Positions 1-64,000 of a stretch of 64,000 nt of DNA are shown piece after piece. The notes under the pieces were generated by a model, which saw only the letters and a list, made by a program, of their open reading frames with translations, did no database searches and was not told where the DNA came from. The stretch is from contig PLWS01000005.1 in NCBI GenBank assembly GCA_003151115.1, positions 1 to 64,000 on the forward strand, written 5' to 3'. The position numbers and the translations under genes were made by a program. The stretch comes from Vulcanimicrobiota bacterium. Its GTDB lineage: Bacteria; Vulcanimicrobiota; Vulcanimicrobiia; Vulcanimicrobiales; Vulcanimicrobiaceae. Position 1 is the first letter of the stretch. Each line of letters begins with the position of its first letter.

Positions 1-92
1 TGTAAGTTCCATCTAATGGTGAGAAAATATGAAGCAGATGGCGCCTGATTGAACACTTGGGAATGAGAAAATATACACTTTAGGTTGGGAAA
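1..92 (+). repeat. Transposon left end with three TnsB-type binding repeats
   Basis: The terminal TGTAAGTTCCA is followed by three related direct repeats: 9-28 (CCATCTAATGGTGAGAAAAT), 52-71 (AACACTTGGGAATGAGAAAA) and 74-92 (TACACTTTAGGTTGGGAAA). The shared core is roughly ACTTNNGGNTGAGAAA. The first two are separated by about 43 bp, while the second and third are adjacent. Tn7 ends carry multiple 22-bp TnsB sites, so these are read as the TnsB sites. The assignment of left and right follows the window orientation only. Confidence 0.88.
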
Positions 93-370
93 AAATGATG
101 CACCAACTTCCTTCGAGCGGATTATTGGCTAGGCGCTGCACGATCCAGCGAAAGCTGGCGAAGTTTCAAGCGCCATCGACGACTCGCGCAGCCGGCTGGC
201 CTGCGCCCACGCTTCGGCCTCCTTCAAAAGGATCGCATCGTTGGAATCACTGCATTGGCAAAAGGATGAGAAAGGCTGGCCTTTGGCTGACCGCGGTCCC
301 CTGTATTGCAAAGCGTTCTAGCGGAGTCCGCATCGGCAGCCAAAGCGCGATGGCGTATGATGACAGGGTA

Positions 371-637
371 ATGCCGAAGTTCACCGGTCTATCGCTTCAC
401 ACGCTAAACGACCGACTCGGGCGGCCGTCTGGAAAAGGGATGAGGGTAGGTTCTGGTCCTCACCGCCATGCGTTTCACATCTTTTGGTTCTGCAACGGAC
501 CAAATGGACCGGCATGCTACGCATATGCGGAGACGCGAGATAGATCGATGCCGCCAGATCTAACTCCGTGGGAACAAGAGATCTTCGACAGCGCGGGCTT
601 TCGGCGAGAGGACTGGACATTGAAGCCGTGTCCGTAA
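371..637 (+). CDS. Small hypothetical protein, 88 aa
   Basis: I do not recognise this gene. The frame stays open from 95, but the protein-like composition begins at the ATG at 371, preceded by an AGGG. The product is soluble, has no signal peptide, and carries an aromatic/Cys segment (HAFHIFWFCN) followed by a proline-acidic tail ending DWTLKPCP. It lies just inside the left end of the transposon and upstream of an antitoxin-like gene, so it is probably cargo. An earlier ATG at 350 is also possible. Coding status is moderate because no family could be assigned. Confidence 0.4.
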   Translation: MPKFTGLSLHTLNDRLGRPSGKGMRVGSGPHRHAFHIFWFCNGPNGPACYAYAETRDRSMPPDLTPWEQEIFDSAGFRREDWTLKPCP

Positions 638-857
638 CATCGCAACGTGTTCGCCGACCATGAGGAAGAACCGGATTAGCGTTGTAGCAAATGAAAGTAG
701 TCCCAGCGGACCCTGGGCTTCCGATGCGCTTTTAAGAGGCACGGCTGCCGGCGCGGTGCATCCGGCGTACGCAATCATTTCCGGACCCGTCACAATCTGT
801 TCGGCCGCCTCGCGCCGCAAACGCTTGAAACTCGGCGGCGGTTCGGCGCGCGAGTTT
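638..857. other. Intergenic stretch without a supported gene
   Basis: Between the small hypothetical gene and the antitoxin promoter no convincing gene is seen. An 83-codon open frame (660-911) reads through the promoter and the palindrome of the next gene and has no recognisable features, so it is not called. Confidence 0.5.
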
Positions 858-886
858 TTGGCGACGTATTCACTATATGGTAGTGT
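858..886 (+). promoter_or_regulatory. Promoter with palindromic operator for the ParS-type antitoxin gene
   Basis: TTGGCG (858-863) and TAGTGT (881-886) are separated by 17 bp. A palindrome CACTAtatggTAGTG (871-885) covers the -10 element. The gene start lies 29 bp downstream of the -10, with a GAGGT ribosome-binding site at about 905. Xre/MbcA/ParS antitoxins usually repress their own promoters through short inverted repeats, which fits this arrangement. Confidence 0.6.
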
Positions 887-914
887 AAAGACAGATGACC
901 ACCAGAGGTAACCA

Positions 915-1286
915 ATGGAAGCCCTAGCGCCGGTAGACGTCCGCGGCCGTGCGGCTCTGAACGTGTTCCTGAAGCTGTCGCGCAAGCTCGCCCTGAACGA
1001 TAGGGAATCCTCGAGTTTGCTCGGGGTCTCCGACCGTACGTTTCGGCGGTATCGCGACGAGCGCCGTCCGGTTAAATCGCGCGACACCCTAGAGCGGATT
1101 TCGCATATCGCAAATCTTTGGATCGCTCTGCGCTCAATCTTCCGCACTGAGACCGATGCGCAGCGCTGGCTCACCTCATCCAACAGCGCCTTCGGCGATC
1201 ATACGCCTTTGCAGCGAATGCTCGGTGGAAATGTCAGCGATTTGCTCGACGTTCGGTACCATATCGAGTCCGCGTTGGTTGCCTGA
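915..1286 (+). CDS. Xre/MbcA/ParS-type (DUF2384) antitoxin without a visible RES toxin
   Basis: The 123-aa protein has an N-terminal helix-turn-helix (about residues 25-55, with LLGVSDRTFRRYRDE) and a C-terminal DUF2384-like helical domain containing NSAFGDHTPLQRMLGG, the region that plugs RES toxin active sites in this family. Antitoxins of this type are normally followed at once by a RES-domain NADase toxin. Here the next gene converges from the other strand 38 bp away and shows no RES features. It may be an orphan antitoxin that protects against RES toxins elsewhere or acts only as a regulator. A palindrome over its own -10 supports autoregulation. Confidence 0.75.
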   Translation: MEALAPVDVRGRAALNVFLKLSRKLALNDRESSSLLGVSDRTFRRYRDERRPVKSRDTLERISHIANLWIALRSIFRTETDAQRWLTSSNSAFGDHTPLQRMLGGNVSDLLDVRYHIESALVA

Positions 1287-1324
1287 CGCGCATTTCGAGG
1301 ATCTCCGCATTCGATCGGTCAATT

Positions 1325-2002
1325 CTAACGAAGAAGCCAGTCGACCCAAAATATGTCAGCGCGAATCGCAGTCTCGCGCTCCCTTATGTCTCGTCTCGTG
1401 TCACGCGCTCTCGCGTAGGCAGTAGCGGGAAAATCTTCATAGCGACATAGCGATTCGAGCCTGTGATCGAAAGACTGCCATGATTTCCACGCTTCTTCAA
1501 GCGCGTTCCGCAAGTCTTCTTCTAAGGTGCAGATGGTTCGAGCTTCCGTAAGCGATGCGCTATCAACTTCCCAACCGATGAGGTTTCCCTTTATTGCAAG
1601 AGGCGCATAGACGACGAGCGCTTGGAGGCGATCAGCCCACCATGGATCGCCATAGTAGTGTTGTCGCATACACCAAAGCACCCCCACGACGTCGTCGGGA
1701 TACCCGGCGGCAAAAAGCCCAAGAAATCCGCTGCACCATTGGACTCCAGCGCGGCGAACTGATTCGAATATCTCCCAAACGATGCCAGCAGCGGGCCGAC
1801 TTTTTTCGCTCACATAGCGGCTCAAAGTGCTAAAGGCTCGCCTCGTGCTTTCGCTTTTCGTTTGGCCCCGCAGCTTGTGGATCTCCCCGTACTGCTTTGC
1901 GACCTCGTATTTTAACACGAGCCCTGTTGCCCAAAATGATTCAAGAATCGCAACAAAGAGCTCGGCCTCATGCTTCTTCGAAGGCATTTCGTTAACTACC
2001 AT
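1325..2002 (-). CDS. Hypothetical protein, 225 aa, divergent from the excisionase-like gene
   Basis: No family is recognised. The product is soluble, rich in Trp (FWATGL, WEIFES, WWADRL, DIFWVDWLL) and mostly helical in appearance, with no clear catalytic motif and no signal peptide. A second in-frame ATG at 1987 could be the true start. It shares the 2003-2150 intergenic region, which contains the 29-bp-spaced palindromes, with the HTH gene at 2151. It could therefore be co-regulated with transposition. Its place among the core transposon genes rather than the cargo suggests a role in element maintenance, but that is inference. Confidence 0.6.
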   Translation of the reverse strand: MVVNEMPSKKHEAELFVAILESFWATGLVLKYEVAKQYGEIHKLRGQTKSESTRRAFSTLSRYVSEKSRPAAGIVWEIFESVRRAGVQWCSGFLGLFAAGYPDDVVGVLWCMRQHYYGDPWWADRLQALVVYAPLAIKGNLIGWEVDSASLTEARTICTLEEDLRNALEEAWKSWQSFDHRLESLCRYEDFPATAYARARDTRRDIRERETAIRADIFWVDWLLR

Positions 2003-2016
2003 GATGTGGGACCGCG

Positions 2017-2118
2017 TGCGATCGTACGACAGAGGCGTTCATTGGTGCCATTGTATGTCAGCAGCGGTGCTTTGTGCCATTGTATGGCACTTTAAGGCCT
2101 GACTGCCATACAATTGCC
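2017..2118. repeat. Array of near-palindromic 15-mers at exact 29-bp spacing
   Basis: Copies of TGCCATTGTATGGCA lie at 2046-2060 (ending GTCA), 2075-2089 (near-perfect dyad) and 2104-2118 (TGCCATACAATTGCC, the reverse-complement form). A fourth degenerate copy (TGCGATCGTACGACA, 11 of 15 matches) lies at 2017-2031. Every start is 29 bp from the next. The last copy overlaps the -35 element of the HTH gene at 2151. This looks like a cooperative operator controlling the divergent genes on either side. Confidence 0.8.
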
Positions 2119-2142
2119 GTACGCGGCCAAGTGCGGTAATGT
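2114..2142 (+). promoter_or_regulatory. Leaderless-type promoter of the excisionase-like gene
   Basis: TTGCCG (2114-2119), a 17-bp spacer and TAATGT (2137-2142) are followed only 8 nt later by the ATG at 2151. Transcription would begin at or within a base or two of the start codon, and no ribosome-binding site is present. The third 29-bp repeat overlaps the -35, so a bound protein should block polymerase. Confidence 0.6.
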
Positions 2143-2150
2143 GAGAACTA

Positions 2151-2387
2151 ATGGCACCTGTCACCGTAGAAGAGTCAAGCAAAAGTATGCCGTCGTCACC
2201 TGATACCATGACTCTTGAAGAAGTTGCTCAGCGACTAGGAACAACCGTGCCGATCGTGCGAAGGGCGACTCGAGCTGGGTCACTTCCGGCTCTAAAACTG
2301 CGCGGCAGATGGTTCATACTCCGTCGACCATTCGAGCGAATGATGGATCGAGACCTGGAGCCCACGACGAGGCAGAGCATGGCTTAA
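2151..2387 (+). CDS. Excisionase-family (MerR-like) helix-turn-helix protein
   Basis: The 78-aa protein contains a typical excisionase/MerR winged HTH: TMTLEEVAQRLGTTVP, then VRRATRAGSLPALKLRGRWFI (about residues 20-65), where the GSLPALKLRGRW part is the wing. Proteins of this family bind short DNA sites and either repress promoters or shape nucleoprotein complexes. It lies upstream of the transposition operon, and three near-palindromic sites sit in its promoter, so it is probably an autorepressor and regulator of tnsA-tniQ expression. A structural role at the transposon ends is an alternative. It could also be the counterpart of the small MerR-like regulators found in some Tn7-like elements. 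Confidence 0.8.
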   Translation: MAPVTVEESSKSMPSSPDTMTLEEVAQRLGTTVPIVRRATRAGSLPALKLRGRWFILRRPFERMMDRDLEPTTRQSMA

Positions 2388-2707
2388 GATCCATCGTTTT
2401 CGCAGCAGCAGCTGGCCCCACGATTACGACGCTGCGTAAAAGAAGAAAGCCTTAAACGACTGACATCGCAAGGCTTTCGTGAGGCCGGAACCGCGTTTTC
2501 CCGACAAAGAGATGCGCGGAACCCGTATGCCTGTCCTTAGGATATCACCTGAGGGCGAGGAGGGCAATGTGCTCCCTCAAAAACGCTGGGCCCCGGCCCA
2601 GAGATTGGCTCGCCAAGAGCCAATTCCGTACGCCATTCTTACACTGTGTTGTGATGTTCAGTCCGTGCGACCATTAGTCGCGCGTGAGCCTTCTCGTGGG
2701 TGCGTGT
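2388..2707. other. 320-bp spacer between HTH gene and tnsA, rich in hairpins
   Basis: No gene is supported here. The stretch contains four hairpins: GAAAGCCTT/AAGGCTTTC (2445-2453 with 2470-2478), GAGGG/CCCTC (2560-2564 with 2574-2578), CTGGGC/GCCCAG (2586-2591 with 2596-2601) and TTGGCTC/GAGCCAA (2605-2611 with 2617-2623). None is followed by a T-run, so they are not standard terminators on the plus strand. They could be an attenuator or mRNA leader for tnsA, or a structured RNA. Confidence 0.6.
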
Positions 2708-3367
2708 ATGGCAGTTAGAGACATTCCGCCGAATCGCCGAAGTATCACCGGGCACGTCCCCAGCAAGAAAAAACCCGGTATGGTTGCCTTCGAATCGACC
2801 CTCGAGCGTGATCTGATCTTGCTTCTCGAATTTGACTCTCTCGTACGGACCGTGAGCGAACAACCGGTCCGTATTTGTTTTGAACATAACGGCAAGTCTC
2901 AGATCTATACACCGGATCTGTACATTACTTACAATGACCCAGCTTCGCGTTTGCCGATGTTTATCGAAGTCAAATACCGTCGGGATCTTTTTGAACACTG
3001 GTCCGAGCTGCATATACGTTTGCGCGCCGGCGCTCGGTATGCACGACGCAAGCGGTCGACGTTTAAGATTCTTACCGAAGTCGAGATTCGAACTGCTCGT
3101 TTGCACAGCGTGACCTGGCTCATGCCGTACCGCTCTGCGCAAGTCTCGCACAATGAAGTCGATGAAATCATAAAAACGCTCGAATTACATGGGACACTTA
3201 CGGCCGACCAGATACTCTACCATTTGCGCGATTCTGCGAACTCACGTGAGTCTCTGCTTGCCACACTCTGGCATCTAATAGCAATTGGCACATTGGAGAC
3301 GGACCTCGATTGCGAAATTACGATGTCATCTCCGATCTGGATGGCGAATCGTGCAGACAGCCGCTAA
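2708..3367 (+). CDS. tnsA: TnsA-like transposon endonuclease
   Basis: TnsA cuts the 5' ends of the transposon so that the element moves by cut and paste; it works with the TnsB transposase. The 219-aa product has the TnsA endonuclease core with FESTLERD (E29/E33), YTPDLYI (D70) and FIEVKYR (E87, K89), matching the PD-(D/E)XK catalytic pattern. A C-terminal winged-helix region follows (about residues 145-200, ILYHLRDSANSRESLLATLWHLI), as in Tn7 TnsA, where it contacts TnsC. The ATG at 2708 gives MAVRDIPPNRRS, a typical TnsA N terminus; the frame is open from 2684. Its end overlaps the tnsB start by 17 nt, so the two are probably translationally coupled. An intact TnsA implies cut-and-paste rather than replicative movement. 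Confidence 0.93.
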   Translation: MAVRDIPPNRRSITGHVPSKKKPGMVAFESTLERDLILLLEFDSLVRTVSEQPVRICFEHNGKSQIYTPDLYITYNDPASRLPMFIEVKYRRDLFEHWSELHIRLRAGARYARRKRSTFKILTEVEIRTARLHSVTWLMPYRSAQVSHNEVDEIIKTLELHGTLTADQILYHLRDSANSRESLLATLWHLIAIGTLETDLDCEITMSSPIWMANRADSR

Positions 3368-5159
3368 GCACGTAGGTGATCCGTCTCCGACCGGTGATCA
3401 TCGTGAAGCGTGTCCTCCCGCGGTTGATGAGAAATTGGCGGCAGTCGCGGGAGGCGAATCGATCCATGCCTCGTGTCCCGAGGACGCGCTACCGGACCTG
3501 ACAACGATCGATCGAGAGCGATGGGCCAAGGCTCTCGCCAGATTCGAAGCCATTAAGCCTGCTCTTGAAGCGGGTCCGCCATATTTAAAAAATTTCAAGA
3601 AGCAAGCGGCCGAGACAGAGCTCGGCGTTGCGACGCTCTACCGGTACCTTGAGCGCTACCTCGATAGCGGCGACGCCCGATCGCTATGTGACCGAATCGT
3701 TAAGACCCGTCAACCCCGACTCGATCCTAAAGTTTTGGAAATCATCAGCGACCGATTTAACAATCTGTTTATGAAAAGCCAGAAGCTAGGAATCAGCGAA
3801 ATTTGTTTTGACGTTAGATTTGCATGCTGGAAGGCTGGCTTGCCGCTGCCACATCGCAACACCGTAAGAAAGCATATCAACAAACTGAAGGCCGCTTTAG
3901 GCGGGCGCGAGTTTGAGAAACGGAGAGGAAACAAGAAGATGGCAGATGCTAAGTACACTGCGCACCAAGGAACCTTCGACAATCAGTTTGGGCCCTGGTC
4001 TCTTATACAAATCGATCACACCGTGCTGGACGTCATGGTGGTCGATGACGACCAGAGAAAAAGCATCGGGCGGCCCTATATCACGGTGGCGTTGGATACG
4101 TTCAGTCGAATGATCGTTGGGTTTTACATCTCGTTGGATCCGGTCGGAGCGCTTTCCACCGGTCTTTGCTTATATCATGCGATGCTGCCCAAGGACGAAT
4201 GGCTGAAGGATCACGGTGTGCCCACAACTTGGCCATGTATGGGTAAGCCGGCGGCGCTTCACTTCGATAATGGCAAAGAGTTTCTCGGAAAAATGGTCCG
4301 CAGGTTCTGTGAGTTGCATGACATTCGAATTGAACATCGGCCGGTGGGTCGGCCACACTACGGCGGACATATCGAGCGCGTGATAAGAACGCTAAATTCC
4401 AATCTCCACAAGATTCCCGGCTCGACATTTTCTAATGTACGGATGCGCGGCGAGTACGATTCTGAGGGAATGGCAATTATGACGCTGCACGAGTTGGGAG
4501 GCCATGTGACTGAATGGATAGCCGGCACATATCATAAGCGCATCCATACGGGTTTAGGTCGAACACCACAGTCCGTCTATGAGGAAGCGATTTTAGGAAC
4601 GCCCGATTCACGCGGCATTGGTAGGCGGGCGTCTTGGACCGATACACAGCGGCTGAGATTAGACCTGATGCCCTTTGAAGAGCGCACGATTCAGAGAAAC
4701 GGCGTCAACATAGACAAACTCGTGTACATTGGCGACGCATTAGCACCATATATCGGAACAAAAAAGGCAGACGGAGTCGCTCGGCGTTTTCTGTTTCTCC
4801 GTGATCCGCGAAGGATCAACGAGGTATATTTTTACGCACCAGACGTCAAAGAATACTATACGCTAAAATTACGCAACCCATTGCGACCCAGCATGAGCAT
4901 ATGGGAATGGAACGAGCTTCGCCGCAGACTGGCTGAAACTGGCAAAGCAGATGCCGACGAGGACGCAATATTCGAATCGTATGAAAGGCTAAAAGAGCGA
5001 GAGGCTGACGCAGCTGCTAAGACAAAGGCGATGCGTCGCCAAAAAGCTCGCCGCCTTCACCACCTGCGCGCGGTTCCGGCCGGTGAGCCGGCTGCCGAAG
5101 ATGCCGCGGATGACATGTCAGGTGAAGTTGAGCCGCTTGATGATATACGGGTCTGGTGA
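3351..5159 (+). CDS. tnsB: TnsB-like DDE transposase
   Basis: TnsB binds the repeats at the transposon ends and catalyses 3' strand breakage and joining. With a GTG start at 3351 (overlapping tnsA by 17 nt) the protein is 602 aa. The catalytic triad is visible in QIDHTVLDV (D222), LHFDNGKEF (D306) and GGHIERVIR (E342), giving the retroviral-integrase DDE spacing with a D-E gap of 36. An N-terminal HTH region lies before it (LGVATLYRYLERY) and a Mu-transposase-type C-terminal beta barrel after it, ending in a charged tail that in Tn7 TnsB contacts TnsC. The frame is open back to 3285, but an ATG there would overlap tnsA by 83 nt. All key residues are intact, so it is likely active. Confidence 0.95.
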   Translation: MQTAAKHVGDPSPTGDHREACPPAVDEKLAAVAGGESIHASCPEDALPDLTTIDRERWAKALARFEAIKPALEAGPPYLKNFKKQAAETELGVATLYRYLERYLDSGDARSLCDRIVKTRQPRLDPKVLEIISDRFNNLFMKSQKLGISEICFDVRFACWKAGLPLPHRNTVRKHINKLKAALGGREFEKRRGNKKMADAKYTAHQGTFDNQFGPWSLIQIDHTVLDVMVVDDDQRKSIGRPYITVALDTFSRMIVGFYISLDPVGALSTGLCLYHAMLPKDEWLKDHGVPTTWPCMGKPAALHFDNGKEFLGKMVRRFCELHDIRIEHRPVGRPHYGGHIERVIRTLNSNLHKIPGSTFSNVRMRGEYDSEGMAIMTLHELGGHVTEWIAGTYHKRIHTGLGRTPQSVYEEAILGTPDSRGIGRRASWTDTQRLRLDLMPFEERTIQRNGVNIDKLVYIGDALAPYIGTKKADGVARRFLFLRDPRRINEVYFYAPDVKEYYTLKLRNPLRPSMSIWEWNELRRRLAETGKADADEDAIFESYERLKEREADAAAKTKAMRRQKARRLHHLRAVPAGEPAAEDAADDMSGEVEPLDDIRVW

Positions 5160-6022
5160 CAGATTTCGATCTTAGTCATCTTGATCCTCAAGTGGCGCAA
5201 TGGGCGCTTTGCGATAATGCAACCCGCATTAATATGGTGAGGCGACGGCTTTGGATCCCAACAAAACACACCAAACGCCTAATGCGTAAACTCGAGTATC
5301 TTTGGTCATTTCCACCAATGAAGAATATGCCGAATCTGCTTATCGTTGGCGACTCCGGGGCCGGCAAGACAAGCCTGATTGAGGAGCTATTGCATCTTCA
5401 TCCACGCTACGAAAGTCCGGATCAAGAAAAGTCTATAATTCCAATTGTGTATTGCGAGGCGCCGCCAGATCCAGATCTCGGTGGCTTCTATAACGAGATA
5501 CTTTTTGGTATGGGACTACCGCCGTCCAAAGGCCGCGTGGATGCACGACGGCATCACGTTCAGGAGATGCTCATACTGGTCGAGGCGCGCCTGCTAGTCA
5601 TTGATGAAGTTCACCACGGCCTGCACTCGGGTCCGCAAACGCGCAGGGTATACCTAAACGCAATAAAGAGTTTAGGAAACCATGTAGGCGTTCCGATCGT
5701 GGCGGTTGGAATACGAGAGGCTCTCGTGCTTTTCGCATACGATCCACAAATCAAACGAAGGTTCGAGAAGGACGAACTGCCGGCATTGAAGTGTGATAAT
5801 GAATTTCGGCGAGTCCTGGTTAGTCTCGAACGGCTAACCGTGCTGCGCAAAGCATCGTTTTTGGGCGAGGTATCGATGGCACGCCGCTTATACGACATGT
5901 CGAAGGGCACCATGGGAAAACTTGCGAGAGTTGTCGCGGCCGCAGCGGCAAAGGCCATCGAGACCGGTGAGGAGCGCATCTCTTACCCGATACTCGACGC
6001 GGTTGAGACATCGGAGATTTAA
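5156..6022 (+). CDS. tnsC: TnsC/TniB-type AAA+ transposition regulator
   Basis: TnsC is an ATP-dependent regulator that links the target-site protein (TniQ/TnsD) to the transposase. The 288-aa product has Walker A (GDSGAGKT, residues 65-72), Walker B (LLVIDEVHHG, 146-154) and an AAA+ sensor region around VAVGIRE. Its size is that of the compact TniB/TnsC type rather than the longer Tn7 TnsC. The GTG start overlaps the tnsB stop as GTGA, a sign of translational coupling. IPIVYCEAPPDPDLGGFYNEIL is typical of TniB proteins. Confidence 0.93.
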   Translation: MTDFDLSHLDPQVAQWALCDNATRINMVRRRLWIPTKHTKRLMRKLEYLWSFPPMKNMPNLLIVGDSGAGKTSLIEELLHLHPRYESPDQEKSIIPIVYCEAPPDPDLGGFYNEILFGMGLPPSKGRVDARRHHVQEMLILVEARLLVIDEVHHGLHSGPQTRRVYLNAIKSLGNHVGVPIVAVGIREALVLFAYDPQIKRRFEKDELPALKCDNEFRRVLVSLERLTVLRKASFLGEVSMARRLYDMSKGTMGKLARVVAAAAAKAIETGEERISYPILDAVETSEI

Positions 6023-7256
6023 GATCGAGGCAGCGAGCGTCGGTAAAGCCGGTCCGCATTCGGAGGCCCGTGGGCTTTTGCTCGGGCATACGGCGCCTCG
6101 CGATGAGGAGCTCTTGTCTTCCTGGGTCGTTCGTCTTGCGGCGCAGAATGCGCTAAAACTACACACATTTTCGCAAATGATGTGGCCGGCCGTGCCGATT
6201 TGGAACCGCGACATCGACAATTCAGCAACCGATGACGTGCTTGCAACACTGGCGCTGCGCACTGGGGTAGCACCGGATCGAGTGCGGGAGACAACTCTGC
6301 AGTCCTATGAAGGCCGTCTCTTCGAAAAACATAATCCGCGTGGCAGCACCGTATGGTTGTTGCCCCTTGGGATTTATCATCGGACGCGGCTCAGATCCGG
6401 AACGCAGTTTTGCCCGGATTGTCTGGCATACGAGACTCCGTACTATCGAAAATCATGGCGGCTAGCACTATCAGTCGTATGCCTTGTCCACAATCGCCCA
6501 TTGGTTGATCGTTGCGCTTGTGACGCGCCGATAAATTTTCATCGTGGTGATCTGGGAGACGTGGGTGCGTTTCAAGCCGCAAGCAGCATGACGGTGTGCT
6601 ATCGCTGCGGATTCGATCTGCGTAAATGCGGCGGTTCGTCGTTCACTTTGCCGCTGCTCTGCGCCGCTCTAGAAACCCAAAGCCGATCCAATGAAGCGTT
6701 GGCAAAAGGTTACATTCGCCTTGCTGACGGCTCAACCGTGCATTCGAATTTATTTTTTGCTGGATTCCGCCAGCTCTTACAAATCTTGTCCCATGGAAGA
6801 CTCGCTGCAAGTCTAAGGGATTCGACTGCAAAGTGGAGGCGGCTTCCTGCTTACGCGCCGTCCTTCAATGGCCGTATCAGCGCAATCGAAAAGCTGCCGG
6901 TGCATGATCGCACAGTTCTCATAGCCATGGCGGGCGGGTGGTTAAATGATTGGCCACAGACATTTGTGAAGGATTGCAAAACGGCGGGCCTGACAGCAAC
7001 TGACATCTGTCGGAACCTAACGCGCGTACCATATTGGCTCGCCAGGGTCGTTGCAGAGCACTTTGGCCAAGGAACTTATAGTCCAAGCTTGCCCGAGATC
7101 GGCGCGGCCATCAACTACCTGCGTACGCAGAACATTGTGCCAACGAAATCAGCAGTCTCTCAAATACTTGGTAGGACGGACGTCTTTCGGAAACGTCGAC
7201 TCCATCATTTATTGGAAAGTGAAGTCGGGCTGTTCGGTGATGACGGAAGCAATTAG
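6003..7256 (+). CDS. tniQ: TniQ/TnsD-family target selector, first copy
   Basis: TniQ-family proteins choose the target site, either by binding DNA directly (TnsD) or through a CRISPR complex. This one carries the family signature DEELLSSWVVRLAAQNAL near the N terminus and a zinc-ribbon block: FCPDCLAYETPYYRKSWRL, VCLVHNRPLVDRC, then VCYRCGFDLRKC. The C terminus holds a helical DNA-binding region. The start is uncertain: no ATG is available, and candidates are TTG at 6003 (20-nt overlap with tnsC), TTG at 6078 and TTG at 5922. The product is roughly 390-417 aa, closer to the shorter TniQ than to full-length Tn7 TnsD. With no CRISPR-Cas nearby, this or the next gene should recognise comM. Confidence 0.88.
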   Translation: MRHRRFKIEAASVGKAGPHSEARGLLLGHTAPRDEELLSSWVVRLAAQNALKLHTFSQMMWPAVPIWNRDIDNSATDDVLATLALRTGVAPDRVRETTLQSYEGRLFEKHNPRGSTVWLLPLGIYHRTRLRSGTQFCPDCLAYETPYYRKSWRLALSVVCLVHNRPLVDRCACDAPINFHRGDLGDVGAFQAASSMTVCYRCGFDLRKCGGSSFTLPLLCAALETQSRSNEALAKGYIRLADGSTVHSNLFFAGFRQLLQILSHGRLAASLRDSTAKWRRLPAYAPSFNGRISAIEKLPVHDRTVLIAMAGGWLNDWPQTFVKDCKTAGLTATDICRNLTRVPYWLARVVAEHFGQGTYSPSLPEIGAAINYLRTQNIVPTKSAVSQILGRTDVFRKRRLHHLLESEVGLFGDDGSN

Positions 7257-8451
7257 AGCAGAAGTTGGTTACCCTAGGCTGCTGCCGTGCCATCCCAAGC
7301 CGCGCCCGGACGAATTGCTCAGTTCGTGGATTGTTCGAACCGCTGCTGCGAACCGAATCGCCTTCGATTCGCTGCCACTAGGTGGTCGATTTTTTAAAAT
7401 TCGCGATGCAGATGTCAATCTAAGTGGTAAGACGCTAGAATGCTTGTCAAAAAGTACCGGAATTTCATCCGATCGCATCCGCCAGCTTTCTCTAATGTCC
7501 TTTAGGGGAGTCCTTTTCGAAAACAATCCCCCGAATGCTGCGCTTCCACCATGGATTCTTCCCATTAGGACTAAGGGGTTCTGTGGTGTGCAATGTTGTC
7601 CGCAATGTTTACTGGAAAGCCCATATTATCGTAAAGTTTGGCGTCTCGCCTTTGCAGTGATGTGTACGAAGCATAAGTGTCGCTTGGTGGATGCGTGCAA
7701 TGCGTGCGGTAGGCCCGTCGCATATCACAAAGGAGCGGGCCTACTCGGCTTTCATTCAAAACCAGTAACGCGCTGTCGACATTGCGCGACATCCTACACC
7801 GATTGCAGAGTGGAGGCAGTTGCGCTCGATGATGACGCGCTCAAGCTTCAGGACTGCCTGGAGTCGATATTCGAGCGAGGTTCGATAACGCTGTGTGGAG
7901 TTTCGCTGTCGGCGCTCAGTTTTTTTGAAGGCTTGAGAATTCTGGGGCGAATGCTGCTGCGGCGTCCAAGGGGCTTGGCCTTGCGGCGTGCCGTGCGGAG
8001 CGGAATTGAGGATCTCTCCGTGGATCGCGCGACCCACGCTCGAATCGAGTTTCTGAGCAACGCTGACCGTTTAATTGTGATGCGCTGTCTCGCGGCTTTA
8101 TTATTGGAGTGGCCGTCGAATTTTCTGCGTGCCTGCCGTTCGGCTAATATTACGTTAGGCGCTGATCTCGGTCGGTCGAAATTTCGTCGGAACAATGCAG
8201 CCTGGATTTTCGAAGCAGCTCGGGCGTTGACTCGGCCGGGATGCAGTAAAAATGGCGCACGATATTCCAAAGAGTTTCGTGTTCAAATTGTAGCACTTGC
8301 ACGATCTGGCAGAAGTGTCTCGAGCCTAGCTCGGGAATTCGGAATTGGAAAGTGCACAATTCTACGCTGGCTGTCGAAGGTAGAAAACGACACTGGAAGC
8401 TCTAAAGTCGCATCGTGCAATAAAATCTTCGTAGACCCTATGGCGGCATAA
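7240..8451 (+). CDS. tniQ: TniQ/TnsD-family protein fused to an IS3-type helix-turn-helix
   Basis: The ATG at 7240 overlaps tniQ1 by 17 nt and gives a 403-aa protein. It has the same signature (DELLSSWIVRTAAAN) and zinc-ribbon block (CCPQCLLESPYYRKVWRL, MCTKHKCRLVDACNACG, RCRHCATSYTDC) as tniQ1. Unlike tniQ1 it ends with about 50 residues resembling the IS3-family OrfA HTH: RYSKEFRVQIVALARSGRSV, then SSLAREFGIGKCTILRWLSK. This gives it an extra DNA-binding module. Two TniQ proteins in one element also occur in type I-B CRISPR-associated transposons, where one directs chromosomal insertion. Here one may handle comM and the other mobile-plasmid or other targets; the division of labour is inference. 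Confidence 0.88.
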   Translation: MTEAIRAEVGYPRLLPCHPKPRPDELLSSWIVRTAAANRIAFDSLPLGGRFFKIRDADVNLSGKTLECLSKSTGISSDRIRQLSLMSFRGVLFENNPPNAALPPWILPIRTKGFCGVQCCPQCLLESPYYRKVWRLAFAVMCTKHKCRLVDACNACGRPVAYHKGAGLLGFHSKPVTRCRHCATSYTDCRVEAVALDDDALKLQDCLESIFERGSITLCGVSLSALSFFEGLRILGRMLLRRPRGLALRRAVRSGIEDLSVDRATHARIEFLSNADRLIVMRCLAALLLEWPSNFLRACRSANITLGADLGRSKFRRNNAAWIFEAARALTRPGCSKNGARYSKEFRVQIVALARSGRSVSSLAREFGIGKCTILRWLSKVENDTGSSKVASCNKIFVDPMAA

Positions 8452-8532
8452 GCGAAACCAGCGAGCTTATACTCCTGATGTCAGGCTAGTAGATAACGAT
8501 CTGCTCTTAAATTTGATGTGGGGTAGGATCGG

Positions 8533-9012
8533 CTATGAGAGGTGCGAGATTGCTTGTCCGATTTGAAATTTAAGTGTCGGGGAGTCAACACCGCAATGCG
8601 GCGTCATCGTAACGTCGTTCGCAAAAGGATATGTAAATGACGCTCCGTCACCCGGCTTATCACTGCGTTGGACTTTTCCGTTTAATTGACTTACTTGGCC
8701 GAACCCGACACTGCCTGAGCGTCCAGGTTCCCAGCCCAAAGCTACATGCAGCGTTAGCTGGATCAGCTCCGTGTGCGCCGTAGCGGTTACGACACATTGA
8801 CAGACTCCGCCCTGGAAGCTCGGGCTGCTGTGGGTGACGTTGGGGTCCCGAAATTCCGGCATTAGGCTGAACGCCGTGTGAAGGGATCCCTCAAGGCTAC
8901 TGATCAGCTTCTCGAGCATTTCACGGGCCTGGTCTTTGGCACGCTCCTCTTCGGCTTTTTTGCGATCGATCTCGGCGTCCTGTTTCCGTATCATGTCATC
9001 GAAAGAGTTCAT
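8533..9012 (-). CDS. Small protein next to the caspase-helicase; possible partner
   Basis: The start chosen is the ATG at 9012, which has GGAGG five bases upstream; an ATG at 9024 lies in the same frame and contains that GGAGG. The product is about 159 aa: residues 5-45 are a highly charged helix rich in E, K, R and Q (DAEIDRKKAEEERAKDQ) that looks like a coiled coil, followed by a beta-rich domain with no family I recognise. It has its own TATAAT (9039-9044) although it lies only 75 bp downstream of the caspase-helicase. Separate transcription of a small partner suits a substrate, inhibitor or sensor of the protease, but the function is unknown. Confidence 0.65.
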   Translation of the reverse strand: MNSFDDMIRKQDAEIDRKKAEEERAKDQAREMLEKLISSLEGSLHTAFSLMPEFRDPNVTHSSPSFQGGVCQCVVTATAHTELIQLTLHVALGWEPGRSGSVGFGQVSQLNGKVQRSDKPGDGASFTYPFANDVTMTPHCGVDSPTLKFQIGQAISHLS

Positions 9013-9038
9013 CTCGGCCTCCATTGTTTAATAGTTTG

Positions 9039-9044
9039 ATTATA
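9039..9044 (-). promoter_or_regulatory. -10 element (TATAAT) of the small partner gene
   Basis: A perfect TATAAT on the minus strand lies 26 nt before the preferred start at 9012. No strong -35 is seen at 17-18 bp. It suggests that the small gene can be expressed independently of the caspase-helicase upstream. Confidence 0.45.
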
Positions 9045-9087
9045 GGCCTCGCGAATCGTATCTTGGTCAGAGCATTTGAGTAAAGCA

Positions 9088-12078
9088 CTAGGTGGTCAAG
9101 AAGGGCAAAAGCAATTGCGCCGTCTCATTTGGCAGGTAAGTAGCGAGCATGGCTGGGCTTGAGCGCAGCAGGGCATCCACAGTTAGTACTCCGGCCGATC
9201 GCAACGATAAGTATGCCGCTCGGTTCAGCGGCACTGGCGAATGTATCAAATCGAGGGTATCAGCGGGAATGCCAAGTTCGATTCGCAGCAACAGCCGCTG
9301 CATGTCGTCCGGCTCGGGGGCAAAGGCAGGGTAGGCCACGCTGACGATCTCGTAGATGGTGTGCAACCTAAACCGCGTGTTGTCGACGGTGCTGGCGATA
9401 TCACCGGCCGTTACCGCGAAAAAAACGCGGTTGGTTGTAAAATCCGCCTCAATGCGCTCAATCGGAACGCCGTTAGCATAACTGAGCACGATCAATGCCC
9501 TTTTCGCGCGACCTAGCATGCTTGCTGAATCGGGCGCACCCTGCTGGAAGCGAGTAACGATGTCGTTGCCGAATCGGCGAGCAGCCTCATAAGGCCACTT
9601 GCTCTCGGATGCACCTTTTTTCTGGAGCGGAATATAGGTGTCCGACTCTGGGACCGTCTGCGTGAGCGCCATTAATTGTTCCGGAGTCAGAGTTCGGTTC
9701 AGGGTACGCACCGAGCTCAAAATGCTAATACACGATTCCAACGAAATGTTTGCTTGGCCGCATGCTTTACCGAGTGCTGTCAACGCGACTCCAGTGGCAT
9801 CTTCATCAATCAAGCCCTCTTGCTGCATGCGCGCGAGAAGTGACGTGATGGAACTCCGAATGTTTTCGAGAAACTGAGGGTCGCGTAGAGATGCTACGTA
9901 TCCCCCGAACGAGTTCAGAAGAAGACTCGGAACTTCCGCGCGCGGTATACGATGGATTTGCCGCAGAAGTCGGATGATCCACGTTGCAACGTGGCTTGAT
10001 TCGAAGGTGGAGTGTAGCGCCGGCGGTACGCCTAAGACATACTGGTCTACAAGAGCGGTGCGACGCCAAGGTGTGTCGGCGATGATGTATGCTCTGCCGG
10101 TTTCTTGGTACCCGTATCGACCCGCTCTCCCTGCCATGTTGCGAACGTCGCCCGGGGACATGGCTTCCTTAGCCGGGCCCGCCCAAATTGTCTCTCCGAT
10201 TATTACGGCGGAGGCCGGGGTATTGATGCCGGCAGCGATCCCGGAGGTTGCAGCTATTGCGCGAATTGACCCTCGTCGGAAGGCGCGTTCGACTGTCAGT
10301 CTTTCTTCGCGATTCAAATCCGACGTGTGAAAAGCGGTGCCGCCCGTCAGCGTGGTTCTGAGTTCAGGCGAGACACTTGAAAGATCCGCTCGAGGAAGTG
10401 CTGCTATCGGTTCATGTGCCGCTGGTAGTCCCAGTTCGGTCGCAAGATATCCAGCACATCCCTTAGCGCCGCCTCGCGTGTTGCGAAATATGATTACGCT
10501 CGTGTTATCGCCTTGGAGCAATTTTCTAGTTAGTGGGACGATCACATCTTGAGCACTGGGTTTTTGACGCCGCTGCACGATCTCGCGAGCGTCTAGAACT
10601 TGCTCGGTCTTGCGATTTCCGTTCGCGTCTACGAATTCGTACGTTCCGTTGCGGTCGATAGCCCCGAATGCCAAAGGGACCGGCCTGGTTTCAGAAACGA
10701 GCGTATCTAAGCTGAGCCAATCAGCAAACTGTTGCACGTTGCCGACGACGGCGGAGAGCAGTAAGAGTTGCGGATTAATCCCCGCTGCTCGCTTTGCTCG
10801 CAGCAGTGTTAGGATAAGTTCCACGTTTATGCCCCGTGATGAGTCTGAAATGAACTGCGCTTCATCGAGAACTACAAGCCCGATCACATTTAAGAGAGGC
10901 TCGTTTGTAAGCGCAGTGCTCAGAAACATCTCATACGTGAGGATGGCAATATCGAACTTACCCGTTACAAACTGCGCGATGTCGTCGTGATGGTCCCCTG
11001 TGCACCGGATCACTCGCATGCCGAGACGGTCCCCGTAAAATGATTTGAAGTCGTCGTATTTCTCGTTCACGAGCGCCTTAAACGGCAAAAGAAAAACGGC
11101 GCGCCTTCTATCGAGAATCGCTTTTACGGCGGCCATTTCCCCGATAAATGTCTTCCCCGAACTTGTTGGGGCGATGACAAATAACGATCTGGCGTCTAGC
11201 ACGCGCCTTTCGTTGACGGCATCAATCTGCATCTGATGGAGATGATCGTTAAACCGATCCCGCCATGCGGCGACAATTTCGTTCGGAATACCAAATTGCT
11301 CCAAATCCGAGACGGTCGCGACGCAGATTGCCCCGTATTCTGGAAACGCTTTGGCGTATTCTGCTCCCTTGACTAGTCTCGGGAGAGTAAAGCCGCCGTC
11401 AATGTAGGTGGTCGCGACGGGGTTTTGAGTAATTCCTATAGATGCCGCATCGGTGCGAACCCTAGCTATCACGCGGTCTATCATTGATAGTACGCCAACT
11501 GTTTGCTCGTCAGTGAGAGCATCGATTATCGCGCCCGTCAGGAAACCGTGACGTCTGGACGGGTCTTCGTATGCAACCTCGTCCGGCCTACAGGCCGTGA
11601 TTAGCAGTCGGCCTTCGCCTGATATTCCAGAGATATCCACGATACTCCGACTTGTCGGCGTGTCTTTGATTACGCGAGCCGGAGCTTCACCGGAGAAACA
11701 GCAGTCAATAATGCAAAAAATAAACTTTGCTTTCGATGAGCGGAATAGGCTGACTATGTCGCTCAATTGTATCGCCGTGGTATCAAGGGCGTGTACATCG
11801 GTGTCGTGAGCTACAATTCTATGGTCATGCGTCCCATGCGTGGCTATAGAAACGATTATCGCATCGTCTTCATTAGAGTTTTCGAACGCATCGGCTAAGA
11901 TTTGCCGAATGTGTGCGTGTGATGCGCAGTCATTTAGAAGAAGCGTCGCATCTATACTAGGTATCCCATCCCTGAAGATGGCGTTTAGAGCAGTGGCATC
12001 GCGCACCGCGCCGCTCAGGCTAGGAGCGGCGGGATCCTGAAACTCATCGATTCCTATGAACCATCCGCGTATGCGCAT
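9088..12078 (-). CDS. Caspase-like protease fused to a Ski2-like superfamily 2 helicase
   Basis: The 996-aa protein has an N-terminal caspase/metacaspase domain (about residues 1-235) with the catalytic His in SIATHGTHD (H81) and the catalytic Cys in IIDCCFSG (C127). A complete SF2 helicase follows: Walker A APTSSGKT (303-310), motif II VVLDEAQ (402-408), and NMAGRAGRYG as motif VI, then a winged-helix/helical C-terminal part as in Ski2/Brr2/Hel308 proteins. There is no signal peptide, so it acts in the cytoplasm. The helicase probably senses nucleic acid and the protease is the effector, which is the logic of abortive-infection systems. It is the largest cargo gene and lies 63 bp before the small gene at 8533-9012. 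All catalytic residues appear intact. The pathway is inference. Confidence 0.9.
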   Translation of the reverse strand: MRIRGWFIGIDEFQDPAAPSLSGAVRDATALNAIFRDGIPSIDATLLLNDCASHAHIRQILADAFENSNEDDAIIVSIATHGTHDHRIVAHDTDVHALDTTAIQLSDIVSLFRSSKAKFIFCIIDCCFSGEAPARVIKDTPTSRSIVDISGISGEGRLLITACRPDEVAYEDPSRRHGFLTGAIIDALTDEQTVGVLSMIDRVIARVRTDAASIGITQNPVATTYIDGGFTLPRLVKGAEYAKAFPEYGAICVATVSDLEQFGIPNEIVAAWRDRFNDHLHQMQIDAVNERRVLDARSLFVIAPTSSGKTFIGEMAAVKAILDRRRAVFLLPFKALVNEKYDDFKSFYGDRLGMRVIRCTGDHHDDIAQFVTGKFDIAILTYEMFLSTALTNEPLLNVIGLVVLDEAQFISDSSRGINVELILTLLRAKRAAGINPQLLLLSAVVGNVQQFADWLSLDTLVSETRPVPLAFGAIDRNGTYEFVDANGNRKTEQVLDAREIVQRRQKPSAQDVIVPLTRKLLQGDNTSVIIFRNTRGGAKGCAGYLATELGLPAAHEPIAALPRADLSSVSPELRTTLTGGTAFHTSDLNREERLTVERAFRRGSIRAIAATSGIAAGINTPASAVIIGETIWAGPAKEAMSPGDVRNMAGRAGRYGYQETGRAYIIADTPWRRTALVDQYVLGVPPALHSTFESSHVATWIIRLLRQIHRIPRAEVPSLLLNSFGGYVASLRDPQFLENIRSSITSLLARMQQEGLIDEDATGVALTALGKACGQANISLESCISILSSVRTLNRTLTPEQLMALTQTVPESDTYIPLQKKGASESKWPYEAARRFGNDIVTRFQQGAPDSASMLGRAKRALIVLSYANGVPIERIEADFTTNRVFFAVTAGDIASTVDNTRFRLHTIYEIVSVAYPAFAPEPDDMQRLLLRIELGIPADTLDLIHSPVPLNRAAYLSLRSAGVLTVDALLRSSPAMLATYLPNETAQLLLPFLTT

Positions 12079-12093
12079 AATTTGTTGCTTTAC

Positions 12094-12672
12094 CTATGCC
12101 TCGGGTAAACTGCGCAAGTACTGATATTGCGCTTGGATTTTGGGGCCAAGTGTCGTAGCGAATTCGGTAAAGCCGCGATCCAGCCGCGGATCCACATCGC
12201 CGACGATATCGATCGACCACTCAAACGGGTGAACCGGTCCAAAAACCGCTTGAACATTCGGCGGGAAAGTGACCTTGAGACGAACCTTCGCCATGCCGGT
12301 GGTCTCGTCGTAGGCGTAGTCGCCGTCATACTTGCCGCCGAAGGGGTCGGCACCAAACGCTCTGCCGGAGTCGAGGATCAAGGTGGCATAGCCGTGGCCG
12401 ACCCCCGCGTCGCTTTGGGACTGATACTGGACGGCGTAGACTCCGTCGCGCATAGCCGCCTTGGTCACCTTAAGGCGTTGCATTTCGACCAGACGTACGC
12501 TCGTCGGCATCGCCCGAAAGAGGCGGATATATGCCTCCGCAGGGCCGGGCACTGTTCGGTCGCCAGCCAACCAAAGCGTGACGGCGCGCGGCGTAACGTC
12601 CAAAAGACGAGCGAGTTGGGCTTGGGACATACCGGTTTCACGCAGAAAAGAGCGCAACTCGTCGGTCGTCAT
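12094..12672 (-). CDS. XRE-type HTH regulator with a GrlR-like C-terminal domain
   Basis: An N-terminal HTH (TDELRSFLRETGMSQAQLAR, with LLDVTPRAVTLWLAGDRTVP) is followed by a beta-rich domain at about residues 75-140 (DGVYAVQYQSQSDAGVGHGY, with a GGKYDGDYAYDE turn and VRLKVTFPPNV). That part resembles the GrlR-type repressor fold, which binds partner regulators. The ATG at 12672 is preferred over that at 12708 because the HTH begins there. The gene sits between the caspase-helicase, on the same strand 15 bp away, and a divergent gene, so it may regulate both. It may also belong to the defence system as a sensor. The domain match is by eye. Confidence 0.7.
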   Translation of the reverse strand: MTTDELRSFLRETGMSQAQLARLLDVTPRAVTLWLAGDRTVPGPAEAYIRLFRAMPTSVRLVEMQRLKVTKAAMRDGVYAVQYQSQSDAGVGHGYATLILDSGRAFGADPFGGKYDGDYAYDETTGMAKVRLKVTFPPNVQAVFGPVHPFEWSIDIVGDVDPRLDRGFTEFATTLGPKIQAQYQYLRSLPEA

Positions 12673-12735
12673 CAGAACGATGTTCGCATAGGAGCGGAAC
12701 ATTGTCAAGCCTGACTGTATAAAATCGGAAATCTC

Positions 12736-12764
12736 TTGACTCAGTCGAGGAGGATAGATACACT
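12736..12764 (+). promoter_or_regulatory. Leaderless-type promoter for the 12772 gene
   Basis: TTGACT (12736-12741), a 17-bp spacer and TACACT (12759-12764) are followed 7 nt later by the ATG at 12772. The transcript would start at or next to the start codon. This supports the ATG at 12772 over the upstream TTG at 12736, which is itself part of the -35. Confidence 0.6.
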
Positions 12765-12771
12765 GACCCTG

Positions 12772-13260
12772 ATGAAGCTTTCAGTGAGCGTCAGCGATGG
12801 CATCGGCGGACGTCTAGTGGACCTGGCAAAGCGCGTGGCCGGCGGCAATGTCTCCTTGCTTGCCGAGGTCGCCTTCAAGCGCATTTTTGATCTGGCAGAA
12901 GCCGACCTCGTCCATTTGGCGGCCTTTCAACGCCTGGACCGGAGGGCGGCCACCCGCAGCGGATGGATGCGAGCCTTTTGGCGTGTTCTCGGGGACCTGA
13001 TGGGCCAGCCCGACGCGATCGATAATCCCTATGCCCCTCGCACTTTTGAAGGCTTTTACGTCGTGTTGCTTCTGAGGCATGTCGGCCGCCCCGACGAGGA
13101 TGAGGATCCATTTATTCCTTACGTCGGGCCGGCTCCGGTGACACCAGAAAGCCCGTCACCCATCCAGTTTTATTATGAGCGTTCAGCGTCGCCGGTCGCC
13201 GCAGCGCAGAGCATTGCCGCGAAATTGCGCCAGTTCGGCGTGAGAGGCGCGAGCTCGTGA
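12772..13260 (+). CDS. Hypothetical protein, 162 aa, upstream of the methyltransferase operon
   Basis: No family is recognised. The N terminus (MKLSVSVSDGIGGRLVDLAK) begins with a short beta strand and a helix resembling ribbon-helix-helix proteins, and the middle (AAFQRLDRRAATRSGWMRAF) is basic. A proline-rich linker (PYVGPAPVTPESPSPIQ) precedes a short C-terminal helix. The start at ATG 12772 follows from the promoter immediately upstream. It lies 55 bp before the DNA methyltransferase gene on the same strand and may be part of that operon, or be a target or regulator of the divergent HTH-GrlR gene. Confidence 0.6.
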   Translation: MKLSVSVSDGIGGRLVDLAKRVAGGNVSLLAEVAFKRIFDLAEADLVHLAAFQRLDRRAATRSGWMRAFWRVLGDLMGQPDAIDNPYAPRTFEGFYVVLLLRHVGRPDEDEDPFIPYVGPAPVTPESPSPIQFYYERSASPVAAAQSIAAKLRQFGVRGASS

Positions 13261-13315
13261 GAGCATTGCGAACGGCTTCGCGTCTCGAATCACTGACCGC
13301 TGATGTAAACCAACT

Positions 13316-16036
13316 ATGAATCCAACCGAAATTGAATTCGCCATCAAAGCGCTGGTCACGCAACCATATGATCCGGCAACGTTCGCCTTCGACCTCATCG
13401 CGATCTACAACGCGCCAAAGGTCACGGTCAGTAAACTCAAGAGTGGACAAACGAACGCAGCCGCGACCCCCGGTGACGTTCTCTGGAAGAAAAAACTGTT
13501 CTTCCGGTCAGCCGCTCCTACGGACGACGTCGCTGCCATCGCAGACCGCCTCATCGCCGATCCGCTAACGGCAAAGCACAAGCCACGGTTCATCCTCGTC
13601 ACCAACGGCGAGCAACTCCATATCCGCGATCTCTCGCGCGACGAAACCTGCAACACCGAGTTTGAACTGCTCGATGAGTCCTCGGACTTTCTTTTGCCGC
13701 TGGCGGGCTTCGAGCGGCGTGATGCCATTACCGAAAATCCCGCTGATGTAAAGGCAGCAAAACGACTCGCGAAGCTCTATGCCGCGATCCTCGCGGCCAA
13801 TCCGACATGGAGCGACGGCAACCACACGCACGAACTCAACCTCTTCATGACGCGTGTGCTCTTCTGCTTCTATGCGGAAGATACAGGCATATTCGATAGT
13901 CCGCAGCTCTTCACGAACACCTTTGTGCAGCACACGCACGAGAGCGGCGCTGACGTCGCACCGCTGCTCGATCGGCTGTTCGCCGTCATGAACCTCAAGG
14001 ACGACGAACGACCTGCGACGACCTCCGTCGCAAACGCTCGCTTTCCGTACGTTAACGGCAGCCTCTTCGAAACAACGCTGCCGATTCCAAACTTCAACCG
14101 TACCGCCCGCCGGCTCTTCCTCGAATGCGGCGAACTCGATTGGCGAACGATTAACCCCGACATCTTCGGGTCAATGATCCAAACGATCGTCCAACCTGGC
14201 GCACGCGGCGACCTTGGCATGCATTACACGAGCGTGCCCAACATCATGAAGGTGCTCCGGCCGCTCTTTCTCGATGACCTCAACGATACGTACGAGAAAG
14301 CTAAAGATAGTCCCCAGAAGCTCGAAGCCTTGCGTGCACGGCTTGTAAAGATCCGCGTCTTCGATCCCGCGTGTGGTTCCGGAAACTTTCTCATTATCGC
14401 CTACAAAGAACTGCGTCAACTTGAAATGCGGATTCTTGGCCGTATAAGTGAACTCGCGACGAATAATCCTCTTCGACTATCTGGGATCTCACTGCACAAC
14501 TTTTTCGGAATAGACACCGTGGACTTTGCGTGTGAGACCGCCAAGTTGTCGCTGTGGATCGCGGAGTATCAAATGAACGCTGCGTTTAAAGATCTCTTCG
14601 GGACGGCGCGTCCACCGCTGCCACTGGGAAAGATCACAACGATTCACAACGGCAACGCGCTGCGCCTAGATTGGTGCGAGGTCTGCCCTAAGGACGATAG
14701 CGCCGAGACATATATTTGTGGCAATCCGCCCTATATCGGCAGCGCCGTTCAAACGACGCAACAACAAGACGACGTCGCGCGCGCCTGTCAGCTAGTAGCG
14801 ATCGAATCAAGGGAACTTGACTACATCTCGGGCTGGTTCGCGAAGGGAGCGTCATATATCGCGTCGAGCGTCGCCTCAATGGCGTTCGTAACCACGAATT
14901 CCCTTTGTCAAGGACTGCAAGTAGCGTTACTCTGGCCCCCGCTGTTTAGTCTCAATCTAGAGATCTACTTTGCCTACGAGTCCTTCAAATGGAGCAATAA
15001 CGCATCAAACAACGCCGGCGTTACGTGCACGATCATTGGCTTGAGAAATGCCAGCGCTGCGCAAAAACAGTTCTTTGGCGCAAATCACATTCGCACCGTG
15101 AGTGAGATCAGCCCTTATCTCATCCCTTTTAAGACGCTGATCGTTAACGAAGCATCAAGCCCACTTAGCCGCGGTCTCCCATCAATGTCTCCTGGTAATC
15201 AGCCTCGGGACGGTGGGCACTTTATGCTTAGTCGAGCTGAAAGGACGGAGCTTCTGCGAAGCCATCCGGACAGCGAGCCATTCCTGAGAGACTATCGCGG
15301 GTCTAAGGAATTCATCCAAGGTATAGATCGGTCATGTATCTGGGTTACCGATGCTACGCTATCGGAAGCGCTCACAATTCCGCCGATTCGTACAAGAATT
15401 GACGCGGTTCGTCGTGATCGTCTGACGCGAGGACCGAATATAAAACAGTCAGCGCACTATGCTCACCGCTTCCGTCATGTAACTCATCAGGACGCGCTGG
15501 CATTGCTTATTCCAAAGGTCGTCTCAGAACGACGACACTACCTTCCCGTTGGCGTGTTCGACGAAAGCACAATAATCAGCGAACAGGCATTTGCTGTATA
15601 CGATCCACCTTCTCACCTTCTCGCCATACTTTCGTCGCAACTCCACGTGATTTGGACAAAAGCAGTCAGCGGCAAACTAGAAAACCGCTTAAGGTACTCC
15701 AACGCACTGGTCTATAATACGTTCCCGGTTCCCGATCTCTCCGACGAGCAGAAGCGCGTCCTCGCCGACCACTCAAAGGCCATCCTTAAGGCCCGCGCTA
15801 AGCATCCCGGCAAGACAATCGCGTGGCTTTACAATCCAGAAACGATGCCAGCGAATCTTCTCGAAGCACACGGGGAAAACGATGCCTACCTCGAGGAATA
15901 CGTCTACGGACGCAAATTTAAAGACGATACCCAACGTCTTGAGCATCTTTTCGCCATGTACGCTACGATGAAGACGAAGGAACAAACACCGCTCCTTGCG
16001 ATAAAAGCGTCTGAACGGAAGAAAGCTCGCGTGTAA
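13316..16036 (+). CDS. MmeI-like adenine-specific DNA methyltransferase lacking a visible nuclease motif
   Basis: The 906-aa protein has the layout of MmeI-type methyltransferases: an N-terminal domain, a helical spacer with VLFCFYAEDTGIF (about residue 181), motif I FDPACGSGNFL (349-359), motif IV NPPYIG (470-475) typical of N6-adenine methylation, and a target-recognition region after it. MmeI enzymes carry a D-ExK nuclease near the N terminus; here that part reads FILVTNGEQL and no ExK is seen, so it is probably methylation only. The stop overlaps the start of the helicase gene by one base (TAATG), and the GIY-YIG gene follows. Restriction would then be supplied by those partners. Confidence 0.9.
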   Translation: MNPTEIEFAIKALVTQPYDPATFAFDLIAIYNAPKVTVSKLKSGQTNAAATPGDVLWKKKLFFRSAAPTDDVAAIADRLIADPLTAKHKPRFILVTNGEQLHIRDLSRDETCNTEFELLDESSDFLLPLAGFERRDAITENPADVKAAKRLAKLYAAILAANPTWSDGNHTHELNLFMTRVLFCFYAEDTGIFDSPQLFTNTFVQHTHESGADVAPLLDRLFAVMNLKDDERPATTSVANARFPYVNGSLFETTLPIPNFNRTARRLFLECGELDWRTINPDIFGSMIQTIVQPGARGDLGMHYTSVPNIMKVLRPLFLDDLNDTYEKAKDSPQKLEALRARLVKIRVFDPACGSGNFLIIAYKELRQLEMRILGRISELATNNPLRLSGISLHNFFGIDTVDFACETAKLSLWIAEYQMNAAFKDLFGTARPPLPLGKITTIHNGNALRLDWCEVCPKDDSAETYICGNPPYIGSAVQTTQQQDDVARACQLVAIESRELDYISGWFAKGASYIASSVASMAFVTTNSLCQGLQVALLWPPLFSLNLEIYFAYESFKWSNNASNNAGVTCTIIGLRNASAAQKQFFGANHIRTVSEISPYLIPFKTLIVNEASSPLSRGLPSMSPGNQPRDGGHFMLSRAERTELLRSHPDSEPFLRDYRGSKEFIQGIDRSCIWVTDATLSEALTIPPIRTRIDAVRRDRLTRGPNIKQSAHYAHRFRHVTHQDALALLIPKVVSERRHYLPVGVFDESTIISEQAFAVYDPPSHLLAILSSQLHVIWTKAVSGKLENRLRYSNALVYNTFPVPDLSDEQKRVLADHSKAILKARAKHPGKTIAWLYNPETMPANLLEAHGENDAYLEEYVYGRKFKDDTQRLEHLFAMYATMKTKEQTPLLAIKASERKKARV

Positions 16037-18018
16037 TGCCTAATCTTATAACGCACATCTGCGGTACGCGCGCCACGACGCTTAACGCCATGGGAATGCG
16101 TGAAATGCAATCCCGCGCCTACGATGCTCGCAACGCGCAATATCTTCTGATCAAATCACCGCCGGCATCGGGTAAATCTCGTGCGCTCATGTACATTGGG
16201 CTTGACAAAATTACCAACCAGGGACTAAAAAAAGTCATCGTTGCCGTGCCGGAGCGTTCAATCGGCAACTCGTTCAAGACCACAATCCTTAAGCCGTCAG
16301 GGTTCTTCGCCGATTGGCTCGTACCGCCAAAGTACAACCTCACGACCGCAGGTGGAGGCCAGAAAACCGAGGCGGTTGCCGAGTTCCTCGGTTCGCAAGA
16401 ATCGATCCTGGTTTGCACGCACGCGACGCTACGCTTTGCGTACGAAAAACTTGGTGCCGCCGCGTTTGCGGATTGCGTCATCGCCATTGACGAGTTCCAC
16501 CACACCTCTGCCGATGTCGGATCGAAGCTCGGCGAGCTCGTTCGCGGCCTTATTGCTGACGGACGCCCTCATGTCGTTGCGATGACCGGATCTTACTTTC
16601 GCGGTGACACTTACCCGGTGCTGCGCCCGGAAGACGAGAACCGCTTCGCGCGTGTTACGTACACATATTACGAGCAGCTGGCCACGTATGAATACCTTAA
16701 AACTCTCGGTATCGGCTATCATTTCTATAGCGGTTCCTACCTCGACGCTATCGGCGAAATCTTCGATACCACTAAGAAGACGATCGTCCACATCCCCAGT
16801 GTCAACTCCGCCGAAACGCCAATGGAAAAAACGCTCCAGGTTGATACGATCCTTGACCACATTTCAGGCGGCGACGCCAGCCGAGTCAATCGCGACGAGG
16901 CCACCGGCTTCTACCATGTGGAGTGCCCCGATGGACGCTTGCTGAAAGTCGCCGACCTCGTCGACGACAGCCCATACCGCGAGCAGGTTCTCGAGAGCCT
17001 GCGCCGCGTCGAGGCTCGCGAAGACCTAGACCTGATCATCGCTCTCGGTATGGCCAAAGAAGGCTTCGATTGGATTTGGTGTGAGCACGTGCTCACTGTC
17101 GGCTACCGCAATTCCATGACTGAAATTATTCAGATCATCGGTCGGGCCACACGCGACGCCGAGGGCAAGACGCATGCACAGTTCACGAATCTCGTCGCAG
17201 AGCCAATCGACGATCGCGCCGTAGTGACGGATGCGGTCAACAATATGCTCAAGGCGATCTCGTGTTCGCTCATCATGGAACAGGTGCTCGCGCCTAACTT
17301 CAATTTTCAAACCCGCGTTCCCAACGGCCCACCGCCAGGTGTTCCCGGTCCCGGTGTCCCAATTCAGATTCGCGGACTTCAAGAACCCTCGACTGACCGC
17401 GTGCGCGAGATCGTGCAAGACCAGCTCGACGAGTTGAAAATCCACGTACTCAACGACCAGCACATACAGACGGCGATCGTGCATCCCGATGCCTTCACTC
17501 CGGCCGAAATCAACACCGTTCTCATACCACGCGTTATCGAGCGCACATACCCCGACCTCACGGCGGATCAAACCAACGAAATCCGCCATGCGCTATTGCT
17601 TGACTTCAACTTCAAAAGCGCTGTCGCGCCGGAACCGGGTGATCCTGAATCTGTCACATCAGACAACCTCGAGACGCGCCGCGAGGGCGAGAACGTCCTG
17701 ATCAAACTCGCCAGGAAGTTTGTGAATCTCGACGAGCTATCGATTGATCTGATCGACAGCATCAATCCGTTCGAACACGCCTACGAAATTTTGGCGAAGA
17801 CCCTCGATGAACGGGTGTTGCGCACGATCCACAGCACGGTCGTCGCCGGCCGCCTTCCCATGAACGATGAAGAGGCGGCAATGTTGTGGCCGTCGATCAA
17901 GGCATTCGTGAAGAGCCGTCAGCGAGAACCAAATCTCAACGCGCAAGATCCACGCGAACAGCGGCTCGCGCACGCCCTCGCGATTATCCGTGCTGCCAGA
18001 CGAGCTGTTATCGCGTGA
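16036..18018 (+). CDS. Superfamily 2 DEAD/DEAH-type helicase of the methyltransferase operon
   Basis: The 660-aa protein shows Walker A SPPASGKS (41-48), motif II IDEFHH (151-156, a DEFH box), motif III VAMTGSY, and QIIGRATRD as motif VI. The arrangement is that of the SF2 translocases found in restriction systems (type III Res-like or DISARM-type), not RecQ- or Ski2-like. It overlaps the methyltransferase by one base and the GIY-YIG nuclease by four, so the three proteins should be made in fixed ratio. A Gly-Pro-rich linker (PNGPPPGVPGPGVP) separates the helicase core from a C-terminal domain of about 230 residues without a known match, which may hold the nuclease or DNA-sensing part. Confidence 0.9.
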   Translation: MPNLITHICGTRATTLNAMGMREMQSRAYDARNAQYLLIKSPPASGKSRALMYIGLDKITNQGLKKVIVAVPERSIGNSFKTTILKPSGFFADWLVPPKYNLTTAGGGQKTEAVAEFLGSQESILVCTHATLRFAYEKLGAAAFADCVIAIDEFHHTSADVGSKLGELVRGLIADGRPHVVAMTGSYFRGDTYPVLRPEDENRFARVTYTYYEQLATYEYLKTLGIGYHFYSGSYLDAIGEIFDTTKKTIVHIPSVNSAETPMEKTLQVDTILDHISGGDASRVNRDEATGFYHVECPDGRLLKVADLVDDSPYREQVLESLRRVEAREDLDLIIALGMAKEGFDWIWCEHVLTVGYRNSMTEIIQIIGRATRDAEGKTHAQFTNLVAEPIDDRAVVTDAVNNMLKAISCSLIMEQVLAPNFNFQTRVPNGPPPGVPGPGVPIQIRGLQEPSTDRVREIVQDQLDELKIHVLNDQHIQTAIVHPDAFTPAEINTVLIPRVIERTYPDLTADQTNEIRHALLLDFNFKSAVAPEPGDPESVTSDNLETRREGENVLIKLARKFVNLDELSIDLIDSINPFEHAYEILAKTLDERVLRTIHSTVVAGRLPMNDEEAAMLWPSIKAFVKSRQREPNLNAQDPREQRLAHALAIIRAARRAVIA

Positions 18019-19256
18019 ACGAGAAAACGTCACCGTTCGAGGCAATTTTCGCGGAGGACGACTCACTCGGACTTCTCGCCGGCAAGGCCCCTGCCGCCGC
18101 GCGTTCGACTGAACACGAGATTGCGCTAGCGCATTTCGAAGCGATCAATGCTTTTATCGATGAACATGGGGTGCAACCCGGCGCCACGGACGGCGGACGC
18201 GAACCAAATTTGAACGAGTATACCCTTGAAGCGCACCTCGATGCTTTTCGCGAGGATAGCGCCTACCGTACGTTGCTGGGGCCGTATGATCGTCACGGCC
18301 TCCTTGGCATAGAATCCGGCGAATCCGCGACACCGACAACTATGACGGAGATCATCGCCTCTAATGATGCTCTCCTCGATGACTCCGAGCACATATTCCA
18401 GCTACATCACGTTGCAGCGCCAGCACTGTCGAAAACCGCGCCCGACGAGATCGCCAAGCGACGCCGGTGCGAAAACTTCGCCAACTACGCGCCTATCTTC
18501 GCGATGCTAAGTGCGGATCTCGCAAGTGGCCGACGCCTGACAAAGCGCTTCGAGCGCGAAGGCAGCATCACACCTGGAGCCGCCTTTATCCTCAATGGCA
18601 TCATGGCCTACATTGCCGACGTGAGCGCACCACAACGCCGCGGCAAGGAACCGGATGCACGTCTCCACGTGATCTTCGATAACGGGATGCAGAGTAATCA
18701 TCTCCTGCGATCGTTCGCGCGCGTACTGTACGAAGACGACAATGGTCGGCAGATCATCGAGGCTGCGCCGACGGTCAGCGGGCCGCTCTTTACCGACGCG
18801 CCTCCGATTGCCGGGCCGCTTTTTACTGGCGAAGCGGAAGCTGGAAGTGCCGATGACCGCTACACCGGAAGCATTTACATCGTCGAAAGCCTCTCCGCCG
18901 AACCGAGCATTGCGCAGCTGCGCGGGCGGCTCTATAAGGTCGGCTTTACAAGTCAGCCGGTTGAGCAGCGGCTCGCAGACGTTGCGGCCGATCCGACCTT
19001 CCTGCTCGCACCTGTGCGCATCGTCGCTGTCTTTGACACTGTAAATCTCAACCCACAGAAACTGGAACGGCTGCTCCATCAGTTTTTCGGGCACGCACGG
19101 CTGCAGATTGACATTCTGTTAGGCCGGACCGTAAGCCCGCGCGAGTGGTTCGTCGTCCCCATCGATCATGTCCGAGAGGCTATCAATCGGATTCTCGACG
19201 GGACCATCGTCAACTATCGCTATGATCATATCAGCCGCAAGATTGCGCGCCGGTAG
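18015..19256 (+). CDS. GIY-YIG (T5orf172/Mug113-type) nuclease of the methyltransferase operon
   Basis: The GTG start at 18015 overlaps the helicase stop (GTGA), giving 413 aa. The C-terminal third is a GIY-YIG domain: GSIYIVESLS (GIY strand), LYKVGFTSQPVEQRL (YIG strand with its Arg) and QKLERLLHQFF (metal-binding Glu), the pattern of the T5orf172 subfamily. The N-terminal 270 residues are acidic and not recognised; a short repeat (SGPLFTDAPPIAGPLFTG) forms a linker. The domain and context suggest the DNA-cutting subunit of a three-gene restriction-like system. The alternative start at 17886 would overlap the helicase by 133 nt and is unlikely. Confidence 0.87.
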   Translation: MNEKTSPFEAIFAEDDSLGLLAGKAPAAARSTEHEIALAHFEAINAFIDEHGVQPGATDGGREPNLNEYTLEAHLDAFREDSAYRTLLGPYDRHGLLGIESGESATPTTMTEIIASNDALLDDSEHIFQLHHVAAPALSKTAPDEIAKRRRCENFANYAPIFAMLSADLASGRRLTKRFEREGSITPGAAFILNGIMAYIADVSAPQRRGKEPDARLHVIFDNGMQSNHLLRSFARVLYEDDNGRQIIEAAPTVSGPLFTDAPPIAGPLFTGEAEAGSADDRYTGSIYIVESLSAEPSIAQLRGRLYKVGFTSQPVEQRLADVAADPTFLLAPVRIVAVFDTVNLNPQKLERLLHQFFGHARLQIDILLGRTVSPREWFVVPIDHVREAINRILDGTIVNYRYDHISRKIARR

Positions 19257-19461
19257 CCTCCAGGTGCTTTCAACCAAACGTTGAGTGCAGCGAGAGGCGG
19301 AGTCATTTCAATTTGTTTGCTACAACGAGATGCGTTAGATTGGCAGACCGGTTACCGCAAAAGAAAGATAGCCGAGCACCTTCGTATGCCGTTCCACGAG
19401 AGCGAGATTCGCGCAATACTGACTCGTCGTTGTAAGCAGCGAGCACTTACGAGATCCACGA

Positions 19462-20877
19462 TTGACCGCGTTTGGCGCTATTTTATCTGAACAGCGACGC
19501 GACATTCTAAGAGCAGCTAACGGCTTTACCGAAAGTGGGTGGATTCTGCAACAAAACTCTACGCTTACGAAAAAGAACCGTACTCGTTTAGGCCGCCTCC
19601 TTTTAGGGATAGCCGAAAACGCTCACAAAGAACCAAAAGAACATCTTTACTCATGGCATCGTCCAGGCAAAATGATTCTGCTAGACGCCGAGGGTGGAGG
19701 GATCCTAAACGATGCCATTTCTGTTATCCAGACTGTGCCGCAGTGGAACGAAGCATATCCACGCGACGCGATCCAGAAACGGATCATCGACTCTATGTTC
19801 GATGGCGGCGAAGCGGATGCGGCGGTGCAGAGGCTAGTAGACGGCCTCGTCGTCGATTGCAAGGCCATCCGTGCCTATGTCGCCTTCTCCGGCTTCCATC
19901 TCGAACCCGACGTCGAGATTCAAATCGGCAAATACAGCCTTCGCGTGCTCGGTACAACGGGTGTTGAAAGCGAGATCATCGAGCGGCTCAACCAGCATAT
20001 GGAAGCCGCGAAATATAGTGAGGAACTTCGCGTCACGGAGCGCGAGCGGTACCGCACCTACCTCCTCAAGCACGCGAATCTGCCGGTCTTGGTCGTCGAG
20101 TATCATGGCAGCATAGACGGGGCAGCGAAACTCGTCGAGCCGATAGCGGAGCACGTCGCGCTTTTCATGCAGTTCTGCATCGGCGCCCTGACCGAGCGAT
20201 ATTACGACAATCCGATCATCGTTGATTATCGCGGCCGCTTCACCGGCGAGTTTTCAGCATTCATGCCGGTGATGACCATCGAGTTCGATCAGCTCAGTTT
20301 ACCGAATCTTCGCGGCTTTCCTTACGATTGCGTAATTGCAAAAGACGACGTTACCAAACTCCAGAATCTGGGCGTGCTCGCTCTGGCAAACCAGTTTCTA
20401 GAGCTACCCTCGGACACACCCAACGCAATCAAGAACCTATTAATGCGAGCTATGGCCTCATTTGCCGATGGTGAGCGCGCTGTGAGCAACCTGTCTCGAA
20501 TGACGGCCTACGTGACGTCGGCGGAGGTATTCTTTTCGCAGAAAGACCGCGTCGTCGCATCGGTCACGAGGGGACTAGCGGCCGCCAACTCAACGAATGA
20601 ATCTGAATACGAACAGAATCTAGGGTTAGCAGAGAACGTTTACAAGCAGCGCAGCGAGGCGGTCCACCAAGGGTTCGAGCCCACGTGGGGGTACATTGCT
20701 CGCAAGTTAGCCTTAGGCGCCATCTTCCGAATGATCAGCATGCAAGGCGAATTAACGACACGAAAAAAGGTCCGCGATTGGCTGGAACCCCGCATGCCCA
20801 AAACGGCGAGATGCCCTACTTGCGGCAAGCGTACGACAGCAAACGATAATCAGGATGGGTCCGGTCCGCCTTCATAA
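19462..20877 (+). CDS. Apea-like HEPN-domain protein
   Basis: The 471-aa protein ends in a helical region with the HEPN catalytic motif R-x4-H (VYKQRSEAVHQG, R397 and H402), the form found in Apea-type HEPN proteins of defence islands. HEPN proteins of this kind usually cut RNA. The N-terminal two thirds are a mixed alpha/beta region without a known match. A single CPTCGK pair near the end could be half a zinc site. The start is unclear: TTG at 19462 is used because no better codon is seen. It follows the GIY-YIG gene by 205 bp and may be a separate cargo unit. Confidence 0.75.
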   Translation: MTAFGAILSEQRRDILRAANGFTESGWILQQNSTLTKKNRTRLGRLLLGIAENAHKEPKEHLYSWHRPGKMILLDAEGGGILNDAISVIQTVPQWNEAYPRDAIQKRIIDSMFDGGEADAAVQRLVDGLVVDCKAIRAYVAFSGFHLEPDVEIQIGKYSLRVLGTTGVESEIIERLNQHMEAAKYSEELRVTERERYRTYLLKHANLPVLVVEYHGSIDGAAKLVEPIAEHVALFMQFCIGALTERYYDNPIIVDYRGRFTGEFSAFMPVMTIEFDQLSLPNLRGFPYDCVIAKDDVTKLQNLGVLALANQFLELPSDTPNAIKNLLMRAMASFADGERAVSNLSRMTAYVTSAEVFFSQKDRVVASVTRGLAAANSTNESEYEQNLGLAENVYKQRSEAVHQGFEPTWGYIARKLALGAIFRMISMQGELTTRKKVRDWLEPRMPKTARCPTCGKRTTANDNQDGSGPPS

Positions 20878-21008
20878 CGGGCACCGTGTAGGACGGCGCG
20901 GCGGCGTCAGCATCGCAAAGGCGGTGCCACACCCGGACGCCGCTGCGACCGGCGCAAGGGTTCAAGCATCCCGAATAAAGGGTGAAATTTCTGTGAGGCT
21001 GCGCAAAA

Positions 21009-22214
21009 TTAAGTTTGCGGGAACTCATCGCCAGATCGATGAACTAATTCAGAACTCTTAAAAAGATCGAAATCATCTCGAGCCGCTACAGCTTGCTGAT
21101 GAAGCTCCGCGGTCCATTCGGGGAAGTCAAGCAGCAAAAGGTCTAAAGAGAAGCCGCTACCCTTTTCCGGAAACTCGGTAGCGATTCCGACGACGACTCC
21201 GGGACGGCCGAGTTCTTCCATCTTATCGCGCATCACGTAAGCGCGCGCGTGAAGCTCCGCAATGCGATCTTTACGGGGTTCAGCGTGTTTCTGTTTGAGG
21301 AAGACGTAGCCTATACCAGAATCTCCGAGCATGAACCTCGATTTTTTCATCGGATCTTCCATGAATTCCGTGAATGCCTCAGAGAGGTATCGACGATAGA
21401 ATCGTGGTTCACGAGCCATCGTGCGCGTTATACCGTCGACCGATTTCAAATCTCCACCGAAGTCCATGTCTCCATTAGCATAATCGTCGTGAATTTTGGA
21501 GATCAGTTGATCCCAAACATAGGAAATCTCGTCCGCTTCCTTTTTTGCCTTATATTCGGGCATATCTGTGAAGTCATCCCAGGATCCCGCGATCACTCGA
21601 AGGTCGTAAGCTCCGTCTTGTAACTTGTCGAACGAGTGAACTCCGAAATAGTATGCGACTAAAAGATCCTCTTCGCTGCCAATGATTGTGCCTTGCTGAG
21701 GCGTTGTAAGCAGTTGTTCGCGCTTACGAAGGTATTCCACGAAGTCCGTTATCGTGTCCAGCTCGCTGAGGAGCGTAAACAGCGTAGCCTCATCGAAGAC
21801 ATGGACAAAGCCGGCACCATGATCTCTTGATTCGAGCGGCACTGCACCGCCTGAACCGATGGCTACTGCGACGCGATGAACGATGCGGCTTGGCTGCGGG
21901 CCCAGCTCTACGCCCTTGCTCCCGTCTGCGGTCACTACCTCCATCATCGATCGCAGCCGGCGTTCGGCCCCGGAGATCTGTGATGCAGATTCGTCCACAG
22001 CCCGTCGCTTCCAGCGCTCAATTTGTGTCGCCCTATCGCCATCAGCCTTCAGTTCGATCTCTTTTACCGAAAAAATAACGACGTCTGGTTGACAAACGAC
22101 AAGAACATCGCACAGCTCTTGCGATGCGTTTTTCCCTCTTGGATTCGGATAGGTCCAAAGAGAAAGAAACGCGCGCGACGCCAGGTCATGAACGAACTGT
22201 TCAGATCGGTTCAT
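21009..22214 (-). CDS. Nuclease-like hypothetical protein of defence islands, 401 aa
   Basis: The N terminus (RAFLSLWTYPNPRGK, then ELCDVLVVCQPDVVIFSVKE) resembles a widespread family of island proteins whose opening domain looks like a PD-(D/E)XK nuclease fold, with the pattern ELxDxLVV...IFSxK. Here the acidic residue before the Lys is Ser (FSVK), so the catalytic site is either variant or dead. The rest has no recognised domain. No signal peptide or membrane segment is seen. It is oriented against its neighbours and separated by about 130 bp on both sides, so it is probably a single-gene cargo unit. Confidence 0.6.
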   Translation of the reverse strand: MNRSEQFVHDLASRAFLSLWTYPNPRGKNASQELCDVLVVCQPDVVIFSVKEIELKADGDRATQIERWKRRAVDESASQISGAERRLRSMMEVVTADGSKGVELGPQPSRIVHRVAVAIGSGGAVPLESRDHGAGFVHVFDEATLFTLLSELDTITDFVEYLRKREQLLTTPQQGTIIGSEEDLLVAYYFGVHSFDKLQDGAYDLRVIAGSWDDFTDMPEYKAKKEADEISYVWDQLISKIHDDYANGDMDFGGDLKSVDGITRTMAREPRFYRRYLSEAFTEFMEDPMKKSRFMLGDSGIGYVFLKQKHAEPRKDRIAELHARAYVMRDKMEELGRPGVVVGIATEFPEKGSGFSLDLLLLDFPEWTAELHQQAVAARDDFDLFKSSELVHRSGDEFPQT

Positions 22215-22350
22215 CTCGCTACGCCGTCGACGCCGGACCGTGCACGTTAGCCATCACGCAACGTTAGGACGTCGGTTGAAGATGCCCTTGAGGCGACCGA
22301 GACAAGTGGGCTCTGCAACCAAAAGTCCGATTTAGGCGGTTATTTTTATA

Positions 22351-23520
22351 ATGATCGTCGGGCCTCGAATCATCTTTGACAAATCCTTCATTCAGTCGCT
22401 CAACTCAGCGTTGATCGACGAAATGACGCTTTATTTCACGCCGACCTGTCCGCCTACACTTATCAGCGAGATTATTGCCGATCTCAAGCTGCCGCCCCTT
22501 AGCGATGGCCGCATTGGCGAAGACATCGTATGTCAGCTTGCGGAGAAGATGATGGGGGCGCACGGGGCTGAGCCACCGCCGCTGCGCTCACTTGTCGTTA
22601 GTAGCTTGCATGGCCAGACGCCGGCACTGAATGGTCGGGGATTCCCGGTAATGGTTGGTACGCCGGGGGTGCACTCGAACGAAGACGGTTCCGAGTTGAT
22701 GGTGTCGCAAATTCCGCAGCAACAGATGTGGGCCCGTTGGGCCGCAAACGATTTTTGCACCGAAAATGAGGCAACCGCCTCGGGATGGCGCGCTGAAATC
22801 GAGGCTACAGATCTGGAGGCTGAGCGTAAGAGATGGAAGCCGCTGGCGGATCAAATTGGCAGTCCGTCTTCGCTTAGCGCCATTGTCGAGAGCGTCGACC
22901 GTATCATGGCCGATTCAAGCGCGACGGCGCAACACGATCTTATCCAACTTGCGCTAAAAATCGTTCGTGCTGGCGCCCGGGATAGGATCAGTGCCATGGC
23001 TTATTTCATCGACGTGAAGATGGGAAAGACTATCGTCGAGTACGCGCCATTTGCAGCGCACGTCGCCCGAACCTACATGTGCTTTGCGCTCGGCATGGCT
23101 TGCAATTTGCTCGGTACGCGGCGAACCAACACTATCGACTTACAATATCTGTTCTATGCTCCGTTCTGCCGAACGTTTGTTTCGAACGACAGGCTTCACC
23201 GCGATCTATGGAGGGCGGGAGCAGTCATGTCACAGGCATCATTTGTCTGGGGCGAGGATTTCCGCGCGGACCTTAAAGTGCGCAACGGACGACGCATGGC
23301 AATGACCTTCGAGCAATGGGCCGAGCATCGGCGGATCCACGGTCAATGGCCGGAACGCATAGAAGGCTCTATCATATCCACATTGTGGGAAGAACATTGT
23401 CCAGATTGGCCGCGCGGAGGCGACGTTAGCCCGAACGTCGGCAAGACGATTGATGAATTAGACGACCCACATCTGCGTGACGTGCTCAAGCGTGCATTGG
23501 CAATGCGGGAGAAATTCTAG
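22351..23520 (+). CDS. PIN-like hypothetical protein, 389 aa, last cargo gene
   Basis: The opening (IIFDKSFIQSLN, then LTPTC-like and ISEIIADL) and the later DLQYLFYAPFCRTFVSNDRL resemble a family of island proteins with a PIN-type nuclease layout, where scattered Asp/Glu residues form the metal site. The first acidic residue would be D10 and the later ones those in DLQYL and SNDRLHRDL. The middle part is a helical insertion. The gene ends 148 bp before the right-end repeats and is the last gene of the transposon. Whether it is an RNase or a standalone defence gene cannot be told from sequence. Confidence 0.6.
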   Translation: MIVGPRIIFDKSFIQSLNSALIDEMTLYFTPTCPPTLISEIIADLKLPPLSDGRIGEDIVCQLAEKMMGAHGAEPPPLRSLVVSSLHGQTPALNGRGFPVMVGTPGVHSNEDGSELMVSQIPQQQMWARWAANDFCTENEATASGWRAEIEATDLEAERKRWKPLADQIGSPSSLSAIVESVDRIMADSSATAQHDLIQLALKIVRAGARDRISAMAYFIDVKMGKTIVEYAPFAAHVARTYMCFALGMACNLLGTRRTNTIDLQYLFYAPFCRTFVSNDRLHRDLWRAGAVMSQASFVWGEDFRADLKVRNGRRMAMTFEQWAEHRRIHGQWPERIEGSIISTLWEEHCPDWPRGGDVSPNVGKTIDELDDPHLRDVLKRALAMREKF

Positions 23521-23557
23521 GAATAGCACAGGACATAAGAATCCCTGTGGCCGCCAC

Positions 23558-23617
23558 CCTTGCCCAGTCGCACCCAATCGTATAGGTCGTCTTGCCTGGC
23601 CCGAACAGTGGGCAAGG
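23558..23617. repeat. Inverted repeat near the transposon right end
   Basis: CCTTGCCCA (23558-23566) and TGGGCAAGG (23609-23617) form a perfect 9-bp inverted repeat with a 42-bp loop, lying just after the last cargo gene. It could act as a weak terminator or as a binding site. The rest of 23521-23667 holds no gene. Confidence 0.4.
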
Positions 23618-23667
23618 GGCCTTCCCGACCCCCTTTGCCCCCTGGCCCCCGTAAAGACGGGCGCCTG

Positions 23668-23734
23668 ATTCTCATTATTAGGTGTAATTTTCTCATCCTT
23701 AAGTGTAATTTCTCACCTCTAAGTGGAACTTACA
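23668..23734 (-). repeat. Transposon right end with three tightly packed TnsB-type repeats
   Basis: Read on the minus strand, the end starts TGTAAGTTCCACTTAGAGG and continues with three abutting repeats (plus coordinates about 23710-23734, 23689-23709 and 23669-23687) with the core ACTTAAGGATGAGAAA. The spacing is close to 21 bp throughout, unlike the left end where one site is displaced. That asymmetry is what Tn7-family ends show and probably defines end polarity. Confidence 0.88.
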
Positions 23735-24604
23735 CCTCCTCCGACCAGCGCGGTCTGGCTGATCGTGTGGTGCGGAAAACGGAACGGCCGCGCGCGCACG
23801 ATGCCCGGACGCGATCCTAGTAAACCGGCGACGCTGTAAATCTTCGTCACTTCGAGCGCTTCGTTCGACGTCATCGGCGGAAGTATCGAAGGCAGGCGCC
23901 GGGCGAGCATTGTCTTCCCGCAACCGGGCGGTCCGAGCAGCAACAAGTTGTGTCCGCCCGCCGCCGCGATCTCCAGCGCGCGTTTCGCGCCGGCTTGGCC
24001 TTTGACGTCGGCAAAATCGCCGTACAGCACTTCGTCGAGCGGTGAAACGGCCGGCGCGCTCGTATGCGTGCGCCACTTCGATCCGTTCCCGGCGATTGCC
24101 GACCACGCGTCTTGCAGCGAATCTACCGCGAAGAGATCGATGCCCTCGACAAGCGCGGCTTCTTCGGCGTTCAAGCGCGGCACGACAATCTTCGTGAACC
24201 CCGCGTTGCGCGCGCCGAGCACCATCGGAAGGATGCCGGCGACGGGCTGCAGCGATCCGTTCAGCCCGAGCTCTCCTAGCGTTACGAAGTTTTGCAGCGC
24301 GAGGCGGTCGATCTGTTCGTCCATGGCGAGCAGCGCCAACGCGATCGAAAGATCGAACGCCGGCCCTTCCTTACGCACGTCTGGGCACGTCTGCCGGCGA
24401 AAGATTGATCAGCAGCCGCCCCGCCGGATACATAAACCCAGAATTGAAAATCGCGCTGCGTACGCGTTCGCGCGCTTCATTTAAAGCGCGGTCGGGCAGT
24501 CCGATGATCGCAAGCGCGGGCGTTCCGGGCGAGCTGTCGGCTTCGACGCGTACCACATAGCCGTCGATGCCGAGCATCGCAGCCGAAAACGCAAGTGAGA
24601 GCAC
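23735..24604 (-). pseudogene. comM: comM (yifB) Mg-chelatase-like ATPase, 5' half, interrupted and frameshifted
   Basis: ComM is an AAA+ helicase that promotes branch migration during natural transformation. The first 70 or so residues (MLSLAFSAAMLGIDGY, RERVRSAIFNSGF, NLSPADV) are in one frame (24604 to about 24380), and the continuation (RKEGPAFDLSIALALLA through Walker A LLGPPGCGKT to PHHTISQTALVGGG) is in another. The break is a 10-bp duplication. The frame then stops at the transposon end, right after the conserved GGG that precedes the ATPase core. The 3' half must lie before base 1. The gene is dead by insertion and by frameshift. Tn6022/AbaR elements in Acinetobacter also enter comM. 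Confidence 0.93.
24375..24393. repeat. 10-bp tandem duplication causing a frameshift in comM
   Basis: GCACGTCTG occurs at 24375-24383 and again at 24385-24393, so one 10-bp unit is duplicated. Removing one unit joins NLSPADV directly to RKEGPAFDL, the expected ComM sequence. Confidence 0.85.
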
Positions 24605-24671
24605 GTGACTCTATCACGCCGAGCGCTCCGGTTGGAAAGGCCGCGTCTTAAGAAGGGCCGAACCGCGCCGC

Positions 24672-26465
24672 ATGCACCTGACCACGCTCGATTGGGTCAT
24701 CATCGTCGTCTCGGTCGCCATCATGTTCGTGCCGGCGATCGTGCTGGCACGGCGAGCCGGAAAAAATACGGCCGAGTTCTTCGTGGCGGGGCGCCAGGCG
24801 CCGTGGTGGCTGATCGGCATTTCGCTGGTCGCGACCACGTTCAGCACCGACACCCCAAACCTCGTGACCAATCTCGTGCGTACAGGCGGCATTGCGGGCA
24901 ACTGGGTGTGGTGGGCGTTTCTGCTCACCGGCATGGCGACCGTATTTTTCTTCGCGCGGTTGTGGCGGCGCAGCGGCGTGCTGACCGACCTGGAGTTTTA
25001 CGAGCAGCGCTACTCCGGGAAAGGCGCGGCCTTCGTGCGCGGTTTCCGCGCCGTTTACCTTGGATTGTTCTTCAACTGCTTCGTTATCGCGAGCGTGAAT
25101 TTGGCCGCCGCCAAGATTGCGAGCATTCTGTTCGGCATCCCCGAGCTCGAGACGCTGCTGATCGGCGCGTCCTTCCCAGTGATTTTTGCGTCCATATCCG
25201 GTTTGTGGGGCGTCATGGTCACCGACATGCTGCAGTTTTGCATTACGATGACCAGTGCGTTTGCAGCCGCGTTCTTTGCTATCCGGAGTGCGCAGGTCGG
25301 CGGCCTGCACGGCCTTTTACAACATATTCATGCCGTGCATCCGAGTTTATTAAATGTGCTGCCCGATTTCTCCGATTGGAAAACGGCCGCGGCGATCTTC
25401 GTGATTCCGCTGACGGTTGCGTGGTGGTCGTCGTGGTATCCGGGCGCCGAACCGGGCGGCGGAAGTTACGTGGCTCAGCGCATGCTTTCGGCGAAAACCG
25501 AACAAGATTCCGTCTTTGGAACGCTTTTGTTTCTCGTGATGCACTACGCGCTGCGGCCCTGGCCATGGATCATCGTTGCGCTCGCGTCGGTCGTCGTCTA
25601 TCCGACGCTCGGCGACATTCAGCACCGGTTCCCGAACCTTCCACCCAACTTGCTCGGCAACGACATCGCCTATCCGGCGATGCTCGTTTTTCTGCCGGCC
25701 GGCTTTGCGGGTTTCATGGTTGCCGGACTCTTCGCTGCGTACCGCTCGACTCTCGAAACGCATCTGAATTGGGGCACGTCGTATCTGGTGCACGATCTCT
25801 ACCGCCGTTTCATTCGCCCGGATAAATCCGAAAAGCATTACGTGCTGGTCGGACGGATCTTCACCGTCGTTCTGATGCTGCTCGCGATCGCGCTGACGTT
25901 CCAACTCGACAACGCGCAGCAGACGTTTCATTTGATCGTCTCGATCGGCGCTGGCACCGGGCTGGTCTATTTGCTGCGCTGGTTCTGGTGGCGCGTGAAC
26001 GCATGGACCGAAGTGAGTGCGATGGCGGCTTCGTTCGCGGTGTCGCTTACGTTTTTCGCGCTTTCAAAAGCGGGCCACACGTTCGACGACAACACCGTGT
26101 TGCTGACGACTGTTGGGATCACCACCGTCGTCTGGCTGGCCGTGACGTTCTTGACGCCGCCGGTTGACGATGCGACACTGGACGCTTTCTACGACAAGGT
26201 CCGGCCCGCGGGAGCGGGATGGGCCAAGGTGCGCCGCCGTAGCGGAGCCCCGGGCTCGCCCGACAGCCTTCCAAACTCGCTGCTCTGCTGGGTTCTGGGC
26301 CTCGTGGGCATTTACGCGGCGCTTTTCGGTACCGGAGCCTATCTTTACGGCCACGTCCTTCAGGGCGTGATTTATACCGTGGTCGTGGTTGTGGCGGCCG
26401 CTTGGCTCGCCCGGCTGACCGCAAGCGCGCACGGGCGTTCTCCACAGCGCTCACAGGGGGGCTGA
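24672..26465 (+). CDS. Sodium/solute symporter (SSS) family transporter
   Basis: The 597-aa membrane protein begins with a helix (WVIIVVSVAIMFVPAIVLAR) and carries the SSS pattern: AEFFVAGRQAPWWLIGISLV, ATTFSTDTPNLVTNL, and LYEQRYSGKG-like text after the third helix, with about 13 to 14 hydrophobic segments. SSS proteins couple uptake of sugars, amino acids or carboxylates to sodium. The solute cannot be read from sequence. It lies divergent from comM and 58 bp before the ABC transporter operon, so it may serve the same sugar, but no shared regulator is seen. Confidence 0.88.
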   Translation: MHLTTLDWVIIVVSVAIMFVPAIVLARRAGKNTAEFFVAGRQAPWWLIGISLVATTFSTDTPNLVTNLVRTGGIAGNWVWWAFLLTGMATVFFFARLWRRSGVLTDLEFYEQRYSGKGAAFVRGFRAVYLGLFFNCFVIASVNLAAAKIASILFGIPELETLLIGASFPVIFASISGLWGVMVTDMLQFCITMTSAFAAAFFAIRSAQVGGLHGLLQHIHAVHPSLLNVLPDFSDWKTAAAIFVIPLTVAWWSSWYPGAEPGGGSYVAQRMLSAKTEQDSVFGTLLFLVMHYALRPWPWIIVALASVVVYPTLGDIQHRFPNLPPNLLGNDIAYPAMLVFLPAGFAGFMVAGLFAAYRSTLETHLNWGTSYLVHDLYRRFIRPDKSEKHYVLVGRIFTVVLMLLAIALTFQLDNAQQTFHLIVSIGAGTGLVYLLRWFWWRVNAWTEVSAMAASFAVSLTFFALSKAGHTFDDNTVLLTTVGITTVVWLAVTFLTPPVDDATLDAFYDKVRPAGAGWAKVRRRSGAPGSPDSLPNSLLCWVLGLVGIYAALFGTGAYLYGHVLQGVIYTVVVVVAAAWLARLTASAHGRSPQRSQGG

Positions 26466-26522
26466 CCACGCTGTGGATATAACCTCCGAGCGCGACGCTT
26501 CTTTTAAAATAGGAGATCGATC

Positions 26523-27494
26523 TTGAAGAAATTCGGTCCGGCGGTCTTGGCCGCGATTGCCCTTCTCGTGCCTGCATGCTCGTCGAATTCCGGCTCGACG
26601 ACAACCACCAGCGGTACAACGACGACGGCCAAAACGACGGCCGGCGTGAACTCGCCCGGACCGAAGACGATCGGCGTCTCGATTCAAGATCTCGAAGCGC
26701 AGTTCTATCAGCAGATGGAAGCCGGGATGAAATCGGAAGCGGCCAAGTTCGGTTATAAAGTTACGTTTGTCGACGCCAGCCGCGACAGCGCGCGCCAGCA
26801 GTCGCAAGTCGAAGATTTTATCTCACGTAAAGTCGACGCGATTATCCTTACGCCCTATGACTCGCAAGCGATCGGCAGCGCAATCGTTGAAGCCAACGGA
26901 GCGAACATTCCGGTCTTCACCGCCGATATTGCGAACGCGAGCAAGCAAGGCGTGGTGGTTTCCCACGTCGCCTCGAACAACGTGCAAGGCGGCCAGCAAG
27001 CCGGCATGCTGATGTGCAGCGCGCTCCACGGGTCGGGAACCGTCGCCATCATCGACGAGCCCGAAGTCACGAGCGTGCAAGATCGCGTCAAGGGTTTCCG
27101 CATGGCGCTCGCGCAGAAATGTCCCAACGTCAAAGTCGTAGCCGACGTTGATTCGGGCGGTACGCGTACCAAGGCCAACGCCGATACCGGCGACGTGCTG
27201 CAGCGCTACAAGGATCTCAAAGGCATCTTCGGCATCAACGACGACTCCGCGCTCGGCGCGGTGGCGGCAATCCAAGCGGCCGGCTTGAAAGGCATCGCGG
27301 TCGTCGGTTACGACGCTTCGCCCGAAGCGCGCACGGCAATTGCAAACGGTTCGATGGTGGGCGACGCCATTCAACATCCCGACGTCATCGGTGCAAAGAC
27401 GATCGACGTCATCCACGACTATTTTTCCGGCAAGACCGTTCCGGCGCGCATCGACGTTCCGGTCGGAACCTATACGAAAGCCAACGCGAAATAA
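26523..27494 (+). CDS. Ribose-type sugar ABC transporter substrate-binding lipoprotein
   Basis: The protein begins with a lipoprotein signal (VLAAIALLVPAC, lipobox Cys at about residue 19) and a Ser/Thr-rich linker that anchors it to the membrane. The rest is a periplasmic-binding-protein type 1 fold of the RbsB group: TIGVSIQDLEAQFYQQMEAG, DAIILTPYDSQAIG and GVVGYDASPEA-like segments. It captures the sugar and passes it to the permease. The TTG start at 26523 is preceded by AGGAG. The gene is the first of a three-gene operon with the ATPase and permease behind it. Confidence 0.9.
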   Translation: MKKFGPAVLAAIALLVPACSSNSGSTTTTSGTTTTAKTTAGVNSPGPKTIGVSIQDLEAQFYQQMEAGMKSEAAKFGYKVTFVDASRDSARQQSQVEDFISRKVDAIILTPYDSQAIGSAIVEANGANIPVFTADIANASKQGVVVSHVASNNVQGGQQAGMLMCSALHGSGTVAIIDEPEVTSVQDRVKGFRMALAQKCPNVKVVADVDSGGTRTKANADTGDVLQRYKDLKGIFGINDDSALGAVAAIQAAGLKGIAVVGYDASPEARTAIANGSMVGDAIQHPDVIGAKTIDVIHDYFSGKTVPARIDVPVGTYTKANAK

Positions 27495-27520
27495 CTCTCA
27501 GCCCTAGTCCGCTCCTCCAA

Positions 27521-28999
27521 ATGCGCGGCATCGGGAAAACCTTTCCCGGTGTTCGCGCGCTCGAAGACGTTTCGCTGGATCTCTACGCGGGCGAAATACA
27601 CGCCCTTGTCGGCGAAAACGGCGCGGGCAAATCGACGCTGATGAAGATCCTGGCCGGCGCGCAGCGCGCCGACTCGGGCGAGATTGCAATCGACGGGAAA
27701 ACGGTAACGATCGACTCGCCGCGCACCGCCGAGAATCTCGGCGTCGGCATGATCTACCAGGAGTTCAACCTCGTGCCCGCCCTCAACGCGGTCGACAACA
27801 TCGTCCTCGGCAACGAGCCCGCCAAAGGTTTGCTGCTCGACGAGCGCGCCGCGCGCGCGCGCGCCGAAGCGGTTTTTAGTGAACTCGCCATTTCGCTGCC
27901 GTTGACGGTCGAGACGTCGCAGCTTCGCGTGGCGCAGCAACAGCTGATCGAGATCGCCAAAGTCCTATCGCGGCATGCCCGGATCATCGTCATGGATGAA
28001 CCGACGGCTGCGCTTACGGACCGCGAGATCACTAAGCTTTTTGAAGTGATTCGCGCGCTGAAGGCGCGCGGCGTGGGGATCGTTTATATCTCCCACCGGC
28101 TCGAGGAACTTCCTCAGATCGCGGACCGGGTAACGGTGCTGCGCGACGGGCGCGTCATCGAAACGCGCGCCGCCAAGGATTTCCCGCCCGACGAGATCAT
28201 CCGCGCGATGGTGGGTCGGCGCTTGGAGTCGCATTTTCCGGAATTGCCGCCGGTTGCGCCCGGTGCGGCGGTGGCGCTGAAAGTGCAAGATCTTACCAGA
28301 CCGCCGGCCGTGAACGGGGTGTCTTTTGAAGTGCGGCAGGGCGAGATTGTCGGACTCGCCGGCCTGGTCGGAGCGGGCCGCACCGAAATCGTGCGTGCGA
28401 TTGCCGGCGCGGACGTTCCGCAAAAAGGGACGATCGAAGTGCAAGGCCGCGTGATACGCATCCGCTCGCCCCACGATGGCATTGACGCGGGCTTCGCGTT
28501 CATCACCGAAGATCGCAAAGCGCAAGGCCTCGTGCTTGGAATGAGCGTGCGCGAAAACGTCACGCTCGCGCATTTAGGGCAGTTCGTCGAACGCGATCAG
28601 CTGATCGATCGCCGCAAAGAAGAACAGACGACGCGCGAATACATCGACCAACTGCAGATCCGCACGCCGAGCACCGAGCAGCTGGTCCGCAACCTCTCGG
28701 GCGGGAATCAGCAAAAGGTCGTGCTCGCGAAGTGGCTTCTGGGAAACGCAAAAGTTTTTCTCTTCGATGAACCTACGCGCGGCATCGACGTCGGCGCCAA
28801 GGCCGAAATTTACGATCTCATGGTCAAACTCGCCGCCGGCGGCGCCGGGATCGTCATGGTCAGCAGCGAGCTGCCCGAAGTGCTCGGCATGGCGCATCGG
28901 ATTCTGGTCATTCGCGGCGGTCAAATCGTGCGCGAGTTCGCGCGAGCGGATGCGACGCCCGACGCGGTCATCGCCGCCGCGACCGGAGCCGCAGCATGA
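27521..28999 (+). CDS. Sugar ABC transporter ATPase with two ABC domains (RbsA/MglA type)
   Basis: The 492-aa protein is a double ATP-binding cassette. The first half has Walker A GENGAGKST, a signature-like LRVAQQQLIEIAKVLS and Walker B IIVMDEPTAAL. The second half has a degenerate Walker A (LVGAGRTE) and a good signature LSGGNQQKVVLAKW with VFLFDEPTRGIDVG, which is the normal asymmetry in RbsA-type proteins. It powers sugar import through the permease that overlaps it by 4 nt. It follows the binding protein by 26 bp. Confidence 0.93.
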   Translation: MRGIGKTFPGVRALEDVSLDLYAGEIHALVGENGAGKSTLMKILAGAQRADSGEIAIDGKTVTIDSPRTAENLGVGMIYQEFNLVPALNAVDNIVLGNEPAKGLLLDERAARARAEAVFSELAISLPLTVETSQLRVAQQQLIEIAKVLSRHARIIVMDEPTAALTDREITKLFEVIRALKARGVGIVYISHRLEELPQIADRVTVLRDGRVIETRAAKDFPPDEIIRAMVGRRLESHFPELPPVAPGAAVALKVQDLTRPPAVNGVSFEVRQGEIVGLAGLVGAGRTEIVRAIAGADVPQKGTIEVQGRVIRIRSPHDGIDAGFAFITEDRKAQGLVLGMSVRENVTLAHLGQFVERDQLIDRRKEEQTTREYIDQLQIRTPSTEQLVRNLSGGNQQKVVLAKWLLGNAKVFLFDEPTRGIDVGAKAEIYDLMVKLAAGGAGIVMVSSELPEVLGMAHRILVIRGGQIVREFARADATPDAVIAAATGAAA

Positions 29000-29973
29000 A
29001 GGCCGAAACCCGAAACTACTGGCTGAGAGCTGGAGCCGCGATTGCGTTCTTGCTGGTCGTCGCGCTAGTGATAAATTTCGCCGCACACGGCACGTTCTTG
29101 CAGCCCGACAATGTGGTCCGCGTGTTGCGCCAAATTACGTACAATTTCATCATGGGCGTCGGCGAGACGTTCGTTATTATCACCGCCGGCATCGATCTCT
29201 CGATCGGTTCGCTGATATCCTTGACCGGCGTCGTCATGGCGCTCTTCGCAAATGCAACCGGCCTGCATGGTTTTCCGTTGGTCGCCGCGACGCTGCTCGT
29301 CGGTTTGGCGGTCGGCGCGGCCGCCGGGTTCGTCAACGCCGTGCCGGTGGTGAAGCTGAATCTGCCGCCGTTCATTACCACGCTCGCGATGATGCAGATC
29401 GCGCTCGGACTTTCTTACATTCTTTCGGGCGGCCAGCCCGTTCCGCTACAGATGACCGACTTCCAACACACCGGCTATGGCGTCATCCCACATACGAAGA
29501 TTCCCTATCCCGTCATCTGGATGATCGTCGTGCTAATCATCAGTTCGGTGTTGTTGATGCGCACGCGCTTCGGCCGTTATGTCTTCGCGATCGGTGGCAA
29601 TGAAGAGGCTGCGCGGCTCGCCGGAGTTAACGTGGGGCGCGTAAAAACCGCGGTCTACGTGATCAGCGGAATGTGCGCCGCGATTGTGGGCTTCTTGTAC
29701 ATGTCGCTCTTTTCGTCGGGCTCACCACAGACGGCGACCGGCAACGAGATGCTCAACGCCATCGCCGCGGTCGTCGTCGGCGGCACGAGCTTGATGGGCG
29801 GCCGAGGCGCGATTATCGGGACATTTTTCGGCGCGCTGCTCATCGGCTTTTTAGATAACGCCATGAATCTGCTGCAGATTAATTCGTACTTGCAGTGGGT
29901 AGTGCTCGGTGTGGTGATCCTGCTTGCCGTCGTGCTCGACGAGCTGCGTAAGAGGTACCTCAAACGGGCGTAA
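28996..29973 (+). CDS. Sugar ABC transporter permease (RbsC type)
   Basis: The 325-aa product has eight to ten hydrophobic segments and the BPD_transp_2 pattern of ribose permeases, including ETFVIITAGIDLSIGSLISL, NAVPVVKLNLPPFITTLAMM, and the cytoplasmic loop GGNEEAARLAGVNVGRVK that contacts the ATPase. The start overlaps the ATPase stop as ATGA, so it is coupled. It forms the membrane channel of the same transporter. The end, LDELRKRYLKRA, is the usual basic tail. Confidence 0.93.
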   Translation: MKAETRNYWLRAGAAIAFLLVVALVINFAAHGTFLQPDNVVRVLRQITYNFIMGVGETFVIITAGIDLSIGSLISLTGVVMALFANATGLHGFPLVAATLLVGLAVGAAAGFVNAVPVVKLNLPPFITTLAMMQIALGLSYILSGGQPVPLQMTDFQHTGYGVIPHTKIPYPVIWMIVVLIISSVLLMRTRFGRYVFAIGGNEEAARLAGVNVGRVKTAVYVISGMCAAIVGFLYMSLFSSGSPQTATGNEMLNAIAAVVVGGTSLMGGRGAIIGTFFGALLIGFLDNAMNLLQINSYLQWVVLGVVILLAVVLDELRKRYLKRA

Positions 29974-29999
29974 AGCCGGAAGACAAGCCCAAGGACGGC

Positions 30000-31892
30000 A
30001 TGCCGGCTGAGAAGCCGCGAAGCAGGCGCCGCAAAGAGCCGCTTTCGGGGCTAGCACTTGGTGCGCTCGGCGTCGTTTTCGGCGATATCGGAACGAGCCC
30101 GCTCTATGCTTTTGGCTTGTGCTTCGCGGGCGAGTATCCGGCCAAGGTAACGCCCCAAAACATCCTGGGCATCTGCTCGCTGATCTTTTGGGCGCTCGTA
30201 ATCGTCGTCACGATAAAATACGTGATCTTCATGCTGCGCGCCGATTTCGACGGCGAGGGCGGCACCCTCGCGCTATTGGCGCAGCTCGTGCCGATGCGAC
30301 GCGCCGCAAAACCCGCCGGGCTCTCAGCGATCGTGCTGCTCATGCTGTTCGGCGCATCGATGCTCTACGGCGACGGCGCGATCACGCCGGCCATCTCGGT
30401 GATCTCGGCGGTCGAAGGCCTCAACGTGTGGACGAGCGCCGCGCATCCGTACATCGTGCCGATCTCCGTCATCGTTTTGATCGGGCTCTTTCTCATTCAA
30501 AAACGGGGAACGGGCGGTATCGGCTTCATGTTCGGTCCGATCGTTTTCGTGTGGTTCGTCGTCATCGGTGCCCTCGGCGCGGTCGCGATCGTGCGGCACC
30601 CGCAAGTCTTGATGGCGCTCAATCCGGTTTACAGCTGGGAATTTTTCCTGCGCAACGGCCTGCTGAGTTTTTTGATCTTCGGCGCGGTCGTGCTCTGCGT
30701 CACCGGAGTCGAAGCGCTCTACGCCGATCTCGCGCACTTCGGAAGAAAGCCGATCGCCATCGCATGGGGAACGATCGTCTTTCCGGCGCTCGTCCTCAAT
30801 TATTTCGGACAAGGCGCGCTGGTGCTCGCCAACCCGCAAGCGATCGCGGCGCCGTTCTTCGCGCTGGTCCCGCGGTGGGGATTGATTCCCATGGTCATTC
30901 TTGCGACCGCCGCGACCATCATCGCGTCGCAGGCGCTCATTTCGGGTGTCTTCTCGCTGACGCAACAGGCCATCCAACTGGGTTATTTGCCGCGCTTCCG
31001 CATCGTGCACACGTCGCGTCACTTCGCGGGCCAAATCTACATGCCGACTATCAATGCACTCCTCGGCATCGCGTGCATCCTCATCGTGATCACGTTCCGT
31101 TCCTCGGACAAACTCGGAGGCGCCTACGGACTTGCGGTAACGATTACGATGCTGACGACGACGATCGGCTTCGTAGAGCTGGTCCGCAAGAAATGGAAAT
31201 GGCCCGCTTGGCAGTGGGTGCCGCTCATCCTGATATTTCTCTCTTGGGACGTGCCGTTCTTCATCGGCAACGCTTCAAAGTTTATATCCGGCGGCTGGGT
31301 ACCGGTCGCGATGGCGCTGCTGCTCTTCACCGTCTTCATCACCTGGAATCGCGGCCGCCGCCGTTTGATGGAGAGTTTGGATTCGCACACGATGTCGGTC
31401 GAGCACTTCCTCAAAGAGATAAAAGCGCCGACGCTCGTCGGCGGAACGGCGTTCTTCCTTAGCCCGCAGCCGACGGGCATCCCGTTCGTTTTGCAGCACG
31501 GGTGGATCCGCAGCCACATCATCTACGATACGATCGTGCTGCTGACGGTCATGCACCCGGCGCGGCCCTTCGTCCATCCCGAAAATCGCATTGAGGTGGA
31601 ACAGCTTGCGCCGCGACTGCTGCGTGTCAAAGCCTCGTACGGATTCATGGACACGCCAAGGATTGACGACATCCTGCGGCTTCTGCGCTTACGCCGGCCG
31701 GATGTTGACTTCTCGCATCCGACATACTATCTGGCGAATCCCAAGATCGCCGACGACACGTCGCCGCGCGGGATGCCGTCGTGGCAGCTGAACCTGTTTC
31801 GCTGGCTCGCTCGCAATGCGCGTCCGCTCACCGACTCGTTGGGTTTACCGCCGAACAGCGTGATTGAGTTCGGCGTCGAAGTAAAACTCTAG
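30000..31892 (+). CDS. kup: Kup-family potassium uptake protein
   Basis: The 630-aa membrane protein starts with a basic segment and the Kup signature LALGALGVVFGDIGTSPLYAF, followed by about 12 membrane helices and a cytoplasmic C-terminal domain with GFMDTPRIDDILRLLR and the closing VIEFGVEVKL. Kup proteins take up K+ with protons. Length and motifs are normal for the family. The ATG at 30000 has an AAGGA before it. The gene ends by overlapping the convergent lipoprotein-like gene by 4 nt, sharing the palindromic CTAG at the stop codons. Confidence 0.95.
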   Translation: MPAEKPRSRRRKEPLSGLALGALGVVFGDIGTSPLYAFGLCFAGEYPAKVTPQNILGICSLIFWALVIVVTIKYVIFMLRADFDGEGGTLALLAQLVPMRRAAKPAGLSAIVLLMLFGASMLYGDGAITPAISVISAVEGLNVWTSAAHPYIVPISVIVLIGLFLIQKRGTGGIGFMFGPIVFVWFVVIGALGAVAIVRHPQVLMALNPVYSWEFFLRNGLLSFLIFGAVVLCVTGVEALYADLAHFGRKPIAIAWGTIVFPALVLNYFGQGALVLANPQAIAAPFFALVPRWGLIPMVILATAATIIASQALISGVFSLTQQAIQLGYLPRFRIVHTSRHFAGQIYMPTINALLGIACILIVITFRSSDKLGGAYGLAVTITMLTTTIGFVELVRKKWKWPAWQWVPLILIFLSWDVPFFIGNASKFISGGWVPVAMALLLFTVFITWNRGRRRLMESLDSHTMSVEHFLKEIKAPTLVGGTAFFLSPQPTGIPFVLQHGWIRSHIIYDTIVLLTVMHPARPFVHPENRIEVEQLAPRLLRVKASYGFMDTPRIDDILRLLRLRRPDVDFSHPTYYLANPKIADDTSPRGMPSWQLNLFRWLARNARPLTDSLGLPPNSVIEFGVEVKL

Positions 31893-32533
31893 AAGTCGGA
31901 GTCTTTCAGCCCAACGTTGGTGCGCAGATCGGTCCACAACTCTTTCGAGAGAACTGTGTCGCCGCTCCAGCGTATCTGCGCGAGCGGTAGGTGCGTGGCT
32001 TTAGAGAAGTAGATGACGGCGCGCGTTTCTCCCGGCTCGCCTGCGCCCGGCGCGATCTTCAACTCGACGAGTGTGGTTTCTTGACCGTCGATGAGCGGGC
32101 CGCCGCGTTCGGAGAGCGTACCTTTCATGGTCGTGTATTTTCCGACTTGATTTTGCAGTATGCCGTCGGAAATCGTGTAACCGCGCAGCGAGGTGGCGCG
32201 GCCGTCGTGCAATCCGACGGTTAAATGGATGAACGACAGGATGCCGCCTTGATGTCCGCTGACGGTGTCGCCGCCGGTCCATACGGCGCCGCCGCCCGCT
32301 CCCGGACCCGAAAGAATCTGCGTCTTGACCAGGTGCGGACGTTTATACATGTAGCGGTATGTGCGATCTTGCGTTTGAGTGCCAAGCGCTTCGCTGGCGT
32401 GCACGATGACCGTGTAGTCGTCCACCTTTGCAAAAGTTTCTTCGAAGGCGGTGATTGCGGGGACGGTTGCGGCCGAAGCGGGCGCGATGACGGCCGCCGC
32501 CGCCAATAGGAGTATCGAAAGTCTGTATAGCAC
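31889..32533 (-). CDS. Secreted LolA-like/DUF1571-type protein
   Basis: The GTG start at 32533 gives 214 aa with a clear signal peptide (LYRLSILLLAAAAVIAPASA). The mature part resembles the outer-membrane lipoprotein-sorting fold: TFAKVDDYTVIVHASEALG, YRYMYKRPHLVKTQIL, LVELKIAPGAGE and VIYFSKATHLPLAQIRW, with alternating beta strands around a lipid-binding half barrel. Proteins of this group carry or sense lipids in the periplasm. The gene lies 2 bp after the universal stress gene and is probably co-transcribed with it. A longer frame to 32629 overlaps that gene and is not used. Confidence 0.7.
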   Translation of the reverse strand: MLYRLSILLLAAAAVIAPASAATVPAITAFEETFAKVDDYTVIVHASEALGTQTQDRTYRYMYKRPHLVKTQILSGPGAGGGAVWTGGDTVSGHQGGILSFIHLTVGLHDGRATSLRGYTISDGILQNQVGKYTTMKGTLSERGGPLIDGQETTLVELKIAPGAGEPGETRAVIYFSKATHLPLAQIRWSGDTVLSKELWTDLRTNVGLKDSDF

Positions 32534-32535
32534 CG

Positions 32536-33153
32536 CTAAGCCTTCTCTGGTGAAGCGTCCGCCCCCGCTTGGGTCTCGTCGACGAGGAGCGTGCCATGCT
32601 TGCCCTCCACACCAATGAGAACGTCGCACTTGGCGTTGGCCGCGATCTCTTCAATGTCGCTTCCAAGCGGCGCACTGGTGTATTTCCCCTCGCGGTAGGA
32701 CCCGAGCACGATCAAATTGGCTTTTTCACGCTTTGCCAAATCTAGTACGGCTTGGCTCGTATTTCGCGTCTTGACGATGTCGGTGCGAATGTTTACGCCG
32801 CTATGCATTGCGATTGCTTCAGCGGCTCCCAAAGAATCTAAGGCAGCGCGTTCCTCATCGGGCATCGTGGCATCGGGCGGAAGCGTGAACGGAACCTCGA
32901 CGACATAAACGGCGAAAAGGTCGGAGCGCTCGCCGTGAGCGAGTTTCGCGGCAAGCGCCATCATGTGCCCCGATTCGATATCCGCTGAAAATACGACGAT
33001 GACGCTGCCGACGAGGCGCTCGAGCTGATGTTCTGCTTGCGCCGCCAAGCGTTGCACGAACGACGTCGGCGGATGAAGCATCCACCATAGCGTTGAGGCC
33101 ATCATTCCAGCGATGAACACGGCGACTAGGACGCCTGCCAGCGAGATGTGCAT
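32536..33153 (-). CDS. Universal stress protein with an N-terminal membrane anchor
   Basis: The 205-aa product starts with one membrane helix (ISLAGVLVAVFIAGMMASTLWWML) followed by a UspA-like alpha/beta domain: VGSVIVVFSADIESGHMMAL, ADLIVLGSYREGKYTSAPLG, IAANAKCDVLIGV. A membrane anchor is uncommon in Usp proteins, which are mostly soluble, so it may act at the membrane surface. The middle holds the usual variable loop. The ATP-binding pattern G-2x-G-9x-G-S/T is only partly met. It belongs to a minus-strand group with the 61-aa membrane protein and the APC permease. Confidence 0.8.
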   Translation of the reverse strand: MHISLAGVLVAVFIAGMMASTLWWMLHPPTSFVQRLAAQAEHQLERLVGSVIVVFSADIESGHMMALAAKLAHGERSDLFAVYVVEVPFTLPPDATMPDEERAALDSLGAAEAIAMHSGVNIRTDIVKTRNTSQAVLDLAKREKANLIVLGSYREGKYTSAPLGSDIEEIAANAKCDVLIGVEGKHGTLLVDETQAGADASPEKA

Positions 33154-33339
33154 TCAGCGCTTCGACGTTCTCACACGCGTGACTTGGAAGAGCCGGTAGA
33201 TTCCAAGCGCGATGAGCAAGATTCCCAGGACGATACCGGTGATCGTTTCAAAACGAACGCCGAAACTCAGCACTCGGACGAGGATGATCGTGCCGAGGGC
33301 GACGTACAAGAAATAAAAGCCCGTACGCAGCCGAATCAT
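33154..33339 (-). CDS. Small two-helix membrane protein, 61 aa
   Basis: The sequence has two hydrophobic stretches (TGFYFLYVALGTIILVRVL and GIVLGILLIALGIYRLFQV) and a basic tail (RVRTSKR). No family is recognised. It overlaps the start of the permease stop region by 4 nt and abuts the universal stress gene, so the three form a tight group, probably one transcript. Confidence 0.65.
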   Translation of the reverse strand: MIRLRTGFYFLYVALGTIILVRVLSFGVRFETITGIVLGILLIALGIYRLFQVTRVRTSKR

Positions 33340-34946
33340 CGCAATGCCCGCTTACGTTCGTCAGAAGCTCTTAGGTTCGCGTGGTACTCGTCCATAAGTT
33401 CGAGTTCGCCGGCGTTCTTCAAGATGCTCGTTTGGGCCGTCCGCCAGTCGTGAGGTTGCGAACGGAATAGCGGCAGTTTCTTGTTTCGCCGGTACAAGAA
33501 GTACAAGAAGACTCCTAAGATCAACCACCCGGGCCCAGCGACGCGGCCGATATCGTGCGTGATGAGGGTAAAAACGAGAATGGAGAAGATGCCAATGAAG
33601 CCGATCACCGCAATGATCGGAAATTCCACGCGTTCTCCGCGCACGCGCATGGGAATATTAAATGGGATTTTGAATTTGCGCGGCGTCATGGGATCGAAAA
33701 GCCGCAACGCGACCAGCGCGACAAAAACGAACGAGTAACTGGTTGCCGCACCGAAAGCGTAGAGATCGCCCAAAAACGTGATACCGTCTTCGCCGTGGAA
33801 GAGTCGCTGATACACCGCACGCGCCCCATGGTCGAGCTGTGGTAAGGCTGCGAAGATGAGAACGACCACGGCCAACCCGCAGAACGTAAGAATAGAAGCT
33901 GCCGGTGTACGGAAGCGCGCGTGTATTCTTTGAAAGACCGATGGCAGCAGCTTGGATGTGCTCATCGAGTACGCTATGCGCGAGCTGCCGAAGACGCCGG
34001 AATTGGCCGAGATAAGCAGCAGTATTGCGCCGAGGATCGGAACGTAAAACTGTGCGAGCAAGCCATAATACGGGATTTGAGCTGACAAGAGAGCGACGGC
34101 CTTTCCCTGGTTATCGCCATTGCCCGGAAAGAGCTGCCAGAAAGCGATCGCGTGCCCGTGCGCATCGTGAACTGGATGCCACATCTGCATGCCGAGCGCG
34201 AGATTGGAATAACCGACCGCGTAGATGAGGATTGTCAGTATCAGAACCACGGAGGTCCGCGGAATTACCGAAGCCGGCCGCTGCGTTTCTTGGGCTGCTT
34301 GCGAGATCGATTCCAGGCCGACGAAGGAGACGATCGCCAGCGACGTTCCCTGCATCAATCCAAACATCGACGGCCACGAGACGTGCATCGTATGAATGAG
34401 GATCTGCGGCTGAAAGGCGAAGAGGAATCCGAAACAGAGGATGAGCGTTTCGCTTAGCACATCTACTGCCGCCACGCTACCTTGGAATGCAGTGCTCTCA
34501 CGAACTCCGATAACGTTGAGCAGACAGAGCAGCCCGATAAGCCCGAGCACGACCAGGAAATGCGACCAGGGGTGCACCGAAGCCAAGACGGCCGGCAACA
34601 GCTGCGACATGTAGTCGACGCTGGACCAAGCGAACAGCGTAATGTCGATGGTGAAGTCCAATAACACGGCCCAGCCGGCGATGAATCCAAACAAATCGCC
34701 GAGCCCGCGAAGGACAAAGTACTGTCCTCCGCCCGCAACCGGGTACGCAGCCGCAAGCTCGGTGTACGCCAGTCCGATGCAAACGTAGACTAGGCCGGCA
34801 AAGAGAAATGCGAAGTTCGAGGCACCGGCGGCGTAGGCCAACACCAGTCCCAGCCCGATGAAGATGTCGGCGCCGACGTCCGAGTAGCCCCACGAAAACG
34901 ATCCCCACGGCGTTACCGCGCGGCGCAGCTGTGGATTAGAAGACAT
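33336..34946 (-). CDS. APC-superfamily amino acid permease
   Basis: The 536-aa product has about 12 hydrophobic segments and the APC pattern near the N terminus (GYSDVGADIFIGLGLVLAYA), FAGLVYVCIGLAYTELAAAY and SFVGLESISQAAQE. Such proteins exchange or import amino acids. The C-terminal 60 residues are hydrophilic (FLYRRNKKLPLFRSQPHDWR). The substrate is unknown. The gene overlaps the C terminus of yraN by 11 nt on the same strand, so it is part of a long minus-strand cluster. Length is typical for the family. Confidence 0.88.
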   Translation of the reverse strand: MSSNPQLRRAVTPWGSFSWGYSDVGADIFIGLGLVLAYAAGASNFAFLFAGLVYVCIGLAYTELAAAYPVAGGGQYFVLRGLGDLFGFIAGWAVLLDFTIDITLFAWSSVDYMSQLLPAVLASVHPWSHFLVVLGLIGLLCLLNVIGVRESTAFQGSVAAVDVLSETLILCFGFLFAFQPQILIHTMHVSWPSMFGLMQGTSLAIVSFVGLESISQAAQETQRPASVIPRTSVVLILTILIYAVGYSNLALGMQMWHPVHDAHGHAIAFWQLFPGNGDNQGKAVALLSAQIPYYGLLAQFYVPILGAILLLISANSGVFGSSRIAYSMSTSKLLPSVFQRIHARFRTPAASILTFCGLAVVVLIFAALPQLDHGARAVYQRLFHGEDGITFLGDLYAFGAATSYSFVFVALVALRLFDPMTPRKFKIPFNIPMRVRGERVEFPIIAVIGFIGIFSILVFTLITHDIGRVAGPGWLILGVFLYFLYRRNKKLPLFRSQPHDWRTAQTSILKNAGELELMDEYHANLRASDERKRALR

Positions 34947-35277
34947 TGCGGTGCAGCGTCATGCGGTCGCCGTCGAGCGCGACGACGTCGAAGCGATAAT
35001 GAGACCCCGGTGCGACGATCTGCATATAGTCGGCGACGATCCGGCGCAGCGTCGCGCGCTTGCGCGGGCCGACCGCCGAAAGCGCGCTGCCGAAGCTCCG
35101 CGTATCGCGGCGTTTCACCTCGACGAAAACGATCGTCGCGCCGTCGCGGCAGACCAAATCGATCTCGCCGCCCGGCACGCGCACGTTGCGCCTCACGATG
35201 CTGTATCCGGACGATTCCAAAAAAGCGGCCGCGCGGCTCTCGCCGTCGCGGCCTTTGGCGTTGCGCTCAAGCGCCAA
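34936..35277 (-). CDS. yraN: YraN/UPF0102-family nuclease-like protein
   Basis: The TTG start at 35277 gives 113 aa: RNAKGRDGESRAAAFLESSG, then GYSIVRRNVRVPGGEIDLVC (E-D of the nuclease fold), FVEVKRRDTRSFG (ExK) and ALDGDRMTLHRNVF. This is the usual UPF0102 pattern with the Holliday-junction-resolvase-like fold. The function is unclear in all species. Its start overlaps the end of rnhB by 11 nt, the neighbour it has in many genomes. An upstream extension to 35523 has no support because it lies inside rnhB. Confidence 0.9.
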   Translation of the reverse strand: MALERNAKGRDGESRAAAFLESSGYSIVRRNVRVPGGEIDLVCRDGATIVFVEVKRRDTRSFGSALSAVGPRKRATLRRIVADYMQIVAPGSHYRFDVVALDGDRMTLHRNVF

Positions 35278-35974
35278 ACGCGGCTTCCGCTTCCGTGATC
35301 GTAAATCCGAACGCGAGCTGAGCCTCGCGCACGCGCCACCAGCCGGACCGGTGATGCACGCACGGCCCGTGTTCCTTGAGCGCGCGCAAATGTTCAGGCG
35401 TCGAATAGCCCTTATGGTCGGCAAAACCGTAGCGCGGCTCGATTTCATGCAGCTCGCGCAGCAGACCGTCGCGATGCACTTTGGCGACGATCGATGCGGC
35501 CGCGACGATCGCGCTGCGCGCATCGCCTTTGATCAGCGGCTCTTGCGGGCCGGTGAAAGACTTGATGCGCACCGCGTCGGTGATCAGATACTCCGGCAGC
35601 ACCGCCAATGCGGCCAGCGCGCGTTCCATCGCCAGCACGCTTGCCCAATAAATGTTGAGGCGGTCGATTTCCGCGACGCTCGCGCTGCCGATGCTCCATG
35701 CCGAGCAGCGTTCTTTGATCGTGGCGGCTAGCTCCGCGCGCAATTCGGGTTTGACCTGTTTGGAATCGTTGAGCCCGCGCAGCATCAGCGGCTCCGACGC
35801 GACCACGCATGCGGCGACGACGGGACCCGCCAACGGTCCGCGGCCGACTTCGTCGATGCCGCCGACGAACAAGAAGCCTTGCGCGCGCGCGGCCGTTTCA
35901 AAGAAATGAATGCGGTGTAAGCGGCGCCGCTCGCGTTCGTAGGCGTTTTTGGCTTTACGCTGTTTCGACGTCAC
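35267..35974 (-). CDS. rnhB: Ribonuclease HII
   Basis: RNase HII cuts RNA in RNA-DNA hybrids and removes single ribonucleotides from DNA. The 235-aa product has GGIDEVGRGPLAGPVVAACV with the first Asp-Glu pair of the active site, LNDSKQVKPELRAEL, and the later conserved Asp and Asp/Glu residues around YLITDAVRIKSF and ARSAIVAAASIVAKV. The N-terminal KQRKAKNAYERERRRLHRI is a basic extension. It lies between ylqF and yraN on the minus strand, an arrangement common in bacteria. Confidence 0.95.
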   Translation of the reverse strand: MTSKQRKAKNAYERERRRLHRIHFFETAARAQGFLFVGGIDEVGRGPLAGPVVAACVVASEPLMLRGLNDSKQVKPELRAELAATIKERCSAWSIGSASVAEIDRLNIYWASVLAMERALAALAVLPEYLITDAVRIKSFTGPQEPLIKGDARSAIVAAASIVAKVHRDGLLRELHEIEPRYGFADHKGYSTPEHLRALKEHGPCVHHRSGWWRVREAQLAFGFTITEAEAAFGA

Positions 35975-36764
35975 GCGTGGCGCTCTCCAGAGTTATCCTG
36001 CCGAACTTGCCGTCGTTGACATCTTTCACGTACGACCGCGCGGCGTTATGGTAATCGCTCTCTCCGCCGCGCCGCACGAATCCTCGCGCTTGCGCAAACG
36101 CCGGGAGGTCGGGCACCTTCGTCCGGCCGCCGGTCTTTTCCGTCAGCCAGCGGTGAAAACGATCGGCCACATCCTCGGGGTCGTAATGATCGCGAGGCAC
36201 CGCGCCCACCAAGGCAAGTTTCCATTGGGCATCTGCGGAGGCGATACGGGGCACCAGGATGCCGGGCGTATCCATCACCTCGAGCTCGGTGCCGACTTTG
36301 AACCACTGCAGCTGGCGCGTCACGCCGGCCCGATCCTCGGTGCGGGCGACCGAGCGTCCGGCAAGCCCGTTGATGACCGAAGACTTTCCCGAGTTCGGGA
36401 TTCCGACGACCAGCGCACGCTGCGGACGGTGCCCGTCGCCCACCAGGTCGCGCAGGCGGCGTTTCACTTCGACGAACGCGCCCTGCGTTCGCGCGTTCAC
36501 GCTAAGCGAGGGTGGCCCGAGCGCTTCTAGCCACCGCACCGTTTCCGGGCGTTCCGCCAGATCGTCGCGCGTCAGGATCTTCAGCCGGCGTTTATTGCCG
36601 GCGGCTTGGTCCAGCATCGGATTGAATCCGCTATAAGGTACGCGCGCATCGGCCACTTCGATGACGACGTCCACGAGCTTGATGTAATCGGCCATCTTGC
36701 GCATCGCGGCGACCATGTGGCCGGGATACCATTGGATGATTTGCTCGAAGCCGGCGTCTTTCAT
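35955..36764 (-). CDS. ylqF: RbgA/YlqF-family ribosome biogenesis GTPase
   Basis: The 269-aa protein is a circularly permuted GTPase: the G4-type motif comes first (KILTRDDLAE, about residue 75), then G1 (GIPNSGKSSVING), then G3 (DTPGIL). RbgA acts in assembly of the 50S subunit. In most members G4 reads NKxD; here it is TRDD, with Thr for Asn and Arg for Lys, which may alter nucleotide affinity. Start at 36764, 3 bp upstream of the lepB1 stop region. The gene is in the same minus-strand group as lepB and rnhB, as in Bacillus. Confidence 0.92.
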   Translation of the reverse strand: MKDAGFEQIIQWYPGHMVAAMRKMADYIKLVDVVIEVADARVPYSGFNPMLDQAAGNKRRLKILTRDDLAERPETVRWLEALGPPSLSVNARTQGAFVEVKRRLRDLVGDGHRPQRALVVGIPNSGKSSVINGLAGRSVARTEDRAGVTRQLQWFKVGTELEVMDTPGILVPRIASADAQWKLALVGAVPRDHYDPEDVADRFHRWLTEKTGGRTKVPDLPAFAQARGFVRRGGESDYHNAARSYVKDVNDGKFGRITLESATRDVETA

Positions 36765-36767
36765 CGA

Positions 36768-37307
36768 TCAAAACGTGCCGAGCGCGGCCGGCGGCCAGAT
36801 TCCGGCGACGGCTTTGCCCAACACCTGATCTTGCGCGACGAAACCCCAAAAGCGCGAGTCGTTGCTGTCGACGCGATTATCGCCCAACACGTAGAGCGAG
36901 CCGGCCGGCACGGTGACTTCGGGAAAACTCCGGTTGTCGGCAAACCGGACGTACGGTTCGGGCAGCGCGTATCCGTTAACGATCACGGCTCCGCGATTGA
37001 TCGCGATCTTGTCGCCTGGCAAGCCGATGATGCGTTTGATGAAAACTTCGGGCGCCGGCGATTCGTGGCGGAACGCAATGATGTCGCCGCGCTGCGGCGC
37101 GTGCAGATGATACGAGATGGTGTTGATGAGAACGAACTCGCCGCTCGCGATCCGCGGGGCCATCGAAAGCCCCGAAACCTCGGGCGTTCGCATGAAGAAC
37201 GCCAACGCGAGCGCAGCCAACGCAGCGAGTTGCAGCGTCGTCCGTGCGACGGACCGCCAATGCAGTTGCCCTTGCACGGATGAACTTCTTCGCCGCCGGC
37301 GCGGCAA
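36768..37307 (-). CDS. lepB: Signal peptidase I, first of three paralogues
   Basis: The 179-aa protein is a short type I signal peptidase. A membrane anchor (TTLQLAALAALALAFFM) is followed by the serine motif GLSMAPRIASGE and the catalytic Lys motif FIKRIIGLPGDKIAI, with the box D/E region YVLGDNRVDSNDSR. It removes signal peptides at the outer face of the membrane. Compared with the two neighbours it is shorter and more divergent. The serine motif reads LSMAP rather than the usual SMxPTL. Confidence 0.92.
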   Translation of the reverse strand: MPRRRRRSSSVQGQLHWRSVARTTLQLAALAALALAFFMRTPEVSGLSMAPRIASGEFVLINTISYHLHAPQRGDIIAFRHESPAPEVFIKRIIGLPGDKIAINRGAVIVNGYALPEPYVRFADNRSFPEVTVPAGSLYVLGDNRVDSNDSRFWGFVAQDQVLGKAVAGIWPPAALGTF

Positions 37308-37314
37308 ATCCTAA

Positions 37315-38076
37315 TTACAGAATGCGCGCGTGGCTGAACGGCCAGAAGATCACGAACGCCCGGCCGGTAAAAGATGCGGGCTTACCGATCTCGGGTCCGC
37401 TTTGGAACTTGCCCGCGAATTGCGCGAAGCCCCAGACGTGCGAGTCCTCCGAGTCGTTGCGGTTGTCGCCCATCATGAAGTAGCAATCTTTCGGGATACG
37501 ATCGGGCGCGGTCCAATACGACCGCGGCGGAACGTTGGCCGTGTGCGGGTCAAGCCGGTCATAGCTCTTCGGATCGCCCAGTTCGGTCACGTAGATGCCG
37601 TAGTTGCGGATCTTCAGATTGTAGCCGGGGCGCTGCGCTATATAGGGCTCGGAAAGTGCCTTGCCGTTGAGGTAGACGACGCCGTCTCTCACGGCGAGGC
37701 GGTCGCCCGGACGCCCGATCACGCGCTTGATGAAGTCGTCGGTTGTGGGAATCGGCGGCGGAAAGACGACGATGTCGCCTTCGCTCGGCAGCACGAAACG
37801 GTATTGGAATTTGTTGACCAGCAGTACGTCGCCCACTTGCAGTGTGGGAACCATCGAAGCCGACGGTATGTAATACGTGCGCGCCACGAACGTGATCAGC
37901 AAGAACGCGGCGATGCCGGCTACGATGAACGGATCGAGATATTCGCGCGCGAAAACGGCCGACTTTCCGCGCGATCCGGCGGTCACGGGCCGCAGGCTCA
38001 GCACGATTCTGGCCGCCAGAAAGACGGCGACGAGGACGAGGAGTTGGACGGGCGTCACTGCGATAAGTCCCGGCAA
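37315..38076 (-). CDS. lepB: Signal peptidase I, second of three paralogues
   Basis: The 253-aa product begins with two hydrophobic segments (TPVQLLVLVAVFLAARIVLS and PFIVAGIAAFLLITFVARTY), then the catalytic Ser (PSASMVPTLQVGDVLLVNK), the Lys (IKRVIGRPGDRLAV) and box E ([16 protein letters not shown]). All key residues are present. It overlaps nothing but lies 7 bp upstream of the first paralogue and shares its C-terminal pattern with the third. It is probably a recent duplicate of the third, since the two match over most of their length. Confidence 0.95.
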   Translation of the reverse strand: MPGLIAVTPVQLLVLVAVFLAARIVLSLRPVTAGSRGKSAVFAREYLDPFIVAGIAAFLLITFVARTYYIPSASMVPTLQVGDVLLVNKFQYRFVLPSEGDIVVFPPPIPTTDDFIKRVIGRPGDRLAVRDGVVYLNGKALSEPYIAQRPGYNLKIRNYGIYVTELGDPKSYDRLDPHTANVPPRSYWTAPDRIPKDCYFMMGDNRNDSEDSHVWGFAQFAGKFQSGPEIGKPASFTGRAFVIFWPFSHARIL

Positions 38077-38820
38077 TTACTGCAGGACGCGCAGCCGGTT
38101 GAGCGGCCACAAGAGTAAGAACGCGCGCCCCGTAAATTGCGCGGTCGCTTTGGTTGCGGCCAGCGGTCCCGCGGCAAACCGGCCGTGCAGTTGCGCGAAA
38201 CCCCAGATATGTGAATCGTCCGAATCGTTACGGTTGTCTCCCATCACGAAATAAAACCCGGCCGGAACGCGGTCGGGAGCTTGCCAGAGCGCGCGGGGCG
38301 GAACGTCGGCTTGGGCCGGATTCAACCGTTGCGGACCGTTGCCCGTGTCGACCGTGATTCCGTATCCGGCCAGGCGCAAGTCATATGAAGGCGCTTGTGA
38401 AATGTACGGCTCGTCGAGCGGCTTGCCGTTCACGTAGACGATCCCGCCGCTGATGCGCAGCGTATCGCCTGGCACGGCCACGACGCGTTTGATGAAATCG
38501 GTCGGCGATGCAATCGGCGGCTTAAAGACGACGATGTCGCCGCGCGCCGGCGCGTGCACGCGGTATTCGAATTCGTTGACGAGCAGCACATCGTTTTGCT
38601 GCAGCGTTGGAACCATCGAATCAGACGGAATGTAAAACGTCCGGATGACGAACGTGATCAGAAAGAGCGAAGCGAGTCCGGCGACGATGAACGCGTCGAG
38701 ATACTCGCGCAGCGCAACCTTCGCCCTGTCGGCTTTGAAACTGAGCGCAACGCGCGCGACCGCAAAAACACAAATCAGCCCCAGCAGCTGAAGCGGGGAA
38801 AGGGCCAGATTAGCGGGCAG
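38077..38820 (-). CDS. lepB: Signal peptidase I, third paralogue, with a possible CTG start
   Basis: The conserved core starts at the ATG 38616 ([20 protein letters not shown], then [14 protein letters not shown] and [16 protein letters not shown]), but a start there would lose the membrane anchor. Reading upstream in frame gives a close match to the second paralogue: [20 protein letters not shown] and [20 protein letters not shown], with the N terminus lining up at a CTG codon at 38818-38820. No ATG, GTG or TTG lies at that point, so the start may be CTG or the true start is unclear. Its 5' end overlaps rplS by 11 nt. Confidence 0.85.
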
Positions 38821-39160
38821 CTTTCTTCTCTTTGATACGCGCGGCTTTGCCGACTTTTTCGGTGAGGTAATAGAGGCGGCTGCGGCGGACCGAGCCGCGC
38901 TTGCTGACCTCTATGCGTTCGACGCGCGGGCTATGCAGCAAGAACGTCTTTTCGACGCCGACGCCGTGTGCGACGCGGCGGATCGTGATCGACTCTTGCG
39001 CGCCGCCGCCCTTGCGAACGGTCACGACTCCTTCGAACATCTGCGTGCGCTCTTTGCCGCCCTCGGTGACCTTCGAATAGACTTTCACGGTGTCGCCGGG
39101 ACGGAAATCCGGCACGTTTTCTTTACGCTGCTCTTGATTGAGGAGATCGATGACGTTCAT
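38810..39160 (-). CDS. rplS: Ribosomal protein bL19
   Basis: The 116-aa protein shows the bL19 pattern: [60 protein letters not shown], and [20 protein letters not shown], with a basic tail. It sits at the 30S-50S interface. It is encoded just downstream of trmD on the same strand, which is the standard order. The ATG at 39160 follows a TAAAAT by 9 nt and there is no Shine-Dalgarno sequence, so translation is probably leaderless. Confidence 0.96.
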
Positions 39161-39169
39161 GGCTTGGGG

Positions 39170-39199
39170 ATTTTATCACGGGCGCTCGTCGTTCCGCAA
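39170..39199 (-). promoter_or_regulatory. Leaderless-type promoter of rplS
   Basis: On the minus strand TTGCGG (39194-39199) and TAAAAT (39170-39175) are spaced 18 bp and the rplS ATG follows 9 nt after the -10. The -35 lies in the end of trmD, so rplS can be transcribed apart from trmD. Confidence 0.5.
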
Positions 39200-39883
39200 T
39201 GACGGGCCGTCGAGGTCGGGACGCTTGGCGCGCGTTCGCTCCCTGGATGCCTCGCGCCGCCAGCGCGCGATGGCCGCATGGTTTCCGGAAAGGAGCACTT
39301 CGGGCACGTGGACCCCCCGGAAGACCGGCGGACGGGTGTAGCTCGGGTAGTCCAGGCCGCCGGCGCCGAACGACTCGCTCTCCAGCGAGGCGGCCGTCAG
39401 TGTGCCTTCCAGCAGCCGGACGGTCGCGTCGATCATGGCCAAGGCGGGCAGTTCGCCTCCGGTCACCACGAAGTCGCCCAGCGAATACTCTTCGATTGGA
39501 TAGAGCGCTCCGAGGCGATCGTCGATTCCCTCGTAGTGCCCGCAGAGAAAAACGAGCCTATCCTGAGCCGCGAAGCGCCGTGCCTCGGCTTGCGTGAACG
39601 GCTTCCCGGCGGGAGAAGGCATCGCCAAAATGCGGCGCTCGTTGGCCGGAGCCGCGGCAGTTATCGAGTCGAGTATGCGCGCGAGCGGCTCCAGACGCAT
39701 CACCATGCCGGGTCCGCCGCCGTAAGGCTCGTCGTCTGCGCGCTCGTTGCTCTGCAGCGCATCGAGCACGTGGTGATAACGAATGTCGACGACTCCCGCC
39801 TCGACCGCGCGGCCGATGATCGACAATCCGACAAATGGCGCGAACACCTCCGGGAAGAGCGTCAGCACGTCGATCGTGAACAT
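39176..39883 (-). CDS. trmD: tRNA (guanine-37-N1)-methyltransferase
   Basis: TrmD methylates G37 next to the anticodon. From the ATG at 39883 (FTIDVLTLFPEVFAPFVG) the 235-aa protein carries the trefoil-knot SPOUT motifs: YGGGPGMVMRLEPLARILDS, FLCGHYEGIDDRL, and YSLGDFVVTGGELPALAMID. It lies upstream of rplS in the usual order. A longer open frame to 40168 overlaps the TPR gene and is not supported. The start codon is only 7 bp from the divergent TPR gene start. Confidence 0.96.
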   Translation of the reverse strand: MFTIDVLTLFPEVFAPFVGLSIIGRAVEAGVVDIRYHHVLDALQSNERADDEPYGGGPGMVMRLEPLARILDSITAAAPANERRILAMPSPAGKPFTQAEARRFAAQDRLVFLCGHYEGIDDRLGALYPIEEYSLGDFVVTGGELPALAMIDATVRLLEGTLTAASLESESFGAGGLDYPSYTRPPVFRGVHVPEVLLSGNHAAIARWRREASRERTRAKRPDLDGPSLRNDERP

Positions 39884-39890
39884 AGGGCGA

Positions 39891-40346
39891 GTGTTCAACC
39901 TCGGCCGCTTCCTCGCTCCTTGGCGCCGCAAGCCGCTCACGCCGTACGAACTGGCCTTGCGCGATCTGGCGCGGGGAGAATACGCGCAAGCGCTGCGCTG
40001 CTTGGACGCCTTATTAGAAGATGAAACGCTGCGGCCGGCCGACCGTGCCGCCCGTCTCAACAAGCGCGGCGTCGCGCTCGTCAGCTTGCACCGCCGCGAC
40101 GAAGCGCTGGCCGCGTTCGAGGATGCGCTTGCAGTCATGCCGCGTTTCGCGCCCGCGCTCGTCAACATCGGAAACCTGCATCTGGAGTCGGACGAACTCG
40201 AACCGGCCGTAGCCCGGTATCAGGCGGCCATTGCGGCCGACGACCGCTACGGCCCGGCACATCACAATTTAGCCGTAGCCTATAAGCGCATGGGCCGCAC
40301 GGCAGATTCCGTGCGCGAATTGCGACGCGCCGGGAAGCTATTGTAG
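39891..40346 (+). CDS. TPR-repeat protein
   Basis: The GTG at 39891 gives 151 aa with three to four tetratricopeptide repeats: ALRDLARGEYAQALRCLDAL, AARLNKRGVALVSLHRRDEA, PALVNIGNLHLESDELEPAV and YGPAHHNLAVAYKRMGRTAD. Such repeats mediate protein-protein contacts. There is no signal peptide, so it acts in the cytoplasm. A partner is not evident; the gene is divergent from trmD, separated by only 7 bp, and ends 2 bp before the stop of the convergent gene. The upstream extension to 39783 lies inside trmD and is unlikely. Confidence 0.75.
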   Translation: MFNLGRFLAPWRRKPLTPYELALRDLARGEYAQALRCLDALLEDETLRPADRAARLNKRGVALVSLHRRDEALAAFEDALAVMPRFAPALVNIGNLHLESDELEPAVARYQAAIAADDRYGPAHHNLAVAYKRMGRTADSVRELRRAGKLL

Positions 40347-40347
40347 G

Positions 40348-40815
40348 CTATTTCACGAGATCGGTGTTCGTAATGTCTTCGAGATATTCGAAGAGCTGCG
40401 GCAGCGTGATCTTTTCGAGCGCCGTGCGGTGCACGTCGCCGTCGCCTTCTTCGCCTTCGTCACGTAGATAGCAGCGCGACTCGACGCCGCCTTCGCTCTC
40501 GCTGATGAACGAAACCGCAAATCCTTTACCGGGCATCTCGTCGTAAATGCGCATCGTCGCCGGGTTCAGAATCTCGATCGAGTGCGTGGCGTTGTGCGCG
40601 TCGAAAATCGTAATCGTCAAATAGTCGCGGTTGACGATCTCGATCGAGCCGACGACGAAGACGTTCTTGGCCGAGAAAAACTCATGCCCGCGCTTGTTGC
40701 GGCTGGAGACTTCGTAGAAGACCCGGTGCGCGACAAACCTATTGAGAATCTTGCGCAACGTCGAAAGGGAGGCGAGAGTCTCCGTCCGGTTGCCCCGCGT
40801 ATAGATGATCTTCAC
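40348..40815 (-). CDS. Hypothetical protein, 155 aa
   Basis: Not recognised. The GTG start (MKIIYTRGNRTETLASLSTL) leads into a mixed alpha/beta sequence with SRNKRGHEFFSAKNVFVVGS, a beta-rich middle (TITIFDAHNATHSIEILNPA) and an acidic C-terminal helix (TALEKITLPQLFEYLEDITN). No signal peptide or membrane segment is seen. It lies in a 53-bp divergent arrangement with tatA and converges with the TPR gene. Confidence 0.7.
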   Translation of the reverse strand: MKIIYTRGNRTETLASLSTLRKILNRFVAHRVFYEVSSRNKRGHEFFSAKNVFVVGSIEIVNRDYLTITIFDAHNATHSIEILNPATMRIYDEMPGKGFAVSFISESEGGVESRCYLRDEGEEGDGDVHRTALEKITLPQLFEYLEDITNTDLVK

Positions 40816-40868
40816 GGGACGCGCAACCTTGCACAGGGCCGCGGGGCAACCCTCTCAAAAGTGCGGGA

Positions 40869-41135
40869 GTGCTCTCCATACCGGACATGGCGATCCTCGG
40901 CGTGCTCGCGCTGCTCGTTTTCGGCGAGAAGAAGCTGCCCGGCGTTATGCGTCAAGCCGGGCGCGTGATGCGCGAAGTGCAAAACACGTCGCAATCGTTC
41001 TTGCGTGAAATGGATCGTGCGGCGGATGTAAGCGAACCCGTTCCGCCTATCGAAATGCCGGCGGCAGCGCCGGAGCCGGAGCTGCCGTTCGAGCCGGCCG
41101 AATCGATCGAGCCGGAAAAAGAAGCCGAAACTTAG
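40869..41135 (+). CDS. tatA: TatA/TatB-family twin-arginine translocase subunit
   Basis: The 88-aa product has one N-terminal membrane helix (IPDMAILGVLALLVFGEKKL, with the FGxKKLP hinge), an amphipathic helix (MRQAGRVMREVQNTSQSFLR) and an acidic, proline-rich tail. TatA forms the pore that moves folded proteins across the membrane. The GTG start at 40869 places six residues before the helix as in other TatA proteins; an ATG at 40887 is possible. No tatC lies nearby. Confidence 0.88.
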   Translation: MLSIPDMAILGVLALLVFGEKKLPGVMRQAGRVMREVQNTSQSFLREMDRAADVSEPVPPIEMPAAAPEPELPFEPAESIEPEKEAET

Positions 41136-41377
41136 ACGTTAAAGTTGCGGCGGATCTCGGTGATGCGCTCTTGCAAGAGCTGCTTGGCCTGCGATTGGAG
41201 CCGGCCTTTTTGATCTTCGGGCAGGCGCTGAAACACCAAATAGCCTGCGGCCGCGACCAGACCGCCCAGCACGCCTACGAGCAAAGCTTTGCCGGCTTCG
41301 TTCGATACGTCGTTGCCGGGTCGATCGTCCGCGGGCCATTGGTGTTCCGCCGGTGGCGTGCGATAAGTCTCTGTCAT
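41132..41377 (-). CDS. Small single-helix membrane protein
   Basis: The ATG at 41377 has GAGGAGAATTT before it and gives 81 aa: an N-terminal hydrophilic part, a glycine-rich membrane helix (ALLVGVLGGLVAAAGYLVFQ) and a basic tail (KGRLQSQAKQLLQERITEIR). No family is recognised. It converges with tatA with a 4-nt overlap and follows prp on the same strand, where rpmA would be expected. Confidence 0.65.
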   Translation of the reverse strand: MTETYRTPPAEHQWPADDRPGNDVSNEAGKALLVGVLGGLVAAAGYLVFQRLPEDQKGRLQSQAKQLLQERITEIRRNFNV

Positions 41378-41436
41378 GAAATTCTCCTCATAAAGCATTC
41401 GCGGCGGAAGCCTGTCTCTCACTCTTACCCGCGGGG

Positions 41437-41775
41437 TTAGGCTTCTGTTTCCTCGCGGCAGGTGACGTGGCGCGGATACTGCGAGGCAATTTGGGCGATC
41501 GCCAGCCGGGCTGTGTCCACGATGGCCTGTACGCGTTCGTCCTCCCGGCAGCTGCTCGGCCAGCGCAGCGAAAGCGTTCCCGAACTTTGGGTGGCGTCGA
41601 GCGGAACTTTGACGTGCGCCTCCAAGCCGAGGCGCGCGGCCTGCAAGATTCCTGAAACGGCGGCGCAGACGAGTGAGAACTCGTCGGAGCTAGTCTCGGG
41701 CAGCTCGACGTGGCCTTCGGCAAAAACAGAGGACAGCCGGTGCCGGCTGTCCTCGCGAAACGTCACGTTCATCAC
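41437..41775 (-). CDS. prp: Ribosomal-processing cysteine protease Prp
   Basis: Prp trims an N-terminal extension from ribosomal protein bL27. The 112-aa product has the family pattern with the catalytic His in SSVFAEGHVELP and the catalytic Cys in FSLVCAAVSGILQAARLGLE. It sits directly downstream of rplU, the standard place (rplU-prp-rpmA). rpmA is not present here: a small membrane protein gene follows instead. The protein matches by motif and context; identity outside the motif is modest. An odd point is the rather divergent N terminus. Confidence 0.82.
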   Translation of the reverse strand: MMNVTFREDSRHRLSSVFAEGHVELPETSSDEFSLVCAAVSGILQAARLGLEAHVKVPLDATQSSGTLSLRWPSSCREDERVQAIVDTARLAIAQIASQYPRHVTCREETEA

Positions 41776-41783
41776 CGGAGCGC

Positions 41784-42101
41784 TTAGGGCAAGTCGATCT
41801 TGGTGATCTGAATCTCCGCAAAAGGCTGGCGGTGGCCGTTGAGCGTGCGGACGCGCTTCTTGGACTTGTATCTGAAGACCAAAATCTTGCGGTCTTTGTC
41901 CTGACGAAGCACCTTGCCGGTGACCGAAGCGCCCTTCACCAGTGGCGACCCAAGCGTGACTTTTTCCCCGCCCTTGCTCGCCAGGATAACCTGGTCGAAC
42001 GTCACGTTTTTGCCGACTTCGCTCTCGAGCAGATCGCAGCGGATGACGTCGCCCTCGGCGACCTTATACTGCTTGCCGCCGGTCTCGATAATCGCGTACA
42101 T
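41784..42101 (-). CDS. rplU: Ribosomal protein bL21
   Basis: The 105-aa protein carries the bL21 motifs: YAIIETGGKQYKVAEGDVIR, TFDQVILASKGGEKVTLGSP, and DRKILVFRYKSKKRVRTLNG HRQP toward the end. It is a component of the 50S subunit. The gene is followed 8 bp later by prp, as usual. The promoter ends 9 nt before the ATG and no Shine-Dalgarno is seen, so a leaderless mRNA is likely. Confidence 0.96.
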   Translation of the reverse strand: MYAIIETGGKQYKVAEGDVIRCDLLESEVGKNVTFDQVILASKGGEKVTLGSPLVKGASVTGKVLRQDKDRKILVFRYKSKKRVRTLNGHRQPFAEIQITKIDLP

Positions 42102-42110
42102 AACTTTGGA

Positions 42111-42139
42111 ACATTAGCATCCGCTCAGGGCCCTGTCAA
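42111..42139 (-). promoter_or_regulatory. Leaderless-type promoter of rplU
   Basis: TTGACA (42134-42139, minus strand), a 17-bp spacer and TAATGT (42111-42116) are followed 9 nt later by the rplU ATG. The match to consensus is strong. The start of transcription should lie at or within three bases of the ATG. Confidence 0.7.
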
Positions 42140-42168
42140 CGCGCGTGGCCGATTCCGGCGCCTTCGGC

Positions 42169-42197
42169 TTGACGGCACCATTGGTTCGTGCTACATT
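42169..42197 (+). promoter_or_regulatory. Promoter of the 42243 membrane-protein operon
   Basis: TTGACG (42169-42174), 17 bp and TACATT (42192-42197). The start codon lies 46 bp beyond the -10 and is preceded by TTGGAGATG, so this transcript has a leader and a ribosome-binding site, unlike rplU opposite. Confidence 0.65.
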
Positions 42198-42242
42198 TTG
42201 CAGAGAAGTCTATAAAATAGATTAATCTGAATTGGAGATGTT

Positions 42243-42821
42243 ATGGAGACCATGCAACCCGCCGAGGCGCGCGATCACATCGAGATGGTCGACCGGATCC
42301 TTTCTCGGAGCGAACGCTCGCTACACGTCGGCGGCGAGTTCTTTCTGGTCTGGGGAATGTTTTCGGCAACGGTAACTTTGACGGCCCAACTCGTTGTCGG
42401 CCGCGCAATCCCGACCAGCTCACTTTGGCTGTTGCCCGTGCTGTTAGCCGGCGCCATCGCGTTTAGCGTGATTCGCGGCAAGCAGCTCGGGAAGCGAAAG
42501 GACGGGCTCTCGCTCATCCAGCGAGAATTTTTCGCGGTCCTGTGGATTTCGATGGGTGCCGCGATGTTCACCGATGTCGTGGCCTATCAAATTTTCACGA
42601 CATGGGCGAGCTCTGCGATCTGGACGGTCGCTGCCGCGGTCGTTTTGTTTTTCATCGCTTCGCACGGAAATCGCCGCGCGCTTGTGTGCGGAATCATCGT
42701 GCTCGTCTCACTGGCCGCAGCCAATTTCATGCCGCACTATGCGGGCTACGTGCTTTCGGCCGGTATGCTGCTGGGTTATGCGGGATTTGGGTTGATCAGC
42801 ATAATCGCGCGCGACTGCTGA
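42243..42821 (+). CDS. Membrane protein, 192 aa, six helices
   Basis: The protein has a soluble N-terminal stretch (AEARDHIEMVDRILSRSERS) and about six membrane segments, such as GMFSATVTLTAQLVVGRAI, SLWLLPVLLAGAIAFSVI and AIWTVAAAVVLFFIASHG. No family is recognised. It is followed two bases later by a wHTH gene, a pairing common for putative sensor-regulator or permease-regulator units in which a small wHTH controls a membrane partner. A GGAG site precedes the ATG. Confidence 0.75.
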   Translation: METMQPAEARDHIEMVDRILSRSERSLHVGGEFFLVWGMFSATVTLTAQLVVGRAIPTSSLWLLPVLLAGAIAFSVIRGKQLGKRKDGLSLIQREFFAVLWISMGAAMFTDVVAYQIFTTWASSAIWTVAAAVVLFFIASHGNRRALVCGIIVLVSLAAANFMPHYAGYVLSAGMLLGYAGFGLISIIARDC

Positions 42822-42822
42822 C

Positions 42823-43107
42823 GTGGACGAACTCTTACTCTCCAAGATCCGTCTGGGCGTGATCGCGGAACTGCTCAACGTCGATTGGGCCGCCTTCAGC
42901 GACCTGCAGCAAGCGACGCAAACCACCAACGGCAATTTGGGCGCGCACTTGGGGAAACTTGTCGAATCCGGTTACGTCGCCGAAGAGAAAACTTTCGTCA
43001 ACCGCAGGCCGCAGACGCGCTACCGATTGAGCAAGATGGGCCGCTCCGCATTCGTTCAGCACGTTCGCCAGATGCAGCGCTTGCTCGAAAAAGAAGGCGC
43101 GTCGTAA
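42823..43107 (+). CDS. Winged-helix transcriptional regulator (MarR/ArsR-like)
   Basis: The 94-aa protein matches the small wHTH family of ArsR/PadR-like regulators: LLSKIRLGVIAELLNVDWAA, FSDLQQATQTTNGNLGAHLG as the recognition part, and KLVESGYVAEEKTFVNRRPQ with the wing TRYRLSKMGRSAF. It probably regulates the operon it lies in, with the membrane proteins on either side. GTG start at 42823, one base after the previous stop, and the stop overlaps the next ATG by one base (TAATG). Confidence 0.85.
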   Translation: MDELLLSKIRLGVIAELLNVDWAAFSDLQQATQTTNGNLGAHLGKLVESGYVAEEKTFVNRRPQTRYRLSKMGRSAFVQHVRQMQRLLEKEGAS

Positions 43108-43784
43108 TGTCGCCCTGGTGGTATCGCGGACGCACGCTCGTTTTCGCGGCAATCTATTTTGCCGGATTTTTCCTGGGCGGCGCAATTTCGTTCGCGACGA
43201 CCGGGAAGTACGTTGCACTCGCCACAGGTTCGTTTACTCTGGCGGCTTTTGCCGCGGCGTGTGTTGCGCTTTGCCTCGTGTTGCGTGTATGGGGCTCCAG
43301 TTACTTGCATGCCGGCATTGTTTGGAGCGCCGACGCCCGCAGCGATGAGTTTTTTGTCGCCGGTCCGTTCCGGTTCGTTCGCAACCCGCTTTACCTCGGT
43401 ACCATTTTCCTCGCGATCGGCGTGGGTCTTATGGCGCCGCCCGTGGGCTGCGCGTTCATTATCGCCGCGAACCTTGTTTTCATCGTTATGCTCGCGCGCC
43501 ACGAGGAGGCGATCTTGTCGGCCGCCTACGGTGCGCGCTTTCGGGACTACGCCGCTCAAGTGCCGGCGTTTTTGCCGCGCCTGATTCCGGTCGCGGCGCA
43601 GGGCGACGCACACCCTTCGCTGGTCGACGGTCTGCTCTCGGAAGTTTTCGTCGCAGCGCTTCTGGCGGGAATCGTTCTCGCATTTATCGACCGGCGGCAC
43701 GGAGAGATCGGTTTTTTCGTCCTCTACGCCGCCGGCATTATCGCGCAGCGCCTCATCGCCCGCGCGCAACAACCAGCTACTTAA
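43107..43784 (+). CDS. Isoprenylcysteine carboxyl methyltransferase (ICMT)-like membrane protein
   Basis: The ATG at 43107 overlaps the regulator stop by one base and gives 225 aa. Several membrane helices precede the ICMT/PEMT-type motif (GPFRFVRNPLYLGTIFLAI), followed by RHEEAILSAAYGARFRDYAA, which includes the conserved RHE. Bacterial members methylate small lipids or other carboxyl groups with SAM; the substrate is unknown. It forms an operon with the membrane protein and the wHTH regulator. The upstream extension to 42885 is inside the regulator and rejected. Confidence 0.82.
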   Translation: MSPWWYRGRTLVFAAIYFAGFFLGGAISFATTGKYVALATGSFTLAAFAAACVALCLVLRVWGSSYLHAGIVWSADARSDEFFVAGPFRFVRNPLYLGTIFLAIGVGLMAPPVGCAFIIAANLVFIVMLARHEEAILSAAYGARFRDYAAQVPAFLPRLIPVAAQGDAHPSLVDGLLSEVFVAALLAGIVLAFIDRRHGEIGFFVLYAAGIIAQRLIARAQQPAT

Positions 43785-43799
43785 GAAAGAGAGTTTACT

Positions 43800-44756
43800 T
43801 TGTTTGCATCAGTGGTCTTAGCGGCCGCAACAGTATTATCTCCGGCGATGCCGGCGAACTGCACGAAGCCGGCGACGTTCACTGGAACGATCTGCGCGCC
43901 GGCCACATCCGGTAAACATCCGGCGATCGTTTTGCTCGGCGGCTCGGAAGGCGGCGACTCGATGGCGCAAGTCGCGCCGCAATTCGCAGCGCAAGGGTAT
44001 GTGGCCGCATCGGTTGCGTATTTCGGTTTGCCGGGGCTGCCGAGAATATTAGAACTCGTTCCCGTCGAAACCGTCGGCGGCGCGTTGGCCGAGCTCGCGA
44101 AAAGGCCCGACGTCGATCCCAACCGCATCGCCATCTTCGGTATCTCCAAGGGCGGAGAGCTGGCATTACTGTCAGCCTCGATCTACCTGCAGGTTCGCGC
44201 GGTCGTCGCCGCCGTGCCGAGTCCGTTCGGGTGGCAGAGCATTCCCAACGGGCCGGTGAGCGCGCCGCGATCGTCCTGGACTGCCGGCGGTAAGCCTGTT
44301 CCCTTTGTGCCGTACGCTGCGGCGATGGGACAATCGATCGCGCAAAGCTACATGCAGCAGAAGCCTCTGGACCTGCGACCGGGCTACGCTGCCTCCATGG
44401 CCGACAAGAGCGCGGTAACTGCCGCGATGTTTCATTTAGAGAATATTCGCGGGCCGGTTTTGTGCTTAGCGGCGCAAGACGATCAGATCTGGGATTCGCC
44501 CGCACAATGTGCGATTGCGATGGATTACTTGCAGGCAAATCACCATGCATACGCCGATGCTTCCACTATCTATCCGGGAGCAGGCCATGTCTTTTTGTTC
44601 GCAACGGCGCAGCAGCCGCTGATTCACGCGGAACAGAACGGCACGCAGATTCTGCTTGGCGGATCGGCGCAGGCGAACGTGGCCGCGGGTGCGCAGGCGT
44701 GGCCGAAGATCTTTTTCTTCCTCACTGCTGCTCTGCAGGCGGGATCCTCGCGCTAA
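43800..44756 (+). CDS. Secreted alpha/beta hydrolase (BAAT/acyl-thioester type)
   Basis: The TTG start gives 318 aa with a likely signal peptide (ASVVLAAATVLSPAMP). The catalytic triad is visible: nucleophile in IFGISKGGELAL, Asp in AAQDDQIWDS and His in PGAGHVFLFA. The lid region and the GGSEGGDS oxyanion loop resemble the BAAT_C family of acyl-thioester and bile-acid-type hydrolases. The substrate is not known. It lies 15 bp after the ICMT-like gene, so it may share that operon. The start is not certain because no strong ribosome-binding site is seen. Confidence 0.82.
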   Translation: MFASVVLAAATVLSPAMPANCTKPATFTGTICAPATSGKHPAIVLLGGSEGGDSMAQVAPQFAAQGYVAASVAYFGLPGLPRILELVPVETVGGALAELAKRPDVDPNRIAIFGISKGGELALLSASIYLQVRAVVAAVPSPFGWQSIPNGPVSAPRSSWTAGGKPVPFVPYAAAMGQSIAQSYMQQKPLDLRPGYAASMADKSAVTAAMFHLENIRGPVLCLAAQDDQIWDSPAQCAIAMDYLQANHHAYADASTIYPGAGHVFLFATAQQPLIHAEQNGTQILLGGSAQANVAAGAQAWPKIFFFLTAALQAGSSR

Positions 44757-44774
44757 GGCAAATAGCGAAGCGCG

Positions 44775-46253
44775 ATGCGCGCATCTCGAGTGGGAACGAT
44801 CGTATGGAGCACCGTCCTCGTTGTGACGGCGCTTCGCGCGATCTTTGACGCTACGCTGCCGATGACGGGCGACGAAGCGTACTACTGGGAATGGAGCCGC
44901 CGGCTCGCGGCCGGTTACGTCGATCATCCGCCCGCGGTTGCGTTTGCGATCGCGGCTTTTGCGTGGCTTGGCCAAACGCCGTTTGCGGTGCGGCTGCCGT
45001 TCGTACTCTGCGGCCTAGGGACCGCGATTTTCGCGGCCGGCGCGGCAAATGTCTTGACCGGAGATCGCCGCGCCGGATGGATCGCGGCGCTTGCAGTTAC
45101 GCTCGCGCCGATGACGATCGTCGCGTTCGGCATGGTCAGCCCGGACGGTCCGTTCGCGCTGTTCTGGGCGCTCAGTCTCTATTGCGCAGCGCGTGCCTTC
45201 CGCAGCGGATCGTGGACGTGGTACGTGTTGCTGGGAATAGCGCTCGGCCTTGCGCTGCTCTCGCGCTTCTTTGCGGTCGCACTGGTGTTGGGCATCATCG
45301 CGGCGGTTTGCAGCAAGCCTTACCGGAGCATGCTCCCGCGCGTAGCGCTTTCTTTGCTGGTCGCCTGCGGCGTGTGGTCGCCGTTTCTGCTTTGGAACGC
45401 ATCGCACCATTGGATTTCGTTTACGTTTGCGCTCGTGCAGCGGCACGAACCGCAATACTCGTTCGGCCGGCCGTTTCTCATTTACGTTTTGGGCGCGATC
45501 GGATTCTCGCCCGGGCTTTGGATAGCGGCGACGCTGGTTGCGCTAAAGCCGAAAGAACCATTGATCGCATGGACGGCGTTGCCGCTCTCCGTCGTGCTGC
45601 TGCTGCTCGCGCTGCGCGAATCGGTCGAAGTGTATTGGTTCATCGGGCCGTTCATATCGCTGGCGGTTGGCTTGGGCGCGACGTTTGCGCAGTGGGATAC
45701 GCAGCAGCAGCTGCGCCGCGGCTCGTGGATCTTCGCTCCGGCAGTGATACTCTGCGCGCTGGTTTTCTTTGCCGGAATCGCCCCCGGCGCGGTCTACGCG
45801 GGCGTTCGACACGCGGGTTTGCGTTTGAACAACGGCGGTCCGTTCGAAATGTTTACCTATCCGCCGCTCGCCAAGGACGTGCGCGCGCTGACGCGATCGC
45901 GCAATGCCGACGTTATGACCGACGGCTACGGGTTCTCGTCGCTGCTGGATTTTTACGGCGGTCTGCGGCCGATCCTGATCGGTTACGACGCGCAAGGCCA
46001 AGAAGCGCGCCACTGGTTCACCGACGGCGACCATCCGCAGCTGCTACTGTTCGTCGACAAAGTGCCGCTCGCGCGGCGCGCGGATTTTACCGAACAGATG
46101 CTGATCTCGTGCAAGCGCGTCACGCCGGGGCCCGTGTTAAGCTACCCGCTGGCGGGCAGCGACCGCAGCGTTCCGCCGCGACGCTATTTCACAACGTGGT
46201 GCAGCGTAACGCCCAACACGATCGCGACCCTGCGTTGGCCGGATAAACGCTAA
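44775..46253 (+). CDS. ArnT/PMT-like family 39 glycosyltransferase
   Basis: The 492-aa integral membrane protein has the GT-C layout: the DE motif in the first external loop (LPMTGDEAYYWEWSRRLAAG) followed by about 10 to 12 helices and a soluble C-terminal domain. Such enzymes move sugars from polyprenyl-phosphate carriers onto lipids or proteins in the periplasm. LPMTGDEAYYWEWS is the catalytic region of this group. The acceptor is unknown. It overlaps by 4 nt the end of the convergent penicillin-acylase gene. Confidence 0.88.
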   Translation: MRASRVGTIVWSTVLVVTALRAIFDATLPMTGDEAYYWEWSRRLAAGYVDHPPAVAFAIAAFAWLGQTPFAVRLPFVLCGLGTAIFAAGAANVLTGDRRAGWIAALAVTLAPMTIVAFGMVSPDGPFALFWALSLYCAARAFRSGSWTWYVLLGIALGLALLSRFFAVALVLGIIAAVCSKPYRSMLPRVALSLLVACGVWSPFLLWNASHHWISFTFALVQRHEPQYSFGRPFLIYVLGAIGFSPGLWIAATLVALKPKEPLIAWTALPLSVVLLLLALRESVEVYWFIGPFISLAVGLGATFAQWDTQQQLRRGSWIFAPAVILCALVFFAGIAPGAVYAGVRHAGLRLNNGGPFEMFTYPPLAKDVRALTRSRNADVMTDGYGFSSLLDFYGGLRPILIGYDAQGQEARHWFTDGDHPQLLLFVDKVPLARRADFTEQMLISCKRVTPGPVLSYPLAGSDRSVPPRRYFTTWCSVTPNTIATLRWPDKR

Positions 46254-48496
46254 GGCTGCAGCGTTAACGTAGCGCGCGCGGCCGCACGCACGGCCTTATC
46301 GCTAAACGGCAGCGGAACTAAGCGCTGCGCGATCCACGCCGGGCTTTGATCGGTGTAGTGTCCAGAGCCGGGTTGACCGGACTCGCCGCTTGGAACCGCC
46401 ATTCCGCCGGCATCCCAATTGCCCACATCCCACACCGCGCGGAAACTTTGCGACGCCGTCGCCGTTTGCACGTGAACGCCATAACGATCGCCGTCCCCCG
46501 GCAGCGTCGCGCCGTTCAAGAACGAAAACCCGAGCGAATTGAGTGGATGGTATACGGTGACTTTTCCGTATTCGCTCCACGGTGCAAGTAAACGCGTTCC
46601 GCCGGCTTCGACGGCTTGCCGGAATGATGTTACGAGGAGCGCGTCGAGGTTCGGCCCGTGGCGCAGTAATCGCATCAACAGCATGAAATCCGAACCGTCC
46701 GCGCTGGCCTGGTAATCTTCGTAACGGTCAGGCACGAGCGCGCGGGCCAGAGCGGCCACTGCGATTCGCCGCGTCTCCCAAGCGATCGCGGCGCCCCGCG
46801 AGTCCGGATCGAAGCGTCCGTTCCAATTCGTGAGCGACGCGACATAGGGTAAAAGCGCGCGGTCGTTCACCGGGCCTTTACGGCGCAGCGCGGCGAGCGT
46901 TGCGTGCGCCAGGTCGCGTTCAGGTGCGGAGAGCGTATCGGTTTGAAATGCCGCCATGTCCGTGATACTGAGGCGCTTTTCGGAACGGAGCAGCGCATTT
47001 ATGCGCGCGGCACGGTAAGGCGGCGCGAAGCTCGGGCTGAGCCTGAACGGATATCCCGCGCCGTACGTCCGGTTGTTTGCGGTAAATAGGATCGCGTCGC
47101 GCGATGGCGCCACGTGCGGCACGTTTTGGAATCCGATATAGGGGTAGTGCGGATCCGTGTCAGCGTGAACTTTTAATCCCCAGGACGGATCGTTTGGAAT
47201 CAGACCAGCAATGTGATACGCGGCCGCGCCGCTGCGATCGGCGATCACGAAGTTTTGCGGCGGTCCGGGATAGGTTTGCAACGCTGCCAGAGCTTCGTTG
47301 ATCGAACGCGCGCGATCCAACCCGGCAAAGGCAATGACGGGCGAGCGTGGCAGCGTTGCGGCGTTCCAGTCAACGGAGTACGCGGCTGCGCCGTTCGATT
47401 GCGCTACAAAGCCGTGCGCCGTCTGTTTATATCCTAATCGCGCATCGCGGCCGAAACGCACGTGGAAGACTTCCCATCGCGTTCGCGCGTTCTTGAGTGT
47501 CGTGCGGTAGACGACTTCGGTGACGACAGTGGCGTTGGTTGCGCCCCACGCAACATCGGCATTATGTCCCAGAATCACTCCGGGCGTTCCGGGCAGCGTT
47601 CCGCCCGCGACGTGAAAACGCGGCGAATGCAGATCGACCAAGTACCAGACGCCCGGAATTCCCAAGCGCAGGTGAGGATCGTTCGCGAGCAGCGCGCGGC
47701 CGGTTGCGGAACGGTTTGCGCCGACGGCCCACTCATTGCTGCCCACCGGCGCGCGTTCTTCTATTGAAGCGGCGCGCTGCAGAGCCTTGTTGATGCCGAA
47801 CAACTGCAACGGCGGCACCGGCGCCGGGCGCGGCGGCGCAATCGGCGCATCGTACGCGGGATCGCTGATCGTGTAGAGATCGATCATGCGTAACGGCGCC
47901 GCCAGATGCTTTGCTACGCCGTCGCGCCGAATCACGTCGTCCCACGTATCGATCAGATCGAGAACCGTGGCCATTCCCGCAGCGAGCGAATCCTGCGGCT
48001 TCCACGGTTCGGGACGGTAAAGCAGGAGACGGAACTCGACGGGGAGCGGCTGTTGCTGCATCGCGGCGTTGACGCCATGAGAAAAGGACTGCAGCATCGC
48101 GCGATCTTTCGGCCCAAGCGCGAGCCATTGGCGCGCCACGATGCCCCGAATGTCGACGATGCGCGCGTTTTGATCGGCATGCAAAGCCGGCGAACCGACG
48201 ACTTCGGCGAGCCGCCCGTACACGAAGCGCCGGATGAAGTCCATTTGAAAGAGCCGGTCCGAGCCTTCAGCAAAACCTTGCGCGAAAAAGAGATCGTCGT
48301 CGTTTTGCGCGCGTATGTGCGGAATGCCCCGACCGTCGCGAACGATCTGCACGGGTGCGCTAAGACCCGCGACGCGCAGCGATCCGGACGTTTGTGCTGC
48401 AACGCGCATGCCGGCGAACGCGTTTATGGCATAAGCGCCGATCGCGGCCAAGAGAATCGCGACGGCCAGAGCAAGGAAGCGAAGAATCAAGCGCAC
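46250..48496 (-). CDS. Penicillin acylase-family (Ntn) amidohydrolase
   Basis: The GTG at 48496 gives 748 aa beginning with a membrane/signal helix (LILRFLALAVAILLAAIGAY). The family proenzyme splits autocatalytically to expose an N-terminal Ser: here in APVGSNEWAVGANRSA. Other conserved parts are GIPHIRAQNDDDLFFAQGFA at the start of the alpha chain and NDPHLRLGIPGVWY. Substrates range from penicillins to acyl-homoserine lactones; which one is unknown. The gene is 10 bp downstream of a Rieske gene on the same strand. An earlier start at 48550 would overlap that gene and is less likely. Confidence 0.92.
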   Translation of the reverse strand: MRLILRFLALAVAILLAAIGAYAINAFAGMRVAAQTSGSLRVAGLSAPVQIVRDGRGIPHIRAQNDDDLFFAQGFAEGSDRLFQMDFIRRFVYGRLAEVVGSPALHADQNARIVDIRGIVARQWLALGPKDRAMLQSFSHGVNAAMQQQPLPVEFRLLLYRPEPWKPQDSLAAGMATVLDLIDTWDDVIRRDGVAKHLAAPLRMIDLYTISDPAYDAPIAPPRPAPVPPLQLFGINKALQRAASIEERAPVGSNEWAVGANRSATGRALLANDPHLRLGIPGVWYLVDLHSPRFHVAGGTLPGTPGVILGHNADVAWGATNATVVTEVVYRTTLKNARTRWEVFHVRFGRDARLGYKQTAHGFVAQSNGAAAYSVDWNAATLPRSPVIAFAGLDRARSINEALAALQTYPGPPQNFVIADRSGAAAYHIAGLIPNDPSWGLKVHADTDPHYPYIGFQNVPHVAPSRDAILFTANNRTYGAGYPFRLSPSFAPPYRAARINALLRSEKRLSITDMAAFQTDTLSAPERDLAHATLAALRRKGPVNDRALLPYVASLTNWNGRFDPDSRGAAIAWETRRIAVAALARALVPDRYEDYQASADGSDFMLLMRLLRHGPNLDALLVTSFRQAVEAGGTRLLAPWSEYGKVTVYHPLNSLGFSFLNGATLPGDGDRYGVHVQTATASQSFRAVWDVGNWDAGGMAVPSGESGQPGSGHYTDQSPAWIAQRLVPLPFSDKAVRAAARATLTLQP

Positions 48497-48506
48497 GCGT
48501 CCGCGC

Positions 48507-48812
48507 CTAGACGGTGACGTAGATGTCGTCACCGTCGACGCGCACCGCATATTTGGGCAGCGGCATGACGGCCGGAAGCGTTAGCGCTTCGCCGGTCCGC
48601 ACATCAAATGTCGCGCCGTGACGCGGGCATTCGATGCGGGCACCGTCGAGTTGGCCTTGATCCAGCGCGCCGCCGTCGTGCGTGCAAATGTCTTCGACGG
48701 CATAGATCTCGCCGCCGACGTTACAGATCAACACTTCGGTGCCGTCGACGACGACCCGATGCGCCTCTCCCTCACCAATTGCGCTTTTCTTCGCGACCAG
48801 TTGTTCGGCCAT
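48507..48812 (-). CDS. Rieske [2Fe-2S] ferredoxin-like protein
   Basis: The 101-aa protein has the Rieske cluster ligands Cys-x-His in EDICTHDGGAL and Cys-x2-His in IECPRHGATFDV, and is short like the Rieske ferredoxins of dioxygenases and the small NirD-like proteins. It transfers electrons to an oxygenase or reductase; none lies beside it. It precedes the penicillin acylase gene and follows the VOC gene by 11 bp on the same strand. Length is normal. Confidence 0.93.
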   Translation of the reverse strand: MAEQLVAKKSAIGEGEAHRVVVDGTEVLICNVGGEIYAVEDICTHDGGALDQGQLDGARIECPRHGATFDVRTGEALTLPAVMPLPKYAVRVDGDDIYVTV

Positions 48813-48823
48813 CGCGCGGGCGT

Positions 48824-49186
48824 TTAGTCGCGGCCGCCTTTTCTGAAGTGGATGATGAACGTGTTGCCCTCTGAATCTTCCGCAAACGCCATCTTGCAGA
48901 CGGGCGTGTCTGCGGTTTCAGCCTCTATTTTCACGCCCGCTTTCCGGTAGCGATCGACCGCCGCTTCGAAGTTGTCGACGGCAAACATTACGCCGTTTCC
49001 CTGCGTCCACGGCCCGTCGCTCATCTTCCAAATGCTGAACGTGGTGTTGTCCGGCATGACGAACTCGGCACCCTGACCGCCGAATTCGCTCGTCAGCGGC
49101 AAGCCCATGACGTCACGATAGAATTTCGTAGCGCGGTCGACGTCTTTGACCAAGTACGCCGTGGTGTCTATTCCTAGAATCGGCAT
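48824..49186 (-). CDS. VOC/glyoxalase-family protein
   Basis: The ATG at 49186 gives 120 aa: MPILGIDTTAYLVKDVDRAT, KFYRDVMGLPLTSEFGGQGA and VDRYRKAGVKIEAETADTPV, ending KMAFAEDSEGNTFIIHFRKG. That is the paired beta-alpha-beta-beta-beta layout of vicinal oxygen chelate enzymes. Metal ligands would be Glu/His-type residues in these strands; only part of the canonical set is clear, so the reaction is unknown. It begins a short minus-strand group with the Rieske and acylase genes. A GAGGAG site lies upstream of the ATG. Confidence 0.88.
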   Translation of the reverse strand: MPILGIDTTAYLVKDVDRATKFYRDVMGLPLTSEFGGQGAEFVMPDNTTFSIWKMSDGPWTQGNGVMFAVDNFEAAVDRYRKAGVKIEAETADTPVCKMAFAEDSEGNTFIIHFRKGGRD

Positions 49187-49260
49187 GATTTGAATGCTCC
49201 TCGTTAGTGCGAACTGTGCCGTTCGTCCCCGGCATTGGCGCGTCCTTATCGGCCGCACGG

Positions 49261-49297
49261 ACGAAATGAAACGGGGCCGCCCTTTCGAGCGGCCCCG
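49261..49297 (-). terminator. Rho-independent terminator between tRNA-like element and VOC gene
   Basis: On the minus strand CGGGGCCGC (49297-49289) pairs with GCGGCCCCG (49280-49272) across an 8-nt loop, followed by TTTCATTTCGT. The stem is 9 GC-rich pairs. It would end transcripts that come through the tRNA-like element, about 75 bp before the VOC start codon. Confidence 0.75.
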
Positions 49298-49369
49298 GTG
49301 ACACAAGGCCCGATACCCAACCCCAATGTATCACTTTCGATCGAGGTCGGCAACGCCGATCTGGTCGAG

Positions 49370-49441
49370 TGGAGCGTACCAGGATCGAACTGGTAGCGCG
49401 TAGGGTTATCGGGCCTCGCATCGACACCATCGAAACGCCCC
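49370..49441 (-). ncRNA. tRNA-like element with G3:U70 acceptor and degenerate D/anticodon arms
   Basis: Minus-strand RNA begins GGGGCGT and ends ACGCTCC plus A, forming a perfect 7-bp acceptor with a G3:U70 pair. The T arm is canonical (ACCAG-TTCGATC-CTGGT). The 40 nt between do not form a normal cloverleaf: only a 3-bp D-like stem (CGA/TCG) and a weak hairpin (AGG/CCT with loop CCCGATAAC, possible GAT but C instead of U33). G3:U70, the GGGGC start and GGTGTCGATG recall the tRNA-like domain of tmRNA, but no tag or pseudoknots exist. It may be a decayed tRNA, a tmRNA-related remnant or a tRNA-mimic. CCA is not encoded. Confidence 0.4.
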
Positions 49442-49466
49442 ACCGGCATCCAATCACGACAAAGGC

Positions 49467-49503
49467 GGCAAAAAGAAAGAGCCTCGATTGTTCGAGGCTC
49501 TTT
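49467..49503 (-). terminator. Rho-independent terminator of sufB
   Basis: A 12-bp perfect stem AAAGAGCCTCGA/TCGAGGCTCTTT (49492-49503 with 49476-49487) closes a 4-nt loop and is followed on the minus strand by CTTTTTGCC. It lies 20 bp after the sufB stop codon and separates it from the tRNA-like element. Confidence 0.85.
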
Positions 49504-49523
49504 CGAATTGTTTCGATGTGCGC

Positions 49524-50942
49524 TTAGCCGACTGAGCCTTCCATTTCCATTTTGACCAGACGGTTCAGTTCGACCGCATATTCCATCGGCAGTTCCTTGA
49601 CGAAGAAGTCGAAGAAGCCGTTGACGATCATCGCGGTTGCATCGGCTTCGTTTAAGCCGCGGCTCATCGCGTAGAAGAGCTGCTCTTCGCCGATTTTGCT
49701 GACGCTGGCCTCATGTTCGACGGTGGAACGCTGCTCGTGGATCTTCATCGTCGGCTTGGTGTCGCTGGCCGACTGCTCGTCCATGATCAGCGCGTCACAC
49801 TTGACGCGCGTCTTGGCGCCGACGGCGCCGGGGAATATCTCGACCAGTCCGCGGTACGTTGTTCTTCCGCCGTGCGCGCTGACCGATTTGTTGGTGACCA
49901 TCGACGTCGTGTTGGGCGCGGCGTGAATAACTTTCGCGCCGGCGTCTTGATGCTGGCCTTCGCCGGCGAATGCCATCGAGAGCACTTCCCCGCGCGCGCC
50001 TTCGCCCATCAGGTAGATGGCCGGGTACTTCATGGTCAAGCGCGAGCCGATGTTGCCGTCGACCCATTCGACGGTCGCATTCTTATATGCGTACGCGCGT
50101 TTGGTGACGAGATTGAAAATGTTGCGGTACCAGTTTTGGATCGTCGTATACCGGATCGAAGCGTCTTCAAGCGCGATGAGTTCGACGACCGCGCTGTGCA
50201 GCGAACTGGTCGAGAATTTCGGCGCCGTGCATCCCTCGATGTAGTGCACTTTCGAGCCTTTGTCGGCGATGATCAGCGTGCGCTCGAACTGGCCCATGTT
50301 CTCCGCGTTTATGCGGAAATAGGCTTGGAGCGGCTGCTTGACTTCAACACCCGGCGGAACGTAGATGAACGATCCGCCCGACCACACGGCCGAGTTGAGC
50401 GCGGCGAACTTATTGTCGGCGACCGGAATGATCGTGGCCAGATATTTTTGCACGATTTCGGGGTGCTGTTTGACCGCCGTGTCCATGTCGCAGAAGAGCA
50501 CGCCGAGCTCTTCCAGCTCTTTGTTCACGTTGTGATAGACGACTTCGGATTCGTACTGCGCGGAGACGCCGGCCAAAAACTTGCGTTCGGCCTCGGGAAT
50601 GCCCAGACGGTCGAACGTCTTTTTGATGTCGTCGGGCACGTCGTCCCACGAACGCTCGGCGCGGTCGGTCGATTTCACGAAATAGTGAATGTTGGCGAAG
50701 TCGATCTCGGAGAGCAACTTCGTGTCGCCCCATGTCGGCATCGGCTTGCTGAGGAATACGTCCAGCGCCTTGAGGCGAAACTCGCGCATCCACGCGGGCT
50801 CGTCCTTCATCTCGCTGATACGCTCGACGATCTCGCGGGTCAGGCCTTTGCCCGACTTAAAGACATACTTGTCCTCGGAATCGTGGAACCCGTGACGGTA
50901 TTCCTCGATGAGGGGCTGGGCGGGCTTAAGTTGGGTGGCCAT
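49524..50942 (-). CDS. sufB: Fe-S cluster assembly protein SufB
   Basis: SufB is the scaffold of the SUF iron-sulfur cluster machinery. The 472-aa protein shows the usual motifs: [50 protein letters not shown], and further on the conserved beta-helix part with [20 protein letters not shown] and [20 protein letters not shown]. Its conserved Cys lies in EGCTAP. No sufC, sufD or sufS follows; a terminator closes the unit, so sufB stands alone here. A dyad operator with GATAG half-sites covers its promoter, and no Shine-Dalgarno is seen before the ATG. Confidence 0.96.
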
Positions 50943-50950
50943 GTCTTATA

Positions 50951-51005
50951 AAGGTATGTCAGCGCTTAGCGATAGTCAAGATAGTGAAGGCCTATCTTTA
51001 CTATC
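50951..51005 (-). promoter_or_regulatory. sufB promoter with a four-half-site operator
   Basis: On the minus strand TTGACT (50974-50979) and TACCTT (50951-50956) are spaced 17 bp; the ATG lies 8 nt past the -10. Over the -35 and upstream lie GATAG (50971-50975), GATAG (50980-50984), CTATC (50992-50996) and CTATC (51001-51005): two direct pairs at 9-bp steps arranged as a dyad. AAGATAGT (50978-50985) and ACTATCTT (51000-51007) match perfectly. A dimer-of-dimers repressor would block the promoter. An iron-sulfur or redox-sensing regulator is likely but is not visible in the window. Confidence 0.65.
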
Positions 51006-51007
51006 TT

Positions 51008-51198
51008 TATGACCGCTGTATGGGTCGCCGAGTTGCAGCTCAAGAATGGGCCTAGCTGGCGACCGGTCGGCTCATTGCGGTCTCCGTACAAAAGCGGCGG
51101 AGACTCATCTACAACGCGGTGCGCTCGAATAGCTTTACAGCGGGGGCGATAGGGGCTATTCTTTTTTCGAGCTCTTTTTAAGGAAGGAGCTCGCGGTC
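51008..51198 (+). other. Structured upstream part of the speD leader
   Basis: The 413-bp gap between sufB and speD holds GGTCGCC/GGCGACC (51023-51029 with 51058-51064), GTCTCCG/CGGAGAC (51080-51086 with 51098-51104) and CGAGCTC/GAGCTCG (51168-51174 with 51187-51193), plus a small ORF (51199-51276). It is too long and structured for a plain spacer. It is a candidate cis-acting RNA for the polyamine operon; no known riboswitch is recognised. Confidence 0.45.
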
Positions 51199-51276
51199 AT
51201 GGGAGGCGCGCCCTTACGCGCCATCGCGGCGAGCCGCACGCGCACCGAAAAAGCGCCGGCAAGAGCTCGCCGATAG
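51199..51276 (+). CDS. Arginine-rich leader ORF upstream of speD, 25 aa
   Basis: ATG at 51199 is preceded at 9 nt by AGGAAGGAG, the strongest ribosome-binding site in this region. The 25-codon frame ends at TAG 51274-51276. It encodes six Arg (positions 7, 13, 15, 22, 24, 25), four of them in the last 13 residues and the final two residues being Arg-Arg, a Lys and no hydrophobic stretch. It lies 79 bp before the speD start. Polyamine genes elsewhere are controlled by small upstream ORFs that sense polyamines or ornithine (speFL in enterobacteria, the AMD1 uORF in animals). Such a role here is inference; coding is not proven. Confidence 0.5.
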   Translation: MGGAPLRAIAASRTRTEKAPARARR

Positions 51277-51355
51277 GTCGGGGACGTGGCTGCACTGCAG
51301 GCGCCAGCCGACAAGTCCGGAGGTGGGATTCCCACAAGTCGAGGAGAGCGCAGAA

Positions 51356-51769
51356 TTGAAAGCACTCGGTACGCACATCGTGTGCGAACTCTCGGGTTGT
51401 GACCCGAAGGCACTTTCGGACGTAGACGGCGTCCACGCAATGATGGTCGCGGCGGCGCGAGCCGCGAACGCGACTATTCTCCAGAGTTCTTTTCACCGTT
51501 TCGAACCGCAAGGCGTCTCGGGCACGGTGATTCTGGCAGAATCGCATCTCTCGATCCACACCTGGCCCGAGAAGAGATATGCCGCCATGGATTTTTACAC
51601 GTGCGGCGACCACACGGACCCGTGGCTGGCGTGTTTACACGCAGCCAAGGTTCTGTCCGCAAAGCGAATGTTGACGACGGAGTTCAAGCGAGGCATCGAA
51701 GCCAAGAACGGAACTTTTACGCACATTGTAACTGCAACCGAAGCAAAAGATCGACCGCGAACCGCCTAA
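51356..51769 (+). CDS. speD: S-adenosylmethionine decarboxylase, prokaryotic class
   Basis: SpeD decarboxylates SAM to supply aminopropyl groups for spermidine. The TTG at 51356 follows GAGGAG by 9 nt and gives 137 aa, normal for the short bacterial class; an in-frame GTG at 51323 is less well placed. The self-cleavage site is LAESHLSIHTWPEKR (Glu-Ser, the Ser becoming pyruvoyl), followed by the catalytic His/Cys region DFYTCGDHTDPW. It is the first gene of a run with speE and, further on, the glycine cleavage genes. Confidence 0.95.
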   Translation: MKALGTHIVCELSGCDPKALSDVDGVHAMMVAAARAANATILQSSFHRFEPQGVSGTVILAESHLSIHTWPEKRYAAMDFYTCGDHTDPWLACLHAAKVLSAKRMLTTEFKRGIEAKNGTFTHIVTATEAKDRPRTA

Positions 51770-51791
51770 CCGCGGTTCTTATTCTGTAGCG

Positions 51792-52679
51792 ATGCCCAAG
51801 ACCGAACGTTGGCAGTGGTACGTCGAGCAATTTGCTCCGACCGAACAACATCATCACGCCATCGATCGCCTCTACTACGCGGGGCGTTCGCAATTCCAAG
51901 AGATCGGCATCATCGACACGCCCGTCTTCGGGAAGATGCTTATTCTCGACGGCGACACACAAAGCTCGCAAGCCGACGAGCGGATCTATCACGAGGCGCT
52001 CGTGCATCCGGCGATGGCCGGCGCCACCGACCGCTCCGAGGTGCTCATCCTCGGCGGCGGCGAGGGCGCGACGCTGCGCGAGGTGCTGCGCCATCCGGCC
52101 GTCCGGCGCGCGACGATGGTTGATATTGACGGCGAAGTCATCGAGCTTTCGAAGATGTATCTGGCCGAGTGGTCGCAGGAGAGCTTTAATAATCCGCGTG
52201 CCCGCGTGATTGTCGGCGACGCGCTCAAGTTTCTGGCTGAAGATAAAGACCGTTACGGCATTATTATCTCGGACCTAACCGAGCCGCTCGAGGACTCGCC
52301 GAGTAATCCGCTCTTTTGCGATGCGGTTTTCCGCGACATCAAAAACCGGCTTGCACCGGGCGGGGTCTACGTTTTGCAAGCGAGCACGGCGGGATTTCAC
52401 AATTTGTCGCTCCACGCCAAGATGGCGCGCACGCTGCGGAAATATTACGAGCACGTCGTCTCGTACTACACGCACGTACCCGCATTCGACAACGATTGGG
52501 CTTTCATCGCCTGCAGCGACGGAGCCGATCTCTCGCGCTTGGACGAGGGCGAAATCGAACCATACTGCAGCGAGCTGCAAGGTGAAAACTTCTTCTACGA
52601 CGCGGAGACGCACCGCCGGATATTCGCGCTGCCGCTTTATCTGCGGCGCGCACTCGCGGAAAACGGCGACACGTTTTGA
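51792..52679 (+). CDS. speE: Spermidine synthase (polyamine aminopropyltransferase)
   Basis: SpeE moves the aminopropyl group from decarboxylated SAM to putrescine. The 295-aa protein has the Rossmann motif VLILGGGEGATLREVLRHPA, VDIDGEVIELSKMYL, the catalytic Asp region IIISDLTEPLEDSPSNPLFC and GGVYVLQAST. The N-terminal ERWQWYVEQFAPTEQHHHAI is the usual beta-strand part. Some relatives make thermospermine; the product cannot be fixed by eye. It follows speD by 22 bp and overlaps the thioesterase start by 4 nt. Confidence 0.95.
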   Translation: MPKTERWQWYVEQFAPTEQHHHAIDRLYYAGRSQFQEIGIIDTPVFGKMLILDGDTQSSQADERIYHEALVHPAMAGATDRSEVLILGGGEGATLREVLRHPAVRRATMVDIDGEVIELSKMYLAEWSQESFNNPRARVIVGDALKFLAEDKDRYGIIISDLTEPLEDSPSNPLFCDAVFRDIKNRLAPGGVYVLQASTAGFHNLSLHAKMARTLRKYYEHVVSYYTHVPAFDNDWAFIACSDGADLSRLDEGEIEPYCSELQGENFFYDAETHRRIFALPLYLRRALAENGDTF

Positions 52680-53113
52680 GCTCGATCGATCAAGCCTCGG
52701 TTCGCCGGCAGTGGGATAAGGAACGCTCGCATTTTGTCGAGCTCCTCGATTTAAGGCTCGAGAGCGTGGAGAAGGGCAAAGCGGTGATGCGTATGCCGTA
52801 CCGCTCGCAGATCTCCAACGGCACGGGTGCGGTGCATGGCGGTGCGATCGTCAGTCTGTGCGACACGGTTTTTTATGTAGCCCTGGCTTCGCTCTACGGC
52901 CGCGACCAAGATACGACGACCGTTTCGCTGCAGTGCAACTTCCTGGCCCCGGCGGTCGGTCCCGACGATCTGGTGGCCGAAGCAACCGTGCTGAGAGCCG
53001 GTCGGCGCATCTGCTACGGCGAAGTCACGGTGCGCAGCGGCAGCAAAGTCGTCGCGCACACGACGCTCAACTACCTCAATACGTATCCGGACGAAAAGCC
53101 AAAGAAAAAATGA
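52676..53113 (+). CDS. Hotdog-fold thioesterase (PaaI-like)
   Basis: The TTG start gives 145 aa with the hotdog pattern: MRMPYRSQISNGTGAVHGGA with the HGG turn, IVSLCDTVFYVALASLYGRD and TTTVSLQCNFLAPAVGPDD, ending in a basic tail. These enzymes cut acyl-CoA or related thioesters. It lies inside the polyamine/glycine-cleavage run, overlapping speE by 4 nt and gcvT by 4 nt (ATGA), so it is co-expressed; its role there is not clear. Confidence 0.88.
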   Translation: MSSIDQASVRRQWDKERSHFVELLDLRLESVEKGKAVMRMPYRSQISNGTGAVHGGAIVSLCDTVFYVALASLYGRDQDTTTVSLQCNFLAPAVGPDDLVAEATVLRAGRRICYGEVTVRSGSKVVAHTTLNYLNTYPDEKPKKK

Positions 53114-54213
53114 AACGCACCGCCCTCTACGACGAGCACGTAAAATTGCGCGCGCGGCTGATTCCCTTCGGCGGCTTCGACATGCCCGTGCAGTATCAAA
53201 GCATTCTGCAGGAGCACGAAGCCGTTCGCAAAGCGGCGGGCCTTTTCGATCTCTCGCACATGGGACAGTTCATTTTAGAAGGCGACGGAGTGGCCGAATG
53301 GGCGGACCGGCTCACCGTCAACGCCGTTCCGACGATGAAGCCGTGGCAAGCGCGCTATAACATCTTTACGAACGAGCGCGGCGGCGCGCACGACGACGTT
53401 ATTTTCTACCGCCTGCCTAACCGCTGGCTGCTGATCGTCAACGCCGGCAACGCCGACAAGATGTGGAAACATCTCAACGACAACGTGGGCGGGTCCGGCG
53501 TGAAGCTGACGTCGCTGCACGGTCGCAACGCGCTGATCGCGATCCAGGGCCCACGTTCGGTCGCAATGCTTCAGCCGCATGCCGACGTTGATTTGAACGG
53601 GCTCAAATATTATTTTTGCGCCGAAGGCAAGATTTACGGCAAGGAAGCCGTCATCGCGCGTACGGGCTACACGGGGGAAGACGGCTTCGAACTTTTTGTC
53701 GACGGAGCCGACGCGCCGGAGATTTGGACGAAGCTTTTGGTAGACAATGCCGGCGCCGGCTTGATTCCGGCGGGCTTGGGTGCGCGCGACGTCTTGCGTT
53801 TGGAAGCCGGCATGCCGCTCTATGGACACGAGCTCACCGAAGAGATCACGCCGCTGCAAGCCGGTTTGGGCTGGGTGATCAAGATGAACAAGCCGGAGTT
53901 TCTGGGGAAAGCCGCGCTGGAAGAGCAGCAGAACCGCGACGATTATCCGCGCATCGTGGGAATCGTGATGGACGGGCGCGCGCCCGCCCGCGAAGGCTAT
54001 CACGTTTTTCTGGGCGAGAAGCGCGTGGGAGAGATCCGCAGCGGATCGGTCGGGCCGTCGGTGGGCAACAAGAGCATCGGAACGGCGCTGGTGGAAAAGG
54101 AAGCCGCAACTCCCGGCACGGACGTAGTGGTTCACATTCGCGGGACCGCCTACGGCGCGAAAGTCGTAGAGCTGCCGTTTTACAAGAGGAGTTACAAGAT
54201 TGGCGCAGCCTGA
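53110..54213 (+). CDS. gcvT: Glycine cleavage system aminomethyltransferase (T protein)
   Basis: GcvT releases ammonia and passes the one-carbon unit to tetrahydrofolate. The ATG at 53110 overlaps the thioesterase stop and gives 367 aa: RTALYDEHVKLRARLIPFGG, LFDLSHMGQFILEGDGVAEW, and ARTGYTGEDGFELFVDGADA with the folate-binding region, and GLGARDVLRLEAGMPLYGHE toward the end. It is complete. The longer frame that starts at 52858 is inside the thioesterase. The gcvH start overlaps its end by 14 nt. Confidence 0.96.
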   Translation: MKRTALYDEHVKLRARLIPFGGFDMPVQYQSILQEHEAVRKAAGLFDLSHMGQFILEGDGVAEWADRLTVNAVPTMKPWQARYNIFTNERGGAHDDVIFYRLPNRWLLIVNAGNADKMWKHLNDNVGGSGVKLTSLHGRNALIAIQGPRSVAMLQPHADVDLNGLKYYFCAEGKIYGKEAVIARTGYTGEDGFELFVDGADAPEIWTKLLVDNAGAGLIPAGLGARDVLRLEAGMPLYGHELTEEITPLQAGLGWVIKMNKPEFLGKAALEEQQNRDDYPRIVGIVMDGRAPAREGYHVFLGEKRVGEIRSGSVGPSVGNKSIGTALVEKEAATPGTDVVVHIRGTAYGAKVVELPFYKRSYKIGAA

Positions 54214-54583
54214 AGGCCTGCTCTACAGCAAGGAGCACGAGTGGGTGAAGATCGACGGCGATAACGCGACGGTCGGCATCACCGATTACGCGCAAGACTC
54301 GCTGGGCGATATCGTTTACGTCGAGCTGCCGAAAATCGGTAGGCAGGTTGTTCAATTCGCATCGGTTGGCGTCGTCGAATCGGTCAAAGCCGTTTCGGAT
54401 CTTTTTACGCCCGTGGGCGGCGAGGTCACCGAGGTCAACGCCGGACTCGAAAACGATCCGGCGCTCGTCAACCGCGAGCCGTTCGAAGGCGGCTGGCTTT
54501 TCAAAGTGAAGCTTTCGGGCGACGCACAAACCTCGGGGCTGCTTTCGGCCGCCGATTACGAGAGTTTCACCAAAGAAAGCTAA
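54200..54583 (+). CDS. gcvH: Glycine cleavage system H protein
   Basis: The 127-aa lipoyl carrier shows SKEHEWVKIDGDNATVGITD, YAQDSLGDIVYVELPKIGRQ and the lipoylation site VGVVESVKAVSDLFTPVGGE with its Lys. The TTG start follows AGGAG by 9 nt and overlaps gcvT by 14 nt. The lipoyl arm shuttles the aminomethyl group between P and T proteins. Length and motifs are normal. Confidence 0.96.
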   Translation: MAQPEGLLYSKEHEWVKIDGDNATVGITDYAQDSLGDIVYVELPKIGRQVVQFASVGVVESVKAVSDLFTPVGGEVTEVNAGLENDPALVNREPFEGGWLFKVKLSGDAQTSGLLSAADYESFTKES

Positions 54584-54586
54584 TCC

Positions 54587-55948
54587 TTGTACACGCCCCA
54601 TACTGAGCGCGACGTGGCGCAGATGCTGCAAACGGTCGGCGTTGATTCGCTCGACGATCTGCTGCGCGTTCCCGACGCCGTCAAACTGCGCGAAAAGCTC
54701 GAGGTCGTTCCTGCGTTGCCCGAAACCGGAATCGTCAGCCGTTTTGAAGAGCTTGCTCTTGAAAACACGGGCGCACGATTCGTTTCATTCTTGGGCGCGG
54801 GCAGCTACCTGCACTACGCTCCGCCGGCGATCAGCGCGCTTGCCATGCGCGGCGAGTTTCTCACCGCGTACACGCCCTACCAGGCCGAAGTATCGCAAGG
54901 CTACCTGCAAGCGATCTACGAGTGGCAGACGTATATTTGTTTGCTGACCGGAATGGATATCGCCAACGCCTCGGTCTACGACGGCGCGACCGCGCTGGCG
55001 GAAGCCGCGATCATGGCGATCAATGAAAACGGGCGGCAGAAGATATTGGTCTCGCGCGCCATCCATCCGAATTACCGCGCGGTTTTGAAGACGTACTGCG
55101 ACGGTTTGGACGTGGCGATCGAAGAGCTGCCGATCGCGGAGGACGGCACGACCGATCTCGGCGAACTCGCGCGTTTGGCGGCGACCAAAGAATACGCGTG
55201 CGTGGCGTTGCAGTCGCCAAATTTCTTTGGTGTTATCGACACCCCTGGCTCGGCCGAGCACAGCGCGCTAAAAGATAGCGGCACGGTTCTGGTGGCAGTA
55301 GTCGCAGAGGCGCTCTCGCTGGGCGCGCTGCAGCCGCCGTCGCAGTGGGGCGCGGACATCGTTGCGGGCGAAGCGCAGAGCTTCGGCGTGCCGGTGGCTT
55401 ACGGTGGTCCGTACGTCGGCTTTATCGCCGCGAGGAAAGAACATTTGCGCCGTATTCCCGGGCGCCTCGCCGGCAAGACGGTTGACTCCAACGGAAAAGA
55501 AGGCTACGTCCTGACGCTGCAAGCGCGCGAGCAGCACATCCGCCGGGAACGTGCGACTTCGAACATTTGCACCAACCAGGCCCACTGCGCGCTCATCGCT
55601 ACGATGTATTTGGCGCTCGTTGGGAAGACCGGGTTACGCGACGTGGCCGCGGCGAACTTGCAGCGCACACGTGAACTGGCGGCGGCGGTCGACGCGATCG
55701 ATGGCTGTTCGCTGAAATTTACGGCGCCGTATTTCAACGAAATCGTCGTCTGCGTGCACCAGCCTGCCAGACACGCCCTGGCGAAGCTCGAGCAGCGCGG
55801 CATTTTAGGCGGCGTCGATCTCGGGCGCTACTACCCCGAGTACGACAACTGCATTCTGATGGCCGCCACGGAAATGACGACGACCCGGGACATTCAAACG
55901 CTCACCAAGGCTTTGCACGAGGTTGTACATGTCCACGCCCGTGTCTGA
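54587..55948 (+). CDS. gcvPA: Glycine dehydrogenase (decarboxylating) subunit 1
   Basis: The P protein decarboxylates glycine with PLP. In this organism it is split in two; this 453-aa N-terminal subunit has YTPHTERDVAQMLQTVGVDS, FLGAGSYLHYAPPAISALAM and YQAEVSQGYLQAIYEWQTYI, with GLETLGLRDV-like regions further on (YVLTLQAREQHIRRERATSN). The TTG start is 3 nt after the gcvH stop. The end overlaps the gcvPB start by 20 nt. The PLP lysine is in the partner subunit. Confidence 0.95.
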   Translation: MYTPHTERDVAQMLQTVGVDSLDDLLRVPDAVKLREKLEVVPALPETGIVSRFEELALENTGARFVSFLGAGSYLHYAPPAISALAMRGEFLTAYTPYQAEVSQGYLQAIYEWQTYICLLTGMDIANASVYDGATALAEAAIMAINENGRQKILVSRAIHPNYRAVLKTYCDGLDVAIEELPIAEDGTTDLGELARLAATKEYACVALQSPNFFGVIDTPGSAEHSALKDSGTVLVAVVAEALSLGALQPPSQWGADIVAGEAQSFGVPVAYGGPYVGFIAARKEHLRRIPGRLAGKTVDSNGKEGYVLTLQAREQHIRRERATSNICTNQAHCALIATMYLALVGKTGLRDVAAANLQRTRELAAAVDAIDGCSLKFTAPYFNEIVVCVHQPARHALAKLEQRGILGGVDLGRYYPEYDNCILMAATEMTTTRDIQTLTKALHEVVHVHARV

Positions 55949-57395
55949 CCATACCGCCACGCCGCTCATCTTCGAATCCGGTCAGGACGGTCGCGCGAAC
56001 CGTTACTTCGAACGGGGAAAGAGTCTCGACCAATTCTTACCGCGTGAAGCTCTGCGCGCCGAGCTGCCGATTCCCGACAATAGCGAGATGGACGTCGTAC
56101 GGCACTTCACACGGCTGTCGCAGCGCACGTTCGGAATCGACGTCGGTTTTTATCCGCTGGGCTCTTGCACGATGAAATACAACCCGCGCGTCAACGACGC
56201 GATGGCGAACTTGCCGGGGCTGCGCGATTTGCATCCGTACACTCCAGACGATCAGGCGCAAGGCGCGCTGCGGATCATGTGGGAACTCGAGCGCAGCTTG
56301 TGCTCGCTCTTCGGCATGGCGGCGTTTTCGCTCAATCCGTCGGCGGGCGCGCATGCCGAACTCGCGGCGCTGCTGATCGCGAAGGCGTACTTTAAGGGTC
56401 GCGGCGAGACCAAACGCGACAAAGTCATCGTCCCCGACACGGCGCACGGTACGAACCCGGCTTCGGCGGCGATGTGCGGTTTCAAAGTCATCTCGCTCAA
56501 GAGCGACAAGCGCGGGCGCGTCAGCGTCGACGAAGTCAAGAAAGTGCTGGGCGACGACACCGCCGTCGTGATGATGACCAACCCCAATACGCTCGGACTG
56601 TTCGAAGATCATGTGCACGAAATTACGCGCGCGGTTCACGAAGCCGGCGGGCTTTGCTATTACGACGGCGCGAACGCCAACGCGCTGATGGGCAACGCGC
56701 GGCCGGGCGACATGGGCTTCGATCTCATGCATTTGAACCTGCACAAGACGTTTACGATTCCGCACGGTGGCGGCGGCGCGGGCTCGGGTCCGCTCGGCGT
56801 GGCGAAGCATTTGGTCGATTTCTTGCCGACACCGTACGTTCGGAAGAAGAACGACTCGTTCGTTTTGGATTTCGACATGCCCAAAAGCATCGGGCCGATG
56901 CGGTCGTTCTGGTCGAATTTCGCGCACATCGTACGCGCGCTCGCGTACGTGTATGCGAACGGTGCGGAGGGTCTGACGAAAGTTTCGCAGCTCGCGGTTC
57001 TCAACGCGAATTACATGCGCGTCAAGATTCGCGAGTTCTTGGAAACGCCGTACGACGAGATTTGCCGGCATGAGTTCGTCGCGTCGGCGCAAGAACTGAA
57101 GAAAGAAACTGGCGTGCGCGCGCTCGATATCGCCAAGGCGTTGCTCGATCGTGGGTACATGGCGCCGACGATATATTTCCCGCTGATCGTTCCTGAATGT
57201 TTGATGATCGAGCCGACGGAAACCGAATCGAAGGAAACGCTCGACGCTTTTGTCGATGCTTTGCGCGACATCGTCGAAACGGCGAAGCGCGAACCCGAGA
57301 AGATTTTGGCCGCGCCGGTTACAACGGTCGTCGGCCGTCTCGACGAAACGCGCGCCGCCCGCGAACCCGATCTGCGCTGGCGCCCCACGTCGTAG
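55929..57395 (+). CDS. gcvPB: Glycine dehydrogenase (decarboxylating) subunit 2
   Basis: The ATG at 55929 gives 488 aa; a TTG at 55923 is less likely. It is the PLP-binding half: GFYPLGSCTMKYNPRVNDAM, LNPSAGAHAELAALLIAKAY and DLMHLNLHKTFTIPHGGGGA with the PLP-linked Lys, then GSGPLGVAKHLVDFLPTPYV. It forms a heterodimer with gcvPA. It ends the run of seven genes that starts at speD. Key residues are intact. Confidence 0.96.
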   Translation: MSTPVSDHTATPLIFESGQDGRANRYFERGKSLDQFLPREALRAELPIPDNSEMDVVRHFTRLSQRTFGIDVGFYPLGSCTMKYNPRVNDAMANLPGLRDLHPYTPDDQAQGALRIMWELERSLCSLFGMAAFSLNPSAGAHAELAALLIAKAYFKGRGETKRDKVIVPDTAHGTNPASAAMCGFKVISLKSDKRGRVSVDEVKKVLGDDTAVVMMTNPNTLGLFEDHVHEITRAVHEAGGLCYYDGANANALMGNARPGDMGFDLMHLNLHKTFTIPHGGGGAGSGPLGVAKHLVDFLPTPYVRKKNDSFVLDFDMPKSIGPMRSFWSNFAHIVRALAYVYANGAEGLTKVSQLAVLNANYMRVKIREFLETPYDEICRHEFVASAQELKKETGVRALDIAKALLDRGYMAPTIYFPLIVPECLMIEPTETESKETLDAFVDALRDIVETAKREPEKILAAPVTTVVGRLDETRAAREPDLRWRPTS

Positions 57396-57398
57396 CCC

Positions 57399-57429
57399 TT
57401 GCGATTCGTGCCGAATCGCGTGATATGAT
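57399..57429 (+). promoter_or_regulatory. Leaderless-type promoter of vapD
   Basis: TTGCGA (57399-57404), a 19-bp spacer and TATGAT (57424-57429, preceded by TGA as in extended -10 elements) are followed 9 nt later by the vapD ATG. The spacing matches the leaderless promoters of rplU and rplS. The -35 lies just past the gcvPB stop. Confidence 0.45.
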
Positions 57430-57438
57430 GACCGGGAA

Positions 57439-57744
57439 ATGAGCCTACAATTAGATCTCCCGTCGCCACCGACGGGGGTGCGCCGTATGTACGCGATCGC
57501 GTTCGACCTTGACACGGATGAGCGACACTTCGACGTACGGACCGTTCTGGAAGAGCACGGGTTCAGCTGGCGCCAAGGCTCGGTGTACTTTGGTGACGAG
57601 CGCGTAACGCCGGTAACGTGCGTGCTGGCAATCCAGGAACTTTCTAAGCGGTTCGACTGGTTCTCATCTTGCGTTCGGGATATCCGGATGCTGCGAATTG
57701 AAGAAAATAACGATCTTTCGCCCGCCATTAACGGTACGTCGTGA
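57439..57744 (+). CDS. vapD: VapD-family (Cas2-like) endoribonuclease
   Basis: The 101-aa protein has the VapD pattern: YAIAFDLDTDERHFDVRTVL, EEHGFSWRQGSVYFGDERVT, and VRDIRMLRIEENNDLSPAI at the end. VapD is a ferredoxin-fold RNase related to Cas2, found as a toxin with VapX or alone. The Asp near the N terminus (FDLD) is the catalytic one. A 16-residue extension (LQLDLPSPPTGV) precedes the usual MYAIAFD start; the ATG at 57439 is used because the promoter is 9 nt upstream, and 57487 is the alternative. No antitoxin gene is beside it. Confidence 0.9.
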   Translation: MSLQLDLPSPPTGVRRMYAIAFDLDTDERHFDVRTVLEEHGFSWRQGSVYFGDERVTPVTCVLAIQELSKRFDWFSSCVRDIRMLRIEENNDLSPAINGTS

Positions 57745-58265
57745 TTGCGTTCTTCCTTGTGGCAGCGATTGTGATAACCACTCCAAACGTCGCTCACTCC
57801 GCCGAATCCGCGGCGCTCGCACAGGTCGTCCAGCGAGGCGTATCGGAAGCGCCAACCAACTTCGCGCGAATTCGCGGGCGCAACATCGCCGCCGGAACCT
57901 ATGCGGTCGCGGTGCCGCTCGGAGGTAACCTCATTGCGTGCCGCGTGCTCAACATGTCCGGAAGCGGTGGTTCACAGTGGGAACTGACTTGCCGCTCAGG
58001 GCCGCATCGCCAGCAGGTCGAATCACTTGCCGCCTTCGTGAAACGCGCGGTTTCAGCGAATATTCCGAAGATACTCGATCATTTTTCGCAAGACGACGAT
58101 TCGATCGGCGATCTGACCTTAGCTTGGCAGCACACAGGCTCGTATCCACTTGCCGTATATGCGTCCGTTTCATCGATGTGGAAGACCGAGCACGACGCAA
58201 AGGGCTCCTTTAGCGTGGCCAACGGCTCATACTACGTGCTGCACGTTTCCTACAGAACGCACTGA
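57741..58265 (+). CDS. Secreted hypothetical protein, 174 aa
   Basis: A signal peptide (IAFFLVAAIVITTPNVAHSA) is followed by a mature part of about 155 aa without a known family, including RGRNIAAGTYAVAVPLGGNL, RVLNMSGSGGSQWELTCRSG and two Cys that may form a disulfide. The GTG start overlaps the vapD stop by 4 nt, so it may be translated from the same mRNA. Confidence 0.6.
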   Translation: MIAFFLVAAIVITTPNVAHSAESAALAQVVQRGVSEAPTNFARIRGRNIAAGTYAVAVPLGGNLIACRVLNMSGSGGSQWELTCRSGPHRQQVESLAAFVKRAVSANIPKILDHFSQDDDSIGDLTLAWQHTGSYPLAVYASVSSMWKTEHDAKGSFSVANGSYYVLHVSYRTH

Positions 58266-58279
58266 CGTACTAGGGCATA

Positions 58280-58852
58280 CTAAGTGTGCGGGAGCATAAC
58301 GACCGAAATCCCGAACAAGCCTTTTATGCGCGGATCGGTATTGCGTTCCAAGTCGATCTCGGTACCGTTCGAATTGCGTAAGCATTCCAAAAAGACCTCG
58401 CCGGCCAGGTAATCGGGGAGACTGGAAGCTTTCGGGCAAACCGTTTTTGCAAAGCCTGCCGGCATCGAGCTGTTTGCAATTGCCAGAAAGTCGGCTTGAT
58501 TGGTGAAAACGCCGTCGGGTGCAGAGCCGCACAGAAGATCGATCCGCAAAGGGTTGTCACGTGTTTGCGGATCGCAGCCGCCGATCACGCGTTGCACCAC
58601 GTCGGGTGAGTGGTTCGGACCGTTGTAGGGGCCTGGGGCTGACATCTGATACGCCGTATCCAAAGCCCAAGTGAAAAACTCACGCATCGCCGCAGGCCGC
58701 CAATCGGCAGGCGAAGCGGATGGCGCAGCGGACGGCACAACGGCAAGTGCAAAAAAGTAGAGATGCACGGCCCCGCGCGTTTGAGCCGCCCGCGTACCGG
58801 TGGCGCCGAGCAGCAAGGCGGCTGCAGCAATAAGAATTACGGCTTTGTTCAT
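58280..58852 (-). CDS. Secreted hypothetical protein, 190 aa
   Basis: The ATG at 58852 gives a signal peptide (MNKAVILIAAAALLLGATGT) and a Pro-Ala-rich linker, then VQRVIGGCDPQTRDNPLRID and GVFTNQADFLAIANSSMPAG. Four Cys are present, suggesting an exported folded domain. No family is recognised. It converges with the 57741 gene, 14 bp away. Confidence 0.6.
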   Translation of the reverse strand: MNKAVILIAAAALLLGATGTRAAQTRGAVHLYFFALAVVPSAAPSASPADWRPAAMREFFTWALDTAYQMSAPGPYNGPNHSPDVVQRVIGGCDPQTRDNPLRIDLLCGSAPDGVFTNQADFLAIANSSMPAGFAKTVCPKASSLPDYLAGEVFLECLRNSNGTEIDLERNTDPRIKGLFGISVVMLPHT

Positions 58853-58920
58853 GCCACGAGCATACAACTTCTTACGTTCGCGGCATAGCCGGAGTACGGG
58901 CCGGGGGCACCACTATCGGG

Positions 58921-59397
58921 GTGCATGCGCAGCGCGGGACCAGCCTTATCGAGGTGCTACTCACCGTTGCGATCGTCGCCATGCTTTGGACGATCGCGTC
59001 GATGAGTTTCGGCAACCGGCCGTTTGAAACGCGATCCGCTGCCACCATTTTTGACGCGCAGTTCGCGCACGCGTGCGCGATCGCTTCGGCCTCGGGCGGA
59101 ACGGCGATGCTGAGCTTCGCGATCGCACCGGGTGGAAGCGGGACGGTCGTGTCGATCTCGCCCGCGGATGCTCCGCCCGAAACGCTGCGCGCCGGCGTCT
59201 CCGAGCCCGCCCTGGGCAAGCCGCCCTTTGCCATCACGGTCGACGCCTACGGCCACGCCGTCGCGCCCCAGCCCTGCCCGCCGGGCGGCGGCTACACCCT
59301 CACGTTTTCGGCCGGCCCCGCCTCGGAGGACCGCGTCCTCGCCTGCCTGGCTACGGTCGCCGGCCCCCCGGAACCGGTTGGAACCGTCCCTCCGTAG
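58921..59397 (+). CDS. Type II/IV pilin-like (GspH/FimT-type) protein
   Basis: The GTG start gives 158 aa with a prepilin signature: RGTSLIEVLLTVAIVAMLWT, where the Gly-Thr bond would be cut and the Glu at +5 is present. A hydrophobic helix and a variable C terminus rich in Gly-Pro-Ala follow. Such minor pilins take part in type IV pilus or type II secretion assembly. No other pilus gene lies next to it, so it may be a stray minor pilin. Relatives include GspH and FimT. Confidence 0.75.
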   Translation: MHAQRGTSLIEVLLTVAIVAMLWTIASMSFGNRPFETRSAATIFDAQFAHACAIASASGGTAMLSFAIAPGGSGTVVSISPADAPPETLRAGVSEPALGKPPFAITVDAYGHAVAPQPCPPGGGYTLTFSAGPASEDRVLACLATVAGPPEPVGTVPP

Positions 59398-59421
59398 CAG
59401 GCTCTTCTTGGGCCCGTCGGC

Positions 59422-59427
59422 TATAAT
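59422..59427 (+). promoter_or_regulatory. Probable -10 element upstream of the Nudix gene
   Basis: A perfect TATAAT lies 70 bp before the Nudix start. No strong -35 is seen at the right distance. The leader of about 60 nt contains AGGCG/CGCCT complementary blocks. Confidence 0.4.
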
Positions 59428-59496
59428 CGAAGTAATAGGAGGCGACCCTAGCGGGGGCGCCTTTCCGGTCCTCTAGGGGTTCTTTAGGGGCTTACA

Positions 59497-59976
59497 ATGC
59501 GAATCAAATTCGAGGTTTCCGCAGGCGGGCTCGTGCTTCGGCGGCGCGAGTCGGCCTACGATGCTTTGCTGATCGGGCGAGGCACGCCGCGGGTTTGGAC
59601 GCTGCCCAAGGGCCACGTCGAGGTCCGGGAATCTCACGAGCAGGCCGCCTTGCGCGAGGTCCGCGAGGAGACGGGCTGCTGGGCCGAGATCGTGACCAAG
59701 CTCAACGACATCTCGTACTGGTTCTACCTGAACCATCTCAAGCACAAGAAGTCCGTGACGTTTTACCTGATGCGCTACCTTTCCGGGGATACCGCAAATC
59801 ACGATCACGAAGTCGACGAAGCCCGCTGGTTCGACGTCGCAGCCGCAAAGCGAGCGCTCAAGTACGTGAACGAGAAGCGGCTGATCGATATGGCCCAGGA
59901 TTACCTGATGGCCAATCCCACCGCATTTGGCGATATTCCGGTTGTCGCGAGGGTTGCCGAGCAGCGTACCTCGTAA
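59497..59976 (+). CDS. Nudix hydrolase
   Basis: The 159-aa protein has the Nudix box G-x5-E-x7-REVREETG: here GHVEVRESHEQAALREVREE TG (about residues 45-66) with the Glu cluster that binds Mg. It hydrolyses nucleoside-diphosphate derivatives; the substrate is unknown. It starts at ATG 59497 and lies 9 bp before scpA. The N-terminal VSAGGLVLRRRESAYDALLI is typical of MutT-like members. Confidence 0.9.
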   Translation: MRIKFEVSAGGLVLRRRESAYDALLIGRGTPRVWTLPKGHVEVRESHEQAALREVREETGCWAEIVTKLNDISYWFYLNHLKHKKSVTFYLMRYLSGDTANHDHEVDEARWFDVAAAKRALKYVNEKRLIDMAQDYLMANPTAFGDIPVVARVAEQRTS

Positions 59977-59985
59977 AGTAGCCTC

Positions 59986-60750
59986 GTGACCGATTCGGGC
60001 GCCCCGGCCGTCTTACAGCCTGATGTAAACGAACACGCGCTGCGCGTCAGCGTAGCAAATTTCGACGGCCCGCTGGACTTGCTGCTGCACCTCGTCAAAG
60101 AAAAGCAGCTCGATATCGCGACAGTGCCGCTCGCATTGGTCGCCGAACAATTTCTCGAGTACGTTTCGATGATGCAGGCCGTCGACGTCGAGGTTGCCGC
60201 CGAATACTTGGTCGTCGCCGCCACATTGGTTTTCTTGAAATCGCGCGCGCTGCTGCCGCCGATTCCCGCGGAGTTTCTGGAAGAGGGCGAGTCGGCCGAA
60301 GAGGTCGAGGAGCGGCTGCGTCAGCGGCTCATCGCCTATTCGAAGTATCGCGAAGTCGGTGAAGATCTGCGCCAGCGCCAATTCGAGGCGTCCTCGTATT
60401 TTTTCCGCGACTTCGGCGATCCGCACGGCGAGTTGCGCCAGCGGTATCGCGTCGACCCCAATCGGCTCACGCACGCATTTCTCACGATGCTCCAAAGTGC
60501 GCGCCCCGAAAAACGTACGATCAATCGCGAACGCTTGACGCTGGTCGCTTCGATGGATTACATCATGCGCCGCGTGCGCGAGCAGCGCGAGGTGCTGTTC
60601 TCGGCCATCTGCAAAGAGTTAGGCATGACGCGTGAATCGATCGTAGTGACGTTCTTGGCGATCCTCGAACTCATTCGGCGCAAGCGCCTCGGATTCGATC
60701 AGAAAGCGCCCTTCGACGATATCCGGCTCTTCCTGGTGGCCAAAACGTGA
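59986..60750 (+). CDS. scpA: Segregation and condensation protein A
   Basis: ScpA is the kleisin of the SMC-ScpAB condensin complex that organises the chromosome. The GTG start gives 254 aa: LRVSVANFDGPLDLLLHLVK near the N terminus (binding to the SMC neck), DVEVAAEYLVVAATLVFLKS RALLPP, and a winged helix at the C terminus (VTFLAILELIRRKRLGFDQK). Both halves are normal. It overlaps scpB by 4 nt. Confidence 0.95.
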   Translation: MTDSGAPAVLQPDVNEHALRVSVANFDGPLDLLLHLVKEKQLDIATVPLALVAEQFLEYVSMMQAVDVEVAAEYLVVAATLVFLKSRALLPPIPAEFLEEGESAEEVEERLRQRLIAYSKYREVGEDLRQRQFEASSYFFRDFGDPHGELRQRYRVDPNRLTHAFLTMLQSARPEKRTINRERLTLVASMDYIMRRVREQREVLFSAICKELGMTRESIVVTFLAILELIRRKRLGFDQKAPFDDIRLFLVAKT

Positions 60751-61319
60751 ACGGAGAGATCGATCAATTGCAGCGCCCGATCGAAGCGCTGCTCTTCGTT
60801 GCAAGCGAAGCGCTGCCGATTAAAGAGATCGCAAAGCTGACGCGTGCGTCGGAAATCGACGTCGCGACCGCGCTGCAGCGTATCGAAGCCGAGTACGCCG
60901 AGCGCGGTATCGTGCTGCGCGAAGTCGCCGGCGGCTATCGTTTCGCGACGGCGCCTTCGGCGCGCGAAGTCGTCGAAGCCTATCTGCTGCCGCCGCGCAC
61001 CAACCTCTCGACGCCGGCGCTTGAAACGCTCGCGATCGTAGCCTATCTTCAGCCGGTGACCAAGAGCGAGATCGAATCGATCCGCGGCGTGGCTTCCGAC
61101 AGCGTCGTCTCGACGCTGCTCGATCGCGTGTTCATTGCCGAAGCCGGACGCAAAGACGTGGTCGGCCGGCCGCTGCTCTACAAGACGACGCCGGAGTTTT
61201 TGGAGTCGTTCGGTCTACGCTCGCTCGACGATCTTCCGCCGATGGAGTTGGAGCAAGGCCAGCCGCTCGAACTCGGCCTGTTGACCGCCAACCTGACCGC
61301 AAGCGTTCCCGCGGAATAG
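60747..61319 (+). CDS. scpB: Segregation and condensation protein B
   Basis: The partner of ScpA in the SMC complex. The 190-aa product has two winged-helix domains: RPIEALLFVASEALPIKEIA with ATALQRIEAEYAERGIVLRE, and the second with LSTPALETLAIVAYLQPVTK, SEIESIRGVASDSVVSTLLD and YKTTPEFLESFGLRSLDDLP. The GTG start overlaps the scpA stop as GTGA. It is complete and 5 bp before nfo. Confidence 0.95.
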   Translation: MNGEIDQLQRPIEALLFVASEALPIKEIAKLTRASEIDVATALQRIEAEYAERGIVLREVAGGYRFATAPSAREVVEAYLLPPRTNLSTPALETLAIVAYLQPVTKSEIESIRGVASDSVVSTLLDRVFIAEAGRKDVVGRPLLYKTTPEFLESFGLRSLDDLPPMELEQGQPLELGLLTANLTASVPAE

Positions 61320-61323
61320 CTGC

Positions 61324-62175
61324 ATGCGAATCGGCGTGCACGTGCGCGTCTCGGCCGGATATCCGGTGGCCATCGAATACGCCAAGCGTGTGAAAGCCAC
61401 CGCGATTCAAATCTTCTCGAGCAATCCGCGCAGTTATCGCACGAGCCCGATTAACCGGCCTGCGCTCGAAAAGTTCAAGGCGCTGCGAGAAGAAGCGGGC
61501 ATCAATCCCTGCGCGATCCATACGCCTTATCTCATCAATCTTGCCGCCGAGAACGAAAAGGTTTCGACCGGCTCGCTCGCGCTGCTGCGCTACGACCTTG
61601 AGGCCGCGGAAGCCGGCGGCGTGAGCTACGTCAACACGCATCTGGGGTCGTACGGAAAACGCGACCGCAACGAAGGCTTCGCTTCGGCGTGCCGGCTGCT
61701 GAGCGCCGCGCTCGAAGGCATTACTCCGGGCGTAACGCTGGTGATGGAAAACTCCGCCGGTGCCGGTTCGCTCTGCGGCGGGACGCTCGAAGAGCTCGGC
61801 AGGTTCATCAAGACGATCGACCATCCGCAGTTGGGCGTTTGCCTCGACACCGCTCACGCGTGGGCTGCGGGTTACGAAATCAACTCGCAGCGCGGGGTCG
61901 ATGATTTTCTCTATGAAGCCGCGGAACAGATCGGCCTCGATCGCATTCCGATGTTCCATTTCAACGATACCGAAGTACCGTTGGGGGGAAATCGCGACCG
62001 CCACCATCACATCGGCGAGGGCAACATCGGTTTCGACGGGTTCCGCGCGCTTGCCGCGCGCCCTGAGTTACGCGACAAAACCGCGATTCTCGAAACGCCG
62101 GGTGAAGAAGCCGACGACGTGCGCAACATCGAAACGATTCGCGCGATATTCAAAGGCGCCGGCCACGAAATATGA
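61324..62175 (+). CDS. nfo: Endonuclease IV
   Basis: Nfo cuts DNA at abasic sites during base-excision repair. The 283-aa product is the TIM-barrel type: RIGVHVRVSAGYPVAIEYAK, HTPYLINLAAENEKVSTGSL, and metal-binding residues in YVNTHLGSYGKRD, VMENSAGAGSL, GVCLDTAHAWAAG and RHHHIGEGNIGFDG. All zinc ligands appear to be present. The stop overlaps the dinB start by 4 nt. Confidence 0.95.
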   Translation: MRIGVHVRVSAGYPVAIEYAKRVKATAIQIFSSNPRSYRTSPINRPALEKFKALREEAGINPCAIHTPYLINLAAENEKVSTGSLALLRYDLEAAEAGGVSYVNTHLGSYGKRDRNEGFASACRLLSAALEGITPGVTLVMENSAGAGSLCGGTLEELGRFIKTIDHPQLGVCLDTAHAWAAGYEINSQRGVDDFLYEAAEQIGLDRIPMFHFNDTEVPLGGNRDRHHHIGEGNIGFDGFRALAARPELRDKTAILETPGEEADDVRNIETIRAIFKGAGHEI

Positions 62176-63227
62176 TCGCGCATTTTGACATCGACGCCTT
62201 TTACGCGAATGTGGAAATTCGTGACAATCCCGACCTGCGCGGGAAGCCGGTCGCGGTTGCGGGATCGAGCCGCCGCGCCGTCGTGCTGACGGCATCATAC
62301 GAAGCGCGGCCGTTCGGTGTAAAATCGGCGGTGCCGCTGTGGCGCGCGCTCGAGGCTTGCCCCGATCTCGTCGTGGTAAAGCCGAACATGCAAAAGTACC
62401 GCGAGGTATCGCATCAAATTTTTGCGATCTTCGAACGGCGCGGGCATCCGGTGCAAGGCCTGTCGATGGACGAAGCATTCGTAGACTTCGGCGATTGCAC
62501 GCTCGATGCGGGGCGCGAACTGGCGCAAACGATTCGGGGCGAGATCTTCGAGGAATGCCGGTTGACCGTGAGCGCAGGCGTTGCCAGCGGAATGATGGTC
62601 GCGAAGATTCTTTCCGATTCGTGCAAACCCGATGGCTTGGAATCGCTCGCGCCGGGACGCGAGGCGGAATTTCTGGCGCCGCTTCCCGTCGGCCGGTTGT
62701 GGGGCGTCGGTCCGAAAACGCAAACGCGCTTGCAAGAGCGCGGCATTACGACAATCGGCGATGTGGCCGCGCTATCGGACGAACGCGTGCGCGCGATTTT
62801 CGGATCGTGGGGGATGGAGTTGCGCGACCTGGCGCGCGGCATCGACCGGCGTAACGTCGAGCCCGAACGCGAAACGAAATCGATCTCGACCGAAGAGACC
62901 TTCGAATACGACGTGTGCGACGAAAAACAACTGCGCGAGCTCTTGCGGGAGCAAGCTCTGGAATTAGCGCAGAAGCTCGAGAAGGAAGGGCTCTCGGCCT
63001 GCACGATCGGCATCAAAATCAAACGCGCCGATTTTCAAATCATCGTGCGGCAGACGAATCTCGCCGAACCGACCATGGACGCGCAGCAAATCTTCGTCTC
63101 CGCCGTTCACTGCCTGCAGCGCGCGGAGCTAGGACGTTCGCCGGTGCGCCTGCTCGGAACGCGGGTCGCGTCGCTCGTGGCAGGCGAGCCGAAACAGCAG
63201 ACGCTATTTGCAGGTAGCCTGCAATAG
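62172..63227 (+). CDS. dinB: DNA polymerase IV (Y-family)
   Basis: The 351-aa translesion polymerase carries HFDIDAFYANVEIRDNPDLR with the first catalytic Asp and the YANVE steric-gate region, GLSMDEAFVDFGD with the other Asp-Glu pair, and the little-finger region from about residue 235. It ends with a C-terminal tail AGEPKQQTLFAGS that resembles a beta-clamp motif (QxxLF). It copies damaged DNA. It is in an operon with nfo (4-nt overlap). Confidence 0.95.
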   Translation: MIAHFDIDAFYANVEIRDNPDLRGKPVAVAGSSRRAVVLTASYEARPFGVKSAVPLWRALEACPDLVVVKPNMQKYREVSHQIFAIFERRGHPVQGLSMDEAFVDFGDCTLDAGRELAQTIRGEIFEECRLTVSAGVASGMMVAKILSDSCKPDGLESLAPGREAEFLAPLPVGRLWGVGPKTQTRLQERGITTIGDVAALSDERVRAIFGSWGMELRDLARGIDRRNVEPERETKSISTEETFEYDVCDEKQLRELLREQALELAQKLEKEGLSACTIGIKIKRADFQIIVRQTNLAEPTMDAQQIFVSAVHCLQRAELGRSPVRLLGTRVASLVAGEPKQQTLFAGSLQ

Positions 63228-63237
63228 GAGGCTCGAC

Positions 63238-63561
63238 ATGATCGTAGCGACCACGGAAAACATCGCCGGTTATCGCGTCAAAGAAACGAAGGGCCAAGTC
63301 TTCGGAGTAGTCGTTCGAAGCCGCGGCCTGGGCGGCAACATCGTAGCGGCTCTCCGCTCGATTATGGGCGGCGAAATCATAGAGTACACGCAACTCCTCG
63401 AAGAGACGCGCCGCCACGCGATCGATCGCATGGTGCAAAACGCTCAAGCGATGGGCGCCGATGCAGTTGCCATGATGCGCTTCGATTCCTCGGAGATGGG
63501 CAACACGATGACCGAGGTTGTCGCGTACGGTACCGCTGTCACGCTGACGCCGGCGCAGTAA
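63238..63561 (+). CDS. YbjQ/UPF0145 heavy-metal-binding-domain protein
   Basis: The ATG at 63238 follows TAGGAGG by 7 nt and gives 107 aa: VATTENIAGYRVKETKGQVF, VVVRSRGLGGNIVAALRSIM and the GGEIIEYTQLLEETRRHAID helix, ending with AMGADAVAMMRFDSSEMGNT. This is the YbjQ-type fold that forms pentamers. The function is unknown in all bacteria. A longer frame from 63208 starts inside dinB and is not used. Confidence 0.9.
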   Translation: MIVATTENIAGYRVKETKGQVFGVVVRSRGLGGNIVAALRSIMGGEIIEYTQLLEETRRHAIDRMVQNAQAMGADAVAMMRFDSSEMGNTMTEVVAYGTAVTLTPAQ

Positions 63562-63842
63562 TGCTTCGCGCAATTCTTATTCTCGCCGGACTCTGTGCGC
63601 TTGCGTTCGGACTTCTTACACTGCGGTTTTCGTTTATCGGTGCACTGCCGCCGCTGATTGCCGGCGTGGTGCTACTGCTCGGCACAATTTTCGAAGGCCG
63701 GTATCGTCCGCGCGCTCGCTCAAACGGCGACAGATGGGAGCCGACCGGCGAGAAATTCATCGATCCCGGCACGGGTAAACTCGTCGACGTCGTCTACAAT
63801 CCGAAAACGGGCGAGCGTGAGTACAAAGAAACTCCGCCGTAG
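63561..63842 (+). CDS. Small membrane protein, 93 aa
   Basis: Two hydrophobic helices (AILILAGLCALAFGLLTLRF and GALPPLIAGVVLLLGTIFEG) are followed by a soluble basic tail (NGDRWEPTGEKFIDPGTGKL) that ends in YNPKTGEREYKETPP. No family is recognised. It starts one base inside the stop of the YbjQ gene (TAATG), so the two are coupled. Confidence 0.75.
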   Translation: MLRAILILAGLCALAFGLLTLRFSFIGALPPLIAGVVLLLGTIFEGRYRPRARSNGDRWEPTGEKFIDPGTGKLVDVVYNPKTGEREYKETPP

Positions 63843-63862
63843 TACGTGCCGTGCGGGCCTCG

Positions 63863-63885
63863 CCCTTCGACAAACTCAGGATGAC
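63863..63885. repeat. Copy of the widespread CTTCGACAAGCTCAGG-type intergenic repeat
   Basis: CCCTTCGACAAACTCAGGAT followed by GACA belongs to a short intergenic repeat found in many GC-rich bacterial genomes, usually written TGTCATCCTGAGCTTGTCGA. Its role is not established. From memory, not checked here. Confidence 0.55.
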
Positions 63886-63907
63886 ATCGTCGGCCGTGGT
63901 TCGACCG

Positions 63908-63925
63908 GGGCGCCTAATGGCGCCC
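63908..63925. other. Perfect GC-rich hairpin downstream of the last gene
   Basis: GGGCGCC and GGCGCCC form a 7-bp stem around TAAT, without a T-run. It may act as a weak terminator or as a repeat partner of the neighbouring element. Bases 63926-64000 show nothing else. Confidence 0.4.
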
Positions 63926-64000
63926 GCTCACCATGACAATGCTAAATATGGTCCGTCGACCACACTCCATCAGCGGCGCCTGTTGTTTTAGCGCGCTCTA

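Follow-up and report, generated by a model that had tools for sequence, protein, structure and literature searches.

In characterised relatives of the transposon described here, recruitment of TnsC is the work of the TniQ core, and target reading falls to the C-terminal portion of the protein or to a partner (PMC11406308, PMC10293859). New targets are gained via acquired DNA-binding domains, usually with one TniQ per pathway (reviewed in PMC11406308), and elements with two TniQ-family proteins are common, accounting for 998 of the loci in one survey (PMC10293859). Both TniQ proteins whose C-terminal DNA-binding domains vary and elements with a TniQ pair are thus on record (PMC10293859, PMC11406308). 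What is new here is a variant with a helix-turn-helix (HTH) of the IS3 OrfA type, for which a limited search of the open literature found no report at a TniQ C-terminus.

A TniQ pair in a Tn7-like element within comM

The window (the whole stretch of DNA analysed, 64,000 nucleotides) begins with a complete Tn7-like transposon of 23.7 kb (window 1-23734), lying within comM and accompanied by 5-bp target duplications. Its first base is base 1 of the window, its ends carry inverted terminal TGT...ACA with repeated sites, and one operon encodes TnsA, TnsB, TnsC and two TniQ proteins, TniQ1 and TniQ2. A related element, found in another genus of the same family (genome G035), serves as comparison throughout. 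The features are as follows:

1..98, + strand: left end, terminal TGTAAGTTCCA with repeated TGAGAAA-type sites (putative TnsB sites); matches the inverted right end
1325..2002, - strand: divergent ORF, 225 aa, no Pfam match; conserved in the G035 element (33% identity)
2684..3367, + strand: TnsA-like endonuclease (PF08722, 1.2e-13; PF08721, 4.8e-5)
3285..5159, + strand: TnsB-like DDE transposase, start codon uncertain (rve, Mu-transpos_C)
5156..6022, + strand: TnsC/TniB AAA+ ATPase (PF05621, 7.5e-49)
6003..7256, + strand: TniQ1, proposed comM selector, start uncertain, TTG 6003 likeliest (Pfam, tree, identity to G035)
6951..7223, + strand: native C-terminal tail of TniQ1 (tail profile, E 3.5e-30; AlphaFold2 model)
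7240..8451, + strand: TniQ2, the protein under study (intact frame, Pfam, tree, AlphaFold2 model)
7285..7686, + strand: TniQ domain of TniQ2, residues 16-149, zinc ligands kept (Pfam, E 1.1e-20)
8245..8400, + strand: IS3 OrfA-type HTH of TniQ2, residues 336-387 (Pfam, OrfA profile, AlphaFold2, structure comparison)
23669..23734, - strand: right end, TGTAAGTTCCA with TGAGAA-type repeats; mirrors the left end
23735..23739, - strand: target-site duplication, GGAGG on the comM strand (end comparison)
23735..24589, - strand: comM 5' part, interrupted; the 3' part is on contig C1 (L108)

This draft assembly breaks at the left end of the element. On contig C1 (L108, C1 216663-219886) the 3' half of comM flanks this left end, and the last 1062 bases of C1 are 100% identical to window 1-1062, the start of contig C4. 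Contig C4 begins exactly at the first base of the transposon and the assembly fork sits precisely at the transposon end; the fork may reflect a second genomic context of the element in the sample. Since the 5' half of comM contains a further frameshift near 24380, the gene is probably decaying after the insertion.

The element resembles the Tn6022/AbaR family (TnsABC-TniQ-TnsF; PMC10293859) in its TnsABC and TniQ operon, in its short target duplication and in its insertion at about the same place of comM, upstream of the Walker B codons. It differs in lacking a detectable TnsF, which is the comM selector of Tn6022 (PMC10293859), in carrying a second TniQ 3' of the first, and in that no TnsE was identified. 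TnsE sequences are strongly divergent (PMC10293859) and the TnsE of Tn6022 lies on the opposite strand. The divergent ORF of the window (1325-2002, -), upstream of tnsA, has no Pfam match; its counterpart in the G035 element is L017:4992-5750 (-), and none was found in the other loci searched.

Dual TniQ-TnsD elements (type I-B and I-D CASTs, Tn7017; PMC10293859, PMC11406308) also carry a duplicated TniQ pair with differing C-terminal parts, and the two TniQ-family genes are adjacent in the window element as well. It differs from them in that no CRISPR-Cas was found, both TniQ proteins are about 400 aa long, and the second bears the IS3 OrfA-type HTH. The parallel with type I-B CAST that had been drawn from the paired TniQ proteins holds for the pairing but not for CRISPR: no direct repeats of at least 18 bases lie within 200 bases of each other and no cas families occur among the scanned proteins, so it is an analogy only. 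By its target this Tn7-like element stands close to the Tn6022 group, but no TnsF was detected in it; it is not a CAST.

In G035 the insertion follows the same comM codons (...ALVGGG), some 20 codons ahead of the Walker B VLFLDE, and GGCGG is duplicated. Identity between the two elements is 55% for TnsA, 56% for TnsB (54% over the whole alignment), 55% for TnsC and 60% for TniQ1 over its whole length, but 36% for TniQ2, as expected for a changing selector, and the TniQ2 alignment stops before the tail. In the tree the TniQ1 proteins of both elements are sisters (100/100) and so are the TniQ2 proteins (97/88), TniQ2 forming a long branch; the group nearest to TniQ1 and TniQ2 comprises L062, L055 and L063, each with a single native-tailed TniQ, the deeper branch being moderately supported. 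Relatives were gathered with a TnsB alignment, which yielded 80 loci, and none in viral contigs.

The C-terminal HTH of TniQ2 and the native tail of its relatives

The TniQ2 frame is intact from the ATG at 7240 to the stop at 8449-8451 (403 residues), it shares its first 17 bases with the end of TniQ1, and it retains all zinc ligands of the TniQ core. The original prediction held that this second TniQ ends in about 50 residues resembling the HTH of IS3 OrfA, and profile search bears it out: HTH_Tnp_1 matches residues 340-388 with E 4.6e-8 (33.6 bits against a Pfam cut-off of 24.1), HTH_28 of Pfam is likewise above cut-off, and the tail searched alone gives E 3.4e-9. By these profile matches the transposase-type HTH of TniQ2 is confirmed, well past chance. 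Structure prediction agrees, AlphaFold2 placing three helices at residues 344-355, 360-367 and 371-385; with pLDDT of about 65-79, confidence in this model is moderate. The modelled HTH aligns with TnpE of Shigella (2rn7, solved by NMR) at 31% identity and Z 5.4, a modest score.

A domain of about 50 residues is what TniQ2 shares with OrfA of the IS3 family (IS911 OrfA, PMC2909936; Shigella TnpE, 2rn7), and a truncated IS911 transposase that includes the related HTH binds IS911 ends (PMC2909936). In TniQ2, however, the HTH is fused to TniQ, and orfB frameshift and DDE domain are missing. The leucine zipper of OrfA dimerisation is absent too, the match to an OrfA profile reaching only to residue 387 and leaving 16 residues up to the stop, and no transposase orfB or other transposase ORF follows 3' of TniQ2.

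As to the kin of this HTH, the best NCBIfam matches were IS66 TnpA (9e-7) and an IS3 transposase (9e-4), both far below the whole-protein cut-offs. We dropped IS66 TnpA as donor after direct comparison with phylum-mates, in which the best locus of the IS66 set reached E 4e-5 against E 2e-11 for the nearest sequences, IS3-type OrfA proteins with up to 51% identity over 45 residues; several of the matching short OrfA proteins are followed by a DDE orfB. This comparison favours IS3 OrfA. The OrfA profile was built from eight OrfA proteins of phylum-mates and matches residues 336-387 of TniQ2 with 43 bits, with no other meaningful score among 109 distinct TniQ proteins. Its score is somewhat circular, because the OrfA set was first found by likeness to the TniQ2 tail; the Pfam match is not circular. 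Within the genome itself, no candidate for a recent IS3 donor scored better than E 0.07. Third-position G+C is 38% in the HTH segment and 52% in the core, over 50 codons only.

The HTH had been described as an addition grafted onto TniQ, and here our results differ. In TniQ1 and in many relatives this place is taken by a different C-terminal domain, also helical, with the pattern PYW...EI.AAI.YL....T...V...LG, and in the AlphaFold2 models the small tail helices of TniQ1 (332-342, 351-363, 370-377 and 386-396 of the predicted chain) occupy the slot equivalent to the TniQ2 HTH. As judged from these tails, the HTH is a replacement of the native tail, not an addition to it. The G035 TniQ2 retains the older native tail, and its element is without the IS3-type HTH: a native-tail profile built without this protein detects its tail with E 1.8e-8 over columns 1-77, and the same profile matches only 16 columns of the window TniQ2, at the core edge. 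None of the frames downstream of TniQ2 contains a remnant of the native tail, nor was a frameshift found. One Pseudomonas plasmid match (H1, residues 19-377) seemed to reach the HTH, but it carries the native tail and not an IS3-type HTH. The simplest history that joins the tree and the tails would be a TniQ duplication predating the split of the window and G035 elements, followed by a change of tail in the window lineage.

Nor is the HTH common to all TniQ proteins of the group. It is absent from TniQ1, from G035 TniQ2 and from the other TniQ proteins examined; for 47 TniQ proteins the absence of HTH_Tnp_1 rests on the OrfA profile, 25 of the 39 matched families being among the matches listed. 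Other TniQ proteins examined have XRE, CI or TetR-type HTH matches (among the matches listed). TniQ2 is comparable to the TniQ proteins with XRE, CI and AcrR domains (Fig. 4, PMC11406308) in its N-terminal TniQ core and C-terminal HTH, and differs from them in that its HTH is transposase OrfA-like, unseen in the other TniQ proteins examined. No close relatives of TniQ2 were found in the genome and viral contigs. As the HTH version occurs in one of the 109 distinct TniQ proteins and in one genome, nothing shows selection keeping it.

Selection of comM and the role of TniQ2

The G035 element sits in the same place of comM without the IS3-type HTH, as does that of L062, which has a single native-tailed TniQ and no detectable TnsF; the HTH is thus not the comM finder. 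A TnsF profile gave nothing significant among the window ORFs or in L017, the locus that contains the tns operon of the G035 element. With no TnsF detected, and with single native-tailed TniQ proteins of the L062 type in comM, TniQ1 is, on this comparison, the best candidate for comM homing, leaving TniQ2 for a second route.

From these computational observations we lean, on balance, towards TniQ2 being a duplicated second target selector whose C-terminal domain was swapped for an IS3 OrfA-related HTH, giving the element a second target route. The TniQ2 gene would have been born from a TniQ duplication and, in the window lineage, its C-terminal domain, usually the part contacting target DNA in the TniQ family, would have been exchanged at the core/tail boundary, about residue 306. 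The N-terminal TniQ/zinc-finger core would, from family knowledge, recruit TnsC and TnsAB; TniQ1, with its ancestral tail, would steer the standing comM insertion, and the new HTH of TniQ2 would bind another DNA sequence and so open the second route. Points that weigh against this reading are that all we saw in this genome was the comM insertion and none elsewhere, that a single genome carries the HTH version, that the HTH model is of moderate confidence, that the OrfA profile is somewhat circular and that the OrfA leucine zipper is absent. A more specific version, in which TniQ2 recognises the terminal repeats of IS3-type elements, so that insertion sequences, frequent on mobile DNA, serve the element as landing sites in horizontal spread and the safe comM site is left to TniQ1, seems to us a long shot.

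Joint action of TniQ1 and TniQ2 at comM is a serious rival, although we consider it rather unlikely. Both proteins would then form a heteromeric comM selector in which TniQ2 is a structural dimer partner and the HTH a non-specific or auxiliary DNA contact. Both dual-TniQ elements lie at the same comM codons despite their different TniQ2 tails, solved I-F3 TniQ complexes contain two monomers each (by the names of the structure entries), and the Tn6022 relative requires TnsF beside TniQ for comM (PMC10293859), so that in dual-TniQ elements without detectable TnsF the place of TnsF could be taken by TniQ2. However, L062 and other relatives, each with a single TniQ and without detectable TnsF, also lie in comM, and TniQ2 diverges much faster than TniQ1, unlike a partner in a fixed complex. 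TniQ2 could also be a redundant, weakly constrained copy without targeting role, whose tail was changed by chance insertion of, or recombination with, an IS3 element; the long branch, the tails differing between sister elements and the single occurrence of the HTH version are consistent with it. We find this improbable, since the frame is intact with every zinc ligand of the core in place, the gene is kept in both elements, whose TnsABC and TniQ1 are 55-60% identical, and the HTH is well formed rather than random, with no transposase orfB downstream. That the ancestral tail merely drifted towards likeness with a transposase HTH, with no exchange of domains, is hardly credible: like the HTH, the ancestral tail is small and helical and fills this slot, and one of 51 proteins gives a marginal KfrA_N match, but the native-tail profile fails to reach the HTH, and the IS3 OrfA profile that matches it does not match other TniQ proteins.

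The two elements provide a polarised case of target-selector evolution, with sister elements at the same site, a conserved TniQ1 and one exchanged TniQ2 tail. The proposed modularity of TniQ becomes testable by one short domain swap, and the locus suggests a natural junction, at about residue 306, where TniQ tails may be exchangeable. Tail exchange would be a rare yet understandable way for elements to try new landing sites. Moreover, comM is shown to be occupied by Tn7-like elements without detectable TnsF.

Other occupants of comM and the cargo of the element

Many related Tn7-like elements of Pseudomonadota and Bacteroidota adjoin comM at the same position without detectable TnsF (L062, L041, L050, L058, L046, L059, L049, L047, L060, L048, L065 and L067). 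Targeting of comM in the absence of a recognisable TnsF thus appears widespread. In a genome of the same genus (G002:C4, about 17-56 kb; L183, L184), comM is interrupted at about residue 197 by an insert of roughly 39 kb. That genome yielded no TniQ, and the Tn7-like elements use a different site in comM; the insert may therefore be a mobile element of another kind that uses comM.

The cargo of the window element includes, at 9088-12078 (-), a protein that combines a caspase-like domain at its N terminus with a DEAD-box helicase related to HamB (Hachiman-type) proteins and that by its domains looks like the product of a defence gene. Further cargo at 13316-19256 encodes an MmeI-type IIG restriction-modification enzyme, a DEAD helicase and a PDC-S57-like protein.
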